This document shows positions 1 through 64,000 of a stretch of DNA of 64,000 nucleotides, in pieces. This DNA comes from a virus: the IMG/VR virus record IMGVR_UViG_3300025127_000013, positions 1 to 64,000 of that record; one strand, written 5' to 3'. Position 1 is the first letter of the stretch, and each line of letters opens with the position of its first letter. The notes beneath the pieces are model-generated. The model was not told the DNA's origin, ran no database searches, and saw only the letters and a program-made list of their open reading frames with translations. A program made the position numbers and the translations under genes.

Positions 1-560
1 CATTTGAAGCAATATTGATTGAATACTTTAGAAGAGAAGGTCAGATGGAAGGTGGTGCCTATGTTAATTTAGCAATGCAAATTGAAGACAGAGATTTGAC
101 ATCATATGAGTGGGATCTAGAAACTGATGGAGAGTATACTGAGTCTTATGAGTCCACTGCTAGCAATACTTTCTACTATGATCCTGAAGAATTTGGTGTT
201 AGTCTCGATGTGTTAAAGCAAATCACAGACTCTCGCGACTTTAGAATTGAGTTGAGAAGACAATTATTGGAAGAGCCCAGAAAAACTGAGAACACACAGT
301 ATTATCTACAAATGGATGCAAGAACTGTGGAACAGGGTGGGCAGATTAAATTTACCACTGTGTTCTCGATAAATGTTGACGAGCCTGATATTATGGCTGG
401 ACTTTTTAGAGAGCTTGTAGAGGGTGATATGGACGATGAAGACAACCTTAATGTGGTGTATCGAAGAGTGATGGCTCAAGCAGTTAAAGCAAGACAACCT
501 GCATCGATGCAAACAAATGAATCGTTAGTCAACAATTGGAAGAACTATTTAAGAACATGA
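1..560 (+). CDS. C-terminal part of an unidentified phage protein
   Basis: The reading frame is open from the window edge (first full codon at base 3) to the TGA at 558-560, so the true start lies upstream; the TTG at 15 is not a convincing start. About 185 residues are visible, acidic and without a recognised domain. The last residues (NNWKNYLRT) resemble the ENWRKYL core of the tag that opens the next genes, which may mean this protein belongs to the same head-associated set, but that is inference. The stop overlaps the next ATG (ATGA at 557-560), showing translational coupling. Function unknown. Confidence 0.75.
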   Translation, partial: FEAILIEYFRREGQMEGGAYVNLAMQIEDRDLTSYEWDLETDGEYTESYESTASNTFYYDPEEFGVSLDVLKQITDSRDFRIELRRQLLEEPRKTENTQYYLQMDARTVEQGGQIKFTTVFSINVDEPDIMAGLFRELVEGDMDDEDNLNVVYRRVMAQAVKARQPASMQTNESLVNNWKNYLRT

Positions 561-931
561 AACTCCTACTTGAAAATTGGCGAAAATATTTGACAGAAAA
601 TATGAATATCAAATCGAGTGATGATATAGAATTCTTAGTTCGTTCTATTCATATGGAAGAGGATGATTTTGTAGAAGGGGATCTGATAGATAGGATAAGG
701 CAATATCCTTATTATATTCTTAAAGATATTGAACTTGATAAAATAGAGACGGCATGGACAGATCTGGGCAAAGTTGATGATTATGCCGAAATGTATGATC
801 AAAGAGGCACAGAACCGCCTCCTGTCGTTTTAGATCACACACTATATACGATAGACGGTGCACACAGAGTAGAGGCAGCAAGAGAAGCGGGCAAAGAAAA
901 AATAAAAGCTTATGTCGGGACATTCGGATGA
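557..931 (+). CDS. Tagged small protein with ParB-like C-terminal domain
   Basis: 124 residues. The start at 557 is chosen because it overlaps the previous stop (ATGA) and places the tag MKLLLENWRKYLTE at the N-terminus, as in three neighbours. The tag ends in LTE, fitting the [LI]xE consensus of the T4 gp21 prohead protease. Residues about 85-124 (DHTLYTIDGAHRVEAAREAG) resemble the ParB/sulfiredoxin-like fold with its G-x-HR motif. In other systems this fold binds nucleotides or cuts DNA; activity here is not shown. Inferred role: a head-packaged payload protein. The gene ends in an ATGA overlap with the next. Confidence 0.75.
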   Translation: MKLLLENWRKYLTENMNIKSSDDIEFLVRSIHMEEDDFVEGDLIDRIRQYPYYILKDIELDKIETAWTDLGKVDDYAEMYDQRGTEPPPVVLDHTLYTIDGAHRVEAAREAGKEKIKAYVGTFG

Positions 932-1356
932 AACTCCTACTTGAAAACTGGCGAAAGTATGTAAACGAAGTGGTGGATGATGTATTCACGGGAAACTGTG
1001 GTATGTTTGGTATTGCCTTGGCTGAAGAAGCCCAAAGAAGGGGTATTAATGCAGCATTAGTTTTTGCACATAATGCTGATACAGATGAAGAAATGATCTA
1101 TGGAGACTATAAAATTTACCATGTAGCCTTAAAGATCGGAGACAAGTATTATGATGGCAGAGGGGAAATCCGATTAAGTGAATTAGTATCATTTATGTTC
1201 GAGGTGCCGGAAGATATGAATGTTGATGCTTTTAATCTTGCAAACCTTGACCAGATGAAAAGTGCTATTCGTCGTAATACGGCTTGGAGTGCGACCTGCA
1301 AGGATTTCAAAGAAAAGGCGAAACAATTTTTAGATGAAATGGGGTATACAAAATGA
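928..1356 (+). CDS. Tagged protein, possibly papain-like cysteine protease fold
   Basis: 142 residues opening with MKLLLENWRKYVNE. The first 33 bases differ from those of the gene at 557 at only two positions, so the tag was duplicated recently although the bodies are unrelated. After the tag comes GNCGMFGIAL (Cys at about 24) and later YHVALKIGDKYYDGRG. The order Cys, then His, then Asp with a GNC-x-A context resembles papain/NlpC-like or transglutaminase-like cysteine enzymes. This assignment is by motif only. ATGA-coupled to the upstream gene. Candidate injected or capsid-internal enzyme. Confidence 0.7.
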   Translation: MKLLLENWRKYVNEVVDDVFTGNCGMFGIALAEEAQRRGINAALVFAHNADTDEEMIYGDYKIYHVALKIGDKYYDGRGEIRLSELVSFMFEVPEDMNVDAFNLANLDQMKSAIRRNTAWSATCKDFKEKAKQFLDEMGYTK

Positions 1357-1392
1357 ATCGATTGTTTCAATTTAGGAGGACTATTTAAAATT

Positions 1393-1839
1393 ATGAAACT
1401 TTTATTTGAAAGCTGGCGAAAATTTATTATCGAAGCAAAAGCTTTAATTTGTCCCCCTGCAACTCAAGATTTAGAATTAAATACAAAGAATAGAGATGCC
1501 GCAATCAAAGCGGAATATATTCAATATGGCCCTTTGAATGTCGATGAGCCCGGGAATTTTTGGACTGAAATTGCTGAATATTGGGACACTACTGAAGAAG
1601 CCGCTAAAGCATCAACATGTGGGGTTTGTACTGCATTTGATATCTCTCCTCGCATGAAAGAATGTATGCCCGGTGAAACATCAGATAAAGATGGCGAATT
1701 AGGATATTGTTGGATGCATCATTTTAAGTGCCATTCTGCAAGATCATGCAGAACATGGGCTAAGGGCGGCCCAATAAAAGAAGATGATACCTCCGCCGAC
1801 TGGCAAGAAAGGTCTAATATTGATAATGAAAATGAGTAA
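1393..1839 (+). CDS. Tagged cysteine-rich protein of unknown function
   Basis: 148 residues starting MKLLFESWRKFIIE, the shared tag, with a [LIV]xE end (IIE). A strong Shine-Dalgarno-like AGGAGG lies at 1375-1380, about 12 bases before the ATG. The body has clustered cysteines and histidines: STCGVCTAFD, ECMPG, GYCWMHHFKCH, SCRTWAKGGPI. This looks like a metal-binding module (zinc or iron-sulfur); I recall similar Cys/His layouts in marine phage proteins of unknown role but cannot name a family. A 36-bp gap separates it from the preceding gene. Candidate cargo protein. Confidence 0.7.
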   Translation: MKLLFESWRKFIIEAKALICPPATQDLELNTKNRDAAIKAEYIQYGPLNVDEPGNFWTEIAEYWDTTEEAAKASTCGVCTAFDISPRMKECMPGETSDKDGELGYCWMHHFKCHSARSCRTWAKGGPIKEDDTSADWQERSNIDNENE

Positions 1840-1987
1840 AACACAATTAAAACAAGTTATTAAAGAAGAAATTGAGAAATTACTTGAAGAAGAGAGTGGT
1901 TTTTTATCCAATATATATAAGCTTTGTTCCGAAGGTGAAAAATGTGCACCTGAATCTAAAAAGACAAAATGGTGGAAAGGTAAATAA
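1826..1987 (+). CDS. Small protein with amphipathic N-terminal helix
   Basis: 53 residues, start placed at ATG 1826 (1832 is equally possible), overlapping the end of the previous gene. The N-terminus MKMSKTQLKQVIKEEIEKLL is a strongly amphipathic helix of a type recurrent at the N-termini of marine phage head proteins. It may be a second class of capsid-targeting or scaffold-binding peptide (inference). The C-terminal part has two cysteines and ends in a basic KKTKWWKGK. It lies between two genes carrying the MKLL tag. Function unknown. Confidence 0.55.
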   Translation: MKMSKTQLKQVIKEEIEKLLEEESGFLSNIYKLCSEGEKCAPESKKTKWWKGK

Positions 1988-1988
1988 A

Positions 1989-2417
1989 ATGAAATTATTA
2001 TTTGAAAATTGGCGAAAGTTTGTGGCTGAGGAAGAAGAAATAGATGAGGGAGTCGGTACTGCGGCTCTGGGTGCAGCACTAGCTCTTGGCGGAGCAGGAA
2101 AAGCTGATGTTCAACAATATGATACAGATACTTCATCTGGAGATCAAACAACTCAGCAAGTTGATGCTGAAAAACAAGCCGAAGGTGAATTACAGAAAAA
2201 CGAAGACGGTTCTTACTCTATGGAATATTCAAATCCTGTAACTAAAGGAATGTCAATGACTAATTCACTACTTAAATCATTTCTTGGATTACAAGGAAAA
2301 ACAGACATGATGAACAAATTATTTGATGCCGGTCTTGATGCTCAGTCATTTAATTATAGTATTACTGGCACTAACATGGGAACCAAATCAATTACCCTTA
2401 AGGCTACCCCTAAATGA
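1989..2417 (+). CDS. Tagged protein with glycine/alanine-rich segment
   Basis: 142 residues from ATG 1989, one base after the preceding stop. A longer in-frame extension upstream to 1872 is rejected because it would hide the tag MKLLFENWRKFVAE. The tag ends in VAE, a [LIV]xE-type site. It is followed by an acidic stretch, then a small-residue segment (AALGAALALGGAG, about 23-35) that could be a short membrane-active helix, then a Gln/Asp-rich linker and a 60-residue C-terminal domain with no family I recognise. Likely packaged or head-associated. Confidence 0.7.
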   Translation: MKLLFENWRKFVAEEEEIDEGVGTAALGAALALGGAGKADVQQYDTDTSSGDQTTQQVDAEKQAEGELQKNEDGSYSMEYSNPVTKGMSMTNSLLKSFLGLQGKTDMMNKLFDAGLDAQSFNYSITGTNMGTKSITLKATPK

Positions 2418-2965
2418 ATAACTTACTTGAAAATATAACAGAAGAAGAACTCAAAGAAATTATTGCTGACGAATTAAGCGAAACTCTTGTTCTTGTAGAA
2501 AAATGTTGGAAGGGTTATGAAAAGAAAGGCATGAAAAAGATGTTTGGTAAGATGTATCCAAACTGTGTCAAAAAGAAAAAAAGTAAGAAACGAAAAAAGA
2601 AACGTAAAAACGAAAGTGTTGATTTATATGAAGCAGATCCGAAAAAAGGCACAGGCAAAAAACCTAAAGGTTCTGGTCGAAGGTTATACACAGATGAAAA
2701 CCCTAGTGATACAGTATCTGTAAAGTTTTCAACAGTGCAAGATATTAAGGACACTCTTTCTAAATCATCTTTCAAATCAAAGTCACATAAAAGACAGTCT
2801 CAAATTATTAATTTAATACATCAGAGAGCAAGAGCAGCTTATCAAAATGCCAAAGACCCAAAAGTCAAAGCAAGACTTAAAAAATCTTTTGATTATGCTA
2901 AAGAAAGAAAAGAAGCTTCAAAAAGAAAAACACAATCGATGAACAAGGCTAAAAAAGATGAGTAA
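2414..2965 (+). CDS. Highly basic protein, DUF5872-like
   Basis: 183 residues, coupled to the previous gene by a 4-bp overlap. The N-terminus MNNLLENITEEELKEIIADE echoes the LLEN of the neighbouring tags. A CWKGYEKKGMKKMFGKMYPNC segment (cut here by description: Cys-Trp-Lys-Gly to Asn-Cys, about residues 31-51) and a KPKGSGRRLYTDENPSDTV segment (about 82-100) match, from memory, a domain often seen in marine phages and catalogued as DUF5872. Runs of lysine and arginine (54-66 and 145-183) suggest nucleic-acid binding. Plausibly a DNA-associated internal head protein; this role is inferred. Confidence 0.65.
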   Translation: MNNLLENITEEELKEIIADELSETLVLVEKCWKGYEKKGMKKMFGKMYPNCVKKKKSKKRKKKRKNESVDLYEADPKKGTGKKPKGSGRRLYTDENPSDTVSVKFSTVQDIKDTLSKSSFKSKSHKRQSQIINLIHQRARAAYQNAKDPKVKARLKKSFDYAKERKEASKRKTQSMNKAKKDE

Positions 2966-3203
2966 ATACATGAAGGATCCAGAGTATTTATTTTCTATAC
3001 TTGCAGCAATAGTAAAGAAAAACGATGGATTTTTAAGATTAACTCAAGAAGAAATCGAAGCTGTCAGTAAAAACGATATTATTGGTATGTATTTTGAGCC
3101 GGAAACAAATTCAATTGTTTTTAAAAAGGTTGATCCAAAAGATGCTTTAACTGCCTCTAGTATGATAAAAAAGAGGCCCGAAACAACGACATACGATAAT
3201 TAA
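2958..3203 (+). CDS. Hypothetical 81-aa protein
   Basis: 81 residues, starting inside the last codons of the previous gene (8-bp overlap). No recognised domain; the body is mixed alpha/beta in character with no cysteines or membrane segment. Position between the basic head-type protein and the SNase-like nuclease suggests membership of the same transcription unit. Function unknown. Confidence 0.6.
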   Translation: MSKYMKDPEYLFSILAAIVKKNDGFLRLTQEEIEAVSKNDIIGMYFEPETNSIVFKKVDPKDALTASSMIKKRPETTTYDN

Positions 3204-3207
3204 TTGT

Positions 3208-3549
3208 ATGTATGAATACTCTTGTAAGTTGATTCGAGTTATTGATGGTGATACTGTTGATGCACTTATTGATCTGGGCTTTGATGTCTGGATTAAGAAA
3301 AGAATAAGATTATACGGCATTAACACTCCAGAAGTCCGCACTAGAGACATTTGGGAGAAGGAGCAAGGTCTAGCCAGCAAGAAGAGATTAGAAGAGCTTC
3401 TAGATAGTGTAGACAACAAATTTATATTAATTTCCAAAGGTGTTGGCAAATACGGAAGATGTCTTGGAGAACTACTTATAGGTGAGTATGGAGAAGTACA
3501 TATTAATAACTTACTTTTAAGTGAGGGTTTAGCGGAGAAATACGAATGA
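3208..3549 (+). CDS. SNase-like (thermonuclease family) nuclease
   Basis: 113 residues matching the staphylococcal-nuclease fold: RVIDGDTVDALIDLGF (residues about 10-25, with the calcium-binding Asp positions), RIRLYGINTPE (31-41, Arg-x-Arg-Leu-x-Gly-Ile-x-Thr-Pro-Glu) and GKYGRCLGEL (about 80-89, second catalytic Arg). It hydrolyses phosphodiester bonds in DNA or RNA. There is no signal peptide, so it acts in the cytoplasm or the virion. It lies in the tagged-protein cluster but lacks the MKLL tag. Overlaps the next ATG by 4 bp. Confidence 0.85.
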   Translation: MYEYSCKLIRVIDGDTVDALIDLGFDVWIKKRIRLYGINTPEVRTRDIWEKEQGLASKKRLEELLDSVDNKFILISKGVGKYGRCLGELLIGEYGEVHINNLLLSEGLAEKYE

Positions 3550-3863
3550 GTCAAAATGGATGGGATACATATTCCAAATTAGTTTTACAACAACTTGAAA
3601 CAATGGCAAATGGTATTGAGGCTTTACGAGGTGAACTACAGGATGTAAAAGAGCAGTTGACTGAACTCAAAGCTAAAGAAGATCGTGTGCAAGATTTAAA
3701 AATGTGGAAAGATAAAATGGACGACATAGCTTCACCTCCGCAATTAAAGACTGCATTAAAAGAAATTGAAGAGCTTAAAACTTTTAAAACAAAATCAATT
3801 GCTATTTTTATGGCTGTTCAAACAATGATGGGTCTTGCTATGGCATGGTCAAAGATGTTTTAG
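3546..3863 (+). CDS. Coiled-coil protein with C-terminal membrane segment (holin-like?)
   Basis: 105 residues. A long heptad-rich helix spans about residues 15-80 (QLETMANGIEALRGELQDVK), followed by one hydrophobic segment (SIAIFMAVQTMMGLAMAW, about 84-101) near the C-terminus. This layout is shared by some phage holin or hemolysin XhlA-like proteins and by tail-associated membrane proteins. No endolysin lies directly beside it, so a holin role is only a possibility. Coupled to the SNase gene by ATGA. Confidence 0.6.
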   Translation: MSQNGWDTYSKLVLQQLETMANGIEALRGELQDVKEQLTELKAKEDRVQDLKMWKDKMDDIASPPQLKTALKEIEELKTFKTKSIAIFMAVQTMMGLAMAWSKMF

Positions 3864-3864
3864 T

Positions 3865-4149
3865 ATGGCAGATATTGAACACCAAAAAAAGCTAATTAGA
3901 CAAATTATAAAACAACTATCCGGTGAAGTTGATGAAGAAGTAGATTTAGTGCCTGAATATGGCATCGATGGGAATGGTCACATGTTTTGTTTTCAGCCAT
4001 CAAGTCGATCATTTGTTAAAATTTATAAGAATCAAAATGTATATGTATTAGGTGAATTAGACGAAGGAAAAAAACTATTAATATACACAACATGTGGTAA
4101 AATAGTGGAAATTGATACTGATAAAGTATACAAAATGGATTTTAATTAA
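3865..4149 (+). CDS. Hypothetical 94-aa protein
   Basis: 94 residues from ATG 3865, one base after the previous stop; the upstream in-frame ATG at 3835 lies inside the preceding coding region and is less likely. The N-terminal helix (ADIEHQKKLIRQIIKQLSGE) resembles the amphipathic helix at 1826. The rest is beta-rich and acidic. No known domain. It overlaps the next small gene by one base (TAATG). Confidence 0.6.
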   Translation: MADIEHQKKLIRQIIKQLSGEVDEEVDLVPEYGIDGNGHMFCFQPSSRSFVKIYKNQNVYVLGELDEGKKLLIYTTCGKIVEIDTDKVYKMDFN

Positions 4150-4301
4150 TGTTATTTACATTTAATAAATTTTGGAAAACACTTTTGTTTTTAGGTGGTT
4201 CGTGGTTATCATTATCACTCATCGGGTTTGAATTCACGGCTGTCACAATATTGTCACTGATATATTGCTCAAAATTTAGTAACTCAGAGACACTTATATA
4301 A
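4149..4301 (+). CDS. Small membrane protein, 50 aa
   Basis: A 50-codon frame from ATG 4149 to TAA 4299-4301, starting in a TAATG overlap with the previous gene. Two hydrophobic stretches are visible: KTLLFLGGSWLSLSLIGF (about 10-27) and AVTILSLIYC (about 31-40), suggesting two short membrane spans or a hairpin. No family recognised. The tight junction and hydrophobic pattern make a real gene likely; it might act in lysis or membrane association, which is not demonstrated. Confidence 0.55.
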   Translation: MLFTFNKFWKTLLFLGGSWLSLSLIGFEFTAVTILSLIYCSKFSNSETLI

Positions 4302-4319
4302 TTTTAGTCTAATTAAGGT

Positions 4320-4523
4320 GTGGGCAGCACTAAACACAAAAGAAAATACTATCGTTTTGATGGTGAGAGTTCTAGAACCACTGATTTAGTGTTAGTCAAA
4401 TGGATTGAAGAAGGTTCAATTAAAATAAGCTCACCAATTAAGGATTATAATAAAGCATTAAGTAAATGCCAATCATATTTACAGAAAGGTATTTGTTCTT
4501 GGATGGTTTATTACGATGGATAA
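4320..4523 (+). CDS. Hypothetical 67-aa protein (GTG start)
   Basis: 67 residues from a GTG at 4320; AAGG at 4315-4318 is too close to be an ideal ribosome site, so the start is uncertain. Basic N-terminus (STKHKRKYYRF), no cysteine cluster, no membrane segment and no recognised domain. It overlaps the next gene by 8 bp, which supports it as part of a translated operon. Confidence 0.45.
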   Translation: MGSTKHKRKYYRFDGESSRTTDLVLVKWIEEGSIKISSPIKDYNKALSKCQSYLQKGICSWMVYYDG

Positions 4524-4761
4524 TAAAGGGCCTTTTGGTTCTGGAATAGCAGAAGAATTTGAGATTGGTGACATTGTTGAATGGTCTAAATGGGACATTG
4601 ATTTAGAGGAGTGGGTGTCCAGCTATGGTATACTTGTCTCAATGGAAAATAAAGTTGTGGCTGACCGATTGATTTCAATATCCACTATCAAACCTTTAAA
4701 TGAAAAAGATAATAAATTATTAGAATTATTTACAATATATTTAAAACGAGTGATTACATAA
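4516..4761 (+). CDS. Hypothetical 81-aa protein with SH3-like opening
   Basis: 81 residues. The pattern FEIGDIVEWSKWDIDLEEW is typical of small SH3/KOW-like barrel proteins in phages, and a similar opening occurs in the genes at 10563 and 10807 (VGDIVREV, IDDIVYYE). Possibly these are distant paralogues. No catalytic motif. It ends just before a TTGACA box at 4764. Confidence 0.5.
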   Translation: MDNKGPFGSGIAEEFEIGDIVEWSKWDIDLEEWVSSYGILVSMENKVVADRLISISTIKPLNEKDNKLLELFTIYLKRVIT

Positions 4762-4763
4762 TC

Positions 4764-4795
4764 TTGACAACTAATTAATCTAAACCGGTTATATT
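4764..4795 (+). promoter_or_regulatory. Weak sigma70-like promoter candidate before the metallopeptidase
   Basis: TTGACA at 4764-4769 is a perfect -35 box. The best -10 candidates (TTATAT 4789-4794, TATATT 4790-4795) sit 19-20 bp away and directly abut the ATG at 4796, so transcription from here would be leaderless. Hence only weakly supported. Confidence 0.3.
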
Positions 4796-5635
4796 ATGGA
4801 TGATACACTTAAAAGTCTAATAAAGCAGTTTATGCCTTTTGCTCAAAAACAGATTGGTTTTGAAAATCCGCCTAGATTATTTTTAAGAAGAGACGGACAG
4901 AATGCAAAAAACCCGCTGGGTAAGACTGCATTCTACGACCCTAACAACATGTCTGTGACACTTTACATAACAGGCCGGCATCCAAAAGATATTCTTAGGT
5001 CACTTGGTCATGAGCTAGTTCATCATAAACAAAATTGTGATGGCAAATTCAGCGATTCAGATGATATGGGCCCCGGTTATGCTCAGAAAGATCCTCACTT
5101 AAGACAAATGGAACAAGAAGCAAATCGTGACGGAAGCATGTGTTTAAGGGATTTTGAAGATATGTTAAAGAAAGAAAACACTATTTATTACGAACATCTA
5201 CAAAAAGGAGATAAAAAGATGTCTACAAAAGATTGGAAAAACGAAGAGATTCGTAGCCTTTTAGCTGAAGCTTGGGGCTTTAAATTTAATACATTACAGG
5301 AATTTGAGGAATTCAATGGACAAGGTGAATTACAAGCAGAGAGTGAAGAAGAAGTTACCGAAGAAGCTGTTGAAGAAAGTACTGAGGAAACTGTTGAAGA
5401 ATCCGCCGATGAATCAGTAGAAGAATTGGCTAGAGCAACTGGTGGTCATGGTGCCCACAGAGACAGAATGAAGGATCGTAAAGATGCTGCTAAAGCTCGT
5501 CGTAAAGATGATGATGAAGAAAAAGTTGAAGAAGCTGATCACGGTGAAGACGATGACAAGGTTGAAGAGTCTGATACTGCTAATGAATTGACCGAAGCAA
5601 TTGCTGCGGTTCTTCGCAAGCATTTACGAGGCTAA
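4796..5635 (+). CDS. Zinc metallopeptidase-like protein with long acidic tail
   Basis: 279 residues. Residues about 1-140 form a small zincin: GHELVHHKQN gives HExxH at residues 72-76, with further candidate ligands in the following acidic/His region (DPHLRQMEQEANRDG). After about 141 a second, different region begins: MSTKDWKNEEIRSLLAEAWGF, then a Glu/Val repeat region (EEEVTEEAVEESTEETVEES) and alternating Lys/Arg- and Asp/Glu-rich stretches to the end. The tail looks like a separate head-type protein joined to the peptidase. Substrate unknown; processing of head or scaffold proteins is one option. Confidence 0.7.
   Translation: MDDTLKSLIKQFMPFAQKQIGFENPPRLFLRRDGQNAKNPLGKTAFYDPNNMSVTLYITGRHPKDILRSLGHELVHHKQNCDGKFSDSDDMGPGYAQKDPHLRQMEQEANRDGSMCLRDFEDMLKKENTIYYEHLQKGDKKMSTKDWKNEEIRSLLAEAWGFKFNTLQEFEEFNGQGELQAESEEEVTEEAVEESTEETVEESADESVEELARATGGHGAHRDRMKDRKDAAKARRKDDDEEKVEEADHGEDDDKVEESDTANELTEAIAAVLRKHLRG
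5204..5221 (+). promoter_or_regulatory. Internal ribosome-binding site and in-frame start
   Basis: AAAGGAG at 5204-5210 lies 8 bases before an in-frame ATG at 5219-5221 inside the peptidase gene. This is a better ribosome site than many true starts in the window. Use of it would make a separate 138-residue acidic protein (5219-5635) beginning MSTKDWKNEEIRSLLAE, whose LAE end recalls the [LIV]xE of the neighbouring tags. Whether both products are made is not known. Confidence 0.55.
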
Positions 5636-5730
5636 TCAAATGTTAGGTAAATACAAAAGTTGAGCTTAAAAAAAGTCGCAACAAATTTATCAAAAAATTA
5701 TTACTATTATATTCACAAGAGGAACAACCA

Positions 5731-5979
5731 ATGTCATTAGACAAAGCATGGAGAGATTTCTTAACCGAGAGTGTTGATGAAAAAAACATCTATACATATA
5801 TTCAAGGTCTCCAAGAAATAATTTCCAATCTTAAACCTAGAACTGTAACAGAAAAAAGAAGGTTGCAGCTAGCAAAACAACATCTTAGAGAAGTTAGGAG
5901 ATTTGCCCGTAAATTGGATAATCGCATTGGTATTCTTGAGGAAAAATTAACAATTTTAGAAGAGTCTACTGGAGATTAA
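5731..5979 (+). CDS. Small helical protein with variant head tag
   Basis: 82 residues with AGAGGAA ribosome site at 5719-5725. It opens MSLDKAWRDFLTE, a variant of the MKLL...W(R)xxLTE tag with the same terminal LTE. The body is one long charged helix or two-helix coiled coil (residues 25-78, rich in Lys, Arg, Glu and Leu). It could be an internal or scaffold-core protein (inference). The 95 bp before it (5636-5730) is AT-rich and shows nothing else convincing. Confidence 0.65.
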   Translation: MSLDKAWRDFLTESVDEKNIYTYIQGLQEIISNLKPRTVTEKRRLQLAKQHLREVRRFARKLDNRIGILEEKLTILEESTGD

Positions 5980-5982
5980 AAA

Positions 5983-7950
5983 ATGGCGAAAGCTAATACT
6001 CACCTTACTCATCTTGAAGAATTGGTTCTAACACAGGGAGCGGATGGCTATAAAATGGCCAGAGGCTTCCTTTTAGAGCTTTTAAAGTCTTTGAAGGGTA
6101 ATACCAGCACTAAGATTCAAACATCCGTCAAATGGGACGGTGCACCTGCTATATTTGCTGGAATTAATCCAGAGAATGGCAAGTTCTTTGTTGGTACTAA
6201 ATCTATCTTTAATAAAATACCAAAGATTAATTATACGAAAGATGATATAGTAAAAAACCATGGTCATGCACCCGGGCTTGTTGATAAACTCACCAAAGCT
6301 TTGGAATATTTGCCGGCATTAAACATTAAAAACATTCTGCAGGGTGATTTCATGTTCGATGATGAAATGATCAGAAGGGCTGAAATTGATGGTGTACCTC
6401 ACTATAAATTCAAGCCAAACACAATTGTTTATGCTGTGCCTGTTGATTCAAAACTCGGTCAAGAAATAGAACAAGCTAAGTTTGGTATTGTTTTTCACAC
6501 AACATATGAAAGTTTGGACAGTGGTGCTAGTTTTGGAGCAGATGTATCATCGCTTCGTAGAGCCCCCGGGGTTTGGTTTGACGATGCTTTCTTCACTGAT
6601 GATACTGGTGTTGTAACTTTAACAGATGATGAAGAAACACAAATTGTTAGTTTGGTTAAACAAGCAGATACTGTTAATGGACAAATAGATTATGACAATT
6701 TACCATTTTCTTTATTAAATATTTATATTAATAGTGAGATTAAAGCAGGCAGCTTTCTTGATGACCCAGAAAAATCGTTTGAGGGATTCAATAATTGGTA
6801 TTCACAAAGGGTTCAAAAAAAGATAGATAAACTTAAAAGTGATAGAGGTAAAGAGTCAGCGAGTCAAAATGCCCAACAAATGTTACAATCTTTTGCCGAC
6901 AAGAAAAATGATATAGTCAACATTTTTAAGGTTAGTCGCTTGCTATTTGAGGCAAAAAACATTTTTATTCAAAAATATAACAATGCTGTTTATAACACCA
7001 AACACTTCGTTGACAACGGTTCAGGTGATCTAGTTGCTAGTAATCCAGAAGGCTATGTAGCAGTCGATCACAAAGGTAACGGAATTAAGTTTGTTGATCG
7101 TCTAGAATTTAGTAGAGCCAACTTCGCTGTTGATAAAGGTGGCAAATTTACTGGTGATATCAATGAACAAGAAGAAGACGAATTTGACATCGATAATGAA
7201 GACGATGACCCAGTAGTAGATACAGATTATCCAAAGACAGTAGCTGTAGTACCCGGAGCTTTTAAGCCGCCGCATCTTGGACATTTGGATATGGTACGGA
7301 AATATTCTGATATCGCAGATGAAGTTAAAGTTTTAATATCTAAACCAACTGTTAAAGCTAGAACATTACCTAATGGTCGAGAAGTAACAGCCAAGGATTC
7401 ACTCAAAATCTGGAATGTATTAGCATCAAATCTACCAAATGTAGATATAGAAATTTCATCACATGCATCTCCTATTAATGCTGCATATGAATATGTGGGT
7501 GATGAAGGACCGCTGAATGTTGGTGATAAAGTTATTCTCGGCTGTAGTAACAAAGGTGGTGATTGTAAACGATGGACTGGAGCAGAAAAATACATCAAAA
7601 AAGGTGTTGAATTGGTACCAGTGACCGGAGTTGAACCAACTGTCCGAACTAGCGGAGAAGCATTTAGTGCTACTGATTTTCGTAGTGCACTTGGAAATCC
7701 AGAAAATAAAGCAGAAATAGCTGAATTTGTCGGTGATGAAAATGTGGAATCTGTTTTAAATATACTTGGACTGTCGAATATGGGCGAGATGTCATCAATG
7801 TCAGGAGGTGCAGTAGCAGGATACTCAGCCCCTTTGGGATATGGGTCGGTTAAAAGACCCAAAAAGAAAAAGAAAACAAATGAATATATGGATTTAAGTT
7901 TGATTGATGAAGTTATCGAACTAATTATGAAAAGAGGCATTACCCAATGA
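5983..7950 (+). CDS. Fusion of ligase-like and NMN-adenylyltransferase-like domains
   Basis: 655 residues. The N-terminal half carries covalent nucleotidyltransferase (DNA/RNA ligase) motifs: SVKWDGAPA with K50-x-DG as motif I, LQGDFMF as a motif III-like site, PEGYV with E356 as motif IV, and GIKFVDR with K369 as motif V. The C-terminal half (from about 415) is a HxGH nucleotidylyltransferase: GAFKPPHLGHL (425-435) and a SATDFR motif near 560, as in NadM-type NMN adenylyltransferases. A Lys-rich linker ends the protein. Likely nucleic-acid end repair plus NAD-related chemistry; the joint role is inferred. Overlaps the next ATG by 4 bp. Confidence 0.75.
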   Translation: MAKANTHLTHLEELVLTQGADGYKMARGFLLELLKSLKGNTSTKIQTSVKWDGAPAIFAGINPENGKFFVGTKSIFNKIPKINYTKDDIVKNHGHAPGLVDKLTKALEYLPALNIKNILQGDFMFDDEMIRRAEIDGVPHYKFKPNTIVYAVPVDSKLGQEIEQAKFGIVFHTTYESLDSGASFGADVSSLRRAPGVWFDDAFFTDDTGVVTLTDDEETQIVSLVKQADTVNGQIDYDNLPFSLLNIYINSEIKAGSFLDDPEKSFEGFNNWYSQRVQKKIDKLKSDRGKESASQNAQQMLQSFADKKNDIVNIFKVSRLLFEAKNIFIQKYNNAVYNTKHFVDNGSGDLVASNPEGYVAVDHKGNGIKFVDRLEFSRANFAVDKGGKFTGDINEQEEDEFDIDNEDDDPVVDTDYPKTVAVVPGAFKPPHLGHLDMVRKYSDIADEVKVLISKPTVKARTLPNGREVTAKDSLKIWNVLASNLPNVDIEISSHASPINAAYEYVGDEGPLNVGDKVILGCSNKGGDCKRWTGAEKYIKKGVELVPVTGVEPTVRTSGEAFSATDFRSALGNPENKAEIAEFVGDENVESVLNILGLSNMGEMSSMSGGAVAGYSAPLGYGSVKRPKKKKKTNEYMDLSLIDEVIELIMKRGITQ

Positions 7951-8747
7951 ACCCAAATGAAGAGAAAACTCTCAGAGAAAGTATAAGACTTGCGATTCGT
8001 GCTGTCAAGCAGAAACGTCAAAATATTGTAAATGAACAAGAACAAAAATTACGAGAAATTATTCGTGGTTTCATGACACTAGAAGAATCCCAAATCAAAG
8101 AAGGAACTCCTGATGTAGATCCAACTCCAAATAAATCTACTGGCATTAATGTATTAGAACAATTGCTTAAGAAAATTGTACCAATCCTAGAAGAAGATTA
8201 TAAGTCTTTGACGACTAATAAAAATCAAAGAGATTCATATCGAGCACACATTGTAAATGCTGTTGAGAACTCATTAACACCAGCAATTATGAACAATGAA
8301 GCCGGCGATGAAGAAGATGGTGATCTTGAAGAAGTTGTGGATATCAAAGTTGGCGGAGAAATGGATGATGATAAATTCATTGATATTAGAAGCCCGGCTG
8401 AAATAGCTGCAGATTCAGCAGACGATACAGATCCTAGAGATGAATTTGGTAAAAATATTGATGGTGATGAAACCGGTCGAAATATGGCATATGAGTCATA
8501 CAAAAAAATTGAAACAAATGTAATCGATTCATATGAACTGCTTTCGGATGCTGAAGATCAAGAACTATTTTACGATTACTTAATTGCAAACCTTAAAATG
8601 TACTTTAACAAATTTGAAGAAGAGTTGTCACCAGATGTTCCAGAGCCAACAAATCAAGCTTATGATATGGCTCAAAAAGATAAAGATGTACAGACCCAAG
8701 AGCCCGGTGAAGCACCTGAAACTGATGATCTTGAACTTGATATATAA
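7947..8747 (+). CDS. Acidic helical protein, possible prohead core component
   Basis: 266 residues, strongly acidic, with an N-terminal basic/amphipathic helical region (EEKTLRESIRLAIRAVKQKR) followed by a second helix ending in REIIRGFMTLEE, again a [LIV]xE-like site. The middle is Asp/Glu-rich (NEAGDEEDGDLEEVVDIK) and the C-terminus is Pro/Glu-rich. Low complexity, helical and acidic character recalls phage scaffold or core proteins, but no family is recognised. Last gene before the regulatory gap at 8748-8843. Confidence 0.55.
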   Translation: MNPNEEKTLRESIRLAIRAVKQKRQNIVNEQEQKLREIIRGFMTLEESQIKEGTPDVDPTPNKSTGINVLEQLLKKIVPILEEDYKSLTTNKNQRDSYRAHIVNAVENSLTPAIMNNEAGDEEDGDLEEVVDIKVGGEMDDDKFIDIRSPAEIAADSADDTDPRDEFGKNIDGDETGRNMAYESYKKIETNVIDSYELLSDAEDQELFYDYLIANLKMYFNKFEEELSPDVPEPTNQAYDMAQKDKDVQTQEPGEAPETDDLELDI

Positions 8748-8764
8748 TTTTTTAAATAAAATAC

Positions 8765-8793
8765 TTGACAAGTTTGAATATTAGGGTTACACT
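8765..8793 (+). promoter_or_regulatory. Sigma70-like promoter for the Fis-like gene
   Basis: TTGACA at 8765-8770, a 17-bp spacer, then TACACT at 8788-8793 (four of six matches to TATAAT). The predicted start is near 8800, inside the first palindromic site, and gives a leader of about 44 nt before ATG 8844. Confidence 0.55.
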
Positions 8794-8798
8794 TTGTT

Positions 8799-8833
8799 TG
8801 TGACAATCACTTGCTAGCACTGTGACTATCACA
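8799..8833 (+). promoter_or_regulatory. Twin palindromic operator candidate
   Basis: Two 13-bp palindromes, TGTGACAATCACT (8799-8811) and TGTGACTATCACA (8821-8833), each of form TGTGA-N3-TCAC, repeat at a 22-bp period (two helical turns). Between them is a perfect 8-bp palindrome TGCTAGCA (8812-8819), so the whole element is nearly symmetric. It overlaps the predicted transcription start. The likely binder is the product of the gene it precedes (autoregulation), by inference. Confidence 0.5.
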
Positions 8834-8843
8834 TATATAATTT

Positions 8844-9188
8844 ATGAAATTAAATACACTATCAGGTATATCAACTATCACTAAATTAAAAGATCATAAT
8901 AAAATTAATGATCAGTTATTAACCTGCATTAACAGTTTAAAATTAGAAGATCTGATAGCTATTAAATTAGAATTATCATCACAGCATGTTAATAATAGAT
9001 TATACGGCCTTGACATCTGGCGAAGAACACCTTACATTGTTAGAGATGGAATACTAAAGTTTTCTCTTTCAGTTGCAAAATCAAAAAAAGATGCTGCCAG
9101 ATTCTTAGGGCTAACATATGTCGAATACATGCGACATCTTAAAGATTTTAATACTAGAGAATATTTTGAGGACAAAGAAAATGTTTAG
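8844..9188 (+). CDS. Fis-like helix-turn-helix DNA-binding protein
   Basis: 114 residues. The C-terminal part SVAKSKKDAARFLGLTYVEYMRHLKDF (about 76-102; shown here by its core KKDAARFLGLTYVEYMRHL) matches the Fis/NtrC-type helix-turn-helix pattern, in which an Ala-Ala-x-x-Leu-Gly helix is followed by a turn and a recognition helix. The N-terminal 70 residues are helical and may dimerise. It probably regulates phage genes. No clear ribosome site precedes ATG 8844. The operator-like palindromes upstream suggest autoregulation. It overlaps the lipoprotein start by 8 bp. Confidence 0.65.
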   Translation: MKLNTLSGISTITKLKDHNKINDQLLTCINSLKLEDLIAIKLELSSQHVNNRLYGLDIWRRTPYIVRDGILKFSLSVAKSKKDAARFLGLTYVEYMRHLKDFNTREYFEDKENV

Positions 9189-9780
9189 ATTATTACCACT
9201 CGTCACAGCAATTGCCTGCGGCCCCAGCAAATTAGAAACGACAGAAAATAGAGATACACAAACATCTGAACCACTGCCGATTCCTACAGAATTTGGAGTT
9301 ATATCCGCTCCTGATTGCAGTCAGGCTGGTCCGGGCGATTATGCATGCAATGTGGTGCTTTATGACCAAGATAAAATTCCATGGCAACTTTATCAACACA
9401 GAGGTAAAGTGGTTGTTTTAGATTTTTCAGCTAGTTGGTGTCCGCCATGTCAGAACTCTGGCATGTTTGTACAACCCATACAAGATGATTATGAAGATGA
9501 TGTTATATTTGCCACACTTTTAATTGATGGGTATACTTTGGGTGTAGAGCCCACAGATGATGAAATAGCTGATTGGGTTGACAGTCACAATATTACTACT
9601 GCTCCAGTTTTGTATGCTAGCAGAGATTTAGTATTTGATCCAACTGGAACTGGCATCGAAGGATATGTCATTGAAGGTTTCCCTACTTATATATATATCG
9701 GTCGAGACGGTGTAATAGCTGAAGGTCATACTGGTTTTAGTGAGACATATGTTAGAACTATCATTGAAAGGTTAAGATAA
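9181..9780 (+). CDS. Thioredoxin-like lipoprotein (TlpA/AhpC-TSA type)
   Basis: 199 residues from ATG 9181; an in-frame ATG at 9118 is rejected because it would bury the signal peptide. MFRLLPLVTAIACG is a short lipoprotein signal with Cys13 as the lipid-modified residue; Ala at -3 makes the lipobox atypical. LDFSASWCPPC places the redox motif WCPPC at 86-90, and GFPTYIYI carries the cis-proline. It would be anchored in the envelope and exchange disulfides there. A bacterial-type envelope protein in a phage suggests transfer from a host. One-base overlap with the next gene. Confidence 0.8.
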   Translation: MFRLLPLVTAIACGPSKLETTENRDTQTSEPLPIPTEFGVISAPDCSQAGPGDYACNVVLYDQDKIPWQLYQHRGKVVVLDFSASWCPPCQNSGMFVQPIQDDYEDDVIFATLLIDGYTLGVEPTDDEIADWVDSHNITTAPVLYASRDLVFDPTGTGIEGYVIEGFPTYIYIGRDGVIAEGHTGFSETYVRTIIERLR

Positions 9781-9989
9781 TGTGGAAAGTATATAAATAT
9801 AATGGAGATTACATCCAAGGTGAGCTTGTAAGCAAGCATTCTTCTGAAAATGCTGCACTCAAGGCGGCCAAAAAAAGCATTGGTTATACTTTTTGTGAAA
9901 AAAAGAAAGTTAATAAAGAAATAAGAATTTGGCTTGATGGTGTAAATTATGCACCATTGGGTGTAATTATAAAAAACACAAGGGGATGA
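9780..9989 (+). CDS. Hypothetical 69-aa basic protein
   Basis: 69 residues, starting in a TAATG overlap with the lipoprotein gene. Basic, with one Cys and no recognised domain; the middle part (SENAALKAAKKSIGYTF) looks helical. Its stop codon (9987-9989) lies within the first eight bases of the tmRNA gene, so the coding and RNA genes overlap. A TATAAATA sequence at 9792-9799 resembles a T4 late promoter -10 box but lies inside this gene. Confidence 0.6.
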   Translation: MWKVYKYNGDYIQGELVSKHSSENAALKAAKKSIGYTFCEKKKVNKEIRIWLDGVNYAPLGVIIKNTRG

Positions 9990-10319
9990 TTAGGCTTCGA
10001 CAGGGCAACAAAGAGGAATAGTGCAAGCAGGTTAGATACGACCTTGACAGTTCAAACAATTTAGTTGCAAACAACAACTTACACTTCGACGAAGCCGCTC
10101 GTTTAGCTGCTTAATCGGGAGGCTGATTAGAGCCTTCTATCCAATCTAATCAATACAACAGACAAGTTGTAAAAATCAAAAAACTCAATGCAACAAGATG
10201 GTAAGCATTGTTTTATAGCCATCTATCTTTGTCAGTTTGGTAAAGAAACTGGATAAGCTTGTGAATGACTACAATTGGATGTGTTCTGGACCCGGGTTCG
10301 ATTCCCGGCATCTCCACCA
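9982..10319 (+). ncRNA. ssrA: tmRNA (ssrA)
   Basis: A complete one-piece tmRNA. The 5' end GGGGATG (9982-9988) pairs with CATCTCC (10309-10315), followed by A and an encoded CCA (10317-10319). The T-arm (CCGGG-TTCGATT-CCCGG) and the typical 5' run ATTAGGCTTCGACAGG are present. The resume region TAGTTGCAAAC precedes a tag reading frame from GCA 10067 to TAA 10112-10114, coding ANNNLHFDEAARLAA. It rescues stalled ribosomes and marks the nascent chain; the LAA end is the usual signal for ClpXP-type proteases. About 340 nt, the normal size. Confidence 0.93.
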
Positions 10320-10358
10320 TTTTAAAACATAACTACTTATAGTGATACAAGGAGTATT

Positions 10359-10541
10359 ATGTTTAATCTATTTAAGAAAAAAACCATTCAAAAAGAAAAA
10401 ATTGAAAATCATTTCATAAATGACAAGATGGAAAAATCACTATGGGATATAAAAGAAGTATACGATCTTGAAACTGAAGAAGTTGAAAGAGTGGTAATTG
10501 AAAAAAGAAATTTTGAATTGTTAAGAAATGAAATAAAATAA
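10359..10541 (+). CDS. Hypothetical 60-aa charged protein
   Basis: 60 residues with a good ribosome site (AAGGAG at 10350-10355). Strongly charged and predicted helical, rich in Lys and Glu, without known motifs. It is the first gene after the tmRNA and may be co-transcribed with it. A perfect inverted repeat follows directly (10543-10561). Confidence 0.6.
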   Translation: MFNLFKKKTIQKEKIENHFINDKMEKSLWDIKEVYDLETEEVERVVIEKRNFELLRNEIK

Positions 10542-10542
10542 G

Positions 10543-10561
10543 CACCATATATAATATGGTG
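10543..10561 (+). repeat. Perfect inverted repeat with embedded TATAAT
   Basis: CACCATAT (10543-10550), a 3-base centre, then ATATGGTG (10554-10561). It encloses TATAAT at 10550-10555 and ends two bases before ATG 10563. It could be an operator over a -10 box, an RNA hairpin that hides the start region, or a weak terminator. No T-run follows. Confidence 0.5.
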
Positions 10562-10562
10562 T

Positions 10563-10820
10563 ATGGAAGATCTTAATAGAATTGAAGTCGGCGATATAGT
10601 AAGAGAAGTCAACTATATCGCCTATTTTAATGCACCAAGAAAAGCACAAGTTGGGATAGTAATAAAAATATATGACTCAAAAAGCGACCCATGGAAATCA
10701 TATTCACAAACACTGGCTAAAATTTATTGGTTTAAAAGTAAAAAATATGAAGTAATTCCCATCTATTTATTGACTCATTATGATCAGAAATTATCGGGGT
10801 ATCAATGTGAAAAAATATAG
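10563..10820 (+). CDS. Hypothetical protein with SH3-like opening
   Basis: 85 residues beginning MEDLNRIEVGDIVREVNYIA, a short beta-rich pattern similar to the genes at 4516 and 10807. No catalytic motif. Start at ATG 10563 directly behind the inverted repeat, with no Shine-Dalgarno sequence, so translation may depend on the hairpin or be leaderless. Overlaps the next gene by 14 bp if that starts at GTG 10807. Confidence 0.55.
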   Translation: MEDLNRIEVGDIVREVNYIAYFNAPRKAQVGIVIKIYDSKSDPWKSYSQTLAKIYWFKSKKYEVIPIYLLTHYDQKLSGYQCEKI

Positions 10821-11028
10821 AATTGATGACATTGTGTATTATGAGCCATTTAAAGATGATGACACAATAAAATCAGAAATTTTAAAAAACATTTCAAAAA
10901 AATCTGTTATACTTGAAATATATGACACCAAAAATAATAGATATGAATTTTATGATTATAAAATTTGTATAATTGATTCTGGTGAAATTAAAAAAGTTAA
11001 AGAAAAATATCTAACACTTAAGGAGTAG
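10807..11028 (+). CDS. Hypothetical protein with SH3-like opening (GTG start)
   Basis: 73 residues from GTG 10807, preferred to the in-frame ATG at 10780 because CGGGG (10796-10799 region) gives a plausible ribosome site and a shorter overlap. The N-terminus VKKYRIDDIVYYEPFKDD resembles the start of the preceding gene, suggesting old tandem duplication. Lys-rich; function unknown. Followed after two bases by the cytidylyltransferase gene. Confidence 0.5.
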   Translation: MKKYRIDDIVYYEPFKDDDTIKSEILKNISKKSVILEIYDTKNNRYEFYDYKICIIDSGEIKKVKEKYLTLKE

Positions 11029-11030
11029 AA

Positions 11031-11510
11031 ATGTCTGATGACAGCAAACCAACAGTTATGGTTTCTGGCGGGTTCGATCCAGTCCATGTAGGTCACATTC
11101 GTATGATTTTAGAAGCATCTAAATATGGAGATGTAATCGTTATTGCAAATACTGATAATTGGTTGCATAGAAAAAAAGGCTTTGTCTTTATGGAGTGGGA
11201 TCGCCGAGCAGAAATTCTTAATGCTTTGAAGGGAGTCATATTAGTTGATTCAGTAGACGATTCTGATGGTACGGTCTGTGAAGCGATTAGACGACTTAAG
11301 CCAACCTACTTTGCCAACGGCGGCGACAGAGGAAGGCACAACACTCCTGAACAGCAAGTTTGTGAAGAAATGGGAATAGAAATGTTGTGGGGCATTGGAG
11401 GTGATTACAAAGCCGATGCATCAAGTGATCTTGTTGACAGGTTCAGAAAACACAGAAATTCTGACCATGAGCTTAAAAACAATATGGGAAATAAACCCTC
11501 CGGTCGTTAA
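11031..11510 (+). CDS. Cytidylyltransferase-like nucleotidylyltransferase (RfaE2/TagD type)
   Basis: 159 residues with AAGGAG ribosome site at 11020-11025. GGFDPVHVGHIRM (about 13-25) holds the HxGH motif of the nucleotidylyltransferase superfamily; the Asp/Gly-rich ANGGDRGRHNTPE and the C-terminal part fit small RfaE/HldE C-domain or glycerol-3-phosphate cytidylyltransferase proteins (both about 130-160 aa). It would join a sugar- or alcohol-phosphate to CMP or AMP. It sits outside the glycan island but supplies an activity the island could use. The C-terminus is low complexity (NSDHELKNNMG). Confidence 0.8.
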   Translation: MSDDSKPTVMVSGGFDPVHVGHIRMILEASKYGDVIVIANTDNWLHRKKGFVFMEWDRRAEILNALKGVILVDSVDDSDGTVCEAIRRLKPTYFANGGDRGRHNTPEQQVCEEMGIEMLWGIGGDYKADASSDLVDRFRKHRNSDHELKNNMGNKPSGR

Positions 11511-11546
11511 CAAATTTGACTAAGAATATAATATACTAGTTAAAAT

Positions 11547-12083
11547 ATGGGACATTCTTCAGTAAATACCAATATTAAAACCCTTAAACTCGACATCTCT
11601 TACAGGCCAATTGAAATAGTTGATGCGGTGGATGCATTAGTATTGTGTCTAATTGGTAAAGCACAAGCAATTGAAAATTACAAAAAAGAAATAAGTTCCG
11701 TCAGCGATAGTTTTAAGCTGCCTGCCGTTATTGTTTTAAAAAGATTTGTTAAATTTCATTTTAAAATTGTCTCTGCACACCGTCGAGAAATTATTTTAAG
11801 AGACAATAATCAATGTCAATATTGTAGCATTGAACTACCAAGCGATAAACTCACTCTTGATCATATTGTACCAAAAAGTAAGGGTGGTAAAAACACTTGG
11901 GATAATTTAGTTGCTGCATGTAAGAAATGCAATCAAAAAAAAGGAAATAGGACACCTGAGCAAGCTAATATGAAATTAATTTGTAAACCCGTAAAACCAA
12001 AATATAATATTCTTCGTTCTGTAGGTAAAAATCAAGTATCAGAATTGTGGAAAAACTATCTCTGGGAATCTAATGAGAAATAA
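11547..12083 (+). CDS. HNH endonuclease
   Basis: 178 residues. The HNH/zinc module is clear: RREIILRDNNQCQYC, then LTLDHIVPKSKGG (His of the first strand), DNLVAACKKCNQKKG (Asn and the second Cys pair), giving a CxxC...CxxC zinc site around the ββα-metal active site at about residues 78-135. It cuts DNA and may act in packaging, restriction-like functions or homing; there is no visible intron. The N-terminal 70 residues are unassigned. A TATAAT at 11527-11532 precedes the start. Confidence 0.88.
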   Translation: MGHSSVNTNIKTLKLDISYRPIEIVDAVDALVLCLIGKAQAIENYKKEISSVSDSFKLPAVIVLKRFVKFHFKIVSAHRREIILRDNNQCQYCSIELPSDKLTLDHIVPKSKGGKNTWDNLVAACKKCNQKKGNRTPEQANMKLICKPVKPKYNILRSVGKNQVSELWKNYLWESNEK

Positions 12084-12318
12084 AAGTATGATTTGTTATT
12101 TATCTGAAATTGGTCACGGTAATTTTTATTACCCAACTGACATCAAAGCTGTATTAAATGATTTATGTGAATGCGAACCAATGAATTACCTTGGCGGTTC
12201 ATCAAGAAATTTAAAAGCAGTGAAAGTGAAAAGCAGTTGTTTAGTGCCTTTAGAATTAAACGATAGCTTTGTAAATAAAAATTTAAACAGTTACTCAATT
12301 GTTTGGGTTAAAATTTGA
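12073..12318 (+). CDS. Hypothetical 81-aa protein
   Basis: 81 residues overlapping the HNH gene by 11 bp. Contains four cysteines dispersed through the chain (one near the N-terminus, a CECE pair in the middle, one after KVKSS), but no recognised motif. The end of the gene lies over the -35 box of the tRNA promoter (12315-12320). Confidence 0.5.
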   Translation: MRNKSMICYLSEIGHGNFYYPTDIKAVLNDLCECEPMNYLGGSSRNLKAVKVKSSCLVPLELNDSFVNKNLNSYSIVWVKI

Positions 12319-12343
12319 CAATCAAATTATAGCATGTTATTAT
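12315..12343 (+). promoter_or_regulatory. Strong sigma70-like promoter of the tRNA cluster
   Basis: TTGACA (12315-12320), exactly 17 bp, then TATTAT (12338-12343). The start is predicted at about 12349-12351, just before the first base of tRNA-Asn (12353). It would drive the tRNA with a very short leader, using the host polymerase early in infection. Confidence 0.75.
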
Positions 12344-12352
12344 AGTTTATAT

Positions 12353-12428
12353 TGCCCCTTAGCTCAGTTGGTAGAGCAAGCGACTGTTAATCGCTGGGTC
12401 CGCGGTTCAAACCCGCGAGGGGCAGCCA
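12353..12428 (+). tRNA. tRNA-Asn(GTT)
   Basis: 76 nt with encoded CCA. Acceptor TGCCCCT pairs with AGGGGCA, G73 then CCA at 12426-12428. D-stem GCTC/GAGC, anticodon stem AGCGA/TCGCT with loop CTGTTAA (anticodon GTT), T-stem CGCGG/CCGCG with loop TTCAAAC. U1-A72 and G73 are as in known tRNA-Asn. Confidence 0.93.
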
Positions 12429-12446
12429 TTAAACATAGGAGAAAAC

Positions 12447-12923
12447 ATGTCTGTTTTAAAAAGACTACAATCACTTAATTTATCAGATGACTCAATCATT
12501 ACACTTATCCGTGAAGAAGGGACTGATGTATTCGTACATAATGAGACAGAAGTAGAAGATGCGATCAATGAAACTACCGTAGTTGAAGATTTCGCATCTT
12601 TAATTTCTAACACAGAACTTGATGCTAGAAATAGATGGAGTGGAAACATTATTGAACATCTAAGAGAAAATGACTTTCTTGATGATTATGAAAGAGGTAC
12701 GAATGCCTTTGAAGATTATCTTGCAGAAACATTATCAGAAAACTTTTATGATGTTGATTTAATTGAGTATTCTACAGAAAAATATGATCACAAACGAGGA
12801 TTTACAACCTTAACTGCTCAAGTGGAAGTTCCATTTTCTAATTTTGCGGAAGTCAATCCATTCGTAAGTGGTTGGACCGTATCGGTTCAAACTGATAACG
12901 GTACACTCACATTTGATGCATAA
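12447..12923 (+). CDS. Hypothetical 158-aa acidic protein
   Basis: 158 residues, with ribosome site AGGAG at 12436-12440, starting 18 bp after the tRNA, so likely on the same transcript. Acidic; the middle (FASLISNTELDARNRWSGNI) and the C-terminal beta-rich part match no family I know. I recall similar small acidic proteins in cyanophage-like genomes but cannot assign a role. Confidence 0.6.
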   Translation: MSVLKRLQSLNLSDDSIITLIREEGTDVFVHNETEVEDAINETTVVEDFASLISNTELDARNRWSGNIIEHLRENDFLDDYERGTNAFEDYLAETLSENFYDVDLIEYSTEKYDHKRGFTTLTAQVEVPFSNFAEVNPFVSGWTVSVQTDNGTLTFDA

Positions 12924-12973
12924 TGATTAACTGTTTAGAAAGCCCAGCCTATATAATTAAGGAGGGTACGGTT

Positions 12974-13036
12974 ATGAACTGTTGTGATAAATGTGAATGT
13001 TCAACATCTTGCAATTGCGAATGTTGTTGCAGTTAG
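12974..13036 (+). CDS. 20-residue cysteine-rich (metallothionein-like) peptide
   Basis: ATG 12974 to TAG 13034-13036. Nine of 20 residues are Cys (positions 3, 4, 7, 9, 13, 15, 17, 18, 19), arranged as CC, CxC, CxC and CCC, with two Asp/Glu-bearing spacers and no aromatic residues. An ideal ribosome site AAGGAGG (12959-12965) lies 8 bases upstream, which is the main reason to think it is translated. Composition suggests clustered binding of Cu, Zn or Cd ions. Too short for a family assignment; a chance frame cannot be excluded. Confidence 0.55.
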   Translation: MNCCDKCECSTSCNCECCCS

Positions 13037-13041
13037 TGCTG

Positions 13042-13130
13042 TTCTGCTCACTTATTAGCAGAAGGTGGCTGCCGATCCTACGTAGGCAGAGGTTTCCGGT
13101 TTCCTAAGTCCTAGGCAAAAAACCGGGTTT
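13042..13130 (+). ncRNA. Three-hairpin structured RNA ending in a terminator-like stem
   Basis: Three consecutive stems: TTCTGCT 13042-13048 with AGCAGAA 13057-13063; CTGCC 13069-13073 with GGCAG 13085-13089 (enclosing the palindrome CCTACGTAGG 13077-13086); and CCGGTTT 13096-13102 with AAACCGG 13120-13126, inside which CCTA pairs TAGG. TTTT follows at 13128-13131. The last stem could end the transcript of the Cys-rich peptide; all three together could be a small RNA or a processed leader for the next tRNA. It is not a tRNA (no T-loop). Confidence 0.45.
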
Positions 13131-13135
13131 TATAT

Positions 13136-13209
13136 TGGGGTGAAGTGCCACTGGAAGGTACACCGGGCTGTTACCCCGGCCGCTGTTGGTTCAAGTCCAA
13201 CCGCCCCAG
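13136..13209 (+). tRNA. tRNA-Asn(GTT), non-standard, no encoded CCA
   Basis: 74 nt. Acceptor TGGGGTG pairs with CGCCCCA (one G-T), G73 at 13209, and T-run straight after instead of CCA. Anticodon stem CCGGG/CCCGG with loop CTGTTAC (GTT), T-stem GTTGG/CCAAC with loop TTCAAGT. The D-stem is a 5-bp GTGCC/GGTAC and positions 8-9 read AA rather than the usual U8. U1-A72 and G73 again suit Asn. It may be a decayed or specialised copy; the T-run may act as terminator. Confidence 0.75.
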
Positions 13210-13235
13210 TTTTTTTGTAATCGCATAATTACTAT

Positions 13236-13385
13236 GTGGAAACTGTTGCAGAATTATTAATATTAGCCATGTCAATGTTTTTAGCAGCTTTTTTCTGTTT
13301 TAGAGTTTTGTTATTACCTGATAACATTGAAAGAACAATTAATAAAATTGACGAAGTGGAACACACAATTCAAGAACAAAAATAA
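13236..13385 (+). CDS. Small single-span membrane protein, 49 aa
   Basis: A 49-codon frame from GTG 13236 (ATG 13269 is an alternative) to TAA 13383-13385. Residues about 5-27 (AELLILAMSMFLAAFFCFRV) are one strong membrane span; the rest (DNIERTINKIDEVEHTIQEQ) is a charged helix. There is no clear ribosome site. It lies between two tRNA genes. A real small membrane protein is likely from the composition, with role unknown. Confidence 0.45.
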   Translation: METVAELLILAMSMFLAAFFCFRVLLLPDNIERTINKIDEVEHTIQEQK

Positions 13386-13390
13386 AATAA

Positions 13391-13466
13391 GCCTGCATAG
13401 CTCAATTGGTAGAGCAACGGTTTTGTAAACCGTAGGTTGTGGGTTCAAGTCCCTCTGCAGGCACCA
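13391..13466 (+). tRNA. tRNA-Thr(TGT)
   Basis: 76 nt with encoded CCA. Acceptor GCCTGCA/TGCAGGC is perfect, A73 then CCA (13464-13466). D-stem GCTC/GAGC; anticodon stem ACGGT/ACCGT with loop TTTGTAA (anticodon TGT); T-stem GTGGG/CCCTC has one U-U mismatch around loop TTCAAGT. Reads ACA/ACG codons, which are common in this AT-rich DNA. Confidence 0.9.
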
Positions 13467-13527
13467 CTTGTAATATTATTAAACATACTTTCAAATGCTG
13501 ATACTATATAATGTATAGAAGGCAGGT

Positions 13528-14865
13528 ATGTCGAAAAAGAAAAATTATGTGTTAGATACTAGTGTTTATCTAACAGATGCAGATGCTATATATAAGTTTG
13601 ATAATCATGATATTTTTATCCCTCTTAAAGTTCTAGAAGAGGTCGATAATCACAAGAAAAGACAAGACTCAGTTGGCTCTAATGCAAGACAATTTATTCG
13701 CACTCTTGATGAACTCAGAGCTAAAGGTTCACTTGAAAACGGTGTAAGAATTGAAAAAGGAATGGGTATTATAAAAGTAATATCTTATTCAAATCTAAAC
13801 AATATAATTTTTCCACCAGATTTGGACATGAGACTGCCAGATCACACTATAATCGCTACTGCTAAAACCATTCAAGCAACTTTGCCAGATAGAAAAACAA
13901 TAATGGTAAGTCGTGACATCAATATGAGAGTGATATGTGACTCTATTGGAATCCCGGCTGAGGATTTTATTTCCGAAAAAGCTGTTAGAACATCCGAGGA
14001 GTTATACAACGGGTTTGTAATACATTCTGTTGATGATCAGATAGTTGATCAGTACTATGCTGGAGAAGATGTTTTTATCGAAGAGGATGACTTTAAAGAA
14101 CCTTGGTACCCTAATCAATATGTCATGTTAGTTTCCAATGCAAATGAGAAAAAGTCTGCTCTCGCAAGATATAAGAATTCTTTTGAGCCCCTGCAGCAAG
14201 TTATCAATAAGGACATTCATGATTGGAACATTAATGCCAGAAACAAAGAGCAAGCATTTGCCATTGATTTACTTTTGAACCCTGATATTAAAATTGTGTC
14301 TTTAATTGGCCGTGCTGGCTCAGGAAAGACTTTAATGGCAATCGCTGCAGGGTTACAACAAACTATAGGCTTGCGAGGCGAGAACAACCATTATGACCGA
14401 ATGATAGTATCTCGACCGGTTCAACCATTAGGTAAAGATATTGGCTTCTTGCCGGGCACTATGGAAGAAAAGATGCTACCATGGTTAATGCCAATTCAAG
14501 ATAATCTTAAATTTTTGATGGGTGATAGAACATCACTTGAAATGTATATGGAAAAAGGTAAGATCGAATTAGAAGCTTTAACATATATAAGAGGACGATC
14601 GATTGCTAATGCATTTATTGTTATTGATGAGGCACAAAACCTAACTAAACATGAAGTTAAAACAATTATCACTCGCATTGGAGAGGGCACCAAAATCATA
14701 CTTACTGGTGATATTGAACAAATTGATAATGTTTATGTTAATGAAACATCTAACGGACTAGCTCATGCTATTGAAAAGTTTAAAGAGTATCCAATAGCTG
14801 GTCATGTTACATTTAGAAAAGGTGAGCGATCAGAACTCGCTACACTAGCTTCAAAAGTATTGTAA
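13528..14865 (+). CDS. phoH: PIN-PhoH protein (PhoH2/YlaK-like ATPase)
   Basis: 445 residues, the usual length of the two-domain family. The N-terminal PIN domain (1-150; VLDTSVYL, VLEEVDNHK, MRLPDHTIIATA carry the acidic residues) is a predicted RNase; the C-terminal PhoH ATPase has Walker A GRAGSGKT at 261-268 and Walker B IVIDEAQN near 368. These proteins unwind and cut RNA in bacteria; phoH genes are frequent in marine phages. A TATAAT at 13507-13512 and a GAAGG-type ribosome site precede ATG 13528. Confidence 0.92.
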   Translation: MSKKKNYVLDTSVYLTDADAIYKFDNHDIFIPLKVLEEVDNHKKRQDSVGSNARQFIRTLDELRAKGSLENGVRIEKGMGIIKVISYSNLNNIIFPPDLDMRLPDHTIIATAKTIQATLPDRKTIMVSRDINMRVICDSIGIPAEDFISEKAVRTSEELYNGFVIHSVDDQIVDQYYAGEDVFIEEDDFKEPWYPNQYVMLVSNANEKKSALARYKNSFEPLQQVINKDIHDWNINARNKEQAFAIDLLLNPDIKIVSLIGRAGSGKTLMAIAAGLQQTIGLRGENNHYDRMIVSRPVQPLGKDIGFLPGTMEEKMLPWLMPIQDNLKFLMGDRTSLEMYMEKGKIELEALTYIRGRSIANAFIVIDEAQNLTKHEVKTIITRIGEGTKIILTGDIEQIDNVYVNETSNGLAHAIEKFKEYPIAGHVTFRKGERSELATLASKVL

Positions 14866-14888
14866 AATAACATTTTACATGTTATAAT
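14860..14888 (+). promoter_or_regulatory. Extended -10 promoter candidate
   Basis: TTGTAA (14860-14865), 17 bp, TATAAT (14883-14888), with TG at 14880-14881 giving the extended -10 form TGnTATAAT. It leads to a ribosome site (AGGAGAT, 14897-14903) and the gene at 14910. The -35 box overlaps the phoH stop codon. Confidence 0.55.
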
Positions 14889-14909
14889 AGTTTTATAGGA
14901 GATATAACT

Positions 14910-15230
14910 ATGAGCAACAAAAAACAACAAACAACCGCCATTACAGAAGAACAAGCCCACTTAAATCCTGTGTTGGCCATGACGGTTGAAAAAGATTCAG
15001 AACTAAAAAGTTATTTAGTTGATTATGTGGGTACAAAATTTGATCAAGAAAATGTAACTGTGAATATGGTTGCAGAAATTTTAGCAACTGAATTTCCAGA
15101 TTTTATGTATGCTATGGCAGAAGAAAATTTTCTCAGAGGATATCAACTTGGCCTAAATGATGCAATAAATGGTTTTACTGAATTAGAAGATGAAGACTTA
15201 CATACAACAAAGACAACAAAAACTTCGTGA
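14910..15230 (+). CDS. Hypothetical 106-aa protein
   Basis: 106 residues with a strong ribosome site at 14897-14902. Mostly helical and acidic; the segment VNMVAEILATEFPDFMYAMAEENF and the Thr/Lys tail show no recognised family. It has its own promoter candidate, and its end overlaps the metallopeptidase start by 41 bp. Confidence 0.6.
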   Translation: MSNKKQQTTAITEEQAHLNPVLAMTVEKDSELKSYLVDYVGTKFDQENVTVNMVAEILATEFPDFMYAMAEENFLRGYQLGLNDAINGFTELEDEDLHTTKTTKTS

Positions 15231-15876
15231 ATCGCAGACAAATTTTTACACCCCGTCTGGGATTCATGTTTATGTAAAAGAACCTGTAAATCAAACCGTT
15301 GTTAGTCGGGCTCTAAATATGTTAGAGGAAAGAGTACCGATCCATATACTATCTGAAATAGAAATGATTATATTTGGTTGGTTTGCTGAATTTGATGAGC
15401 GAGGCTTACAAGCATATTTTGATGGTGGAACAATTTTTGTATCTAATCTTTTTGATGATGAGAAAGAATTATTTGAAACTTTGATTCACGAAACAGCACA
15501 TGCAGTTGAAGCAACATATGGCTATGAAATTTACGGCGATGATAAAATAAAGCAAGAATTTATCAGAAAAAGACAGTACCTTCACGATATTTTATGGAAA
15601 GAAGGCTACAAAATGCCAATATCTGTTTTTCTTGACACAGAATACGACCAAGAATTTGATGAAATGCTGTATCAAAAAATTGGTTATGGCAAACTGGATG
15701 GCTATGCTGCTGGCATTTTTATTACATCATATGGTGCTACTTCTCTAAGAGAATACTTTGCAACCGCATTTGATGATTACTTTATGAATCCTAATCACTC
15801 ATTTTTAAAAAAGATTAGTCCTGCAGTTTATGAAAAAATAAATTTAGTTTTAAGTGAAGAAGAACTTGACATTTGA
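15190..15876 (+). CDS. HExxH zinc metallopeptidase (toxin lethal-factor-like zincin)
   Basis: 228 residues. LIHETAHAVEA places HExxH at 100-104; a downstream REYFATAFDDYF (about 194-205) supplies a Glu/Asp-rich helix typical of the third ligand in ATLF/Mop-like or phage zincins. The start at 15190 overlaps the previous gene by 41 bp because no other start codon lies nearby in frame. No signal peptide, so it acts inside the cell. Unlike the enzyme at 4796, it has no acidic tail. Substrate unknown; it could modify a host protein. Confidence 0.7.
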   Translation: MKTYIQQRQQKLRESQTNFYTPSGIHVYVKEPVNQTVVSRALNMLEERVPIHILSEIEMIIFGWFAEFDERGLQAYFDGGTIFVSNLFDDEKELFETLIHETAHAVEATYGYEIYGDDKIKQEFIRKRQYLHDILWKEGYKMPISVFLDTEYDQEFDEMLYQKIGYGKLDGYAAGIFITSYGATSLREYFATAFDDYFMNPNHSFLKKISPAVYEKINLVLSEEELDI

Positions 15877-15893
15877 TTTCAAATGGTTATAAT
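15866..15893 (+). promoter_or_regulatory. Consensus promoter with palindromic spacer
   Basis: TTGACA (15866-15871), 16 bp, TATAAT (15888-15893): both boxes perfect. The spacer region holds CATTTGA (15870-15876) and TCAAATG (15879-15885), a perfect inverted repeat with a two-base centre, well placed for a repressor. It would drive the nuclease at 15916 and possibly the whole glycan island. Confidence 0.8.
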
Positions 15894-15915
15894 ATAACTT
15901 AATATTGGAATAAAT

Positions 15916-16677
15916 ATGAAACACATCTCCTATTCTGAGTTAAAAGACTGGGCTCATTGTCCTTTCTATCACAAGCTTACACGAATTGATGGAATCGACG
16001 GTTTCACAGGAAATGAATATACTGCTTTCGGTTCTGCTATTCATTCTGTGTGTGAGAAAAAATTACTGAATGAAGAAGTGGAGGAAGATTTTTTTGTCCG
16101 TGAATTAAAAAAGAATATTTCTGAACTTGATGATGAAGTAGATTTAAAAACTATCCATCAGATGATGAAACAGGGTAATAAAATCATTCCTGAAATTGAT
16201 GATGCATTGTCAGATTACTTTGAGGAATACGAAGTGCTGGCCGTCGAATTACCGCTATATGAGCCTATGGAAAATGAAAATTTTCGTTTTAAAGGTTACA
16301 TTGATGCAGTTGTTGCTACCCCAGACGGTAAAGTGCATATTTTCGACTGGAAGACTTGTTCATGGGGCTGGGACTCACGAAAGCGGAGTGACAAAATGGT
16401 TACTTATCAATTGACTTTGTATAAACACTTTTTCTGCCAGAAGATGTCAATTGAACCAAAAAATGTAGAAACTCACTTTGCTCTGCTTAAAAGAACAGCT
16501 AAAAATAATCATGTAGAATTTTTTAGAGTTACAAGTGGGTCAAAAAAGACTGAAAATGCACTTAAACTTTTAAATACTGCAATATACAATATTGAAAATG
16601 AAAGGTATATTAAGAATCGCCTTTCGTGCACATCCGGCTACGGATGCAAATTTTATAAGACAGAACACTGTCCATGA
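15916..16677 (+). CDS. PD-(D/E)XK nuclease, Cas4/RecB-like, with probable Fe-S cluster
   Basis: 253 residues. The N-terminus HISYSELKDWAHCPFYHKL and later GSAIHSVCE (His of the fold), then GYIDAVVATPDG...IFDWKT (D and DxK) form the PD-(D/E)XK core. Cys15 plus three C-terminal cysteines (C-x5-C-x7-C in the last 17 residues) match the iron-sulfur arrangement of Cas4/AddB-type nucleases. Likely a single-strand DNA exonuclease in recombination. No other CRISPR gene or repeat is present, so it is not a CRISPR component. It directly precedes the glycan island by 7 bp. Confidence 0.82.
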   Translation: MKHISYSELKDWAHCPFYHKLTRIDGIDGFTGNEYTAFGSAIHSVCEKKLLNEEVEEDFFVRELKKNISELDDEVDLKTIHQMMKQGNKIIPEIDDALSDYFEEYEVLAVELPLYEPMENENFRFKGYIDAVVATPDGKVHIFDWKTCSWGWDSRKRSDKMVTYQLTLYKHFFCQKMSIEPKNVETHFALLKRTAKNNHVEFFRVTSGSKKTENALKLLNTAIYNIENERYIKNRLSCTSGYGCKFYKTEHCP

Positions 16678-16684
16678 GGAATAA

Positions 16685-17968
16685 ATGAAAAAAACTAAAA
16701 TTCTTACCATATCTGACCACCCTCTTTCACCTTCAGGGGTAGGAACACAAACAAGATATTTTATTGAAGCACTTTTAAAAACTGGTAGATATCAGTTTGT
16801 TTGTCTTGGTGGGGCAATTAAGCACAACGACTACACTCCTGTAAATGTTGATCCCCATGGGGAAGATTGGAGAATTATTCCAGTCGATACCTATGGAACA
16901 CCTGATATTATTCGGTCTATTTTGCAAAATGAACGACCGGATGTCTTGTGGTTTATGACGGATCCGCGGTTTTACGAGTGGTTGTGGGAAATGGACAATG
17001 AAATTAGATCACTTGTGCCAATGGTTTATTATCATGTGTGGGATAACTTCCCAGCACCTGAGTTTAACGGTAAGTGGTATCGCTCAACCGACGAAATTGT
17101 AGCAATTTCAAAAGTGACATATGGTTGTGTTAAAGAAGTAGTACCTGAAGCTTCTCTAAATTATATCCCACATGCAGTTCCAACACAATTTTTTCACCCT
17201 GCCACAAGTAACGATGAAAAAAGCAAAGCTTCAACTTTAAGACATAATATAATTAATACATCCACCGAGTTCAATAATCCAAAAAAGAAGATATTTTTCT
17301 GGAACAGTAGAAATGCAAGAAGAAAGCTAAGTGGTACACTTATTTGGTGGTTTAAAGAATTACTAGATGAAATCGGACATGATAAAGCCTCGCTACTCAT
17401 GCATACAGATGCTAGAGATCAGCATGGCCAAGACTTGCCTCATATTATGGAGAGATTGGGCTTAACCGATGGTCAAGTGTTGCTATCAACGAATAAAGTT
17501 AGTCCAGAAGAGTTGGCACACATGTATCGTGCAGCGGACTACACTATTGGCATTAGCGATGCTGAAGGTTTTGGTTTGTCAACTCTTGAATCATTGACAT
17601 GCGGAACTCCAATTATTGCAAACATGACAGGTGGCCTCCAAGAACAGGTAACTGATGGTACAAACTGGTTTGGTTGGGGCATTGAGCCTGTAAGTAAAAC
17701 TGTTATTGGCTCTTTACAAGTGCCATATATCTATGAAGATAGAATCTCACAAAAAGATTTTAATGCAACAATGAAAAAAGCAATAAAATTAAGCAAACCA
17801 AAATACCAAAAGCTTTCAAAGATGTGCTTGCAGCATGTTAAGGATAATTATAGCTTTGAAAAATTTGAACAATCTTGGATTAATTTAATCGATGAAATTG
17901 TAGAGAAACATGGTTCTTGGGAAACTAGAAAAAATTATGATCGTTGGACACTATTGGAGGTGGCATAA
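16685..17968 (+). CDS. Family-4-type glycosyltransferase (GT-B)
   Basis: 427 residues, GT-B fold. N-terminal half opens KTKILTISDHPLSPSGVGTQ, as in GT4 enzymes; the C-terminal half has FFWNSRNARRK, YRAADYTIGISDAEGFGLS and STLESLTCGTPIIA, the E-x7-E nucleotide-sugar motif region. It transfers a sugar from an NDP-sugar; donor and acceptor are not deducible. First gene of the island, close to the next gene (1-bp overlap, TAATG at 17966). Confidence 0.85.
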   Translation: MKKTKILTISDHPLSPSGVGTQTRYFIEALLKTGRYQFVCLGGAIKHNDYTPVNVDPHGEDWRIIPVDTYGTPDIIRSILQNERPDVLWFMTDPRFYEWLWEMDNEIRSLVPMVYYHVWDNFPAPEFNGKWYRSTDEIVAISKVTYGCVKEVVPEASLNYIPHAVPTQFFHPATSNDEKSKASTLRHNIINTSTEFNNPKKKIFFWNSRNARRKLSGTLIWWFKELLDEIGHDKASLLMHTDARDQHGQDLPHIMERLGLTDGQVLLSTNKVSPEELAHMYRAADYTIGISDAEGFGLSTLESLTCGTPIIANMTGGLQEQVTDGTNWFGWGIEPVSKTVIGSLQVPYIYEDRISQKDFNATMKKAIKLSKPKYQKLSKMCLQHVKDNYSFEKFEQSWINLIDEIVEKHGSWETRKNYDRWTLLEVA

Positions 17969-19221
17969 TGCTTCAGAAAATAATTTTAACAGCACCAGTG
18001 CTGACTCGCTCAGGTTATGGCGAACAATCAAGATTTGCCTTAAGAGCACTCAGGTCACGACCTGATTTATTTGATATTTATATTCATCCTTTAGAATGGG
18101 GTAAAACTTCTTGGCTTAGTGAAGATAATGAGGAAAGAAAATGGATTGATCAAACAATCCAAAAAACAATTGATTTTCTTCAAGTAAATAACAGTGCAGA
18201 TAATAACTTGTTTGATGTATCACTACAGGTCACTATTCCAAATGAGTGGCAAGATATTGCTAAGCATAATGTTGGTTATACTGCTGGTATTGAAACAACA
18301 AAGGTGGCACACGAGTGGTTACTAAAAGGTAACGAAATGGACAGTATTATTGTTGTTTCTGATCATTCTAAGAATGTGTATAGAAATACAGTCTATGATG
18401 CACACAATCAACAAACAGGCGAAGATATTACATTATCATTGAGCACTCAAGTTTCTACAGTCAATTACCCTGTAAAAACATATGATAATTTAGAAGCTCT
18501 TGAGCTTAACTTAAAACATGATTTTAATTTTGTTACCGTTGCACAGATGGGCCCAAGAAAAAACATTGATAATACCATTAATTGGTTTTTACAAGAGTTT
18601 CACGATGATGAAGTTGGATTAGTGGTAAAGACAAATGTTGCTAAAAATTGTCAACTTGATAAAGAAATAGTCCACGGCTCGTTGATCAGGCTTATTAGGG
18701 CTCATGATGCTACTAATGAAAACAGAAAATGTAAACTTTATTTGCTTCATGGTGACTTAACAGATCAAGAAATGCACGAACTATATTTGAACCCAAAAAT
18801 TAAAGCGACCCTTTGTTTAACACACGGTGAAGGATTTGGTTTACCAATGTTTGAATCAGCTTACATGGGTATTCCAGTTGTTGCTACGGATTGGTCCGGT
18901 CAGCTAGATTTTCTCTGTGATGCAGAAAAAAGAACAAAATTTTACAATGTTGGCTTTGATTTACAGCCAGTTCCTGATGAAATATTATGGGATGGTGTGA
19001 TTGTAAAAGGTTCCATGTGGGCAGTGCCAAGAGAAAACTCTGCAAAGTATAACATGAGGCTATGCTATGATGAAGTTACCGATGGAACTAACACTGCTTG
19101 CGAATATTCAAAAGAACTTTGTGAGAGGTTTTCAGAAGACAAGATGTATGCAGCTTTTATTGAAGCTATGAATTTGCCAATTGTACAAACTCCAGAATCA
19201 GAATTGGTAGAATTTGAATGA
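17968..19221 (+). CDS. Family-4-type glycosyltransferase (GT-B)
   Basis: 417 residues from ATG 17968 (overlapping the previous stop); the ATG at 17944 is upstream within the previous gene. Pattern APVLTRSGYGEQSRFALRAL, MGPRKNIDNTINWF and THGEGFGLPMFESAYMGIP are typical of GT4 enzymes with the conserved Glu motif. Similar in plan to the preceding gene but not a close copy. Cytosolic, sugar specificity unknown. Followed by an ATGA overlap. Confidence 0.82.
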   Translation: MLQKIILTAPVLTRSGYGEQSRFALRALRSRPDLFDIYIHPLEWGKTSWLSEDNEERKWIDQTIQKTIDFLQVNNSADNNLFDVSLQVTIPNEWQDIAKHNVGYTAGIETTKVAHEWLLKGNEMDSIIVVSDHSKNVYRNTVYDAHNQQTGEDITLSLSTQVSTVNYPVKTYDNLEALELNLKHDFNFVTVAQMGPRKNIDNTINWFLQEFHDDEVGLVVKTNVAKNCQLDKEIVHGSLIRLIRAHDATNENRKCKLYLLHGDLTDQEMHELYLNPKIKATLCLTHGEGFGLPMFESAYMGIPVVATDWSGQLDFLCDAEKRTKFYNVGFDLQPVPDEILWDGVIVKGSMWAVPRENSAKYNMRLCYDEVTDGTNTACEYSKELCERFSEDKMYAAFIEAMNLPIVQTPESELVEFE

Positions 19222-20831
19222 GTAAGTTAGTTTATGTCAGCGATTTTTTTGTTGAGCACATCGCCGGCGGTGCTGAGATAAACGATTCTATATTATTAGA
19301 GAATCTATCAAAAGATATAAAAGTAGTCAAGTTTTTATCTCGTGAATTTACTAGCAAACATGTAAATTTATATCTTAAAAGTGGCTTTAAGTTTCTAATA
19401 TCAAATTTTGCTACTCTTGATGTTAGTACAATGCAGGAGTTAGTAAATAATCCCAAGTGTTATTCTATAATCGAACACGACCACAAGTATTTAAAACATA
19501 GAAATCCATCAATATATAAAGACATGCTTGCACCACCGCAGGATATTATAAATAGAATATTGTATGCTAATGCCGCTTGTGTATTCGCACAGTCTAATAT
19601 ACACAAACAAGTTATTCAAAGAAACTTAAAAATTTCTAATGTTATAAATCTTGGTATGAGTTTGTGGTCAGATGAACAATTATCAATAATTGAAGAAAAC
19701 TACAGCGATGTAAAAAAACCGGGCTGTTCTATAGTGAACAGTCAAAATCCAACTAAAAATACAGCAGGAACAATTCAGTTCTGTGAAACCAATAATATTG
19801 AATATAATTTAATTGGTTCTCCCTCTTACGAGGAGTTTATAAAACAACTGTCTGAATATGAAAGATATGTTTACATGCCAATTGTTCTTGAAACCTTTAA
19901 TAGAGTTATAATTGAAGCTAGAATGTTGGGATGCAAAATCTCATCTACTAATTTAAATGGATGCTTTTCTGAAGATTGGTTTTCAAAGTACAAGGGTAAA
20001 GAATTAATTGAGTATGTCCGACAGCAGCGACAAAGAGTTGTTAATGAAGTTTCTAGCGGTATATTTGACGATTCAGATACCAAAGAAAAGTCAGACATTA
20101 CAGTTATTTTAAACGGGTACAGAAGACCATATAATCTTAAAATGCAAGTTGATGCATTAAGAAGCCAAACAAATCCTCCAAAGCAAATTTGGCTGTGGAT
20201 TAATGATCATGAAGACAATCATGGTTTTGATTTTGAATCTATTGGAGTAGATAGAATATTTCACAATGACTATAATTGGAAGTTCTATGGCCGCTTTGCT
20301 GCAGCACTTTTAGCAGACACCGAGTATATTGCAATCTATGATGATGATACAGTGCCCGGCAAAAGGTGGCATGAAAATTGTTTAAAAACTATGGGTACCC
20401 ACGAGGGTATTCTTGGTTCAGCCGGCATCATACTCAATGGTTCACGATATGTGCAACACGACAGGTGCGGCTGGCCAACACAAAATTCAACCACAACTGA
20501 AGTTGATTTAGTTGGCCATGCTTGGTTTTTTAAACGAGAGTGGTTACGATATCTCTGGCAAGAAAAACCTGTCACTTGGGATAATGGAGAAGATATCCAG
20601 TTTGCTTTTATGGCAAAAATCCATGGGGGTATACCAACATATTGTCCGCCACATCCGCCCGAAGATATTGATTTGCATGGTTCTATACTTGGGAATGAAT
20701 TAGGTATAGACAATAAAGCAACATCAACCAATTCTGCTGTTTCGCATCAACAATTTTTCTCCGAAAGAGATATGTGTGTGCAAACAGGACTACAAAAAGG
20801 CTGGAAAACAGTCAATAATATAACATTATGA
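19218..20831 (+). CDS. Two-domain glycosyltransferase (GT-B-like plus GT-A-like)
   Basis: 537 residues. Residues 1-275 resemble a reduced GT4-like domain (VVKFLSREFTSK, FAQSNIHKQVIQRN, ETFNRVIIEARMLGC). From about 290 a GT2-like GT-A domain begins: SDITVILNGYRRPYNL, YIAIYDDDTVPG with the DDD metal motif at about 375, and WDNGEDIQFAF. So two transferases may act successively on one glycan. ATGA-coupled at both ends. Confidence 0.75.
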   Translation: MSKLVYVSDFFVEHIAGGAEINDSILLENLSKDIKVVKFLSREFTSKHVNLYLKSGFKFLISNFATLDVSTMQELVNNPKCYSIIEHDHKYLKHRNPSIYKDMLAPPQDIINRILYANAACVFAQSNIHKQVIQRNLKISNVINLGMSLWSDEQLSIIEENYSDVKKPGCSIVNSQNPTKNTAGTIQFCETNNIEYNLIGSPSYEEFIKQLSEYERYVYMPIVLETFNRVIIEARMLGCKISSTNLNGCFSEDWFSKYKGKELIEYVRQQRQRVVNEVSSGIFDDSDTKEKSDITVILNGYRRPYNLKMQVDALRSQTNPPKQIWLWINDHEDNHGFDFESIGVDRIFHNDYNWKFYGRFAAALLADTEYIAIYDDDTVPGKRWHENCLKTMGTHEGILGSAGIILNGSRYVQHDRCGWPTQNSTTTEVDLVGHAWFFKREWLRYLWQEKPVTWDNGEDIQFAFMAKIHGGIPTYCPPHPPEDIDLHGSILGNELGIDNKATSTNSAVSHQQFFSERDMCVQTGLQKGWKTVNNITL

Positions 20832-21814
20832 TACTGATTAGTTTTGGAACTCGACCTGAGTTTATTAAAATAAAACCTCTTATCGAGGCATTTAAAGATA
20901 GGATACCTTTCAAGTTACTTTTTACCGGTCAACATGTTGATTTGTTGTCCGATGTAGAGGGTGACATTCACAAGCTGACGATTGAAGATGGTTCAAATAG
21001 GCTTGATTCGATTGTTTCCTCGATGATGAACAACGATACTATTTTTGAAGGTGTGGAGGCAGTGTTGGTTCAGGGTGATACAACATCAGTTTTTGCTGTT
21101 GCATTGGCTGCATTTCATAGAAGAATAAAAATTATACACCTTGAGGCTGGATTAAGAACATTCAACAAATATCATCCATACCCTGAAGAGTTTAATCGTC
21201 GTGCTGTCTCTGTCATGGCTGATATCCATCTATCACCAACAGAACTTTGCACTGAAAACCTTAATAAAGAAAGGGTCGATGGAAAGATTTTTACGGTTGG
21301 CAATACTGTGCTGGATAATTTGGTAGATATACAACCCGAATACACAAACAAAGTTGTCATTACAATGCACCGAAGAGAAAACCATCACATTATACCAGAA
21401 TGGTTTGCTGCATTTGATAGACTTGCACTTGAAAATCCACAGTATGAATTTATTATTCCTTTGCACCCTAATCCGAATGTTCAAAAGCACAAAGACTTGT
21501 TAAAGCATGTCAAAGTTGTTGAGCCTATGCAATATGCAGAGTTTATTAAGTTACTATCACAAGCTCGTTTAGTTATTACAGATAGTGGCGGACTGCAGGA
21601 AGAATCGTCGTTCTTTAAGAAAAAGTGTATAGTTTGTAGGCAGGCTACAGAAAGGGTTGAAGGTATGGGAACATTTGCATTTATGTCATCACCAGATAGA
21701 GTAGAGAACGATTTTTATTCTATGATTGATGACTATATTCCCGATGATACATGTCCTTATGGAGATGGACACAGTGCAGAAAGAATCACAAATATTCTTT
21801 TAGAGGAATTATGA
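20828..21814 (+). CDS. wecB: UDP-N-acetylglucosamine 2-epimerase
   Basis: 328 residues; converts UDP-GlcNAc to UDP-ManNAc. It opens ISFGTRPEFIKIKPLIEAF, and has LFTGQHVDLL, VLVQGDTTSVFAVALAAF, HLEAGLRT, a VGNTVLDN motif and ITDSGGLQEESSFF, all conserved in WecB. Slightly shorter than the usual 375. It supplies a ManNAc-type donor to the island. Overlaps both neighbours by 4 bp. Confidence 0.92.
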   Translation: MILISFGTRPEFIKIKPLIEAFKDRIPFKLLFTGQHVDLLSDVEGDIHKLTIEDGSNRLDSIVSSMMNNDTIFEGVEAVLVQGDTTSVFAVALAAFHRRIKIIHLEAGLRTFNKYHPYPEEFNRRAVSVMADIHLSPTELCTENLNKERVDGKIFTVGNTVLDNLVDIQPEYTNKVVITMHRRENHHIIPEWFAAFDRLALENPQYEFIIPLHPNPNVQKHKDLLKHVKVVEPMQYAEFIKLLSQARLVITDSGGLQEESSFFKKKCIVCRQATERVEGMGTFAFMSSPDRVENDFYSMIDDYIPDDTCPYGDGHSAERITNILLEEL

Positions 21815-22614
21815 AAGACTTTACCAATGCCTTCAATACTCTGCTGCACAAGTTAGAAAATAAAGAAAATTTTGCTTTTACTCGGTTTTCTGATGGTGAA
21901 CTTTTTATCTTGCAAAATAAAACAGTTATATTAGCTGAGGACCATTATGTAACCGGTGATGTTAAGGGGTCTAATGTTTACACTAAAGAAGAGCAAAAGG
22001 AATTCTTACCTGAACAACATGGTTTTTTTCGTGATAAGCTAATGGAATGTTATCTTCACAATCAAGATAATTTTTACAAAGGTATATGCACTGGAACTGA
22101 TCCGCATGTTGGAAATGAAAATTTTAAATGGATGATAGAAAAGCACGGTGGTGATCATGATAACTTAACATTTTCTAATCTTTTAATAAATGCAAATTAT
22201 AAAAGATTCATTGAAGAAATGGTGCCCATGTTGGTTGACAGAAATGTAATTTATGTTGCAAATGAGAATGCAAATATACTAAAACTACCGTTTGATGTAG
22301 AAAAGCATTTCACTGTTGGTTCAAATTGTATGATAAATGATTATAACTTAGCTGAAGAAATAAAAAAATATATTGACGATAACAACCTGAAAGATTATAT
22401 TGTTCTATGTTCTGCTGCTAGTTTAAGCAATGTCGTGACTTACGAGTGTTTTAAAGATAATCCAAATAATACATTTCTTGATGTTGGAAGCTGTTTAAAT
22501 CCATTGCTAGATCTAGAAGGGTGGAAATACACCAGAGGTTACCTAACCAGCTATTGGCTTAATTCTAATAGCCCATTTGGTACACAGGTAGATGTATGGC
22601 AGAGTACAAATTAG
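21811..22614 (+). CDS. GT-D-type glycosyltransferase candidate (DUF1792-like)
   Basis: 267 residues from ATG 21811 (ATGA overlap). FAFTRFSDGELFIL near residue 23 matches the RF-x-DGE motif that defines the GT-D fold (DUF1792, SP_1767-type). The later part with YIVLCSAASLSNVV and FLDVGSCLNPL fits that family's nucleotide-sugar-binding region. Sugar specificity unknown. Ends overlapping the acetyltransferase gene by 19 bp. Confidence 0.65.
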   Translation: MKDFTNAFNTLLHKLENKENFAFTRFSDGELFILQNKTVILAEDHYVTGDVKGSNVYTKEEQKEFLPEQHGFFRDKLMECYLHNQDNFYKGICTGTDPHVGNENFKWMIEKHGGDHDNLTFSNLLINANYKRFIEEMVPMLVDRNVIYVANENANILKLPFDVEKHFTVGSNCMINDYNLAEEIKKYIDDNNLKDYIVLCSAASLSNVVTYECFKDNPNNTFLDVGSCLNPLLDLEGWKYTRGYLTSYWLNSNSPFGTQVDVWQSTN

Positions 22615-22997
22615 TAAATAACAACCCTTCTTACTGGGAATTTATTCGTGAGCTAAGGACCATGGAAGGTGTTCGAGAAGGATTTATTTCACAAACTGAA
22701 ATTACTCCTATTGAGCAAGCTACTTATATGCTAAAATATAATTCTAACTATTGGATATGTTTGGATGACAAAACTCCTGCAGGTTATGTTGGAGTAATAG
22801 ACGATGATATTAGGGTAGCAACTCACCCAGACTATCAAGGCAAAGGTGTTGGAACATTTATGATTAATGAAATTATGAAACTAATACCAACAGCGATAGC
22901 AAGAGTTAAATTAAACAATGAAGCCAGTGTAAAACTATTTGAAAGATGTGGCTTTAAAAAGAAATACTATATTTTGGAAAGAGATAATGAGACATAA
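22596..22997 (+). CDS. GNAT-family N-acetyltransferase
   Basis: 133 residues. AGYVGVIDDDIRVATHPDYQ then GKGVGTFMINEIM (Q/R-x-x-G-x-G/A acetyl-CoA loop) and AIARVKLNNEASVKLFERCGF form the GNAT fold. It transfers an acetyl or acyl group from CoA to an amine; beside an aminotransferase gene, an amino-sugar is the likely substrate (inference). Overlaps the next gene by 11 bp. Confidence 0.82.
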   Translation: MAEYKLVNNNPSYWEFIRELRTMEGVREGFISQTEITPIEQATYMLKYNSNYWICLDDKTPAGYVGVIDDDIRVATHPDYQGKGVGTFMINEIMKLIPTAIARVKLNNEASVKLFERCGFKKKYYILERDNET

Positions 22998-23601
22998 CCC
23001 ATATAAAATTGTAAAAATGTTTGAAGAGACCGTAGCCGACTATTGCGGCTCTAAGTATGCAGTATCGACTGACAATTGCACTGATGCTCTTCTTTTATGT
23101 TGTGAGTACTTGGGGGTCAAGGAAGTTGTAATACCCGCTAGAACATACCTGTCGGTCCCGCAATCTATCATGCATGCCGGCGGCACTGTAAAGTTTAAAG
23201 ACTACAGGTGGAAAGGCATATATCAACTTGAGCCATATCCAATTTATGATGCAGCTAAAAGATTTACAAGTGATATGTATATTCCCGACTCTTTTATGTG
23301 TTTATCGTTCCATATCAAAAAGCATTTGAAGATTGGAAAGGGCGGTATGATTCTTACCGACGATGCTGATGCTGCAGCATGGTTTAGAAAAGGTCGCTAT
23401 GAAGGCCGCGGCGAAGTTATGTATCATGAAGACAACATACAGATTAACGGATGGAATGCATACATGACTCCTGAGCAAGCAGCCCGTGGTTTGATGTTAA
23501 TGCAAAACTACCCAGATCATATGGAAGACTTGCCCGAAGAACCATTCTACAGAGATTTAAGAGAATTTGACTTGTTTAAGGATGTAGAGGTGATAGAATG
23601 A
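22987..23601 (+). CDS. Short DegT/DnrJ/EryC1/StrS-type sugar aminotransferase
   Basis: 204 residues from ATG 22987, about half of the usual 370-400. Retained: YCGSKYAVSTDNCTDALLL, PARTYLSVPQSIMHAGG, YDAAKRF (Asp89 for the PLP ring) and SFHIKKHLKIGKGG (PLP lysine, K111 or K112). The C-terminal dimerising and substrate-recognition half is replaced by a short end. Stop codon and upstream/downstream frames give no sign of frameshift. Possibly a genuine small variant, or inactive. Confidence 0.7.
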   Translation: MRHNPYKIVKMFEETVADYCGSKYAVSTDNCTDALLLCCEYLGVKEVVIPARTYLSVPQSIMHAGGTVKFKDYRWKGIYQLEPYPIYDAAKRFTSDMYIPDSFMCLSFHIKKHLKIGKGGMILTDDADAAAWFRKGRYEGRGEVMYHEDNIQINGWNAYMTPEQAARGLMLMQNYPDHMEDLPEEPFYRDLREFDLFKDVEVIE

Positions 23602-24428
23602 AGATCGCACTGTGCTTACATGGCTACTTTGCTAATGCAGAGGGGTATGAAGAATCTATTGAGGCTCACAAATACTTAAAAAGAAAAGTACTTGATGGCA
23701 ATGATGTAGATGTTTTTATACACAGTTGGGATCTTGAAAACGAAAAAAAAGTATTGTCATTGTACAATCCAAAAAAGTATAATTTTGAAAAGCAATTAGA
23801 TTTTAAAGAAGAATTAGAAAAAATTAATATTGACAATGAGGAATATAAAAGTTCGTATGGCAATACCATATTTAGAACATTGAGTTTTTTGTATTCAAGA
23901 ATGATGGCCGTGAAAATTAAAAGTGATTATGAAGAAGAAAAAAAATTCAAATATGATTGTGTAATATTAGCAAGATTTGATATTTCAAGAAGGGGTCTTA
24001 AACATCATCAAACATTTTATGTAACAAAAATGAACTTTAATCCAAATTTTGACATGCAATATGTATACTCTGCTTTCTGGCCTCAATTAAATCATGGATA
24101 TGCCGACCACTGGTTCTACTCATGTTCTGAAAACATTGACACTGTTGCAAATTTATATTATGATGTCTTTGAACATTATCAATCAAATAGCGATTATGAA
24201 AAAGCTGTATTAAACGGATGGCCTGAAAGCTGTAAATATCATCAAGATACCAATGAATTTTTAAAACCTGAAAAATACAGATCTAAAGAACTTAAATGTT
24301 GGACTAAAGATAGACTTATAGATAACCATAAGCTTTATAAATGGCATTTTATGAAAACCGGTTTGCATCAAAAGTCTAAATTTGTTGATATTACAACTGA
24401 TACTGATAACCCAAGGCTTATGAACTAA
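23598..24428 (+). CDS. Putative glycosyltransferase-like protein
   Basis: 276 residues, ATGA-coupled. It opens KIALCLHGYFANAEG and contains DVFIHSWDLENEKKVLSLYNPK and CVILARFDISRRG, a pattern I associate with LPS/capsule proteins in surface-polysaccharide loci; the final RFDIS could be an acidic metal-binding site. No confident family number. Likely cytosolic. Confidence 0.5.
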   Translation: MKIALCLHGYFANAEGYEESIEAHKYLKRKVLDGNDVDVFIHSWDLENEKKVLSLYNPKKYNFEKQLDFKEELEKINIDNEEYKSSYGNTIFRTLSFLYSRMMAVKIKSDYEEEKKFKYDCVILARFDISRRGLKHHQTFYVTKMNFNPNFDMQYVYSAFWPQLNHGYADHWFYSCSENIDTVANLYYDVFEHYQSNSDYEKAVLNGWPESCKYHQDTNEFLKPEKYRSKELKCWTKDRLIDNHKLYKWHFMKTGLHQKSKFVDITTDTDNPRLMN

Positions 24429-24431
24429 TCT

Positions 24432-25157
24432 ATGAACAAAGAAACCGCTATTATTATGTACAGTCACAGCAGTTACTCTGATGTATGGGGTATGTTTATG
24501 GGACAAATTGATAAGTATTTTTCTAATGATGTAAAAAAATATGCATTTGTTGATGATGATAAGGGTCTTATTGACAATAATTGGAACATAGTTTTGTATG
24601 ATGATTCTATGTCGTATGATGTTAGATTTAGCACATGTTTAGAAAGTGTAAAAGAGCAGTATTGTATCTTTCATCATGAAGATATGCCCTTAATAACTAA
24701 GCCTAATATTGAAGAATTGGAACGGTGCCACGGAATATTAAAAAACGAACCAGAGTTAGATTATATAAAGCTGATTAAGGGTGGAGAAATTAGAGATATA
24801 CCGTATAAAGAATACAACAACTTATATGATATACCACACAATTCTGCATGCATATTTGCCGTACAGCCGACCATATGGAAAACTGATAAATTAAAAATTG
24901 TTTACAACAATACAAAAACAAATCACATTAGAGAATTTGAACCCAAAAGTCAAACTACTTGTGTTGAAAATTCGATACATGGAGCTTATTATTTCAATTC
25001 TGAAGTTGATTTAAAAAGAGGTGGCACTCATTATGATTCATCAATTTATCCATATGTTGCCACGGCCATAGTAAAGGGAAGATGGAATTTAGCTGAGTAT
25101 TATGTTGAAATATCAAACTTGGCAAGAGAATATAAAGTTAATCTTGGAGATAGATAA
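24432..25157 (+). CDS. Putative glycosyltransferase-like protein
   Basis: 241 residues, 3 bp after the previous gene. KETAIIMYSHSSYSDVWG at the N-terminus and YCIFHHEDMPLI with an acidic EDM triad near residue 80 resemble small GT-A-like proteins of viral glycan clusters. C-terminal SIHGAYYFNSEVD and RGGTHYDS may be acceptor-site loops. Function is only inferred from context; TAATG overlap with the phosphatase gene. Confidence 0.45.
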   Translation: MNKETAIIMYSHSSYSDVWGMFMGQIDKYFSNDVKKYAFVDDDKGLIDNNWNIVLYDDSMSYDVRFSTCLESVKEQYCIFHHEDMPLITKPNIEELERCHGILKNEPELDYIKLIKGGEIRDIPYKEYNNLYDIPHNSACIFAVQPTIWKTDKLKIVYNNTKTNHIREFEPKSQTTCVENSIHGAYYFNSEVDLKRGGTHYDSSIYPYVATAIVKGRWNLAEYYVEISNLAREYKVNLGDR

Positions 25158-25681
25158 TGATTAAATTAGTGATATTAGATGTCGATGGTGTAATGACAGA
25201 TGGTCGAAAATACTATGATCACACTGGCATGCCCGTTGCAAAGACATACTGTGACAAAGATTTTACCGCTATTAAAAGACTCCGCGGAGCAGGAGTAAAG
25301 GTTTGTATTCTCTCCGGAGATGATTTTGTCAACAAAGCGATGGCCCATAATAGAAATATAGATTTTTATTCTGCTAGAGGTAAAGATAAGGCTGCTTTTG
25401 TACCTCGTTTTATTTACAATTATGATGTTGATGCGAAAGACATGGCATACATCGGCGATGACTTATTTGATAAAAGTGTAATGGAAGCTGTTGGTCATGC
25501 ATTCTGTCCAGCAGATGCCTGTGCAGACATTATTGAGTTGTGCGGCCCCTCAAATACATTGCCACAAAATGGTGGCTGCAATGTGGTTGCTGGCATGGTC
25601 GATACGATGTTAAAGAGAGGCTTGATACCAGATGCCACAATGAAACAAATTGAAGAGTTAGATAAAAACGAGAGGTTTTAG
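25157..25681 (+). CDS. KdsC-like HAD phosphatase
   Basis: 174 residues, typical for the C0-type HAD subfamily (KdsC 3-deoxy-manno-octulosonate-8-phosphatase and relatives). LVILDVDGVMTDGR (nucleophile D8, acid D10), VCILSGDDF, the GKDKAAFV lysine and YIGDDLFDKSVM are all present. It removes phosphate from a sugar-phosphate intermediate; Kdo-8-P, a heptose bisphosphate or an acylneuraminate 9-phosphate are options. The gene stop overlaps the kinase GTG. Confidence 0.85.
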   Translation: MIKLVILDVDGVMTDGRKYYDHTGMPVAKTYCDKDFTAIKRLRGAGVKVCILSGDDFVNKAMAHNRNIDFYSARGKDKAAFVPRFIYNYDVDAKDMAYIGDDLFDKSVMEAVGHAFCPADACADIIELCGPSNTLPQNGGCNVVAGMVDTMLKRGLIPDATMKQIEELDKNERF

Positions 25682-26562
25682 TGAGCTTTGATTTAACAGT
25701 CTACGGTAATCTAATATTAGATAATACATTCTGTGTAGAACAATATGCTCATGAAGAATCAAATATTTGTACAGCCCGGCACATGTCTCCGGGTGCTTCT
25801 GCAAATGTGGTGAGTGCAATTAGCAGGCTTGATTCTGCTTTGAATGTTAACCTTAGTTCAATAATTGGCGATGACACTGCCGGCAGGTATATAGAGAAAT
25901 GGTTTTTAAACTTTAAAAAACTCAACCCAATTAACTTAAATTTAAATTTAGAAAAAACTAACCAAAACACATCCGAGGCTGTGATTATTTCAGACCTGTC
26001 AAATAAGTCCAGAAGTAGTATTGTAAATTGGGGTGCCTGTCAAGCACTAAAAAACTTAAAAAACTTTAACTCTAAGTGGTCACATATACTTTATCTTGAC
26101 AAGCTACCTAATTTGGATTTAAACAGTTTAAAGAATTTATCAGATGAAAGTATAATATCCGTAGACTTGTGTTCTTCTAATCAAAATTTAGAAACCAGAG
26201 AGACGATGATTTCTATGTTGCCGTATATTGATTATGTATTTGCTTCGTTTGAGGAAGGTTGTTGTTTAGCACAACAAGACAATCCTTATGATGCATCTCG
26301 CTTTATTGCTAAAAAAACGAGAGGCTGGTGTATTTTACACTCTCCAGATGGCAGTTACATATCAGAAGGCAGTCATCAAACAACAAAAAAATACAATGTC
26401 ACTGACAAAGTAACAGGGCCTGTCAATGTTTTAGGTGCTGGTGACAATCTTGCTACTGCTTTTATAGTTGACCAGATTAAAAGACAAAGCGAAGTAAGCG
26501 AGTCAATTAAGTTTGCACAAACACAAGCAACCGAATATATTAAAAATAACCAAAAGGAATAA
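25681..26562 (+). CDS. PfkB-family sugar kinase (HldE-N/ribokinase-like)
   Basis: 293 residues from GTG 25681. MSPGASANVVSAISRL (substrate region), SIIGDDTAGRYIEKW and the signature NVLGAGDNLATAF (GAGD, with the catalytic Asp) show a ribokinase-fold kinase. The third position after the motif is N rather than the common A/S. It would phosphorylate a sugar phosphate, as HldE does with heptose-7-P. Directly before the fused nucleotidyltransferase. Confidence 0.83.
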   Translation: MSFDLTVYGNLILDNTFCVEQYAHEESNICTARHMSPGASANVVSAISRLDSALNVNLSSIIGDDTAGRYIEKWFLNFKKLNPINLNLNLEKTNQNTSEAVIISDLSNKSRSSIVNWGACQALKNLKNFNSKWSHILYLDKLPNLDLNSLKNLSDESIISVDLCSSNQNLETRETMISMLPYIDYVFASFEEGCCLAQQDNPYDASRFIAKKTRGWCILHSPDGSYISEGSHQTTKKYNVTDKVTGPVNVLGAGDNLATAFIVDQIKRQSEVSESIKFAQTQATEYIKNNQKE

Positions 26563-26563
26563 A

Positions 26564-27724
26564 ATGTCAAAAAAATATAATTTACTCTTGCCAATTGCTG
26601 GAAGAGCCCAAAGATTTTTAGATGCTGGCTATACAATGCCAAAGCCACTTATTATGTCTAAAGATAAACACATTATTGATTGGTCTATGAGTTCGATTAA
26701 TACAGAAGAATGCAATATGATTTTTGCTGTGAGATTAGAACATATCAACAACTTTTCAATTGATGATATCTTAAGAGAAAAGTTTGGGGATGACATTACT
26801 ATAGTTGTTATTGATAGGGTAACAGATGGTTCCGTCTCTACTTGCTTGTTGGCTAAAGAATATATCAATAATGACATGCCACTTATCATCTACACTCCAG
26901 ATGTATACTTTGAAAATCAATTTAATCCTGCAGACATCCCAGAGGATCTGGATGGTTATCTGGTAACATTCAAGGCCAACAGCCCCGCTCATAGTTATAT
27001 TGAATTAGACGAGAATAACATGGCTGTCCGCACCGCTGAAAAAGATGTTATCAGCACGAATGCTGCCGTGGGTGTTTACTGTTACAAGAGTGGCCGCATG
27101 TTTGTTGATTATGCAGAGGAGATGATTGAAAAGAACATCAGAACTAAAGGTGAATTTTACATCTGCCCAATGTACAACTTAATGATTCGAGATGGAGCAC
27201 AGGTTGGAATTCATGAAGCTAAAAAGATGCATGTCTTAGGAACCCCCGCAGAGCTTGAGTTTTTTGTAGATCATGTAACAACTAGATTTGGCAATAAGCC
27301 GGTTGCTCTTTGCTGCGATCATTCTGGTTTTAGAATGAAAGAGATAGCAAAAGAAAGACTTACAAAGAATGGAGTTGAGTATATTGACTTTGGAACTTAT
27401 GTTGACAAAGATTGTGATTACAACGAATATGTTACTCAGGCTGTTCGAGCAGTGCATGAAAAAACTTGTGATTTTGTTATGGGATTTTGTAGAACAGGAC
27501 AAGGTGTAAATATTCTTGCTAATCATTTAGACGGTATTCGTTCTGCATTGGTCATCGACGAATATACTGCTGAATATGCTATTAGACACAACTGTGCTAA
27601 CTTTTTTGCTGTTCCTGAAAAATATGTATCTGAAGATTGTTTAGATAAGATGATTAAGATATGGAAGGAAACCACTTTTGATGGGGGCCGTCACATGACA
27701 AGAATGAAAAAGACAATGGGCTAA
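26564..27724 (+). CDS. Fused sugar nucleotidyltransferase and RpiB-type isomerase
   Basis: 386 residues; start at ATG 26564. Residues 1-235 are an NDP-sugar pyrophosphorylase-like domain: LLLPIAGRAQRF and AGYTMPKPLI (G-x-R-F...KP nucleotide site), IIYTPDVYFE (metal site). Residues about 245-386 are RpiB/LacAB: ALCCDHSGFRMKE, GFCRTGQGVN with Cys309, and AIRHNCANFFAVPE. One polypeptide thus may isomerise a sugar phosphate and activate a sugar with a nucleotide. I do not recall this fusion elsewhere. Confidence 0.82.
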   Translation: MSKKYNLLLPIAGRAQRFLDAGYTMPKPLIMSKDKHIIDWSMSSINTEECNMIFAVRLEHINNFSIDDILREKFGDDITIVVIDRVTDGSVSTCLLAKEYINNDMPLIIYTPDVYFENQFNPADIPEDLDGYLVTFKANSPAHSYIELDENNMAVRTAEKDVISTNAAVGVYCYKSGRMFVDYAEEMIEKNIRTKGEFYICPMYNLMIRDGAQVGIHEAKKMHVLGTPAELEFFVDHVTTRFGNKPVALCCDHSGFRMKEIAKERLTKNGVEYIDFGTYVDKDCDYNEYVTQAVRAVHEKTCDFVMGFCRTGQGVNILANHLDGIRSALVIDEYTAEYAIRHNCANFFAVPEKYVSEDCLDKMIKIWKETTFDGGRHMTRMKKTMG

Positions 27725-27725
27725 A

Positions 27726-28373
27726 ATGAAAGATATAGAATTACATAAGCGATTATTAAAACTGCTATATGAGCACAACGAGGAACATGTTGGTAGTTGT
27801 TTTTCTTGCATTGATATCATAGATTCTATTTTTGCAACCAAAAGCGAAGATGACATTTTCATTTTATCTAATGGTCATGCAGCATATGCTTTATATTCTG
27901 TTCTAGAAAAATACTACCCTCACATCGATGCTGATGCCCTTGTAGAAAAGCATGGCGGTCACCCTAACCGAGATGAGGAAAACCACATCTACTGTTCAAC
28001 TGGTAGCCTTGGTATGGGGATTATGATGGGTGTTGGTAGAGCCTTGGCTAAACCAGATAGAACAGTGCATGTTATGATTAGCGACGGCGAGTCCACGGAA
28101 GGTTCAGTTTGGGAAGCTCTTAGATACATTGAGGAAAAGAATGTAGACAACATTGAAGTTTATGTTAATGCTAACGGATATGCTTGTTATGACGAAATGG
28201 ATGTTGATTATTTAGAAAGAAGATGTAAGGCATTTTTACCAAGAATACATTTTCATCGCACTGAACAAGAAACATTTCCTTTCTCGTTTTTATGGGGTCT
28301 TGATGCCCACTATATCAAGATTAATGATGAGCAATATCAAGAAGCCTTGGAGGTCTTAGAAAATGAGTGTTAG
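27726..28373 (+). CDS. Split transketolase, thiamine-pyrophosphate (N-terminal) subunit
   Basis: 215 residues, comparable with known short transketolase N-subunits. LSNGHAAYALYSVLEKYY, GSLGMGIMMGVGRALA and the Mg/TPP motif SDGESTEGSVWEALRYIEEK with N at about 150 (VYVNANGYA) identify the PP domain. It transfers two-carbon units between sugars and could make sedoheptulose 7-P. Overlaps the second subunit by 11 bp. Confidence 0.85.
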   Translation: MKDIELHKRLLKLLYEHNEEHVGSCFSCIDIIDSIFATKSEDDIFILSNGHAAYALYSVLEKYYPHIDADALVEKHGGHPNRDEENHIYCSTGSLGMGIMMGVGRALAKPDRTVHVMISDGESTEGSVWEALRYIEEKNVDNIEVYVNANGYACYDEMDVDYLERRCKAFLPRIHFHRTEQETFPFSFLWGLDAHYIKINDEQYQEALEVLENEC

Positions 28374-28842
28374 AAAAGTATTCGTTGAATTACTTCACAA
28401 AGAAATGAGAAAAAACGAGGATATTGTTTTTGTAATTGGTGATCTGGGCTATGGTCATTTTGATGCAATTCGAGAAGAGTTTCCTGATCGTGTATTTAAT
28501 CCCGGTGCTGCTGAACAACTAATGCTTGGTATGGCTTGTGGCTTAGCCATGGATGGTAAGATACCAGTATGCTATTCTATGACTCCCTTTGTGTTATACA
28601 GACCGTTTGAAATTATTAGAACTTATATCGATTACGAAAAGATTCCTGTTATCTTAGCTGGGGCTGGTAGAGATAAAGATTATGCTTCTGCTGGCTGGTC
28701 ACACTGGGCAACAGACGATAAGAAGCACCTTAGTGGATTTTACAATATTGCGAAGCTATGGCCTGATGAAGACACTCTTAGACTAGAATTTGACAAAATT
28801 ATAAATACTAAGACACCATACTATGTAAACCTGTCGAGATAA
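28363..28842 (+). CDS. Split transketolase, pyrimidine-binding (C-terminal) subunit
   Basis: 159 residues: VFVIGDLGYGHFDAIREEFP and NPGAAEQLMLGMACGLAMDG, the latter with the catalytic Glu that activates thiamine pyrophosphate, then IPVILAGAGRD. The third transketolase domain, present in many split subunits, is absent, so the protein is shorter than cellular counterparts (about 300 aa). It should pair with the product of the preceding gene. Confidence 0.83.
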   Translation: MSVRKVFVELLHKEMRKNEDIVFVIGDLGYGHFDAIREEFPDRVFNPGAAEQLMLGMACGLAMDGKIPVCYSMTPFVLYRPFEIIRTYIDYEKIPVILAGAGRDKDYASAGWSHWATDDKKHLSGFYNIAKLWPDEDTLRLEFDKIINTKTPYYVNLSR

Positions 28843-28844
28843 TT

Positions 28845-29612
28845 ATGAGAGAGAATTTTACTGTTTTAGTTCAAGGACCGTTAGAGCAAAATACAATTAA
28901 AGCAATTGAATGCTATTCTATGGACTATAAAGTTGTTGTGTCAACATGGCAAGAAGAAACAGAACTACATGATCATGTTCAACATCTTTGCAAGTTAAAC
29001 AATAATATTAAATTTGTAAATGAAAAAGCCCCTACAGTTATAGGTCCACCGGGCTTAGCTTGTGTGTTAAGAAACACAACTTTTCATTATGCAATTACTG
29101 GTTTGCAAAACGGTTTAAAATTTGTAGATACAGAATATGTCATTAGAGTTAGATCTGACGAGTTTTTTGATTCTCTTGACTATCTTGCAAACCTTTCTTT
29201 ACAAAACAGTGAAAAATTAGTGTTTGGTAACATATTTGCTCGTAAATGGTCTGATGTTAAATATCATATAGGGGATCACATTTATGCTAGTAAAACTCAT
29301 ATTCTCAAAAGTGCGATTGACAAACTTTACAAAATACAAATTAAAGAAACACCTTTTGAAGACTGGGCTGAGCAAGGCCCATATGCCGCTGAAACAGTCT
29401 TAGCCCATGCATTCTTAGCAGCAAAAAATTCTAATCAAGCTTTTTGGCATGATCTCAATACTTTTAAAAACAACTTTTTAGTTTTTGATATTAATAACTT
29501 TAGTGATTATAGAGTTCGCCATGGCCATGCTAATAAAACATGGATTAAAAATGATAGCCCATTTAACAATCAAAGATTCTTTGTAAAAGAAATGTCGGAT
29601 ATGGTTACATAA
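28845..29612 (+). CDS. WavE-like LPS-synthesis glycosyltransferase family
   Basis: 255 residues. The opening FTVLVQGPLEQNTIKAIECY and VVVSTWQEE match the WavE family (QGP...T...STW), proposed glycosyltransferases of lipopolysaccharide core synthesis. GPPGLACVLRNTTFHYAIT and YVIRVRSDEFF (acidic site) follow. Exact sugar and linkage unknown. Placed two bases after the transketolase subunit. Confidence 0.7.
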   Translation: MRENFTVLVQGPLEQNTIKAIECYSMDYKVVVSTWQEETELHDHVQHLCKLNNNIKFVNEKAPTVIGPPGLACVLRNTTFHYAITGLQNGLKFVDTEYVIRVRSDEFFDSLDYLANLSLQNSEKLVFGNIFARKWSDVKYHIGDHIYASKTHILKSAIDKLYKIQIKETPFEDWAEQGPYAAETVLAHAFLAAKNSNQAFWHDLNTFKNNFLVFDINNFSDYRVRHGHANKTWIKNDSPFNNQRFFVKEMSDMVT

Positions 29613-29613
29613 C

Positions 29614-30231
29614 ATGTATGTTAATGAAGATTTAAAAATAGCATTTATACATATTGCCAAAACTGCTGGTTCTGCCATACACATTGCATTAAAAGATGCA
29701 TCTAATTGGCAAATGGGAGATATCAGACGAGCGGATCCGCCACCGCCCATACATCATATGACAGTAAATGAATTTATATCAATAAAAGAAGAATACAAAT
29801 CGTATTATAAATTTGCTGTTGTTCGGGAACCACTGGACAGACTTAGATCGGGCTATGTAGATTTTTTAAGAAGCGGTGATCGAATTGATTATAAGATTTC
29901 ATCTCTTCCAGTTTCTGAATATGAAAATTTCGAGAATTTTTGTGTTAACTTTCCAAACTCTGAGTGGGCCCGTGACCCTCACTTTAGACCTCAACACGAA
30001 ATGATATGCGACAGTAAAGATAATATTTTAGTAGATGTGTGTCGATATGAAAGTCTAAATAATGATTTATTAAGAGTTGGTGAAATGTTGGGGTTTTCAA
30101 CAAATCCATTTACAAATTTAGGTATGCATCGCCAAGGCCAAAAAGCATGGCTAGATTTATCTCTATCTGCTGAAACTGAAACAACTATACGAAACTTTTT
30201 TAAAAAAGATTATGAGATTTTAGGTTATTAA
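29614..30231 (+). CDS. Carbohydrate sulfotransferase family protein
   Basis: 205 residues. FIHIAKTAGSAIHIAL (about 11-26) is the 5'-phosphosulfate-binding loop and FAVVREPLDRLRSGYVDFLR (about 66-85) the 3'-phosphate-binding motif of PAPS-dependent sulfotransferases (Sulfotransfer_2 type). It would transfer sulfate from PAPS to a sugar hydroxyl. No membrane anchor. No PAPS-making gene is in the window, so host PAPS is presumably used. Confidence 0.8.
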   Translation: MYVNEDLKIAFIHIAKTAGSAIHIALKDASNWQMGDIRRADPPPPIHHMTVNEFISIKEEYKSYYKFAVVREPLDRLRSGYVDFLRSGDRIDYKISSLPVSEYENFENFCVNFPNSEWARDPHFRPQHEMICDSKDNILVDVCRYESLNNDLLRVGEMLGFSTNPFTNLGMHRQGQKAWLDLSLSAETETTIRNFFKKDYEILGY

Positions 30232-30232
30232 T

Positions 30233-30928
30233 ATGAAAGATAAAATTGGTTTATTGTTTAGTCATTTACATGTTAGAGAAAATGAACTTTACAAATTTAA
30301 TATGTTAAAGTACTCCATTGAGCACTTTAAAAATTTTGATTCTGACTTTTACATTGTTGTCAGTGGCCATGGTGTAAATCCTCCTGATTTTATTACACAG
30401 CAAATTGACGACATGTATTGGGAATCCCAAATTGACACAAACGAGATAGGTGTAGGACACCCAAAATTTTGTATTAAAGGATATGAACTATTATTGCAGC
30501 AAGGTATTAGTAACTGTATGAAGCTAAGAGGGTCAGACCTGATCACAAAAGAAGACAAGCTATTATCAGCTATAAAAACACCAAAAGTGACACTTACTGA
30601 ACAAACATCTTTTGACCGTGGAATGATTGGTGATTTATTAATGATTGGTCCAACAGCTATGGTTCAAGACTTATGGTCAAAAAATAGCTGGAACTACAAA
30701 AAAAGTGGACTATATAACCTATTTGATAATGCAAGAAGTCAGTGTGAGAATCATTTTGACTTACATGAGCAGCTAAAAAATAAATATAACTTTTTATCAC
30801 CTCATGAAATTGGTTGGATGACACTTGAAAATAATTGGAATGATCAAGAGTTAAATATTATAGAACCGTTTTCTCAAAAACATTTGTGGGGCCATATGCA
30901 GGGGTACGGCTATTATGGAGGCTTTTAG
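30233..30928 (+). CDS. Putative glycan-modifying protein, WavE-like context
   Basis: 231 residues, one base after the sulfotransferase stop. MKDKIGLLFSHLHVRENELY, FYIVVSGHGVNPPDF and NCMKLRGSDLITKED (RGSD acidic site) suggest a GT-A-like fold similar in outline to the gene at 28845, but with low signal. The C-terminus is aromatic and Gly-rich (HMQGYGYYGGF). Ends in overlap with a GTG start. Confidence 0.5.
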   Translation: MKDKIGLLFSHLHVRENELYKFNMLKYSIEHFKNFDSDFYIVVSGHGVNPPDFITQQIDDMYWESQIDTNEIGVGHPKFCIKGYELLLQQGISNCMKLRGSDLITKEDKLLSAIKTPKVTLTEQTSFDRGMIGDLLMIGPTAMVQDLWSKNSWNYKKSGLYNLFDNARSQCENHFDLHEQLKNKYNFLSPHEIGWMTLENNWNDQELNIIEPFSQKHLWGHMQGYGYYGGF

Positions 30929-31389
30929 TGATATTGATAGCTCACAGAGGCAATACGAACGGCCCAAACCCTTCAAAAGAAAATCATCCTGATTATATAA
31001 AAGAGGCTTTAAACAACGGCTATCATGCAGAAGTTGATATTTGGTATCTTGATAATACATGGGTACTTGGCCATGACAATCCTGAATATGAAATTAATGA
31101 TAAATATTTTAATAATTTTAGAATGATGTCATTTTGCTGGTACCATGCTAAAAATTTACAAGCACTTCAACAGTTTTCTAGTAAACAGAAATATGCCGAT
31201 TGGAAATATTTTTGGCATGATAAAGATGACTATACCCTGACTAGTAATAAAAAAATATGGACATTTCCTAAAAAAGATGTTACATTAAACTGTGTAATTG
31301 TTTGTCAAAACAAAGCAGACACCGAAGCCATGATTAAGAAAAAAATATTTGGTGTTTGTAGTGATTATGTTGGCGAGGTGAAAAAATGA
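30928..31389 (+). CDS. Short glycerophosphodiester phosphodiesterase-like protein
   Basis: 153 residues, start GTG 30928 overlapping the previous stop. All GDPD catalytic residues of the first motif are present: HRG (H6-R7-G8), ExD (E35, D37 in HAEVDIW) and HD (H49, D50). Family members are usually about 250 residues, so this is a reduced version. It would cleave glycerophosphodiesters or a phosphodiester on a glycan; in this context a role in phospho-glycan trimming is possible but inferred. Confidence 0.7.
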   Translation: MILIAHRGNTNGPNPSKENHPDYIKEALNNGYHAEVDIWYLDNTWVLGHDNPEYEINDKYFNNFRMMSFCWYHAKNLQALQQFSSKQKYADWKYFWHDKDDYTLTSNKKIWTFPKKDVTLNCVIVCQNKADTEAMIKKKIFGVCSDYVGEVKK

Positions 31390-32348
31390 AATTAGTGGTT
31401 GTTACAGGGTGCTTGGGTCTTATTGGTCACTATGTGACCAGACAGTGCCTATCTTTAGGCTATAAAGTTTATGGAATTGATAAGCTAACATATGCTGCTA
31501 ATTATGAGTATATAGCCGAGTTGAAACGACACAAAGGCTTTACTTTTAAAAAAGGTGACATCGCAACACTTGATTATTTGCCAGACTGCGATTATATAAT
31601 CAACACAGCCGCCGAGTCACATGTTGGTAACAGTATTGTTAACAGTTCAGAATTTATCCATTCTAATATCACCGGTGTTCAAAATCTTCTTGAGTTGATT
31701 AGATTAAAACAAGGAAATGTTTGTAAAAAGCCTGTCCTATTTCATTTCAGTACAGATGAAGTATATGGTGATATTGTGTCTGGAGAGCATACTGAGGGCG
31801 ACTTTCTTAAGCCAAGCAATCCTTACTCTTCCTCAAAGGCCGCGGCTGATATGCTGATATACGGTTATGCTAGAACTTATGGAATTGATTATATAATATT
31901 TCGTCCCACTAATAACTACGGAATTGGACAATATCCAGAAAAGCTTATTCCCTTATCTGTTAAACTTCTCATGAGAGATAAAAAAATTAGATTGCATGAT
32001 GCAGGTGAACCAATTCGTAATTGGCTTCATTCTGCAGATACTGCAAGGGCTGTAACAACAATCATTGAGTCTGGCAAAGTAAATGAGATTTACAATGTTG
32101 CAGGTGGTTTTGAACAAAAGAATTATGATACAGTCTGTAAAGTTATAAAATCATATTTTGATAGACCATTACAATCTGATTTAGACATTTCTGAATATAT
32201 TGATTTAGAGCATGTCCGCCCCGGACAAGATGTGCGGTATGCTCTAAATGATGATAAGCTTCGTGCTCTTGGGTGGAAACCTGAGAGAACATTTGATGAA
32301 GAAATAAATAGCATTGTTAGCTATTATAAAAATAATTTTAAGTGGTAA
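31386..32348 (+). CDS. NAD-dependent epimerase/dehydratase (RmlB-like SDR)
   Basis: 320 residues, extended SDR fold. VVVTGCLGLIGHYV (GxxGxxG cofactor loop, near residues 7-14), IDKLTYAANYEYIAE, HFSTDEVYG (Thr-Asp-Glu active site as in dTDP-glucose 4,6-dehydratase), then PYSSSKAAADMLI (YxxxK with Tyr and Lys) and FRPTNNYG. It probably makes a 4-keto-6-deoxy nucleotide sugar. Last gene of the island, ATGA-coupled to the GDPD gene. Confidence 0.88.
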   Translation: MKLVVVTGCLGLIGHYVTRQCLSLGYKVYGIDKLTYAANYEYIAELKRHKGFTFKKGDIATLDYLPDCDYIINTAAESHVGNSIVNSSEFIHSNITGVQNLLELIRLKQGNVCKKPVLFHFSTDEVYGDIVSGEHTEGDFLKPSNPYSSSKAAADMLIYGYARTYGIDYIIFRPTNNYGIGQYPEKLIPLSVKLLMRDKKIRLHDAGEPIRNWLHSADTARAVTTIIESGKVNEIYNVAGGFEQKNYDTVCKVIKSYFDRPLQSDLDISEYIDLEHVRPGQDVRYALNDDKLRALGWKPERTFDEEINSIVSYYKNNFKW

Positions 32349-32368
32349 AATATACCAAAGGAGAAAAA

Positions 32369-32578
32369 ATGCAACTTTCAAATCAAGCACTTGGTGCAAT
32401 CATGTTGGCTCTTCAAGAATCGCTACTTGAGCAAACCGACATCGTTCCTGTACTTAAAGGTTTTACACTTCAAGAGTCTGGCGAAGGGTTAATTATTACA
32501 AACCCACCAACAGTTAGATTTACTGACAATACCGAAGTTACCAATCAAGATTTAGAAAACATGGTAGCTGATAAGTAA
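32369..32578 (+). CDS. Hypothetical 69-aa protein
   Basis: 69 residues from ATG 32369 with AAAGGAG ribosome site (32357-32363); an upstream ATG at 32342 in frame is less likely. LSNQALGAIMLALQESLLEQ is amphipathic helix; the second half is beta-rich. Short acidic proteins of this type precede the structural module in related marine phages. One-base overlap with the FmdB-like gene. Function unknown. Confidence 0.6.
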   Translation: MQLSNQALGAIMLALQESLLEQTDIVPVLKGFTLQESGEGLIITNPPTVRFTDNTEVTNQDLENMVADK

Positions 32579-32847
32579 TGCCAATATACAAGTATGAATG
32601 CACTGCTTGTAATCAAATTAGTAAGTTCATGCATGCTTCAACAGAGATCATGCTGCATTGTAAAAAATGTGGCACTGAGAATTCGTTAGTTAAACAACTA
32701 GCAAAACCTTTTGTAAATAAAGGTAATAAAACTTCCAACAAAGATTCTGAAGTTGGTGAGATAACCAAAAAATTTATCGAAGAAAACAGGAAAGTTTTAG
32801 AAGAACAGAAAAAAGAGTATTCAAACAAACAATATGACAAATCTTGA
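32578..32847 (+). CDS. FmdB-like zinc-ribbon protein
   Basis: 89 residues. MPIYKYECTACNQISK and HCKKCGTENS give CxxC...CxxC, the FmdB-type zinc ribbon that opens with M-P-x-Y-x-Y-x-C. Phages encode such small ribbons, possibly as transcription-related or DNA-binding accessory factors. The C-terminal half is Lys/Glu-rich and helical. Overlaps the next gene by 14 bp; near the late sigma factor gene, so a role in late transcription is possible. Confidence 0.72.
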   Translation: MPIYKYECTACNQISKFMHASTEIMLHCKKCGTENSLVKQLAKPFVNKGNKTSNKDSEVGEITKKFIEENRKVLEEQKKEYSNKQYDKS

Positions 32848-33166
32848 ATTAACACTCACAATAATATTAGCACTTTCTTTAATCGGTAATGTGGCACTGG
32901 CTGTTTATGCTCGTGCTGCTATTGTTAGGTTATTAAGTGTTGCAGACGAATTGTATGATTTAAAAGATATGTCTGATTCTCTTCTTAGTCATCTGCAATC
33001 TGTATATGAGTTAGAGATGTTTTATGGTGATGAGACATTAGGTTCACTAATGAATCATGCAAGGTCTTACACTGATCAGTTTGAGACTTTTGAATATATC
33101 TACAACCTTATAGAAGATGAGAATGACAACAGAGACACCGAAGAGGAAGAGACGGAAACGTCGTAA
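32834..33166 (+). CDS. Single-span membrane protein with acidic tail
   Basis: 110 residues. One membrane helix at about 3-28 (LELTLTIILALSLIGNVALA), then a coiled helical region (LYDLKDMSDSLLSHLQSVYE) and an acidic tail ending in EEEETETS. A similar gene often lies directly before the gp55-like sigma gene in T4-like marine phages, as recalled. Overlaps the sigma gene by 44 bp. Confidence 0.6.
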   Translation: MTNLELTLTIILALSLIGNVALAVYARAAIVRLLSVADELYDLKDMSDSLLSHLQSVYELEMFYGDETLGSLMNHARSYTDQFETFEYIYNLIEDENDNRDTEEEETETS

Positions 33167-33830
33167 GAATCATTATTTTACACAAGAACATGAAGATGCA
33201 ATCGTAAGATATGCACAAATTAATTGTATAAGAGAAAGAACAGAGCTTTATGTAAGATGGATTGAGCCAGCCTTTAATGAAATGGTTGATAAAATTGTCT
33301 TTACATATAAGTTTACTAATTTGCCAAACATAGATTTGCTGCGAGACGAGTGCAAAATTTGGCTAATGACGATTCTTGATAAATACGATCAAAGCAAGGG
33401 CTCGAAAGCATTTTCGTATTTTTCAGTTATCACTAAAAATTGGTTTATTCATAAAGTTAAAAAACAACAAAAACAAAATAGAACCGAAGTTAACATTGAC
33501 AACATAGCAAAAAACTATGAAGAAAAATATTTGTCAACTGAGGAGTCATATCTTTCTGAAAGAGAAAGAGATGAATTTTGGATTAAGTTTTATGAAGAAT
33601 TAAAATCTTGGGATACCAATAGCATGAAAGAAAATGATTTAAAAGTTTATAAAGCAATATGTGTTTTATTTGAATCAAAAGACGACATTGATATTTTTAA
33701 CAAGAAAGCTATTTATTTATACTTACGAGAGTTAACCGGCTTAAATACTAAGCAGGTTGTAAATTCTCTTAAAAAGTTTAAAACTAAATATTACAATTTT
33801 AGTGCTAACTGGAAGAACGGAAACATATGA
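33123..33830 (+). CDS. Late-transcription sigma factor, T4 gp55-like
   Basis: 235 residues; the start is given as ATG 33123 (two codons after an alternative ATG at 33117). A basic N-terminus (KRKRRKRRKN) precedes a sigma region 2-like block: LLRDECKIWLMTILDKYDQS and KGSKAFSYFSVITKNWFIHK, which is the T4 gp55 signature. It redirects host RNA polymerase to phage late promoters. ATGA-coupled to the gene that follows, and it opens the late structural module. Confidence 0.85.
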   Translation: MTTETPKRKRRKRRKNHYFTQEHEDAIVRYAQINCIRERTELYVRWIEPAFNEMVDKIVFTYKFTNLPNIDLLRDECKIWLMTILDKYDQSKGSKAFSYFSVITKNWFIHKVKKQQKQNRTEVNIDNIAKNYEEKYLSTEESYLSERERDEFWIKFYEELKSWDTNSMKENDLKVYKAICVLFESKDDIDIFNKKAIYLYLRELTGLNTKQVVNSLKKFKTKYYNFSANWKNGNI

Positions 33831-34129
33831 GTAATAAAGATCTGGATACATTAATGGCTGAAGCTCTCGGTAACATACGAAATGATCGTAAAGTCGCCCG
33901 GGAGTTTTTGAATGAGATAGCTAACATTATATCCACCGATCCAGATCAAAACAAGTATTTAAGCCCTGTTGCTGCCAAACACATTGAAACATTGCAGAGG
34001 TCAAATGAGCAGCTTGTTAAAATTATTTCAATCCAGTCTAAAAAGCCTGAAGCTGATTTTGAATTATCAGAAAATGATAAAGAAAATTTGTTTGATATGA
34101 TTCAAAACCAAGCCATGGAGGACAACTAA
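33827..34129 (+). CDS. Hypothetical 100-aa helical protein
   Basis: 100 residues, all helical in character (MAEALGNIRNDRKVAREFLN, PVAAKHIETLQRSNEQLVKI), acidic end. It lies between the late sigma and baseplate hub genes, coupled at both ends, which resembles the position of small terminase-like or chaperone genes; nothing more specific can be said. Confidence 0.55.
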   Translation: MSNKDLDTLMAEALGNIRNDRKVAREFLNEIANIISTDPDQNKYLSPVAAKHIETLQRSNEQLVKIISIQSKKPEADFELSENDKENLFDMIQNQAMEDN

Positions 34130-35487
34130 TGGCATTTGGTGTTGATGACATTATAGATGCTACAGAAACCACTACAGGCGAAGCCGGCCTTGATATGTTG
34201 GCAGAAGCCGTAGCCAATTCTGGTATTGGCAAGAAAGATAAATTGGAAGGAAAAGACCAGTTTAATGCTGTTGTAATCTTTCCTGTCTTACCTGATGGTA
34301 GAACATTTTCTCCTACTTCGTTATCAGCAATGTTAGGAACTGATATTATATTTGGTGCTGATTCAAATCCAACTGATTCGGGCTTTACTGGCTACAGGGT
34401 TAGAATTACCGATGAGGACAATCCTCATGCCTTTTATCCAATGCCGTGTCCGATTGATGTAACCGCAGCCGGTGCACCATCTATAGCAAATAAAATAATT
34501 GGTGGAATGCACACAATGGCTCTTACTAACTCAGATATAAAGTTAGCACCGGGCGATAAAATTATTATAAAACTTAGAAAGCTAAATGGTAATTATGATT
34601 TGAAGTATGCTCACTTTGTTAGTCGCACTGGTAAAGATCAAGATTACTTTACCAAACAACAAAACAGAAGCTCACAAGAATCATGTCAAAAGCTTGGCGA
34701 TGTATTTTCTTTAGATGCAACATCATATTTAGCTGGCTCCCCGAATAAAGTAGTGCAATCAACTTATACTGGTTTAGGAGGAAGTGGACTTCAACTTATA
34801 AATGGTGAACTTCCTCCTAGCTTATTGGTGGAGCCAGATCCCAGATATACTGATTTTCCAAAAGGGTTTAAAATCTTAATTGACTGTAAAGCTGATTGGG
34901 ATAATTTAGCTAAAGCTTATACCGCGGTGTTTGGCAGAAAAATACAACCATCTGGACCTGCTTCTGGATTTCGTAGTTTATCAAGTCAAGTAGCCACATA
35001 TGGAAAGGCTAAATACACTGTAAATTCAGCCGGCCGTAGTGTTCGTGCTGCAGCCACACCCGGTGCGGGTAGACCTCCAACTCATGGTTTTGCCACTGCA
35101 GTAGATATAAATAGAGAAACACAACCCGGCGATACCGCAGTTGCAGCCAAAATACCAGCATTAAAGAAAAAACAAGATGAACTTAAAGCTGCTGGTATTA
35201 CAAGATCAATATCATACATATGGTTATTTTATAATGCTCCTGCTTTCAATTGGGGAAATCCTTCGTGGGCTCAAAAACCCGAAGCATCCACAGTTCTTGG
35301 GACACCATGTTCCGGCAAATGCGGTAGTAAGATTGAGCCATGGCACTGGGAGTGGAATAAGTGGTCTACTGTATTTTCAAATACCGTAAAAGTAGATAAG
35401 CCTCCTCCGGGTGTGTCAGATCCGTTCGCAACAAGCCCGCTTGACCCCGAATTGGATGAATTCGGTGAATCCGAGCAAGTCGTATAA
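34129..35487 (+). CDS. Baseplate hub/tail lytic protein with M15 DD-carboxypeptidase-like domain
   Basis: 452 residues. Residues 40-180 are beta-rich (FNAVVIFPVLPDGR, DKIIIKLRKLNG) like the OB fold of the T4 gp5-type hub. Residues about 265-410 are a peptidoglycan peptidase of the VanY/M15 type: GFRSLSSQ, THGFATAVDIN (zinc H319, D326) and EPWHWE (H406). It likely cuts peptide cross-links in the cell wall during injection. It replaces the lysozyme of T4 gp5. The tail is Pro/Asp-rich. Confidence 0.75.
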   Translation: MAFGVDDIIDATETTTGEAGLDMLAEAVANSGIGKKDKLEGKDQFNAVVIFPVLPDGRTFSPTSLSAMLGTDIIFGADSNPTDSGFTGYRVRITDEDNPHAFYPMPCPIDVTAAGAPSIANKIIGGMHTMALTNSDIKLAPGDKIIIKLRKLNGNYDLKYAHFVSRTGKDQDYFTKQQNRSSQESCQKLGDVFSLDATSYLAGSPNKVVQSTYTGLGGSGLQLINGELPPSLLVEPDPRYTDFPKGFKILIDCKADWDNLAKAYTAVFGRKIQPSGPASGFRSLSSQVATYGKAKYTVNSAGRSVRAAATPGAGRPPTHGFATAVDINRETQPGDTAVAAKIPALKKKQDELKAAGITRSISYIWLFYNAPAFNWGNPSWAQKPEASTVLGTPCSGKCGSKIEPWHWEWNKWSTVFSNTVKVDKPPPGVSDPFATSPLDPELDEFGESEQVV

Positions 35488-35505
35488 GTTTCATTAGAGA
35501 GTTAA

Positions 35506-36648
35506 ATGTCTAAAAAGCAAGAAAAGATTTTTAAAAGGGTTAAAAAGAAAGCACAACGGCCCGAGTATATATCAAAATTAAAAAGTGATCTTAATAGAAC
35601 TGAAGAATTAGCTGAAGATGTAATTCAAAGTTCTGGTGCACCAACAGTTAATGATGCGATCAGAGAAGGCATTCCTGCAGATCTACCAGTTAATCCACCT
35701 CTTGAAACTTTGCAAGATAAAATTGATCTTGGTCAACCAATTCAATTTTCTGAAAATGGGATATTCCACACAGCTATTCCATTACAAACAATAAACTATA
35801 AAACCAAACCAAATGAAAAAGTTATTCAAAACGAAGGTTCGTATATTGTTTTAGGCACGGATGGTGACAAAGGAACTGAAAGTGGATATGGTGCTCTTGG
35901 TTCAAACAGGGCTAATTCAATAGATTTGGTCGTTGGTAGAATGTCCTCCGCCCGCAATGGAAAAGGACCAAAAGGCTCTGATACTTTGAAAGGTGCTTAT
36001 GTTGATGATTCATATTTTGCCGATGCGGCAAGAATCAACATTAGTCAATTGACTGATATTGATAAATCATTTGGATTATCTGAGACTAACACACCTCAGT
36101 CAGTTGCTCGTTCAGGAATTGGCATAAAAGCCGATGCAGTTAGAATTATTGGCAGAGAAGGAATTAAAATTGTAACAGGTAGAGCAGATGGCCCATCAGG
36201 TTTCGGTAGAAAAGGTGAGACTAATTCTTTAGGTGGCAAAATTGCTGAGTCTGCTCCAACGATTGATTTAATTGCAGGTAATAATACTGGTAATATTAAA
36301 GTTTGGGGAGGTTTGTTTCAACCTGTTGAAATGATACCAAATCTACAACCAGCAGTTAAAGGGTATATTACTCGTGATGCATTTAGAGATTTAGGCAACA
36401 TTGTTGATGAATTATGGTCTGCTGTTTATGCACTTACTCTTTCTCAAATTACATTTAACGGTGTTCTGGGTGCTGATCCATTTAGACCATGGGTGCCACC
36501 CGGTGCCGTAGCTGCAACAACTTCTCAAGTTTTATTTGTTATGAATTCTCTTTATCATACAAGGGTAAACAAAAATATGTGGGAATTCAACTACTTATAT
36601 CCGTTCGGCTATAAGTTTATTTGCAGTAGGAATGTCAACATAACATAG
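35506..36648 (+). CDS. Baseplate spike/needle-like structural protein
   Basis: 380 residues. A basic N-terminus (KKQEKIFKRVKKKAQR), then glycine-rich repeats consistent with beta structure (VLGTDGDKGTESGYG, GIGIKADAVRIIGREGIKIV, PTIDLIAGNNTGNIKVWGG). It resembles the beta-helical trimer segments of tail needles. Position right after the hub gene supports a central spike role. No PAAR motif seen. 18 bp after the preceding gene; 7 bp before the next. Confidence 0.55.
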   Translation: MSKKQEKIFKRVKKKAQRPEYISKLKSDLNRTEELAEDVIQSSGAPTVNDAIREGIPADLPVNPPLETLQDKIDLGQPIQFSENGIFHTAIPLQTINYKTKPNEKVIQNEGSYIVLGTDGDKGTESGYGALGSNRANSIDLVVGRMSSARNGKGPKGSDTLKGAYVDDSYFADAARINISQLTDIDKSFGLSETNTPQSVARSGIGIKADAVRIIGREGIKIVTGRADGPSGFGRKGETNSLGGKIAESAPTIDLIAGNNTGNIKVWGGLFQPVEMIPNLQPAVKGYITRDAFRDLGNIVDELWSAVYALTLSQITFNGVLGADPFRPWVPPGAVAATTSQVLFVMNSLYHTRVNKNMWEFNYLYPFGYKFICSRNVNIT

Positions 36649-36655
36649 GTATAAA

Positions 36656-39600
36656 ATGGCAGAAGAAAAACCATATTCAAGTTCAACATTAGTTCCTGAA
36701 GCATCAGATCCACCAAGCTCTGGGGCTTCACCGTTTCTACCATATCAGGATCCTAACGGCGATGGTCTTCCTGATGTTTGTGATATTGAAGTTGTTCCGT
36801 CTCAGCAAGTTTGTAAAGATTGCATACCTAATCCAAATGCGATTGTAAAAGATTGGCGAAGGTCTGATCAGGATAGTCCATTTTTAAATGCAAAAATATG
36901 TAAATATCAGATTTGCTTTAACACACCAGAGACAACAACAGGTTTCGTTAATGGAATGTCAGAAGAAGAAGCAGATCGTGCCCTTAATGATTTGTATGAA
37001 AAGTATGCTGAGCCAGCACTTATAGCCTTATTGGAGGGTTTTCAGAAAGACACCGGTGCCGGAATAGTGTCTCAAGTTTTGCCGGCATTAGAATACACCG
37101 GCTATGATTTAGATACACGACCAAGCTCAAGACTAAAACTATTGTATTCTGTAAATTTTTCTCAAATATTTTCTTTACCAGATGAAGATTTGAGCGAAGA
37201 AGACGATCAAGCTGATTCAGAAGAAGATATAACAGTTACCTATGAAGCTTCTGATATGGTCACAACTAACATTAGAGTTAGAAAAGGTTTAAATCTTTAT
37301 GGAAGATTTTATAAAGTTGGCCGTGCTGTTGAAGGCAAAAAAATACGTGTTAAGGAAACAAACAAGCTTTTTGATTTTGAAAAATACGGTGATAGTGCAC
37401 TATTCACTGGAAAGTCTCCTGTTGGGGCATGTTTGCGAGACTTGGATGCATGGCTTAACAGCCGGGGTTATAATATAACTGGCATCGGAAATATATTTAA
37501 TGGTTTTGGCGATGATAAAGTTATAAAATTAGATTTTATATTCTCAGCAAAATATAAATTAAAAAAATTAAAAGTATATACCGAAGGTTGCGGTACAAAT
37601 AAGCCCGATGCTACCTATGGCCGCAAGAAACTTAAAGGACTAAATGCAAAAGATTCTTGGAAAGATCCAACTGCGGTGGCATATTTTGCTAAAATGAAAA
37701 GTATTGAACAAGACTTGAGTGCAAGAGTTCCAATGCCATTTGAAGAATTTGTTGTAAAGCACACATACCCGGAAGTATTAATTGATGCTTCCAGATCTGG
37801 AGGTGCAACATCAGAGCGAACTATAGCAAGCTGTGTGGGTGATGCACTAATAAACGATGCTAAAGAGCTTGGTCAAGATATATTTGATGATGTGTTTAGC
37901 TTGGCGGATGCAATTGCTTATAAATTTCACAAAAACTTATGTCAATCAGATCCAACTAAAGTTGATGAAGAGGCAATATTAAAAGGTCTTAACATCGGCG
38001 GCCCCGCGGGCCCAACATCTGATGTATATAGCATGGCTAAAAACCAAGCCCTTAAAGAAGTTAAATCACAAGACTCAGCCTTTGCTGAGCTATGTTTTAG
38101 GATGATATCTATTGGCACATCTGGAGTTGCATGTGGTCTATCACCATTGCAACAACTTGATCAGATGTATGCGGAAGGACTTGATAGGGCTGGCATATGT
38201 GGTCTTATGGATTTGTTTTTAGAAGCACTCCAGTGTTTATTTAAAGGCTTGACACTAGAAGAGGCACTTGCATCAATTGTTCGAGCAGCTTTAAATGCCA
38301 TGGGTGTAAGACAGATTGGTGAATTGTTCATTGGATTGCCACCCGAAAAACAAGTCGAACTAGAAAGAGTGGTAAATCAAAAACTAGAATCAGGCGATAT
38401 TTTTGCTGCAGGTTCACCCGGACAATCTACATCTGATATACTTGCTGGTAAACAAAATGCACCAGATCCTGTAATCCTTAAAAAGTTTAAAAATAAAAAG
38501 CCATGGGAAGATAAAGGCTATGTTGAAAGGGAAGAAAGAAATAAAAGATCTGATAACTACGGTAATATGGTTGCATCAAAAGCTCCCGGCCGCCCCGCTG
38601 ATGACAGTAGAGAAAGAAGAACTATTGGTCAAAAATTAGAATCACCTCTTGGTGATGATTATCAAACTAACAATGTAATTTTAAATGCTTACATTGAAGC
38701 AATTATGGAAGTTTATCAAGATAACTATCTTGAATTAATAGACTTTTTAAATAAGTTTCCCGGTGCTAAATTAATAACAAATGTCATTGCATTTATGGAT
38801 TGTCCAACACCACCTCTTTTCAACCCCGGATTTGATGACTTCTTTAAAAGTTTGCAGTTGCCATTCTGCAGAAGTATTGCAGCCCCTACTTTTCCAAGAT
38901 GGGAGAATCCATTTCTTTACATACCAAAACTCACAGATATACTGAAAGCTATTTTTGCTGCCCTTAAAAAATTAGTTCTTTGTATCATTATGAAGGTCAT
39001 TGTAACTATACTTTCTAAGGTGTGTGAAATTATTGGTGATGCTATTTGTAAAGCCATTGAGCTAGCTGGCAAGGTAACAGCCGGCTTACTCACAGGAAAT
39101 ACAGATCTGGCCGGTATTCTTAGAGAAACAATTTGCGGCCCGGATGCTTCAGATGAACAGATTAATGCTACCGCTCTAGATTTAATGGCTAATTTTGGGG
39201 TTGGCGGTGCTGCATTCTCCGATCCTGAAAGGACAACCGCATTCTTTGGAGATGTTATCAATAACTCGAATCGACAAGAGGGACTGCAACTTATGATTGA
39301 TGGCCCCAGTGATGATCAAATAAGAATTGCGGATACACTGCTGGAAGAAGAATATCAAGAATTCCGAGAGGCTTTACCCAACCGCTCTTCAATTAGATCA
39401 ATGTTTGAGGGTATATCAAATGTTGTGCCGGAAAGAAACAAAGATGAAATTAGGGCCGCTCTTGAAATGTCAGCCGATGAGCTTCTGCTACCAGCGAACC
39501 CTACCATTTGTGCAACTCCTGAAGATATTGAAAACTTTGAAAAGGTTAGATGCGATTTATTGGCTGGAAGAATGTCACCAGAACAGTGTAAAGCTCAATC

Positions 39601-42600
39601 TGACCGTGCTAGAGATCAATTGTTAGAGGATGCAAACGACATACAAAGAGTTATTAATGAAGGATTTGGTTCAGCACTTGAAAATGAAATGCCTCCTCTC
39701 TTTTCAGATCCGGGTTGTGAAAATGGATTACTGCCATTTGAACCTGAAGAATCAATAAAAACCGCAACAGGTGCTTTAAAAGGTGACATGGAAAGTCTAC
39801 AGATTGCTTTTACGGACGATATGCTCGGTAATGGTGGTTTGTTTGCTAGTGATGATGACTGGGGTATGATTAACATGATATTGTCAGATACATTTGCTAA
39901 TCCTTATACGGCACACCAAAGAAAAACTGCTAATAGTAGAAGGTTTGTAGATTTTTATCTTCCCGAAGAAGATGATGATGATGGCAATATTGCTAGTGAG
40001 AAAAAACAAAAAGGTGCATATCCACAATATGTTGCTGAGTGGTTAAAATATCAATTCCAAGGCTCTAACGAGGTGCTTGATTTAAAATCTTCGTTTATAG
40101 GTGGTTTTAAGGGTACAAACGATGTGCAAGAGTTGGAAGTAAATAGAATATCATTTTCCGATTTAGGATTTGAAGGCTTGTTTGATACTGATGTCAACTT
40201 AGTAGAGTTACAAGACTATGGATATAATGTAAATTATAATGTTAATTATGAAAAAGATTTAGTTGCAATAAGACGAGCCCCCCGTAAAAAAACTGCTGAT
40301 ATTACTATGAAGTTTAGAGATAATGCTAAGGGTTACAGGAGTGCTCCCAATGGTGAACCCTCGTATGGTTTTAATCTTAAAGCATATTATTCGGACATAC
40401 AAGAAGTGGATCGAGAAGACCGTCAAGGTTTCTTTAATATACCAAATGACAATATCAGAGTCGTAGTTGACGAAGCAGTGTTTGATGATGCTCAAACTAA
40501 TACATCCGATCTCGTTAAACTTAATCCAGACTTACCAGTTGTTACTGCTACTACCACCTTTGAAGCTGATGCCCTAGTTTATCAGAAGTATGAGTTTTTT
40601 GCTATCGACCCAACATTTGAAAATTTAGAAGTTGATAGAACTGAATTTTCTCAACTGTTTGACTCGTTTAGCGACTCAGTTAAAAGATATTCTCCACAAG
40701 TATATGCTCTTTCTGATATGACTGGAATAGGCCCGCAACAATGTAAGGCATTATACGATTCAAACAATACAAAACTTTTTAAAGAAATAGCAAAAGAAAT
40801 CGGTAACAATGAAGAAGCATGGCAATATGGTGCTGAATTTGATGGATTGATGGAAGAAGATTTTGATTACGGAGTCATTGTTGACGGTGAATTTGTTGAG
40901 TACAAAGATCATGAAGTTCAGGAATATGATGACGACGGAAATCGAGACGGAACACGATCAGTTAAAAATAGTGATTCGCTTCTAGGAGTATCCAGAGATG
41001 CTTATAAAAATAGGGATAATCCAGATAAAATCAGAGTCCATTACCTAAACCCTGCTCAATTTGGTAATTCGTATATGTCTCCTTCTCTTTATGTCAAGCC
41101 CCTAAAAAACAAGGGTTGGCTTGGAGCTGTTAATCTTATCTTTCCTGAGTATTCTCCATGTAAGCCAAGAGAAAATAATTTAATTTCATTTGATACAATT
41201 AAACAAAAAATTGATCAAGTATATCCAAGAATACCAGAGGACAAAAGACTTAAGAGTGATCCAGACTGTGTAACTGAAATGCCATTCAATAGAATATTGT
41301 CTAGACCCTCTCGTGCTGGCTTAGAAGCTTTGGTAACTGCCACCATTAGAATTTTCACGAGTGTAAGTTATATTAAAAGCATGCCAACTTTCTTAACATT
41401 TGCACCCAAGTTTGATCAAAATTACAGTAACATATATGCCTCATACATTATTGAACTTATTGAAGAATCATGTAAGGAAGCCGGAAGTAATTTCCTTAGT
41501 CCATTTAAGGATGATGAATTTTGGTATGCATTCTTAGAACAAGCAGTACAAGTTTACAGCAGAAGATTAGATGACGATTTAGATGATAGTATTACCCCAG
41601 AGACCGTCCCAGAACATGTAAGAGAGGCGATAGAAAAAATTAATGATATGCAAGAGAATTATAATTATCCATCCCGAGATGATTTCAAGGATGCACCCTC
41701 CGAAGAGAAAAGTCTTTTCCAATCACTTAAAAGCTTTAGAGAAGAAAAAAATCTTGAGGCTGTTCAGAGAATGGAAGAGCCTGCAAAGTTTATTCTGACA
41801 GAATTAGTAAGAGAACAACTTGAATTTGTCGGTGGTCTTTTTTCAACAAACATTAAAGAAGCTGGATTTACACCAAAAGTAATTAATAATGATTATTATC
41901 TTCTTGAAAAATTTGCTGCTGGTGCTAATGGTTTAGATTTGGCAAAAGCTATAAGCTTCGTTGATAGAGTCGATAATTCAGAATTAGAAAGTATAATAGA
42001 ATCAGAAGGCAGCGGTTATACAACTGGTGGTCTGTTCACATTACCAGATGGCACACCATATGTTGGTGACTATCATGTACATGTTGGTGCCGACGGCAAT
42101 CCAGTTTTCATGGTTGGAGAGTATCATGTTACCTCTGATCATGATGTTTTAATCCCGTATGCTAATAATCTTAAAGTTGGCTACAAAGACATCAACGGCA
42201 ATGTGCAAAATATCGGTGATATATCAAACTATAACGATGCTATCGATCCCGCTGGCAAAATGTTTTACATAAAGAAGTTTGTATCGATTAATGGTGTTCG
42301 TCAAAATGTCCAAACTGCTGAAAATACTATTAGATCAAGAGGTACGGCTAATATTTCAACCTACTATCCCGGCAGTATGCGAGTGGTTAGAGAGCCAACA
42401 AGCAGTAGAGTAGTTGGGATTGAAGGAGACTTAGGGGTACAACATGGGATAGAATTTGGAATCATTAATAATGGAAGCCAAGTAAAGATTACCGACGTAC
42501 TAATAAATGCTTTAGATTTGCCCGTAAATGAATTTGAAGGACCAAGAGCAAATAGTAAACTTCTGTTGTGTTTGGTGGATAATCTTAGAGATGATGTAAA

Positions 42601-43126
42601 ATTTAGAATGATAGTTGATTACATTTTTTCAATGAAAAAAGCACTTTCATTGAATGCCATTTACAACGATATTGGTTTGTTGCCGTCAGTTGGGGAATTC
42701 ACTGTTGAAAATAATGATTACAAGTCATCGACTCTTTCCAAAAAGCCCGGAGTGAGAGCCGATATCGGAACAGATGCGGACGGTAATAATCAGGTTGTAG
42801 TTAATGCCACTCCGGGCTGGGCCCATGAATCTGACAGGAATGGCTTCTTTGCAAGTCCTTTTTACAAAAAATGGGATGAGTGGGATCAAATCTTACTTAG
42901 AAAATCAACTAAAAGAATAAAAAAATTATTCAAACCGTATTATACAAAAAGAAAGTTTGAGGTGGAAGATGATACGGATGCCGGACCCGGCGAACAATTC
43001 TTAAGTATAACCAAATCTAGGTTTACTCCAGTGCCCGGCGGTAATAAACTTTCTTGGTTTAAAAGAAGAAAGCTTAAACCAAACCCGTTTGATAGCAATG
43101 GACAACTCTGCAAAAAACCCAATTAA
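36656..43126 (+). CDS. Giant structural protein, 2156 aa
   Basis: 2156 residues. Near the N-terminus DPNGDGLPDVCDIEV (about 30-45) looks like a thrombospondin type-3 calcium-binding repeat, and two further Cys pairs follow (VCKDCIPN, ICKYQIC). The middle is helical and acidic with a possible hydrophobic patch at about 765-800 (LKAIFAALKKLVLCIIMKVI). The end is basic (KRRKLKPNP). It lies between hub/spike and gp25-like genes, so it is probably a baseplate or tail-associated protein. I can assign no family. No frameshift seen. Confidence 0.65.
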   Translation: MAEEKPYSSSTLVPEASDPPSSGASPFLPYQDPNGDGLPDVCDIEVVPSQQVCKDCIPNPNAIVKDWRRSDQDSPFLNAKICKYQICFNTPETTTGFVNGMSEEEADRALNDLYEKYAEPALIALLEGFQKDTGAGIVSQVLPALEYTGYDLDTRPSSRLKLLYSVNFSQIFSLPDEDLSEEDDQADSEEDITVTYEASDMVTTNIRVRKGLNLYGRFYKVGRAVEGKKIRVKETNKLFDFEKYGDSALFTGKSPVGACLRDLDAWLNSRGYNITGIGNIFNGFGDDKVIKLDFIFSAKYKLKKLKVYTEGCGTNKPDATYGRKKLKGLNAKDSWKDPTAVAYFAKMKSIEQDLSARVPMPFEEFVVKHTYPEVLIDASRSGGATSERTIASCVGDALINDAKELGQDIFDDVFSLADAIAYKFHKNLCQSDPTKVDEEAILKGLNIGGPAGPTSDVYSMAKNQALKEVKSQDSAFAELCFRMISIGTSGVACGLSPLQQLDQMYAEGLDRAGICGLMDLFLEALQCLFKGLTLEEALASIVRAALNAMGVRQIGELFIGLPPEKQVELERVVNQKLESGDIFAAGSPGQSTSDILAGKQNAPDPVILKKFKNKKPWEDKGYVEREERNKRSDNYGNMVASKAPGRPADDSRERRTIGQKLESPLGDDYQTNNVILNAYIEAIMEVYQDNYLELIDFLNKFPGAKLITNVIAFMDCPTPPLFNPGFDDFFKSLQLPFCRSIAAPTFPRWENPFLYIPKLTDILKAIFAALKKLVLCIIMKVIVTILSKVCEIIGDAICKAIELAGKVTAGLLTGNTDLAGILRETICGPDASDEQINATALDLMANFGVGGAAFSDPERTTAFFGDVINNSNRQEGLQLMIDGPSDDQIRIADTLLEEEYQEFREALPNRSSIRSMFEGISNVVPERNKDEIRAALEMSADELLLPANPTICATPEDIENFEKVRCDLLAGRMSPEQCKAQSDRARDQLLEDANDIQRVINEGFGSALENEMPPLFSDPGCENGLLPFEPEESIKTATGALKGDMESLQIAFTDDMLGNGGLFASDDDWGMINMILSDTFANPYTAHQRKTANSRRFVDFYLPEEDDDDGNIASEKKQKGAYPQYVAEWLKYQFQGSNEVLDLKSSFIGGFKGTNDVQELEVNRISFSDLGFEGLFDTDVNLVELQDYGYNVNYNVNYEKDLVAIRRAPRKKTADITMKFRDNAKGYRSAPNGEPSYGFNLKAYYSDIQEVDREDRQGFFNIPNDNIRVVVDEAVFDDAQTNTSDLVKLNPDLPVVTATTTFEADALVYQKYEFFAIDPTFENLEVDRTEFSQLFDSFSDSVKRYSPQVYALSDMTGIGPQQCKALYDSNNTKLFKEIAKEIGNNEEAWQYGAEFDGLMEEDFDYGVIVDGEFVEYKDHEVQEYDDDGNRDGTRSVKNSDSLLGVSRDAYKNRDNPDKIRVHYLNPAQFGNSYMSPSLYVKPLKNKGWLGAVNLIFPEYSPCKPRENNLISFDTIKQKIDQVYPRIPEDKRLKSDPDCVTEMPFNRILSRPSRAGLEALVTATIRIFTSVSYIKSMPTFLTFAPKFDQNYSNIYASYIIELIEESCKEAGSNFLSPFKDDEFWYAFLEQAVQVYSRRLDDDLDDSITPETVPEHVREAIEKINDMQENYNYPSRDDFKDAPSEEKSLFQSLKSFREEKNLEAVQRMEEPAKFILTELVREQLEFVGGLFSTNIKEAGFTPKVINNDYYLLEKFAAGANGLDLAKAISFVDRVDNSELESIIESEGSGYTTGGLFTLPDGTPYVGDYHVHVGADGNPVFMVGEYHVTSDHDVLIPYANNLKVGYKDINGNVQNIGDISNYNDAIDPAGKMFYIKKFVSINGVRQNVQTAENTIRSRGTANISTYYPGSMRVVREPTSSRVVGIEGDLGVQHGIEFGIINNGSQVKITDVLINALDLPVNEFEGPRANSKLLLCLVDNLRDDVKFRMIVDYIFSMKKALSLNAIYNDIGLLPSVGEFTVENNDYKSSTLSKKPGVRADIGTDADGNNQVVVNATPGWAHESDRNGFFASPFYKKWDEWDQILLRKSTKRIKKLFKPYYTKRKFEVEDDTDAGPGEQFLSITKSRFTPVPGGNKLSWFKRRKLKPNPFDSNGQLCKKPN

Positions 43127-43153
43127 GTATATTTAGTACTGTAGGATAACAAT

Positions 43154-43522
43154 ATGTCTTCGTTAGCAATAAAATTACCCTTGATAAGAGACGATGCCGA
43201 CGGCTTTGAAACAGTAAAATCATTTCGTAATTTAGTAAAGCAAAATTTTAAAATGTTACTGTTGACTGATCGCGGTGAAAGAGTAATGGAACCCAACTAC
43301 GGTGTTGGATTAAAAAAATATTTATTTGAGAATTTTGATCAGTCTACTTTTTCAAGAATTGAAACAGATATACTTGAGCAAGTATCAATATACATGCCAA
43401 TAGTAGCAATACAAGAAATATCTTTTCAACCATCGGATCAATTCAGCAATAGATTGAACATTAAAATAGCATATGCCATACCTGAGATTGCTGTGAAAGA
43501 TTTGCTACAATTTACTATTTAA
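43154..43522 (+). CDS. Baseplate wedge protein, gp25-like
   Basis: 122 residues, the usual size for the gp25/W family. VKSFRNLVKQNFKMLLLTDR and GERVMEPNYGVGLKKYLFE are the conserved core (E-R-x-M-x-P-x-x-G-x-x-L), and FQPSDQFSNRLNIKIAYAI ends the domain. It is part of the baseplate wedge near the tail sheath base. A 27-bp gap precedes it. Confidence 0.88.
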   Translation: MSSLAIKLPLIRDDADGFETVKSFRNLVKQNFKMLLLTDRGERVMEPNYGVGLKKYLFENFDQSTFSRIETDILEQVSIYMPIVAIQEISFQPSDQFSNRLNIKIAYAIPEIAVKDLLQFTI

Positions 43523-43536
43523 ATTGAGGATTTAGA

Positions 43537-45333
43537 ATGCCAAAGAAACAAAAAGACCTTTTACCGATTGATTATACCCATAGAGAATTCTCAACCATCC
43601 AGCAAGACTTGATTGAAATAGCTGAAAGATTTTATCCTGATACATTTCAAGACTTTAGCGAAGGCTCTTTTGGTGCTCTTATGATTGATGCCGTTTCATA
43701 TGTTGGCGATCAACTTTCATTTTACATGGATTACAATGTTAATGAATCTTTCATGGACACTGCTTTTCAGTATTCCAATATTGTCCGACATGGCCGTGCA
43801 CTCGGATATAAGTTTGAAGGTCGTCCATCAACATATGGCACGGTTGCTTTGTACATTCTAGTCCCTGCTTCCTCAATCGGAATTGGCCCTGACAGAGATT
43901 ATTTGCCACTATTAAAAAGAGGCAGTACATTTGGAACAACAACTGGATTAAGTTTTATTCTAACTGAAAATGTAGATTTTTCTAATTCAAGAAATTTATT
44001 CGTTGTAGCTAGAAATGATGAAACCACAGGGGCCCCAACATTCTATGCAGTTAAAGCATACGGAAATGTAGTCTCTGGTCAGTTCGGTCAAGAAAGAGTA
44101 ACTATTGGAGCTTTTGAAAAATTCAAAAGAATTACACTTGAAGCTGATAATGTGTCAGAGATAATTTCTGTTTTCGATACTGAAGGTAATCAATATTATG
44201 AAGTTGATTACTTGGCTCAAGACACAATATTTAAGGAAATACAAAACCCAAACTTTAAAAATGATAATGTTCCATCGATTATTAAACCGTTCTTGGTTTC
44301 AAGAAAATTTATAACTCAGTTTAATAGAAACCAAATTACACTACAATTTGGTAGTGGAAAGTTTAACCAGTCAAATATTGTGGAAAATCCACAGAATGTG
44401 GCTGTGGATGTTTATGGTAAAAGTTATGTTACTCAAACAACATTTGATCCAAGTCGATTGTCAGAAAATGAAAGTTTCGGTATTGTTCCAGCAAACACAG
44501 AATTAATAATTACATATCGTGCTAATAATCCAACAAATTCTAATGTAGCAGCAGGCAATCTAAATGCTGTTTCCAATTCTAACTTATTTTTTAATGATGA
44601 GCAATCTCTTTCAGCAACAAAATTAAATCAAGTTATTTCATCTCTTGAAGTAGAAAATGAAGAGCCAATTAGTGGCGATATATCTTTACCAACATCAGAT
44701 GAAATAAAACAAAGAATTTACGATACTTTTCCAACTCAAAATCGAGCTGTAACTCAAGTTGATTATGAAAATATCTGTTACAGAATGCCTGTAAAGTTTG
44801 GTTCAATTAAACGAGTTTCAGTGCAGAAAGATGCTGACTCTCAAAAAAGAAATCTAAATTTATATGTTATATCTGAGGATGTAAACGGCAAACTTGTAAC
44901 AAGCAACTCGGTTATCAAAAATAACTTAAAAACTTGGATTAATCAATATAGAATGATTAATGACACTGTAGATATTTTAGATCCATTTGTATTAAATTTT
45001 GGAATTGATTTTGCTGTTCGTGCACAAGAAGCTGCTGAAAAATTTACTGTATTAGAAAGTTGCATTGCTGCCCTCAAAACTAATTTTGAAAAGACATACT
45101 TCATTGGTGAATCTTTATACATAAGTGACATATTTAATGTTTTAAAAGAAGTATCTGGTGTTCAGGATGTCTTAAAAGTGAAAATCAATATGAAAACAGG
45201 CGGAGAGTATTCAACTTCATCGATAGATGTAAACTCTAATTTATCTGGTGATGGTTCACAATTGATAGTGCCGAATAATGCCATTCTAGAATTAAAATTT
45301 CCAGAAGTTGATATTGTAGGAAAAATTAGATAA
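43537..45333 (+). CDS. Baseplate wedge protein, gp6/J-like
   Basis: 598 residues. The N-terminal IDYTHREFSTIQQDLIEIAE and DFSEGSFGALMIDAVSYVGD are typical of T4 gp6/baseplate-J proteins, as is the C-terminal QNRAVTQVDYENICYRMPVK and YFIGESLYISDIFNVLKEV. It forms the wedge ring that links baseplate arms. Follows gp25-like by 14 bp, the usual order in T4-like phages; one-base overlap with the next gene. Confidence 0.85.
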   Translation: MPKKQKDLLPIDYTHREFSTIQQDLIEIAERFYPDTFQDFSEGSFGALMIDAVSYVGDQLSFYMDYNVNESFMDTAFQYSNIVRHGRALGYKFEGRPSTYGTVALYILVPASSIGIGPDRDYLPLLKRGSTFGTTTGLSFILTENVDFSNSRNLFVVARNDETTGAPTFYAVKAYGNVVSGQFGQERVTIGAFEKFKRITLEADNVSEIISVFDTEGNQYYEVDYLAQDTIFKEIQNPNFKNDNVPSIIKPFLVSRKFITQFNRNQITLQFGSGKFNQSNIVENPQNVAVDVYGKSYVTQTTFDPSRLSENESFGIVPANTELIITYRANNPTNSNVAAGNLNAVSNSNLFFNDEQSLSATKLNQVISSLEVENEEPISGDISLPTSDEIKQRIYDTFPTQNRAVTQVDYENICYRMPVKFGSIKRVSVQKDADSQKRNLNLYVISEDVNGKLVTSNSVIKNNLKTWINQYRMINDTVDILDPFVLNFGIDFAVRAQEAAEKFTVLESCIAALKTNFEKTYFIGESLYISDIFNVLKEVSGVQDVLKVKINMKTGGEYSTSSIDVNSNLSGDGSQLIVPNNAILELKFPEVDIVGKIR

Positions 45334-46964
45334 TGCCGATTAAAAAGTATTCTGCAAATGCTGACAACACAATAGTAAATGCATTTCAACAAGATTTGCA
45401 AACAAGAGCCACCGGTGCGAATGCAGGTGCCGCTGACATTGTTGAGGTTTATTCAGTTTTTGGTCGCCAAACCAGTGGTTCTCAAGAATTATCAAGAGTA
45501 TTAATGCAGTTCCCTGTAACATCTATTAGTACAGATCGCTCAAATGGTGTCATTCCTGCTTCTGGTTCAGTTAGCTTTTATCTGAGAGTTCACAATGCAG
45601 AGACTTCTAGAACCGTACCGAGAAATATGAAAATGATGGTGCATGCTGTATCGCAGTCATGGCAAGAAGGTGTGGGTCTTGACTTAGAGGGATATAAAGA
45701 TTTAACTAATGGCAATGAAGGCTCTAACTGGATGTCAGCATCAAATTCAACTTTTTGGAAGGATGCTCACGGGATTGTGCTAGCTGGTGGTTCTTACCAT
45801 ACACAATCAGTTCCTAATGCAGATGTAAACACAGAAGTTCATATATTTGATCAAACACTGTCAACAGGTCTAGAAGACCTTGAGATTGACATTACACCAC
45901 TTGTAGAACAATGGATAGATGGCACTTACACAAATTATGGTGTAGGGCTATCTTTAACGGCAAGTCAAGAAGCATTTATCTCTGGAACACTTAACGATGT
46001 TGCTAGCAGAGTTGATAGATTACCAGATCCTGCTGATTCTTCACAAGCTGTTATATACAATCCAAGTGGTTCTACTCTGTCTTTCTATACTAAAAGAATG
46101 TTTGCTAGAGGGACAGAGTTTTTCTTTAAGAAGCCTGCAATTGAAGCAAGATGGAATAATGTAAAAAGAGATGACAGAGCTAATTTTTATTATAGCAGTT
46201 CTTTAGCTTCTGGCCCAGATAATCTTAATACACTTTATCTCTACAATTATGTGCGAGGTAGACTTGCTAATATTCCTGAAATCGGAACAACCGGCTCAAT
46301 CATGGTTAGTCTTTACTCTGGATCGGCTGATAACTCCGGTCCATCTGGTTCTAGACTAGTCCTGTTCGACGGACAGACTAGTATTACAGGTGGCTATGTA
46401 GCAACTGGTATTTACAGTTGTTCGTTGGCAATTACAGCCGCTGCAACCCCAATACAAACTCTTTACGATGTCTGGCACAGTGGCTCAATGAAAACAGAGC
46501 ATTCGCCCACCAAAGAGTTTTCAACTGGCTCTATTAGGCCGCAACTATTAACGGCTGCTGAGACTGTAGATAAAACAAAACACTTTATTAATATTACAAA
46601 CTTAGAGAACGAATATTCTAAGAATGAGACAGCTAGGTTTAACTTGTACATCAGAAATAAAAATTGGTCTCCAACTATTTATGTTAAGGCAAAGGAGAAT
46701 CCACCACATTCACCAATCATAAGTGCTTCATATCGAGTATTTAGAACTTTTGATGCACTTGAAGTTATACCCCACAATACAGGTAGTGATTTTGCTACTG
46801 GTTTATCATACGATGTATCTGGAAACTACTTTAATCTCGATATGAAATTGCTACAACCCGGATTTGAATATGGATTTAAGTTTGCTTTTTACGATCAAGA
46901 ATTTAATTCTTGGCAAGAACAAGACAAAATATTCAAATTTAGAGTGTTAAACGATGAGTACTAA
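45333..46964 (+). CDS. Baseplate/adhesin protein with DNRLRE-like beta domain
   Basis: 543 residues. SADNTIVNAFQQDLQTRATG and LMQFPVTSISTD, then LEIDITPLVEQWIDGTYTNY, resemble the DNRLRE/CBM96-like beta-sandwich domain that binds carbohydrate or mediates assembly. The remaining beta-rich C-terminal half (about 250-543) is unassigned. It lies where gp7/gp8 would be in T4-like order. Overlaps the giant gene by 11 bp. Confidence 0.6.
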   Translation: MPIKKYSANADNTIVNAFQQDLQTRATGANAGAADIVEVYSVFGRQTSGSQELSRVLMQFPVTSISTDRSNGVIPASGSVSFYLRVHNAETSRTVPRNMKMMVHAVSQSWQEGVGLDLEGYKDLTNGNEGSNWMSASNSTFWKDAHGIVLAGGSYHTQSVPNADVNTEVHIFDQTLSTGLEDLEIDITPLVEQWIDGTYTNYGVGLSLTASQEAFISGTLNDVASRVDRLPDPADSSQAVIYNPSGSTLSFYTKRMFARGTEFFFKKPAIEARWNNVKRDDRANFYYSSSLASGPDNLNTLYLYNYVRGRLANIPEIGTTGSIMVSLYSGSADNSGPSGSRLVLFDGQTSITGGYVATGIYSCSLAITAAATPIQTLYDVWHSGSMKTEHSPTKEFSTGSIRPQLLTAAETVDKTKHFINITNLENEYSKNETARFNLYIRNKNWSPTIYVKAKENPPHSPIISASYRVFRTFDALEVIPHNTGSDFATGLSYDVSGNYFNLDMKLLQPGFEYGFKFAFYDQEFNSWQEQDKIFKFRVLNDEY

Positions 46965-49900
46965 GGATTTATTCACTAGAAATTACTTAACTGATAAAAA
47001 CGAAAAAGATGCATTTTCTGAAGTTGAATCTGCTGAGAACATCAAACAAGTAAGAGAAAAACAAACCACCTTTGTACCTAATGTAGACTATACAGATCCG
47101 TTATCTTTTGCTAGATATGGTTCCGCTCGTCTCTACTATAAGAGTGCCATTGACAGAGTAGTTGATTTTTACCCCTATGATGGCTCGCAAGCTGAGTTAA
47201 ACGAGTTCTACAATAAATCACTTGACATTGAAAAGTATATTTTTAACAATCGTTACCCTAGAACAACAGGGTATGCCAACTTTTCACCCAATGGTTGGGG
47301 AACAGCTACATCTCGGCCCGGCGGTTATGGCTCCTCAAATGTAAACGAGTACATTACATTCAAAGCAGGACCAAATTCTACTAGTCAAACTGCGGCATTA
47401 AAAAGCTTAATTCCAGATTCAGAAACAAGCACATATCAATACAGCAATATTTACGATGAATCGCTGTATACCAACGAAGGTTTACCATCAGACTACGGTC
47501 AAGGAACTCGTACCTCAAATCTAAAATCAAATTTCGATACAGGTGTAACAATTGAGTTCTGGGCTAAGACTGGTTCACTTGACACATCACTCACAGAAAA
47601 GCAAGTAATTGTTGATATATGGAATAATGAACTTAGTTCAAGTGCTCATTACGGTAGAATTACTGTTGAGCTTGACGGAACTACCGGTGGCTCAACTCCA
47701 TGGTTAGTCACCGTTGAATCCGGCTCGACTAGTGTGTTTCAACAATCAGTCGGTACAGATTTATCAATTCATACTTTAAGTGATTGGAAACACTATAGTT
47801 TTGTTTTACAAAACAGTGGTTCTGATTTTCACATTAAGTTGTATGTAGATGGCCAACATAACGATACGGAAGTTGTTTCTTCCAAGGCAGTGTCAGAAAT
47901 TAATCCTGAAAATCTTATGGGACGAATTGGTGCTCTTCAGACTGCTCCCAAGGGATTGGAAGATGTATCAAAAATTTCTAACTATAGCGGTGCAGGAAAA
48001 CTTAGTGGATCAATTGACGAATTTAGATTTTGGAAAGTTGCAAGAAATCCAAAGCAAGTAGGACAAAATTGGTTTACACAAATTAGAGGTGGTGTCAATA
48101 CAGACATATCTAATACAACACTTGGTATGTACTATAAGTTCAACGAAGGTATTACAAATTCCTCATCGTTAGATAGTGTTGTATTAGATTACGGTGGTCG
48201 TGTGTGCAATGGTACATGGACTGGATATGCCGCAGCATCTAGAAACACTGGCTCAGCCATTGTGTCTGCTTCGGCAGCAGGTAGCGAGTATCTTGACCCG
48301 ATTATTTACTCAGTGCACCCAGATGTGGTTTCTCTTAAAAGGGAGTTAGAGGACTTAGGCACTTTCCACGATTCGCAAAATAACAGCATGTTCTTAAAGA
48401 GTGTGCCGGCATGGATTCTTGAAGAAGCAGAAGATCTCGGAAACAGCGATCTTGAAAAGCTCACACACATAATGGGTGCTTATTTTGATAAACTTTATTT
48501 ACAAATTCAAGCTATACCAAAGTTAAGGCAACAGAATTATGTTAGTTCATCTGATCAGCCTCTGCCATTCTCACAAAACTTGCCCCAATCTTTAGGACTT
48601 AACACACCAGAAATATTTATTGATTCAACTGTGCTTGAAAAATTTGCAAATAGAAGTGATACAAAACTATTTCAAGAAGATTTACAAGAAACTAAAAATT
48701 TAATTTATCAAAACATTTACAATAACTTAGCTGACATTTATAAAGCCAAGGGAACAGAGAAAGCAATCAGGAATGTTCTTAGATGTTTTAATATTGATGA
48801 CAACTTAATATACTTAAGAGCATATTCAAATAATCAATTGTTTGAATTGAAAAACAATCTTAAACAAACACAGAAGAAAACCAGACTTCTTAATTTAAAT
48901 AAGCAAACATCCACTACAGCAGTTGTATATCAGGCTGCTGATCCAAGTGTGACTGATGCACGAGGTTTTATATCAGGCTCAGAGGGTCTTGCTTACGAAG
49001 ACAACTACGGTTTCACTGCTGAAGTTGGTGTAAAATTTCCTAAGTTTTTCCGTTCTCTAGATAAAATTGATAGAGAATTTATAAACACTGTGTCCATTTT
49101 CGGTATGCACTCTGCAAGTGTTGATAATCCATCTGAGACAACCATATTCTCATCTGACACCGCCAACTTTCAAGTTCAAGCTGTAAGAGATAAAGTATAT
49201 TCTAAGAATGTATTCTTTAGACTTTCATCATCTGTAACTCCTTTCCCGGCACCGTTACTCACTAGTAGTTTATATTATAATGTTTATGACGATGAAAACT
49301 GGAATCTCTCGGTTGGCTTAAGGCCCTCTAAATATCCGTTTGTTAACATTTCGTCAGGTTCAGAAGACTTTACCTATGATTTTGTTTTTCGAGGCTACAA
49401 CAACAAATTAGGCACTGTTAACAATAGCTTTGAGCTTACCGCATCTGTTAGTAAGGAAGTTGGACAGAACTTCTTAAGAGCAGCGAAAAGATTGTATGTT
49501 GGAGCTACGAACGAAAACATAACAGGTTCGACTAACACCGTACAATCAGATGTCCAATATACGGATGCCAGATATTGGACAAAGTATATTGATTCGTATA
49601 CTCTCAAACAACATTCAGTTGATAGAGAAAACTTTGGTTTATCCGGCTCTTACAGGAGTATTGACCCTGTAACAACACCCATAGATAATCAAAACAGTTA
49701 TAATTTTAACTCATTGGCACTTGATTGGTTCTTTGAGACTGTGACCGGTTCCGATGCAGCAGGACAATTTTATGTTACTGATTTAAGTTCCGGTTCGGCA
49801 CTCTTAAGGAATAACTTTGGTTGGGCTGGTCAAATTGGTGGTCATCCACATACCGGCCGCGGCCGAGGATTCCAAGCAAATGATGATCAGGTTGCAGTCA

Positions 49901-52900
49901 ATCAAATAGTTAACGAGTTTAAGTTCACTGAGCCAGAAATGGTAATATCGTCTGACATGGTTCAAGTATTAGATGAAGATGATGAATTACTTGGCACATT
50001 TGATCAAGTTCCAAACTATGTTTTCGTACTAGAGAAGAGCTTATACGGAGCTGTTTCTGAAGAAATTTTAGATTTCTTTGCTGGCTCACTAGACTTCAAC
50101 AACCTTATCGGCGATCCGGTAAATCGATATAGAAAAGAATATAAGTCATTAAATTACTTAAGAAATATCTTCTTTGAAAGATTTCAAAAGATATCAACAG
50201 TTGAAAAGTATGTTGATTACTATAAATGGTTTGATGATGCTTTGGCGACTATAATATCACAATTGGTGCCCGCTTCGGCTGATTTTATAAATGATGTATA
50301 TAATACAGTTGAGAGTCATGTATTAGAAAGAAACAAATATCAATCACAGTTTCCAACGATTGACTTTAAACAAGCTGATCCAGAAGCTAGTATCAGAGGT
50401 ATTGTTGAAACTAAGTTGAATTATCAACAAGATTTATTTGGCGGTGTTGAAACATCTCCCAGACCAACAAATGTTCACAAAAACTTCTGGAGAAGAAGAG
50501 CATTACCCGGCCCACCCGGGATAGCAGATCATGAAATTACCTCTAGCGATGCTAGTGTAGATACTAAGCGAAGAAAAATAAGAGCAGGATTATATAGCAG
50601 ACCGCAATTTAGTTCTTCAATGCCCACACTTACCAAGACTGACGGAACTAAATATTCTCTTAATAGATTGCTTGAAACACAAAAGGCCGGAACCGTTGAC
50701 TTCAGTGGTCCTGAAAATGTAACAATAAACAGAACTATAGTTGGCGGTGTTAACTTTGAACATAACAAAGATATACATTACACTTATGCCTCCCTTTATC
50801 CCGCGGGCCCAGTCATGGCACCTGCTGGCGGTGTGTTTGTACCACAGAATGTTCTTTATGCCAGAACGGATGATACCAATCGGGTTGATACACTTGAAGA
50901 TTGGATCCTCGATGGTAATGTCGGAGTCAAAAGAAAGAAGCACTTAAAAGTTGTGCAAGGTAGAGATTATAACGATGGCTTAGGTTACACTTGTAACAAA
51001 AACTCGTTTGCATTCCCATTCAATGTTATGAGTTCGTCCATCACTGGTGGAGTAGATGACTTCATCAGAAGAAGAACCGAACTAGACATTAGTATTACTA
51101 ACCTGCACAATGATGTATACGGTAATGAAATGGAAGTTCCAATGCAGGGCCCATTTACAAACTATGCTGTCGGAGGCCACCAGTCTAGACACATTGCACT
51201 GAACAGTGGATCTGATACATATACAAACCGACCAGAGGCATGGAAGATACTACTTGGAGTCAGGGGTGACTGTCCAGACGGTGAAGCATTAACCGGTGCA
51301 ATAGGAATGGCTGCACCTGATTACCCATGGCCAGAAGCAAATGATGTTGGGGTAACACCATATCCAATGACTGCCTCTCATAAAGCGGTTTACTATCGAG
51401 ATCACATTGCCAAGAGACCGGTTAATATAAAAAATATTCAAGTCTCCACAGGCTCTACAATTTTAGGAAACTTTGAACATAAATACGAAGTTGTTCATTC
51501 ATTCGGTGCTTTTGAAAACCCGAGAAACTTTATCGAGACTCAGCCCTCTCTTCCAACAAACTTGTTCCAGTCAAGAGCTACTTCTTCGACCCAAACAAGA
51601 ACATTTTATGATACAAGAAGATCATCTGGAAGTCATTTTGAATTTATGGCTGATTATGATGTCGGCTACTTATCTGGCACCAATAACAACACAATTATAA
51701 CTACCAAATTTGATCATGGGGCCGGCGGAATGTTAACCAATGGTAATGGGTATAGAGATTTTAGATCTAATGAATTTTCCGTATATAACAGTATTAATAA
51801 CAGATTTTTATCTGTAAAGAGAAGATCACAAGTATCAACTGGCCAAACAAGCGAAATAGTTGGTTCTGGCACTGCTGGGATTAGAGTATTTGATATTCAC
51901 GGCAATGATTTTGGTTTGACTGCACATGCATCTAGACACACAGCTAGATTCGGTAGAGATTCAAACCTCGTGTCTACCCCCGGTGCATCGTATGTTGAAT
52001 CACCCGGATTCCACAAAATTCATAGGAACAACAAAGATTGTGTAAGAATAACCAACGAAACACTGGTACCAATATTTTCGCCTAATTTGACATTGATAAA
52101 TAGGCAGGGTGTTGCCTTTGCAAGTTCAAATTCTAATTCTGCATTCTTATTAACTGGTGCACTTGGCGGTAGCCCTGCTGGAGAACCGCTTGTCAAATCT
52201 CCAGATTTACTAGCAGGTATTTCTGGCTCTGGTTTTTCATGGACTGGTTTAATTAAGTTCCATGCACAACAAACTCACACAAGCCCTGCATCGGAAACAA
52301 GAGAAAGAATCTGGGCTATGGGACTAAATTCAAGCAGCAAAATTAGAGCCAAGCTTGAAAGAGTTAAGGCAGGATCCGGTGATCATCGATTCCGAATATA
52401 CTTTACAATTGGCACGACCGGTGGCGGCGGAGCCGGCGACTTAGAATATCAATGGCACTTCCCTGCTGGTACATTTGACTTATCAAGTTCCTATAACCAC
52501 TATGCACTTGTGTTCGGTTCTCCAAACAATGGTGTCGGAGGAGCTAATCGTTCAATTCCAGATGGCCAACTCAATCAGTCTGCACAATTTTTAACATCTG
52601 CAGTCTTATATTTTAACGGTGTATCTCAATCCGCTGCATCTATATCATCAAATAGACCTGACTACAACGACACGAATGGTTCGTTCTCTAGCTTTAGAGG
52701 ATTCGCGGCTTTAAAGCCCAAGGGTCAGAGTTACATGCAAATTGGCGGCGGCCTTGGTGCAGCAGATCAACCTCTGTCTGCATCTATAGATGAATTTACA
52801 TTCTGGACTACACCCTTATTTGCAACAGGTGTAACACAGATTTACAATGGCGGAATTCCCTGTGATGTTACTGCCTCATCAGTATACAGTAACAGTGGCT

Positions 52901-55900
52901 CTTCTTTGTGGGATTGGATTCGTTTTGAAAATTCAGCCGACACAAATGCAATCGCACTAGACGGTGCTAACCCGGGAACATACAACGGAACAACAAACAA
53001 GTTAATTGGTTTCAACAATAATCAATTCTTGCCTGTAGCAATTAGCGGGACACCACTCGGAATGGGAGATGCAACAGATGTGCCGGAAGGCTGCACCCCA
53101 CTTCTTCAAGGGTATAATTCAGTATTAACAATTGCTACACAGTCAATGTTTGATAACTTCAACATACAACATCAGATTCCACAGATGAGCAAGCAGTATG
53201 GCTGGATTACAGCATCCTTAGTCAATGATCATGGAATCTGTGGATTCTACCGTCCAGATTTTAGAAGAAGAGTCTCATCATCTAGTGGTATAAATTATGT
53301 CGATTCCTTTGACTTCTTAACAGCAAGCACAATTGGTAGCACGGTTGACAATGCTAACTTAAGATTTATTGGAGAGGCAAACGAAGTTACCGGTAGCAAC
53401 ATATTATTGCAAACTGGAAGATTAAATCTTAATGTTATAGAAAACATAGATTCTGCTTCCAACACAATGACATATCCTGTTCGTACTTCACCATATCCTG
53501 TGTTTACAAATCAATTAAATTCGTTTATAAACTGGAGACCTTCCGGCGGCCCTGATGTGAGAGGAGGCTTGATAGCAACAGGTTCAGTGGCTAGCGGCCA
53601 GATACAGTTTACTGGTTTACCAACAGTTGGTCAAAAAATAGCAATTAGATCCACCGATGGTACTTTAAAAACTTATGTTGGAGCTAATGCAACTGATACA
53701 ACATCTAATGAATTTAAAGTCGGCGGTGGCTCTACTGCTACAAGTGCAGCCGAGCAACTTACACTGTGTATCAATGCCGCTCAAGGTCATAATGGAAAAA
53801 TAATCGCTGAAGATCTTAGTTCTGCTCGAATACAGTTAACACAAAGGGATGCGGGTCTAAATGGCAATACAGTAATTGATTCTGATTTGTCTAATGTCAT
53901 CTCGGCAACATCATTTAGACTTGTGGGGGGTACAGGACTGTTCCGAAATCAAGATGCGGGTGCATTTAATCAACTTATGTTTAAGAGAGGTAATCAATTT
54001 GGTTATCCAACTTGGAGACAAGTTCGTCAGCAAGATCACCCAATATTAGTCAATGAGAGATTGAACAATAAGATTACTGCTATCAAGGGGTCACAACTCA
54101 CTGAACACGATTTAAGGCCAGTATCGATGGTTGGCCGACCATCATTTGCTAACTTTACATATTTGACAGATCCTGCAAACTTTAGTACAGTTCAAAATGC
54201 CACTTTTAAAACTTCCTACAGCAATGAATATGTATTATTTAATACTCGCGAATTAAACGAAATAGCTAATATTGATTTTAGTAATCAAGTAACACCATTT
54301 GAACAACTTGTAGCACTTCAAGAATATAAACCAGCCGGTATACCGGTCTACAATTTAAATTGGGTTCTTTATCAAGAAAACTTATTTCCATCTCTTAGAA
54401 ACGAATTTGCTTCTGCATCTGTGACAAGAGTAGGATATGATAGTAAATTTTGGAGAGTTAATCAGAATGCAAGAGTAAGTGGTAATGTTGGCAATCCAAA
54501 TAGTCTTGGAATGACTGGTAGCGGCCTTGGCACCGATACTACTGCTGGTAAATTGTCTCTGCTTACACAATCAATGTGGCCACTCGATGCACCTTTAGAT
54601 TTTGAAACCAGAAGAACTCCTGCACTTGTAACCGCTGATGTTGCTTCATCACTAATGAGATCTAATTCTGCTGGAGAATTACAAAATACATACTCGACAT
54701 ATGGAATACAAAATAGTAGCGGTTCTGGTACTTTTAGTACCTCTGACATGGCTGCTTCAATTAGAAATGCAGCTCTGTATTCAAGAAAACACTTTTTGAC
54801 ATCACCAAGATCTTTAAACTCTCCCGGTGGTATAAAACCAATTACAGTTCCTTTAGGTATTGAACAACAACCCGGACCAATTGAGACTGACCCCACTGCT
54901 TACGGCCTTGCTCCAGTAACAACCGGTTCGGGTGAAGCAAAATGGGATGCTGCTCAAAATGCCGGCTACTTAACAACTTCAAATGGTATCACTGGTTTTG
55001 TGTCGGCTCCCTCTGAACCGTTTTACGACAACTATGATGAATTTAGAGCGGAAATTAAAACAGTAGCAAAGGGATACAATATTATACCAGAATTTAGAAT
55101 ATCTGAACAAGTTGAAAACTATATTAAATTTGGTATCTTAGGTGGTGAGAATACAGAAACATTTGATATCCCGGGCACACAAATCAATAGTTCTCAGAGA
55201 AACTTTTACAGGGATTATTCAAATTCTGATTTCTTAGAAAACTTTTTAGATGTCAGACAAATGACCGATTTAGCAGCGAAAGAAATAAAATTAACCTGTA
55301 GAGCAGCAATTAAATTTCACCCCTACAAGGGCTTTTATCCTGCTCAAAGATCATTGGATTTGGTAACACAATTTAGCAAATCATATTCTAGAAATATTGG
55401 TGTATGGGAAATGCAGTCCTCCGGTACAGGTTCAGTATTTACTGCTGAGACTTTTGAACAATTTGGAATTAATCTCATGCAAACAATTTATGCTAAACCT
55501 GTAAGCACCCCATTATTCGCCCCGGGTATTTTATACAATTCTATAAAATCGGGCTTAGCTGTTGATTACCCCGTTGTAACCGATCACACTAGAGTAGAAA
55601 TTCAACATATTACAGGCACTGTAAATGGAGAGGAAAATTATGTTTTTGGAACAGCCCATAATACAGGCTCAGATTTCTTTAATCAGTATCGTACTGGCTC
55701 ATACTTTGATAAGAGGCTGCCTTTTGAAACAATCATAAACCCTGCATCACAAATGAAAGGAGTAGAGTTAAACATATTTGAGCCTCATCCTAGTCAATCT
55801 TTTAATTACCCAGCAGAAGGAATAACATCCTCAATAGGAAACAGCCCAGCAGATAACATTTATACTTTAATGGCATCAAACTATTTCGCAGAGGTTGGTA

Positions 55901-58098
55901 AATTTTTCTTGAATAATTCAGAGTATACCAAACTTGAAGCTAATGGATTAACACTGAATACATTTAGATTTGAACCCGGTGAAGTATATATGGCAAGACT
56001 AAGACTTAGGTCGTCATATACCGGCTCTAGAACATATGATAAAGAAAAGGGTGCCGAAGGAGGCAATGCATTTTACGGAGTTGACGGAGCAAGAGATTTA
56101 GGCTTTGGTAAGGGGGATACTCCGAATTTATCCAGCTTTGATTTTAGTAATAGCGGTATAAATCTTTCAGGAACTTTTGAAATTCCACAAAACCCAAAAA
56201 GAAATAAAAACTTCAAACAAGATTTTATAATGTATAGTCGCCCGTCTGCTTTTGGCCCTGCCATGTCAGGAAGATTATACACCTCTTCTGTTGGCATGCC
56301 ATCATCGGTTGCAAATAATATAAATAATTTTGCACTTTCAGCTTCTGATTTTGGCTGTTCAGACTCAATAAGTGGATTTAACTGGGCTTACACTCCACCG
56401 TATTACGACGGTGAATCATGGGCTGATTTTATTTTCAAGCCTACTGGTTCTGAAACATACGATCTGCAAAGAATATTAACTGAAACTCAAGTTATAACTC
56501 GACGATATGACCCGGGCCAAGCATTTCAAATTGTTGCCGGTACGGGCCAGCCGGCAGCAGAAAATGTGGGAGTAAATACATTAAATGCTAGTCGCCCGCC
56601 CACAGTCGGTGGGGCATTTGTAAGACAATACTCGCCATATTCTGGAATCAACATTAACAACAATGCCATGCAAATAGATGCAGCAATTAATTTGTTTGGT
56701 ATAGAAAATGTGCCTAAGCAAAGATTTAATAAATTCGGTCAATTAGTAACTGATGAAAACGAAGTTGCTGCACAAAGATGGGTTATTCAACCCAAGTTTG
56801 AAACACCGATGATGAGCTTTTCTGATGAGGGTGTTAGACCAGTTAGCAATACAAACGGAACTCTTACATTACCACAAAATTTTGGTTCAGAATCTGTTCC
56901 GAGAGGAATGTGGCATCAATTTGGCACACTTCCCGAAGCAGCAAATAAAGGAATCTTTTTAGAAATTGGAGAAATCCCTAAAACTTGGCTACGACATCAT
57001 TACGAAGTTATTGGTAGCTCTTCATTATATAATGATTACAATATAGATGATGGAGAAGACATACACACTAAAGTCAAATCTTTTGCTGAATTAATGGGCT
57101 TTACTAACCAAAACTCCAGAGTTAGACTTGGTGAATTAGCAGAAAGAAGAATTATTAAAGAGGCTGTCGTTGCTGTGCCATATATAATGAAAGATGTGCC
57201 AGCCGCCGCTGGCCAAACTAGACCACTTTTAAAGGAATTTATTTCCATACCTGAAATTCGTTATCAAGCCGCACTAAGTGAAGCTGCAGGGTCGGCTGTG
57301 GGAGATTCATTAAATGCCGCCGGTAAATCAATTAGAAATCAAGTTAGAAAAATGAAACGATATGTGTTACCACCTCAATTAGATTTTATTAACAATACCG
57401 ATATTGATCCCATAGTGATGTATCTATTTGAATTTAGATATGAACTTGATAAAGATGATTTATCGTATATTTGGCAAAACCTTGCACCCAGAAACAGCCG
57501 CAGGATGTCTTTAGCTGAGGATGCCGTTGCACATGAATTGATTAATACAGAATTACTAACAGAACAAAATCTTTTTGACAATCCGAACTTGAGATGGATG
57601 GTATTTAAGGTCAAGCAAAAAAGTCAAGCAGAGTATGACAACATGATTACAAAACAGGTCAGCCACCCAGTTAATAATTTACAATTGGAACTTCAAGGCA
57701 CACAACAACAACCTAAAAAGTACGAACCTAAATTTAACTGGCCATACGATTATGTTTCAATTATTGAAACAGTTAAGGTTGAAGCTGATATCTTGTATAA
57801 GGGTGATGTATCGCCACCAGAAATCTCAGGGCCTGCACTTGGCACACCATCTCAAGGAGTAGCTCCCGGTATAAATGCAGTCTTTGATAGGCCACAGATC
57901 CAAGGGCCTGAACTTGGCACACCAGCTCAAGGAGTTGCTGCTCCGGGTAGCACTACTGGCAGAATAAATGATATTCTTGATAAAGCTAAGCGGAGAGCTA
58001 GATATGCCAACCCAACAGCAAAAAGAGCAGATTCTAAACCCGTGACAGCAGCAGATAGTGGCCCCGGCCCTGACTTTGACTTGGATAGAACAGAGTAA
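46954..58098 (+). CDS. Giant tail/baseplate protein with two LamG-like domains, 3714 aa
   Basis: 3714 residues, one uninterrupted frame. Two concanavalin/LamG-like beta-sandwiches can be seen: about 193-372 (VTIEFWAKTGS, HYSFVLQNSGSD, GSIDEFRFWKV) and about 1750-1965 (FSWTGLIKFHA, NHYALVFGSPN, ASIDEFTFWTT). Such domains bind glycans, suggesting receptor contact. The rest is Ser/Thr/Gly-rich beta structure typical of tail adhesins. The C-terminal tail has a tandem Pro/Gly repeat and a basic end. Replaces the several separate wedge/fibre genes of T4. Assembly role inferred. Confidence 0.7.
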   Translation: MSTKDLFTRNYLTDKNEKDAFSEVESAENIKQVREKQTTFVPNVDYTDPLSFARYGSARLYYKSAIDRVVDFYPYDGSQAELNEFYNKSLDIEKYIFNNRYPRTTGYANFSPNGWGTATSRPGGYGSSNVNEYITFKAGPNSTSQTAALKSLIPDSETSTYQYSNIYDESLYTNEGLPSDYGQGTRTSNLKSNFDTGVTIEFWAKTGSLDTSLTEKQVIVDIWNNELSSSAHYGRITVELDGTTGGSTPWLVTVESGSTSVFQQSVGTDLSIHTLSDWKHYSFVLQNSGSDFHIKLYVDGQHNDTEVVSSKAVSEINPENLMGRIGALQTAPKGLEDVSKISNYSGAGKLSGSIDEFRFWKVARNPKQVGQNWFTQIRGGVNTDISNTTLGMYYKFNEGITNSSSLDSVVLDYGGRVCNGTWTGYAAASRNTGSAIVSASAAGSEYLDPIIYSVHPDVVSLKRELEDLGTFHDSQNNSMFLKSVPAWILEEAEDLGNSDLEKLTHIMGAYFDKLYLQIQAIPKLRQQNYVSSSDQPLPFSQNLPQSLGLNTPEIFIDSTVLEKFANRSDTKLFQEDLQETKNLIYQNIYNNLADIYKAKGTEKAIRNVLRCFNIDDNLIYLRAYSNNQLFELKNNLKQTQKKTRLLNLNKQTSTTAVVYQAADPSVTDARGFISGSEGLAYEDNYGFTAEVGVKFPKFFRSLDKIDREFINTVSIFGMHSASVDNPSETTIFSSDTANFQVQAVRDKVYSKNVFFRLSSSVTPFPAPLLTSSLYYNVYDDENWNLSVGLRPSKYPFVNISSGSEDFTYDFVFRGYNNKLGTVNNSFELTASVSKEVGQNFLRAAKRLYVGATNENITGSTNTVQSDVQYTDARYWTKYIDSYTLKQHSVDRENFGLSGSYRSIDPVTTPIDNQNSYNFNSLALDWFFETVTGSDAAGQFYVTDLSSGSALLRNNFGWAGQIGGHPHTGRGRGFQANDDQVAVNQIVNEFKFTEPEMVISSDMVQVLDEDDELLGTFDQVPNYVFVLEKSLYGAVSEEILDFFAGSLDFNNLIGDPVNRYRKEYKSLNYLRNIFFERFQKISTVEKYVDYYKWFDDALATIISQLVPASADFINDVYNTVESHVLERNKYQSQFPTIDFKQADPEASIRGIVETKLNYQQDLFGGVETSPRPTNVHKNFWRRRALPGPPGIADHEITSSDASVDTKRRKIRAGLYSRPQFSSSMPTLTKTDGTKYSLNRLLETQKAGTVDFSGPENVTINRTIVGGVNFEHNKDIHYTYASLYPAGPVMAPAGGVFVPQNVLYARTDDTNRVDTLEDWILDGNVGVKRKKHLKVVQGRDYNDGLGYTCNKNSFAFPFNVMSSSITGGVDDFIRRRTELDISITNLHNDVYGNEMEVPMQGPFTNYAVGGHQSRHIALNSGSDTYTNRPEAWKILLGVRGDCPDGEALTGAIGMAAPDYPWPEANDVGVTPYPMTASHKAVYYRDHIAKRPVNIKNIQVSTGSTILGNFEHKYEVVHSFGAFENPRNFIETQPSLPTNLFQSRATSSTQTRTFYDTRRSSGSHFEFMADYDVGYLSGTNNNTIITTKFDHGAGGMLTNGNGYRDFRSNEFSVYNSINNRFLSVKRRSQVSTGQTSEIVGSGTAGIRVFDIHGNDFGLTAHASRHTARFGRDSNLVSTPGASYVESPGFHKIHRNNKDCVRITNETLVPIFSPNLTLINRQGVAFASSNSNSAFLLTGALGGSPAGEPLVKSPDLLAGISGSGFSWTGLIKFHAQQTHTSPASETRERIWAMGLNSSSKIRAKLERVKAGSGDHRFRIYFTIGTTGGGGAGDLEYQWHFPAGTFDLSSSYNHYALVFGSPNNGVGGANRSIPDGQLNQSAQFLTSAVLYFNGVSQSAASISSNRPDYNDTNGSFSSFRGFAALKPKGQSYMQIGGGLGAADQPLSASIDEFTFWTTPLFATGVTQIYNGGIPCDVTASSVYSNSGSSLWDWIRFENSADTNAIALDGANPGTYNGTTNKLIGFNNNQFLPVAISGTPLGMGDATDVPEGCTPLLQGYNSVLTIATQSMFDNFNIQHQIPQMSKQYGWITASLVNDHGICGFYRPDFRRRVSSSSGINYVDSFDFLTASTIGSTVDNANLRFIGEANEVTGSNILLQTGRLNLNVIENIDSASNTMTYPVRTSPYPVFTNQLNSFINWRPSGGPDVRGGLIATGSVASGQIQFTGLPTVGQKIAIRSTDGTLKTYVGANATDTTSNEFKVGGGSTATSAAEQLTLCINAAQGHNGKIIAEDLSSARIQLTQRDAGLNGNTVIDSDLSNVISATSFRLVGGTGLFRNQDAGAFNQLMFKRGNQFGYPTWRQVRQQDHPILVNERLNNKITAIKGSQLTEHDLRPVSMVGRPSFANFTYLTDPANFSTVQNATFKTSYSNEYVLFNTRELNEIANIDFSNQVTPFEQLVALQEYKPAGIPVYNLNWVLYQENLFPSLRNEFASASVTRVGYDSKFWRVNQNARVSGNVGNPNSLGMTGSGLGTDTTAGKLSLLTQSMWPLDAPLDFETRRTPALVTADVASSLMRSNSAGELQNTYSTYGIQNSSGSGTFSTSDMAASIRNAALYSRKHFLTSPRSLNSPGGIKPITVPLGIEQQPGPIETDPTAYGLAPVTTGSGEAKWDAAQNAGYLTTSNGITGFVSAPSEPFYDNYDEFRAEIKTVAKGYNIIPEFRISEQVENYIKFGILGGENTETFDIPGTQINSSQRNFYRDYSNSDFLENFLDVRQMTDLAAKEIKLTCRAAIKFHPYKGFYPAQRSLDLVTQFSKSYSRNIGVWEMQSSGTGSVFTAETFEQFGINLMQTIYAKPVSTPLFAPGILYNSIKSGLAVDYPVVTDHTRVEIQHITGTVNGEENYVFGTAHNTGSDFFNQYRTGSYFDKRLPFETIINPASQMKGVELNIFEPHPSQSFNYPAEGITSSIGNSPADNIYTLMASNYFAEVGKFFLNNSEYTKLEANGLTLNTFRFEPGEVYMARLRLRSSYTGSRTYDKEKGAEGGNAFYGVDGARDLGFGKGDTPNLSSFDFSNSGINLSGTFEIPQNPKRNKNFKQDFIMYSRPSAFGPAMSGRLYTSSVGMPSSVANNINNFALSASDFGCSDSISGFNWAYTPPYYDGESWADFIFKPTGSETYDLQRILTETQVITRRYDPGQAFQIVAGTGQPAAENVGVNTLNASRPPTVGGAFVRQYSPYSGININNNAMQIDAAINLFGIENVPKQRFNKFGQLVTDENEVAAQRWVIQPKFETPMMSFSDEGVRPVSNTNGTLTLPQNFGSESVPRGMWHQFGTLPEAANKGIFLEIGEIPKTWLRHHYEVIGSSSLYNDYNIDDGEDIHTKVKSFAELMGFTNQNSRVRLGELAERRIIKEAVVAVPYIMKDVPAAAGQTRPLLKEFISIPEIRYQAALSEAAGSAVGDSLNAAGKSIRNQVRKMKRYVLPPQLDFINNTDIDPIVMYLFEFRYELDKDDLSYIWQNLAPRNSRRMSLAEDAVAHELINTELLTEQNLFDNPNLRWMVFKVKQKSQAEYDNMITKQVSHPVNNLQLELQGTQQQPKKYEPKFNWPYDYVSIIETVKVEADILYKGDVSPPEISGPALGTPSQGVAPGINAVFDRPQIQGPELGTPAQGVAAPGSTTGRINDILDKAKRRARYANPTAKRADSKPVTAADSGPGPDFDLDRTE
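57829..57948 (+). repeat. Tandem coding repeat in the tail of the giant protein
   Basis: Two copies of a unit coding GP[AE]LGTP[SA]QGVA-PG, starting near 57829 and 57904 and about 75 bp apart; much of the DNA is identical (GGCACACCA then CTCAAGGAGT). The unit is proline- and glycine-rich, so it would form an extended flexible linker. Copy number could vary between strains. Confidence 0.65.
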
Positions 58099-58109
58099 GG
58101 AATAATATT

Positions 58110-59156
58110 ATGGCTAAATTTTTAGATAAAAAAGAAAGAGTAATGGATATTAAGCTCACTAGCTATGGTAAACACTTGCTTTCAACAGGCAAATTTAAGC
58201 CTGTGTATTATGCATTTTATGATGACAATATAATTTATGATGGAGATTATATAAATAACAATGAATCACAGAATGGTGCCCATACAAGAATTAAAGAAGA
58301 AACACCATATATTGAAAGTCTAGTTTTGTTTGAAGATATAGACAACAAAATGCAAAAAATTCCAACAGTTGATGAAACTGGTTTAGGAATTATTAGTATC
58401 GATACTGTTCCGCTAGAATCAGAAAAGCCAAGAATAGACAACTTCAGATATGATAATGCAATCGGAGATGCACTTTTAAATGGAGAGCAACCAAATTTAG
58501 TGCCATCATGGAAGCTAATCAGTTTACAAAGCCACATAACTTCATCTGCAAGAACACAAACTGAAACATCAGTGGTACCAATTCCAATACCACAAATTAA
58601 TATATCAGCATCTTATAAAAAACAAATAGTAGATTCTACAGACATTAGTATCATACCTGATTCTATTACAGAAACTGAAATACAAACCTCTGTGTTTGCG
58701 GACAATAAGATTATTCAGCTTGTTATGGATGATCCAATCATTTATCTAGAAGAGGTAAACACTGAGCTATTAAACGAAAACTTTGAGATCGAGGTATTTG
58801 AATTGGAGCCCGGCTTAAAAAGTGAAAGTTTAACAAGAAAATATTTTGAATCTAAAAAAGAACAAATTGTAGATGGTATGATGGTCGCTGCAAATCCTAC
58901 CATCGATCAATCACAAAGTGATGGAGAAGAACCTCCTAATAATGATATACCATTTAGTAAAAATGCGGTAGAATATTATTTTACGATTCTTAAAGATAAG
59001 GATGTCGATCAAGAAATTGTTTGTAAATCAATGCAAAAATTTAATAAAGACAATTATTATGTTGATTTAGATTTTGATTGTAACACAGAAGATGAAGAAA
59101 ACTTTTTCAATGATATTTATGGTAGTGAGGTGGTTCCAGAAATATGCCTAGATTAA
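58110..59156 (+). CDS. Structural protein with conserved N-terminal phage motif
   Basis: 348 residues. The start MAKFLDKKERVMDIKLTSYG and KHLLSTGKFKPVYYAFYDDN is, as I recall, a conserved opening of a structural protein in marine T4-like phages. The remainder is acidic, with NDIPFSKN and EDEENFFNDIY near the end. It sits between the two giant genes, 11 bp after one and overlapping the other by 13 bp. Role in the tail inferred. Confidence 0.6.
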   Translation: MAKFLDKKERVMDIKLTSYGKHLLSTGKFKPVYYAFYDDNIIYDGDYINNNESQNGAHTRIKEETPYIESLVLFEDIDNKMQKIPTVDETGLGIISIDTVPLESEKPRIDNFRYDNAIGDALLNGEQPNLVPSWKLISLQSHITSSARTQTETSVVPIPIPQINISASYKKQIVDSTDISIIPDSITETEIQTSVFADNKIIQLVMDDPIIYLEEVNTELLNENFEIEVFELEPGLKSESLTRKYFESKKEQIVDGMMVAANPTIDQSQSDGEEPPNNDIPFSKNAVEYYFTILKDKDVDQEIVCKSMQKFNKDNYYVDLDFDCNTEDEENFFNDIYGSEVVPEICLD

Positions 59157-62100
59157 CTTATAGTGGAGATACTACAGATTTATTTGGCAAGTTCTTGCCA
59201 ACTCCTGTATTTGATGGCATAAAAATTAAAAGTATATCTCCGTCAGACCAAGACATAATTGATGCAGGAAGATTGTATGGTGCTATTGCTGGACCTAATC
59301 CTGATATTAATCTTGCAAATGCAGCAAGACTTGAAGTAAAAACATCATTAATGTTTAATTCAGATGATTCTTTTACTCCAGAAGAATACTTTAATACTTT
59401 ATTAACAAACGGTGTTGATAATTCACCATCTTTATATTTAAATATCATTGCCATAAAGGAAAGCGATTCTAGTAAAAATCTTATAAACCAACTAAAAAAT
59501 GATAAGTTAAATCTTTCCAACATTCGTACCGCACTAGATTCAATCTCTGTTAGCACAGCTAGATATCATGATTTAAAAGGTACACCAACGGACATAACTT
59601 CTGATTTGATAGTGAACGATTTGCTAAATCGAACATCATACCAAGTATATTCGATACCCTACAGCACTAATGTTGCGAATTATAGTTACACTTCGGACTA
59701 TGATGAAGACGGAAATCCAATATTCAATACTGGTAACATAACATTTAGCTTTTTAATTTCAAACTTTAAAATTCTAGAAAATGTATCAATTTTTGCTTGT
59801 CTGTCTACTCGTGACATTAAAGACATATCGTTACAATCACGAGCCATGTTTACATTAAACTTTGGTGACATAAGCTATGAAGATGTTAAAATAGCTGGAA
59901 AAGTTGCAAAGTTTGGAGATGCGGTTTACATTGATTCAAATAATCTAGTTTACCCAAGCATGCCATTAATGGCTCTAGATTCAAAATTTTACAAAACCGA
60001 CAATGTTTCAAAGTTAGATTTAAATAAATCTCTTGATCCAATAATACAAAATTATAGCAAGTTTATGAAAAATGATAAGTCCTTGAAAAGACAAATTGAC
60101 AATATTATATTTGTAAGACAGAAATATTTTGCCTCCCCAGAATTACTGCCAAACCTTCAAAAAGCAAATAAATTATCACCTAGCAAAAGTCCTAACAATA
60201 ACATAGGCAGAATGTATGATGAAATTAGGATTGTGATTAATAATTTTAATGTTGCACTTTTAGGTGAACAAGAAGTAGTAAAAAGAATATTTAGAAATAA
60301 TAAAATCTTAGATTTAAGAGATCTATTTGATTTAGAGTTTGTTGGTTCATATGATCAAGAAAATGAAACTAATCCATTTATAGATAGAGACTACATTTAT
60401 ATGAACAAACTACATTCTAATGTGGCAAAATATGTACCTGTTTCTGACACTATGAATTGGCCCGGAAAGGCTGAGCTGCCGGTTACATCTGCAGAGTTGA
60501 GAGATAGAACAAATGAAAGAGTTTCTAGACTTAAACAAGAGATATTTAAATTATTTGAAGAATCAATAGCCAATAGTGTAGAAGATGTTGATATAAGTTC
60601 ACAAATAGACGATGCAAATAGATGGGTACAAGGATTTGTTAATTTCTGGAGTGGACAGATTGAGAGACTAGAGGCAGAAACAAGAGATGCACGGCGAGGC
60701 AATATCGAGTACGATGAAATCATCGCTTCGAGAGTAACAAATAGTCAGGTGTTTTTTGCAAAGGAAGATTCATTGGATGATATCAACACTGTTAGTGATA
60801 AAGAAGCAAGAGATATAAAATCATATGTCCTTAAACAATTTGGCCCTGCTCTAGCTCCGTCTCCATATTCGCCCAACCCAAATCCTAAAGGATTATCAGC
60901 CGGTAGAATGAATGAATTGTATGTTTGGCAAGCAGGCTCAGGCGGCCAAATACAACTTATTTTTCCAAGGGTCGTCGGCCCCGGGTATTTTCTTCCAAGA
61001 ATTGGTACAACCAGAAAAGACCATGTTGATCAAGCAAATACTGTTGTTGCAGAATATGATCTTTTTGATTCACAGTATTTAGAGACCACCTTTCCCAGAG
61101 AGAGCAGGGCCCGACGATTCTTTCGAGTTGCCCCTATATACGATAAAGACCGCTATGATTCATATATCGTCGGTATGATAATTCGCGGCCTCCAAAGGTT
61201 TAGAACGAACGATGGAGAAGTTTTTAAAGAAACTTTGCAAAATGATATTGTTAACTTTCTTACCGCTAATGGCAATTTATTGGAGGCTGAACTCGATGCC
61301 ACCGGCGAGCGAGATCAAACCAGCGATCTCTTGAGCAATGGACTACAAAAGAAATTTATTCAGGTTAGAAACTCGATTGTAAACAGCTTTAAATCCAAAA
61401 TTAATGACACCATTGATGAGATAGTAAACGATCCAAACTTACTAACTCAACTTTTGCAAGAAAATGAAAGAGATAATCTTGCATCGCAAATATTTACTAA
61501 GTTAGAAAGAAGTTTAAGATCTATTGTGCAAACTAATTTATCTTCTGATAGATACACAGCCGTTCTAGCAACCCCATATAACGATTACGAGTACCAAGAT
61601 AAGACAGCCAAAGCAAAATTAATTAAAACAGGCGACGATGATAACAAAGGTGTAATATACGGAAAATATCAAGGTTTGGATGATAGATATCAGCCCGGCT
61701 ATGCTTCTGGCGGGTCAATGTGGTATCATAAAATTGATTTGTCTGCATCGCTGAGAGAATCGATTAGAAGTGGGTTTAGTTCATTGGAAAATGAAGTAGA
61801 GAATTTGATTGAAAATATACTTGAAGAAGTATTGCAGCTTGAAAGTATAAACATGGATGGTAGATTATTTGATAAATTAGCTAATACAGATATAATCATT
61901 CAAAAATCAGGATATTTCTTTTTTGACTATGAAAAGTTTGTCAGGAGAAGATCTTTTATATCAAGGTATATTGATGTTGGCAGATTAGTAGATTTTTCAT
62001 CTCAAGGTAAAGAAATAACCAATGCTTCTATTAAGCTTGATCGCATTACATATTTTAATAGAACTTACAACACTCAAATGGAATTGAAAAAAGATCGTAC

Positions 62101-63106
62101 AATGCCACAAAATCCAGTTGAATACGAGAGCTTTAGATTTTTCACTAGCCGAGCCGAAGACGGTAAACTACTATCTTATCCAAGAGCACCTTTATCAACT
62201 GTATTATCTTTTGATGATTTCTTCAATACGACACCGGTGGCCGCTGTCCGGGCAACCCTACCGGTCGGTGCGGAGACCGTTACCGGAATTGAGTCTGTAG
62301 GCCCGGTCGTGACCGCCGCGACAGGACCAAAGTCAGTCGATGCATTCTCACAATTAGTTCAGAGAAATTTTAACTTTACTAATTTTAATGATGGTCTCTT
62401 AAGAGAGGGTATAACTTGGAAGGATGACTACAGATTAAATCTGTTCCAGTATAAATTTTTCATTGATGACGATAGATTTAATAGAGCAACAACCGTTGGT
62501 CCGTCTGGCATTGCATCTGTTAGTCCTACAAAAGAAGGTCACTCAAGAGATCTACATAGAATTACTATTAAAATTGAGGATGATTCATATCTAGCTTTAA
62601 TAGCTATAATTGATACTTACGATAGAATTTACACAAATTTTAAAAATAATTATTATGATTTGGCACTAGAACAATGTTCTTATAACGAATACTCTGAAAG
62701 ATTTAATGATTTTTTTGTATCAGCAATTAAAGAGAAATTTCCCGGTATTCTCAATCCATGGGCTAAAATGGTCTCTGTGTATGTGCAGTACATAAATATG
62801 TTTACAAATAGTTTTGAAGGTAGCTATGTAGAAATGGTTGATTTTGGAGAAAAAATGTTAAACAGCATTAGGCCCGAAACGGGAACTTTGGATCGGTTAG
62901 TAAGTGTAAATGATGCATTTGCTTCGTTTAATAATCGTTTACAAAATTTAAAAAATCTAGCAGAGGTGGATTATGAAACTTATAGTCGTACTCAAGTAAT
63001 AAGTATTGATAATGACATTGAAAGAGGTATATTGGATCACATCGCCGATCATTCTGTTTTGTCTAATTCATTGGAGCCATTTCCTGACCCACCGGAGTCT
63101 CTGTAA
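59144..63106 (+). CDS. Large structural protein, 1320 aa
   Basis: 1320 residues, acidic with long helical stretches (FKLFEESIANSVEDVDISSQ; FSSLENEVENLIENILEEVL) and no recognised domain. A notably GC-rich, Ala/Val/Thr/Pro segment interrupts it at about residues 1029-1066 (bases 62229-62340). A 1-base overlap links it to the next gene. Likely a tail or baseplate component by neighbourhood. Confidence 0.6.
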   Translation: MPRLTYSGDTTDLFGKFLPTPVFDGIKIKSISPSDQDIIDAGRLYGAIAGPNPDINLANAARLEVKTSLMFNSDDSFTPEEYFNTLLTNGVDNSPSLYLNIIAIKESDSSKNLINQLKNDKLNLSNIRTALDSISVSTARYHDLKGTPTDITSDLIVNDLLNRTSYQVYSIPYSTNVANYSYTSDYDEDGNPIFNTGNITFSFLISNFKILENVSIFACLSTRDIKDISLQSRAMFTLNFGDISYEDVKIAGKVAKFGDAVYIDSNNLVYPSMPLMALDSKFYKTDNVSKLDLNKSLDPIIQNYSKFMKNDKSLKRQIDNIIFVRQKYFASPELLPNLQKANKLSPSKSPNNNIGRMYDEIRIVINNFNVALLGEQEVVKRIFRNNKILDLRDLFDLEFVGSYDQENETNPFIDRDYIYMNKLHSNVAKYVPVSDTMNWPGKAELPVTSAELRDRTNERVSRLKQEIFKLFEESIANSVEDVDISSQIDDANRWVQGFVNFWSGQIERLEAETRDARRGNIEYDEIIASRVTNSQVFFAKEDSLDDINTVSDKEARDIKSYVLKQFGPALAPSPYSPNPNPKGLSAGRMNELYVWQAGSGGQIQLIFPRVVGPGYFLPRIGTTRKDHVDQANTVVAEYDLFDSQYLETTFPRESRARRFFRVAPIYDKDRYDSYIVGMIIRGLQRFRTNDGEVFKETLQNDIVNFLTANGNLLEAELDATGERDQTSDLLSNGLQKKFIQVRNSIVNSFKSKINDTIDEIVNDPNLLTQLLQENERDNLASQIFTKLERSLRSIVQTNLSSDRYTAVLATPYNDYEYQDKTAKAKLIKTGDDDNKGVIYGKYQGLDDRYQPGYASGGSMWYHKIDLSASLRESIRSGFSSLENEVENLIENILEEVLQLESINMDGRLFDKLANTDIIIQKSGYFFFDYEKFVRRRSFISRYIDVGRLVDFSSQGKEITNASIKLDRITYFNRTYNTQMELKKDRTMPQNPVEYESFRFFTSRAEDGKLLSYPRAPLSTVLSFDDFFNTTPVAAVRATLPVGAETVTGIESVGPVVTAATGPKSVDAFSQLVQRNFNFTNFNDGLLREGITWKDDYRLNLFQYKFFIDDDRFNRATTVGPSGIASVSPTKEGHSRDLHRITIKIEDDSYLALIAIIDTYDRIYTNFKNNYYDLALEQCSYNEYSERFNDFFVSAIKEKFPGILNPWAKMVSVYVQYINMFTNSFEGSYVEMVDFGEKMLNSIRPETGTLDRLVSVNDAFASFNNRLQNLKNLAEVDYETYSRTQVISIDNDIERGILDHIADHSVLSNSLEPFPDPPESL
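62229..62340 (+). other. GC-rich, low-complexity coding insert
   Basis: About 112 bp within the 1320-codon gene is clearly richer in G+C (roughly 60% by eye) than the surrounding DNA and uses codons such as CCG, GCC, GTC, GCG. It codes a run of Ala, Val, Thr, Pro and Gly (TTPVAAVRATLPVGAETVTG and onward). It reads in frame without stop. Consistent with a recent insertion or a flexible linker. Confidence 0.5.
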
Positions 63107-63669
63107 TGATTAAAATACCATTTGAAACATCGCAAATTAAAAAACAACCAAAGCTTCAAACTAAAAATAAAAATAAGTTTATATTAAGTGACAAAATTGT
63201 TAATAAAAATATTGAACCAACACTGTTTAATGTTCAAAATGCCGCAATTTCTATGAAGGCTATATCAAACCCAGCCGCTAGTCGTCCGGTTGTTAGAACA
63301 ATTGAAACCGACCTGCCAAAGATTTCTATCGCTACTTTAATTGAAATGAATGTTGGTCTTAGTAGTTTGAAAGAAGACTTTTCTTTATTAGAAGATAACA
63401 GCCCACAAATTGATTTATCAAACTCAAATATTATATCTAATGTTGAATTGGACAATCTTACTAACGAACCAATTAAACCCAGTGGGTTTGAACTAGCTAA
63501 CGATCCTTTCTACGAACTTGATGATAATAGATTGCCCGGAGCAAATAGCAATGACTTACAAAATGCAAAAGCTTTTATTCCTCCAATTGATTCTTCACAA
63601 ATACTAGAAGGTTTGCATGTTTTTAATCAAAGTGAAAATTATTTTGGCAAAAACAAATACTATAAATGA
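63106..63669 (+). CDS. Hypothetical structural-region protein, 187 aa
   Basis: 187 residues, overlapping the previous stop by one base. Basic N-terminus (FETSQIKKQPKLQTKNKNKF), then acidic with Asn/Ser/Asp-rich stretches (LSNSNIISNVELDNLTNEPI) and a C-terminal aromatic end (SENYFGKNKYYK). No known domain. It is likely a minor tail or baseplate protein of the late operon. Confidence 0.5.
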   Translation: MIKIPFETSQIKKQPKLQTKNKNKFILSDKIVNKNIEPTLFNVQNAAISMKAISNPAASRPVVRTIETDLPKISIATLIEMNVGLSSLKEDFSLLEDNSPQIDLSNSNIISNVELDNLTNEPIKPSGFELANDPFYELDDNRLPGANSNDLQNAKAFIPPIDSSQILEGLHVFNQSENYFGKNKYYK

Positions 63670-63679
63670 GAGATAATTA

Positions 63680-64000
63680 ATGAGTACAACGAATAATGCA
63701 ATATTTACTGATAGAGATAGAGATATAGAAGCTGGAAGTCTCGATGTATTAGAAGAAGATTTAACTACAGTTATTCCTAATAATACTCAATTAATGGTGG
63801 GCAGCAATGTCCTAACTGATGGCGAAGTCATTGATACTAATAGTTTTACATACGAAAATGCAGTGCTGAACATAGGCTTACAAACAGAAAATTTCTTAAA
63901 TATATCACCTGAACAATTTGAACTTTACTCTCAGACTTTAAACGACAGTATTGGTCTTATGGTTATTAATATGGACAATGTTACAGTAGTTGATGGTAAG
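63680..64000 (+). CDS. N-terminal part of an unidentified late protein
   Basis: ATG 63680 opens a frame with no stop through the window edge: 107 codons. It begins MSTTNNAIFTDRDRDIEAGS and is acidic and Asn/Thr-rich (LEEDLTTVIPNNTQLMVGSN). TATAAATG at 63661-63668 lies just upstream and could be a variant late -10 box. Ten bases separate it from the previous stop. The rest of the gene lies beyond the window. Confidence 0.65.
   Translation, partial: MSTTNNAIFTDRDRDIEAGSLDVLEEDLTTVIPNNTQLMVGSNVLTDGEVIDTNSFTYENAVLNIGLQTENFLNISPEQFELYSQTLNDSIGLMVINMDNVTVVDGK

Follow-up and report, generated by a model that had tools for sequence, protein, structure and literature searches.

A peptide tag shared by unrelated proteins of uncultured T4-like viruses resembles the T4 capsid-targeting signal

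Introduction

Why would neighboring viral genes with otherwise unrelated products all begin with the same short peptide? This question is raised by the start of a far-T4-like IMG/VR virus record of 130,761 bp (130.8 kb), of which bases 1–64,000 form the window; we read the remainder as well. It was originally predicted that the peptide directs proteins to the capsid, as does the N-terminal capsid-targeting sequence MKTYQEFIAE of the T4 internal proteins, a system that includes the prohead protease gp21 (PMC9026906; Mullaney and Black, 1996). Here, we find that the peptide (the W-tag) is best read as a capsid-targeting signal of the T4 type, of a new sequence class and on predicted head cargo that is unusually numerous and diverse. 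Judging from their sequences, many uncultured and mostly marine T4-like viruses appear to put one label on dozens of unrelated enzymes for loading into the head.

Results and discussion

Unrelated proteins share a tag that is conserved at the protein level

The genes at 557, 928, 1393, and 1989 open with MKLLLENWRKYLTE, MKLLLENWRKYVNE, MKLLFESWRKFIIE, and MKLLFENWRKFVAE, respectively, a common 14-residue tag, and blastp places the bodies behind it in four separate families, just as had been claimed. All four genes lie on the plus strand. The first (557..928; tag at 557–598, predicted cut after E14) has a weakly ParB-like body, the second (928..1356; tag at 928–969) a body with conserved C24, H65, and D76 that is papain-like by motif only, the third (1393..1839; tag at 1393–1434) is Cys-rich, and the fourth (1989..2417; tag at 1989–2030) has a Gly/Ala-rich N-terminal region. 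The labels first given to two of these bodies stand only as weak ones (ParB-like, PHROG E=4e-4; papain-like, Pfam YunG-like E=0.003, below the cut-off). Phage-record relatives of the 1393 protein are annotated as 'high potential iron-sulfur protein'; most of its homologues carry the tag, and three have another leader instead. The variant tag reported at 5731 (gene 5731..5979, plus strand) is short, reads MSLDKAWRDFLTE, and is kept in at least 14 related contigs. We also found a copy absent from the original prediction: the open reading frame that stops at 560, the closing part of an approximately 800-residue protein, carries the tag core at its C-terminus, ESLVNNWKNYLRT followed by the stop codon (519..557, plus strand). 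In this copy, W, [FY], and [LI] are present and the cleavage E is absent.

The tag DNA at 557 and 928 had been described as almost identical, which holds for approximately the first 29 bases; over the whole tag these copies agree at 36 of 42 bases, and other pairs at 31–33 of 42. Near-identity of this kind would suit an element acting in DNA or RNA, such as a translation start or a recombination hot spot, but this explanation is almost certainly wrong, given that the other copies encode the same residues by different codons and that the motif also occurs at C-termini. Because the drift between copies is largely synonymous, the tag is conserved at the level of the protein.

We scanned the whole viral collection with a degenerate pattern for DNA that encodes M-K-x-x-x-E-[NS]-W-R-[KR]-[FY], which gave at least 120 matches against an estimated chance expectation of approximately 0.01. 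At least 160 unique W-tagged proteins were found, with at least 87 kinds of body: among the matches listed, the 156 proteins of at least 60 residues form 87 families by blastp. They are unrelated and mostly accessory proteins, and Pfam recognizes among their bodies NUDIX, P-loop kinase, protein kinase, M23 peptidase, DUF192, zeta toxin, exonuclease, GNAT, C5 methylase, HAD/5'-nucleotidase, and EF-hand domains. Seven large genomes have 4–12 W-tagged genes each among the matches listed, often arrayed. A short N-terminal leader on non-homologous proteins is also what T4 has; unlike there, W-tagged proteins number up to 12 per genome (again among the matches listed), many are enzymatic, and the bodies average –4.9 charges per 100 residues, making them acidic where the internal proteins of T4 range from neutral to basic. 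At the T-even ip locus, a hot spot for injected proteins that counter restriction (PMC12373910), unrelated small genes likewise cluster with the leader alone in common, but W-tag cargo has far broader predicted activities. A tblastn search of named phages with a 22-residue tag query gave chance matches only, by a method too insensitive to prove absence. A relaxed W-tag DNA pattern had no match in four phages that carry other leaders (Mel-JY01, immuto, Slickus01, and LR756508).

The tag ends in a predicted cleavage site and has the spacing of the T4 signal

The search pattern includes W8 and [FY]11, and residues 12–14 lie outside it. Among the matches listed, 126 of 151 tags (83%) nevertheless have [LIVMF]xE with its E at residue 14, compared with 2% of positions elsewhere in the same proteins; the claim that the tags end in [LIV]xE is well founded, and this end is strongly selected. 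In nine more of the 151 tags the motif ends at residue 15, several of them with one inserted residue and the motif kept (WRKYLLTEA, WRKYMLKEA, WRKYLIKEE), and 12 of the 151 are without any [LIVMF]xE ending at residues 13–17. The full core W-x-x-[FY]-[LIV]-x-E is found in 132 of the 160 tagged proteins among the matches listed, and W8 and [FY]11 persist also where the search pattern played no part, in homologues and in shorter variants.

Suppressor work on T4 IPIII (MKTYQEFIAE) assigned targeting to residues 4 and 7 and processing to residues 8 and 10, and Asp at residue 10 blocks processing only, with targeting retained (PMC9026906). The tag residues W8, [FY]11, [LIV]12, and E14 (i, i+3, i+4, and i+6) have exactly the spacing of IPIII Y4, F7, I8, and E10: the first two of these positions are aromatic, the third is [LI], and the last is E. 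T4 gp23 contains a stretch of the same form as the tag core, AFGSFLTE/A, in which we take E65 to be the cleavage site (slash). The N-termini of gp21 (LLIETW in T4) and of gp23 may also mimic the tag, which is suggestive. The peptide had been called analogous to that of T4 but different. It does differ in sequence (MKLLxENWRKYLxE, 14 residues, with W for Y), yet sharing the core spacing, it is more like T4 than this description allowed. Leaders removed by a prohead protease and thought to target the prohead are also described for giant phages such as SPN3US; the head propeptides of SPN3US are mostly much longer, well over 100 residues (examples of 124–127; PMC5694885), against 14 for the W-tag.

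The predicted targeting and cleavage halves come apart

The W/[FY] half and the [LIVM]xE half separate in nature, as the T4 mutant map of targeting versus cleavage predicts. In the approximately 800-residue family of the open reading frame ending at 560, a C-terminal W[KR]x[FY][LI] is present in homologues down to approximately 40% identity and varies slightly in those furthest removed. The E is found in none of 15 C-terminal copies, versus 140 of 160 tagged N-termini among the matches listed. Other members of this family have the tag at the N-terminus (L365 and G012) or at both ends (L132 and L034), and further double-ended proteins occur in G010 (MNHNVIMENWRKY...VIMENWKKFIS, then the stop codon) and G001. 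A structure model of the family (822 residues; pLDDT 72.7) had no credible PDB match; in it, a linker of low confidence leads to a helix, likewise of low confidence, made up of the last 12 residues. The HNH gene at 11547–12083 in the window likewise has a C-terminus resembling the tag core (ELWKNYLWESNEK; WKNYL). This ending is conserved only loosely among homologues, may be peculiar to its gene family, and was left out of the count of tag copies.

The reverse separation is seen in fused cargo. In one protein (L014:4016–5149) a single tag precedes three parts in a row: a ParB-like domain, a homologue of the 928 protein, and a NUDIX domain (NUDIX E=6e-13; ParB-like and papain-like matches weak); in the window, the ParB-like gene and the 928 gene are separate and each is tagged. 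At the body junctions of fused cargo, [LIVM]xE is kept and the W half is gone in four out of six cases (p about 2e-6), a test on six cases in which BLAST start points favor matching residues. The four junctions are INE/A, LLE/N, MNE/N, and VSE/A. In L014, TSKEINE/AVEDVYTGNCG aligns with YVNE/VVDDVFTGNCG, and NVSE/A precedes the NUDIX domain; the other two are ALLE/N in L081 and FMNE/N in L099. From these junctions, which retain [LIVM]xE but not the W half, we infer that the prohead protease splits fused cargo. A structure model of the L014 fusion was poor (mean pLDDT 49), matched NUDIX-type folds only, and was not used. Among phages and plasmids, polyvalent proteins likewise unite several effector domains of different kinds in a single chain (PMC5512222), as L014:4016–5149 joins, by homology, ParB-like, putative papain-like, and NUDIX domains. 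Unlike them, most W-tagged proteins look single-domain, each with its own tag, and the splitting of W-tag cargo would be by gp21-type cleavage rather than by an in-cis peptidase.

These patterns bear on two other explanations. The tag might dock its proteins on some other machinery of the phage, be it the clamp, polymerase, baseplate, or tail, with [LIV]xE only part of a helix and the proteins acting in the infected cell. Short conserved terminal peptides do serve generally as docking motifs, and a position at either the N- or the C-terminus suits that role. We nevertheless consider it unlikely: an E that is kept at junctions without the docking half and lost from C-terminal copies fits a cleavage site, the spacing is that of the T4 capsid-targeting determinants, and the genome has a gp21-type protease (see below). 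Alternatively, the tag could target the head and remain uncut, with E14 as a recognition residue, just as T4 protein in which Asp replaces the corresponding E is targeted and not processed (PMC9026906) and the C-terminal copies are without the site. This is very unlikely, since E14 is conserved far beyond what targeting in T4 needs, insertions move [LI]xE as a unit, and the fused-cargo junctions retain a site of the [LI]xE type.

Head genes of the T4 type accompany the tag

The absence of a gp21-like protease from the genome had been named as evidence against capsid targeting; this objection does not hold, because a gp21-type prohead protease gene (Peptidase_S77, PF03420; Pfam E=3.9e-31) sits in the same genome at 88588–89193, outside the window. 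Also outside the window are a terminase (genome position 83294), a T4-type gp20 portal (Portal_T4, E=6e-76), a scaffold candidate (97331–98569), and the Gp23 capsid protein (98603; E=2.1e-72); the S77 protease, gp20, and gp23 are shared with T4. The best-matching records of the capsid protein are those of the uncultured 484-kb phage LR756508, followed among named isolates by Flavobacterium phage immuto and Microcystis phage Mel-JY01. More generally, PF03420 was found in 13 out of 13 tag contigs of at least 119 kb compared with 3 out of 9 random contigs of at least 100 kb, a small control (p=0.001); with tag contigs of at least 100 kb (14 out of 17) the association was weaker (p=0.03). Many shorter tag-bearing contigs are without the protease, which is expected of fragments and is not proof.

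Together, the gp21-type protease, the selected [LIV]xE, the unrelated and mostly accessory bodies, and the T4 core spacing support the capsid-targeting interpretation. We propose that the tag is very probably a lineage-specific propeptide of the T4 capsid-targeting type, carried by a large set of packaged effectors and cut by the gp21-type protease. The first half of the tag, amphipathic with W8 and [FY]11, would dock the protein on the internal scaffold of the prohead, and [LIV]12-x-E14 would be cut by the phage's gp21-type protease after prohead completion. The freed bodies may then remain in the head with the DNA and be injected with it into the host as early effectors. Counting against this interpretation are the acidity of the bodies, the 12 tags that end in no [LIVMF]xE, and the weaker protease association among contigs of at least 100 kb.

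A second leader class and leaders in other phage lineages

We compared all N-termini in the genome without bias towards the W-tag, requiring unrelated bodies, and obtained exactly two clusters: the four W-tag proteins and four proteins beginning MKITKxQLKxIIKE (the K-tag). The same script run on fetched parts of T4 returned only ipII/ipIII with MKTYQEFIAE, and it therefore detects a known capsid-targeting sequence where one is present; leaders in both phages emerge from one unbiased search. Within the W-tag cluster lies a small gene with the K-tag leader MKMSKTQLKQVIKEE (1826..1987, plus strand), and a gene at 2414..2965 (plus strand) has a K-tag-like leader, its homologues beginning MSVTEENLKQIVMEEL. 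In the remainder of the genome, MKITKxQLKxIIKEE occurs at 79596, 80286, and 82851 (and, by eye, at 74340 and 89732), on unrelated and mostly short proteins. A viral-contig scan gave 175 unique K-tag examples (132 body families of 161), often with a second LxE at residues 20–22, and PF03420 was found in 10 out of 13 K-tag contigs.

The VYHGT-type body of one locus (L075) recurs in other phages, cultured ones included, behind different leaders: MKIEQLYESILEE (Alishewanella Slickus01), MQKLQDLLFE (LR756508), MKKFNEFANELAE (Vibrio K566), MIKLKSLLQE (Mel-JY01), and MNLNE (Salicola SCTP-2). All five end in [LIM]xE directly before the body; the homologue in Salmonella phage Sen-NF has no leader. By motif only, the body may be ADP-ribosyltransferase-like, and a Pfam search of it matched no family. 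In the cultured Slickus01 (OQ508957; L428, 2955–9554), eight consecutive genes of four body families have the common leader MKIDxLYESLLEE; five encode paralogous VYHxT proteins and one an ART-PolyVal domain (E=4.4e-11), an ADP-ribosyltransferase domain that belongs to polyvalent proteins. Both Slickus01 and LR756508 have PF03420. That one homologous body has different leaders in different lineages hints that a leader may by itself be enough to package a foreign protein. Four genes of immuto (NC_055915; loci L196, L200, and L201) encode two pairs of unrelated proteins with the N-termini MENFDLKKFLVEN and MKKQILSEQFKRMQxLAGIITE, which are possibly further leaders. A search of an open-access library gave no paper mentioning the W-tag, the K-tag, or the other leaders.

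The peptides WRKYLNE, LKQIIKE, YESLLEE, LQDLLFE, and YQEFIAE all fit hydrophobic-x-x-hydrophobic-[LIV]-x-E. We lean, by a modest degree, towards a general code in which each phage lineage with a gp21-type protease has its own address peptide of this form, usable at either protein end, and in which effectors, polyproteins split in the head among them, are loaded and injected in large interchangeable sets. If the capsid-targeting interpretation is true, any leader-bearing protein of an uncultured T4-like phage could be read as head cargo from its sequence, dozens of hypothetical genes per lineage would become predicted injected effectors, and these would be a large hunting ground for anti-defense proteins. 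The C-terminal, double-ended, and polyprotein forms, which set the W-tag apart from the T4 signal, would broaden known head targeting, and the separable targeting and cleavage halves would provide a direct, testable rule.

Other genes of the window

PADLOC matches were few and weak. The protein encoded at 4796–5635 contains HELVH, a zinc-peptidase-like motif, and its tail is acidic and of low complexity; that at 5983–7950 fuses DUF6267 (Pfam E=1e-95) with a cytidylyltransferase-like domain; a gene of similar size in the Mel-JY01 record, near the terminase, is annotated as cytidylyltransferase-like. By eye, an apparent cluster for surface glycan synthesis spans approximately 15 kb at 16685–32348, with glycosyltransferase, nucleotide-sugar, and sugar-kinase-like genes.
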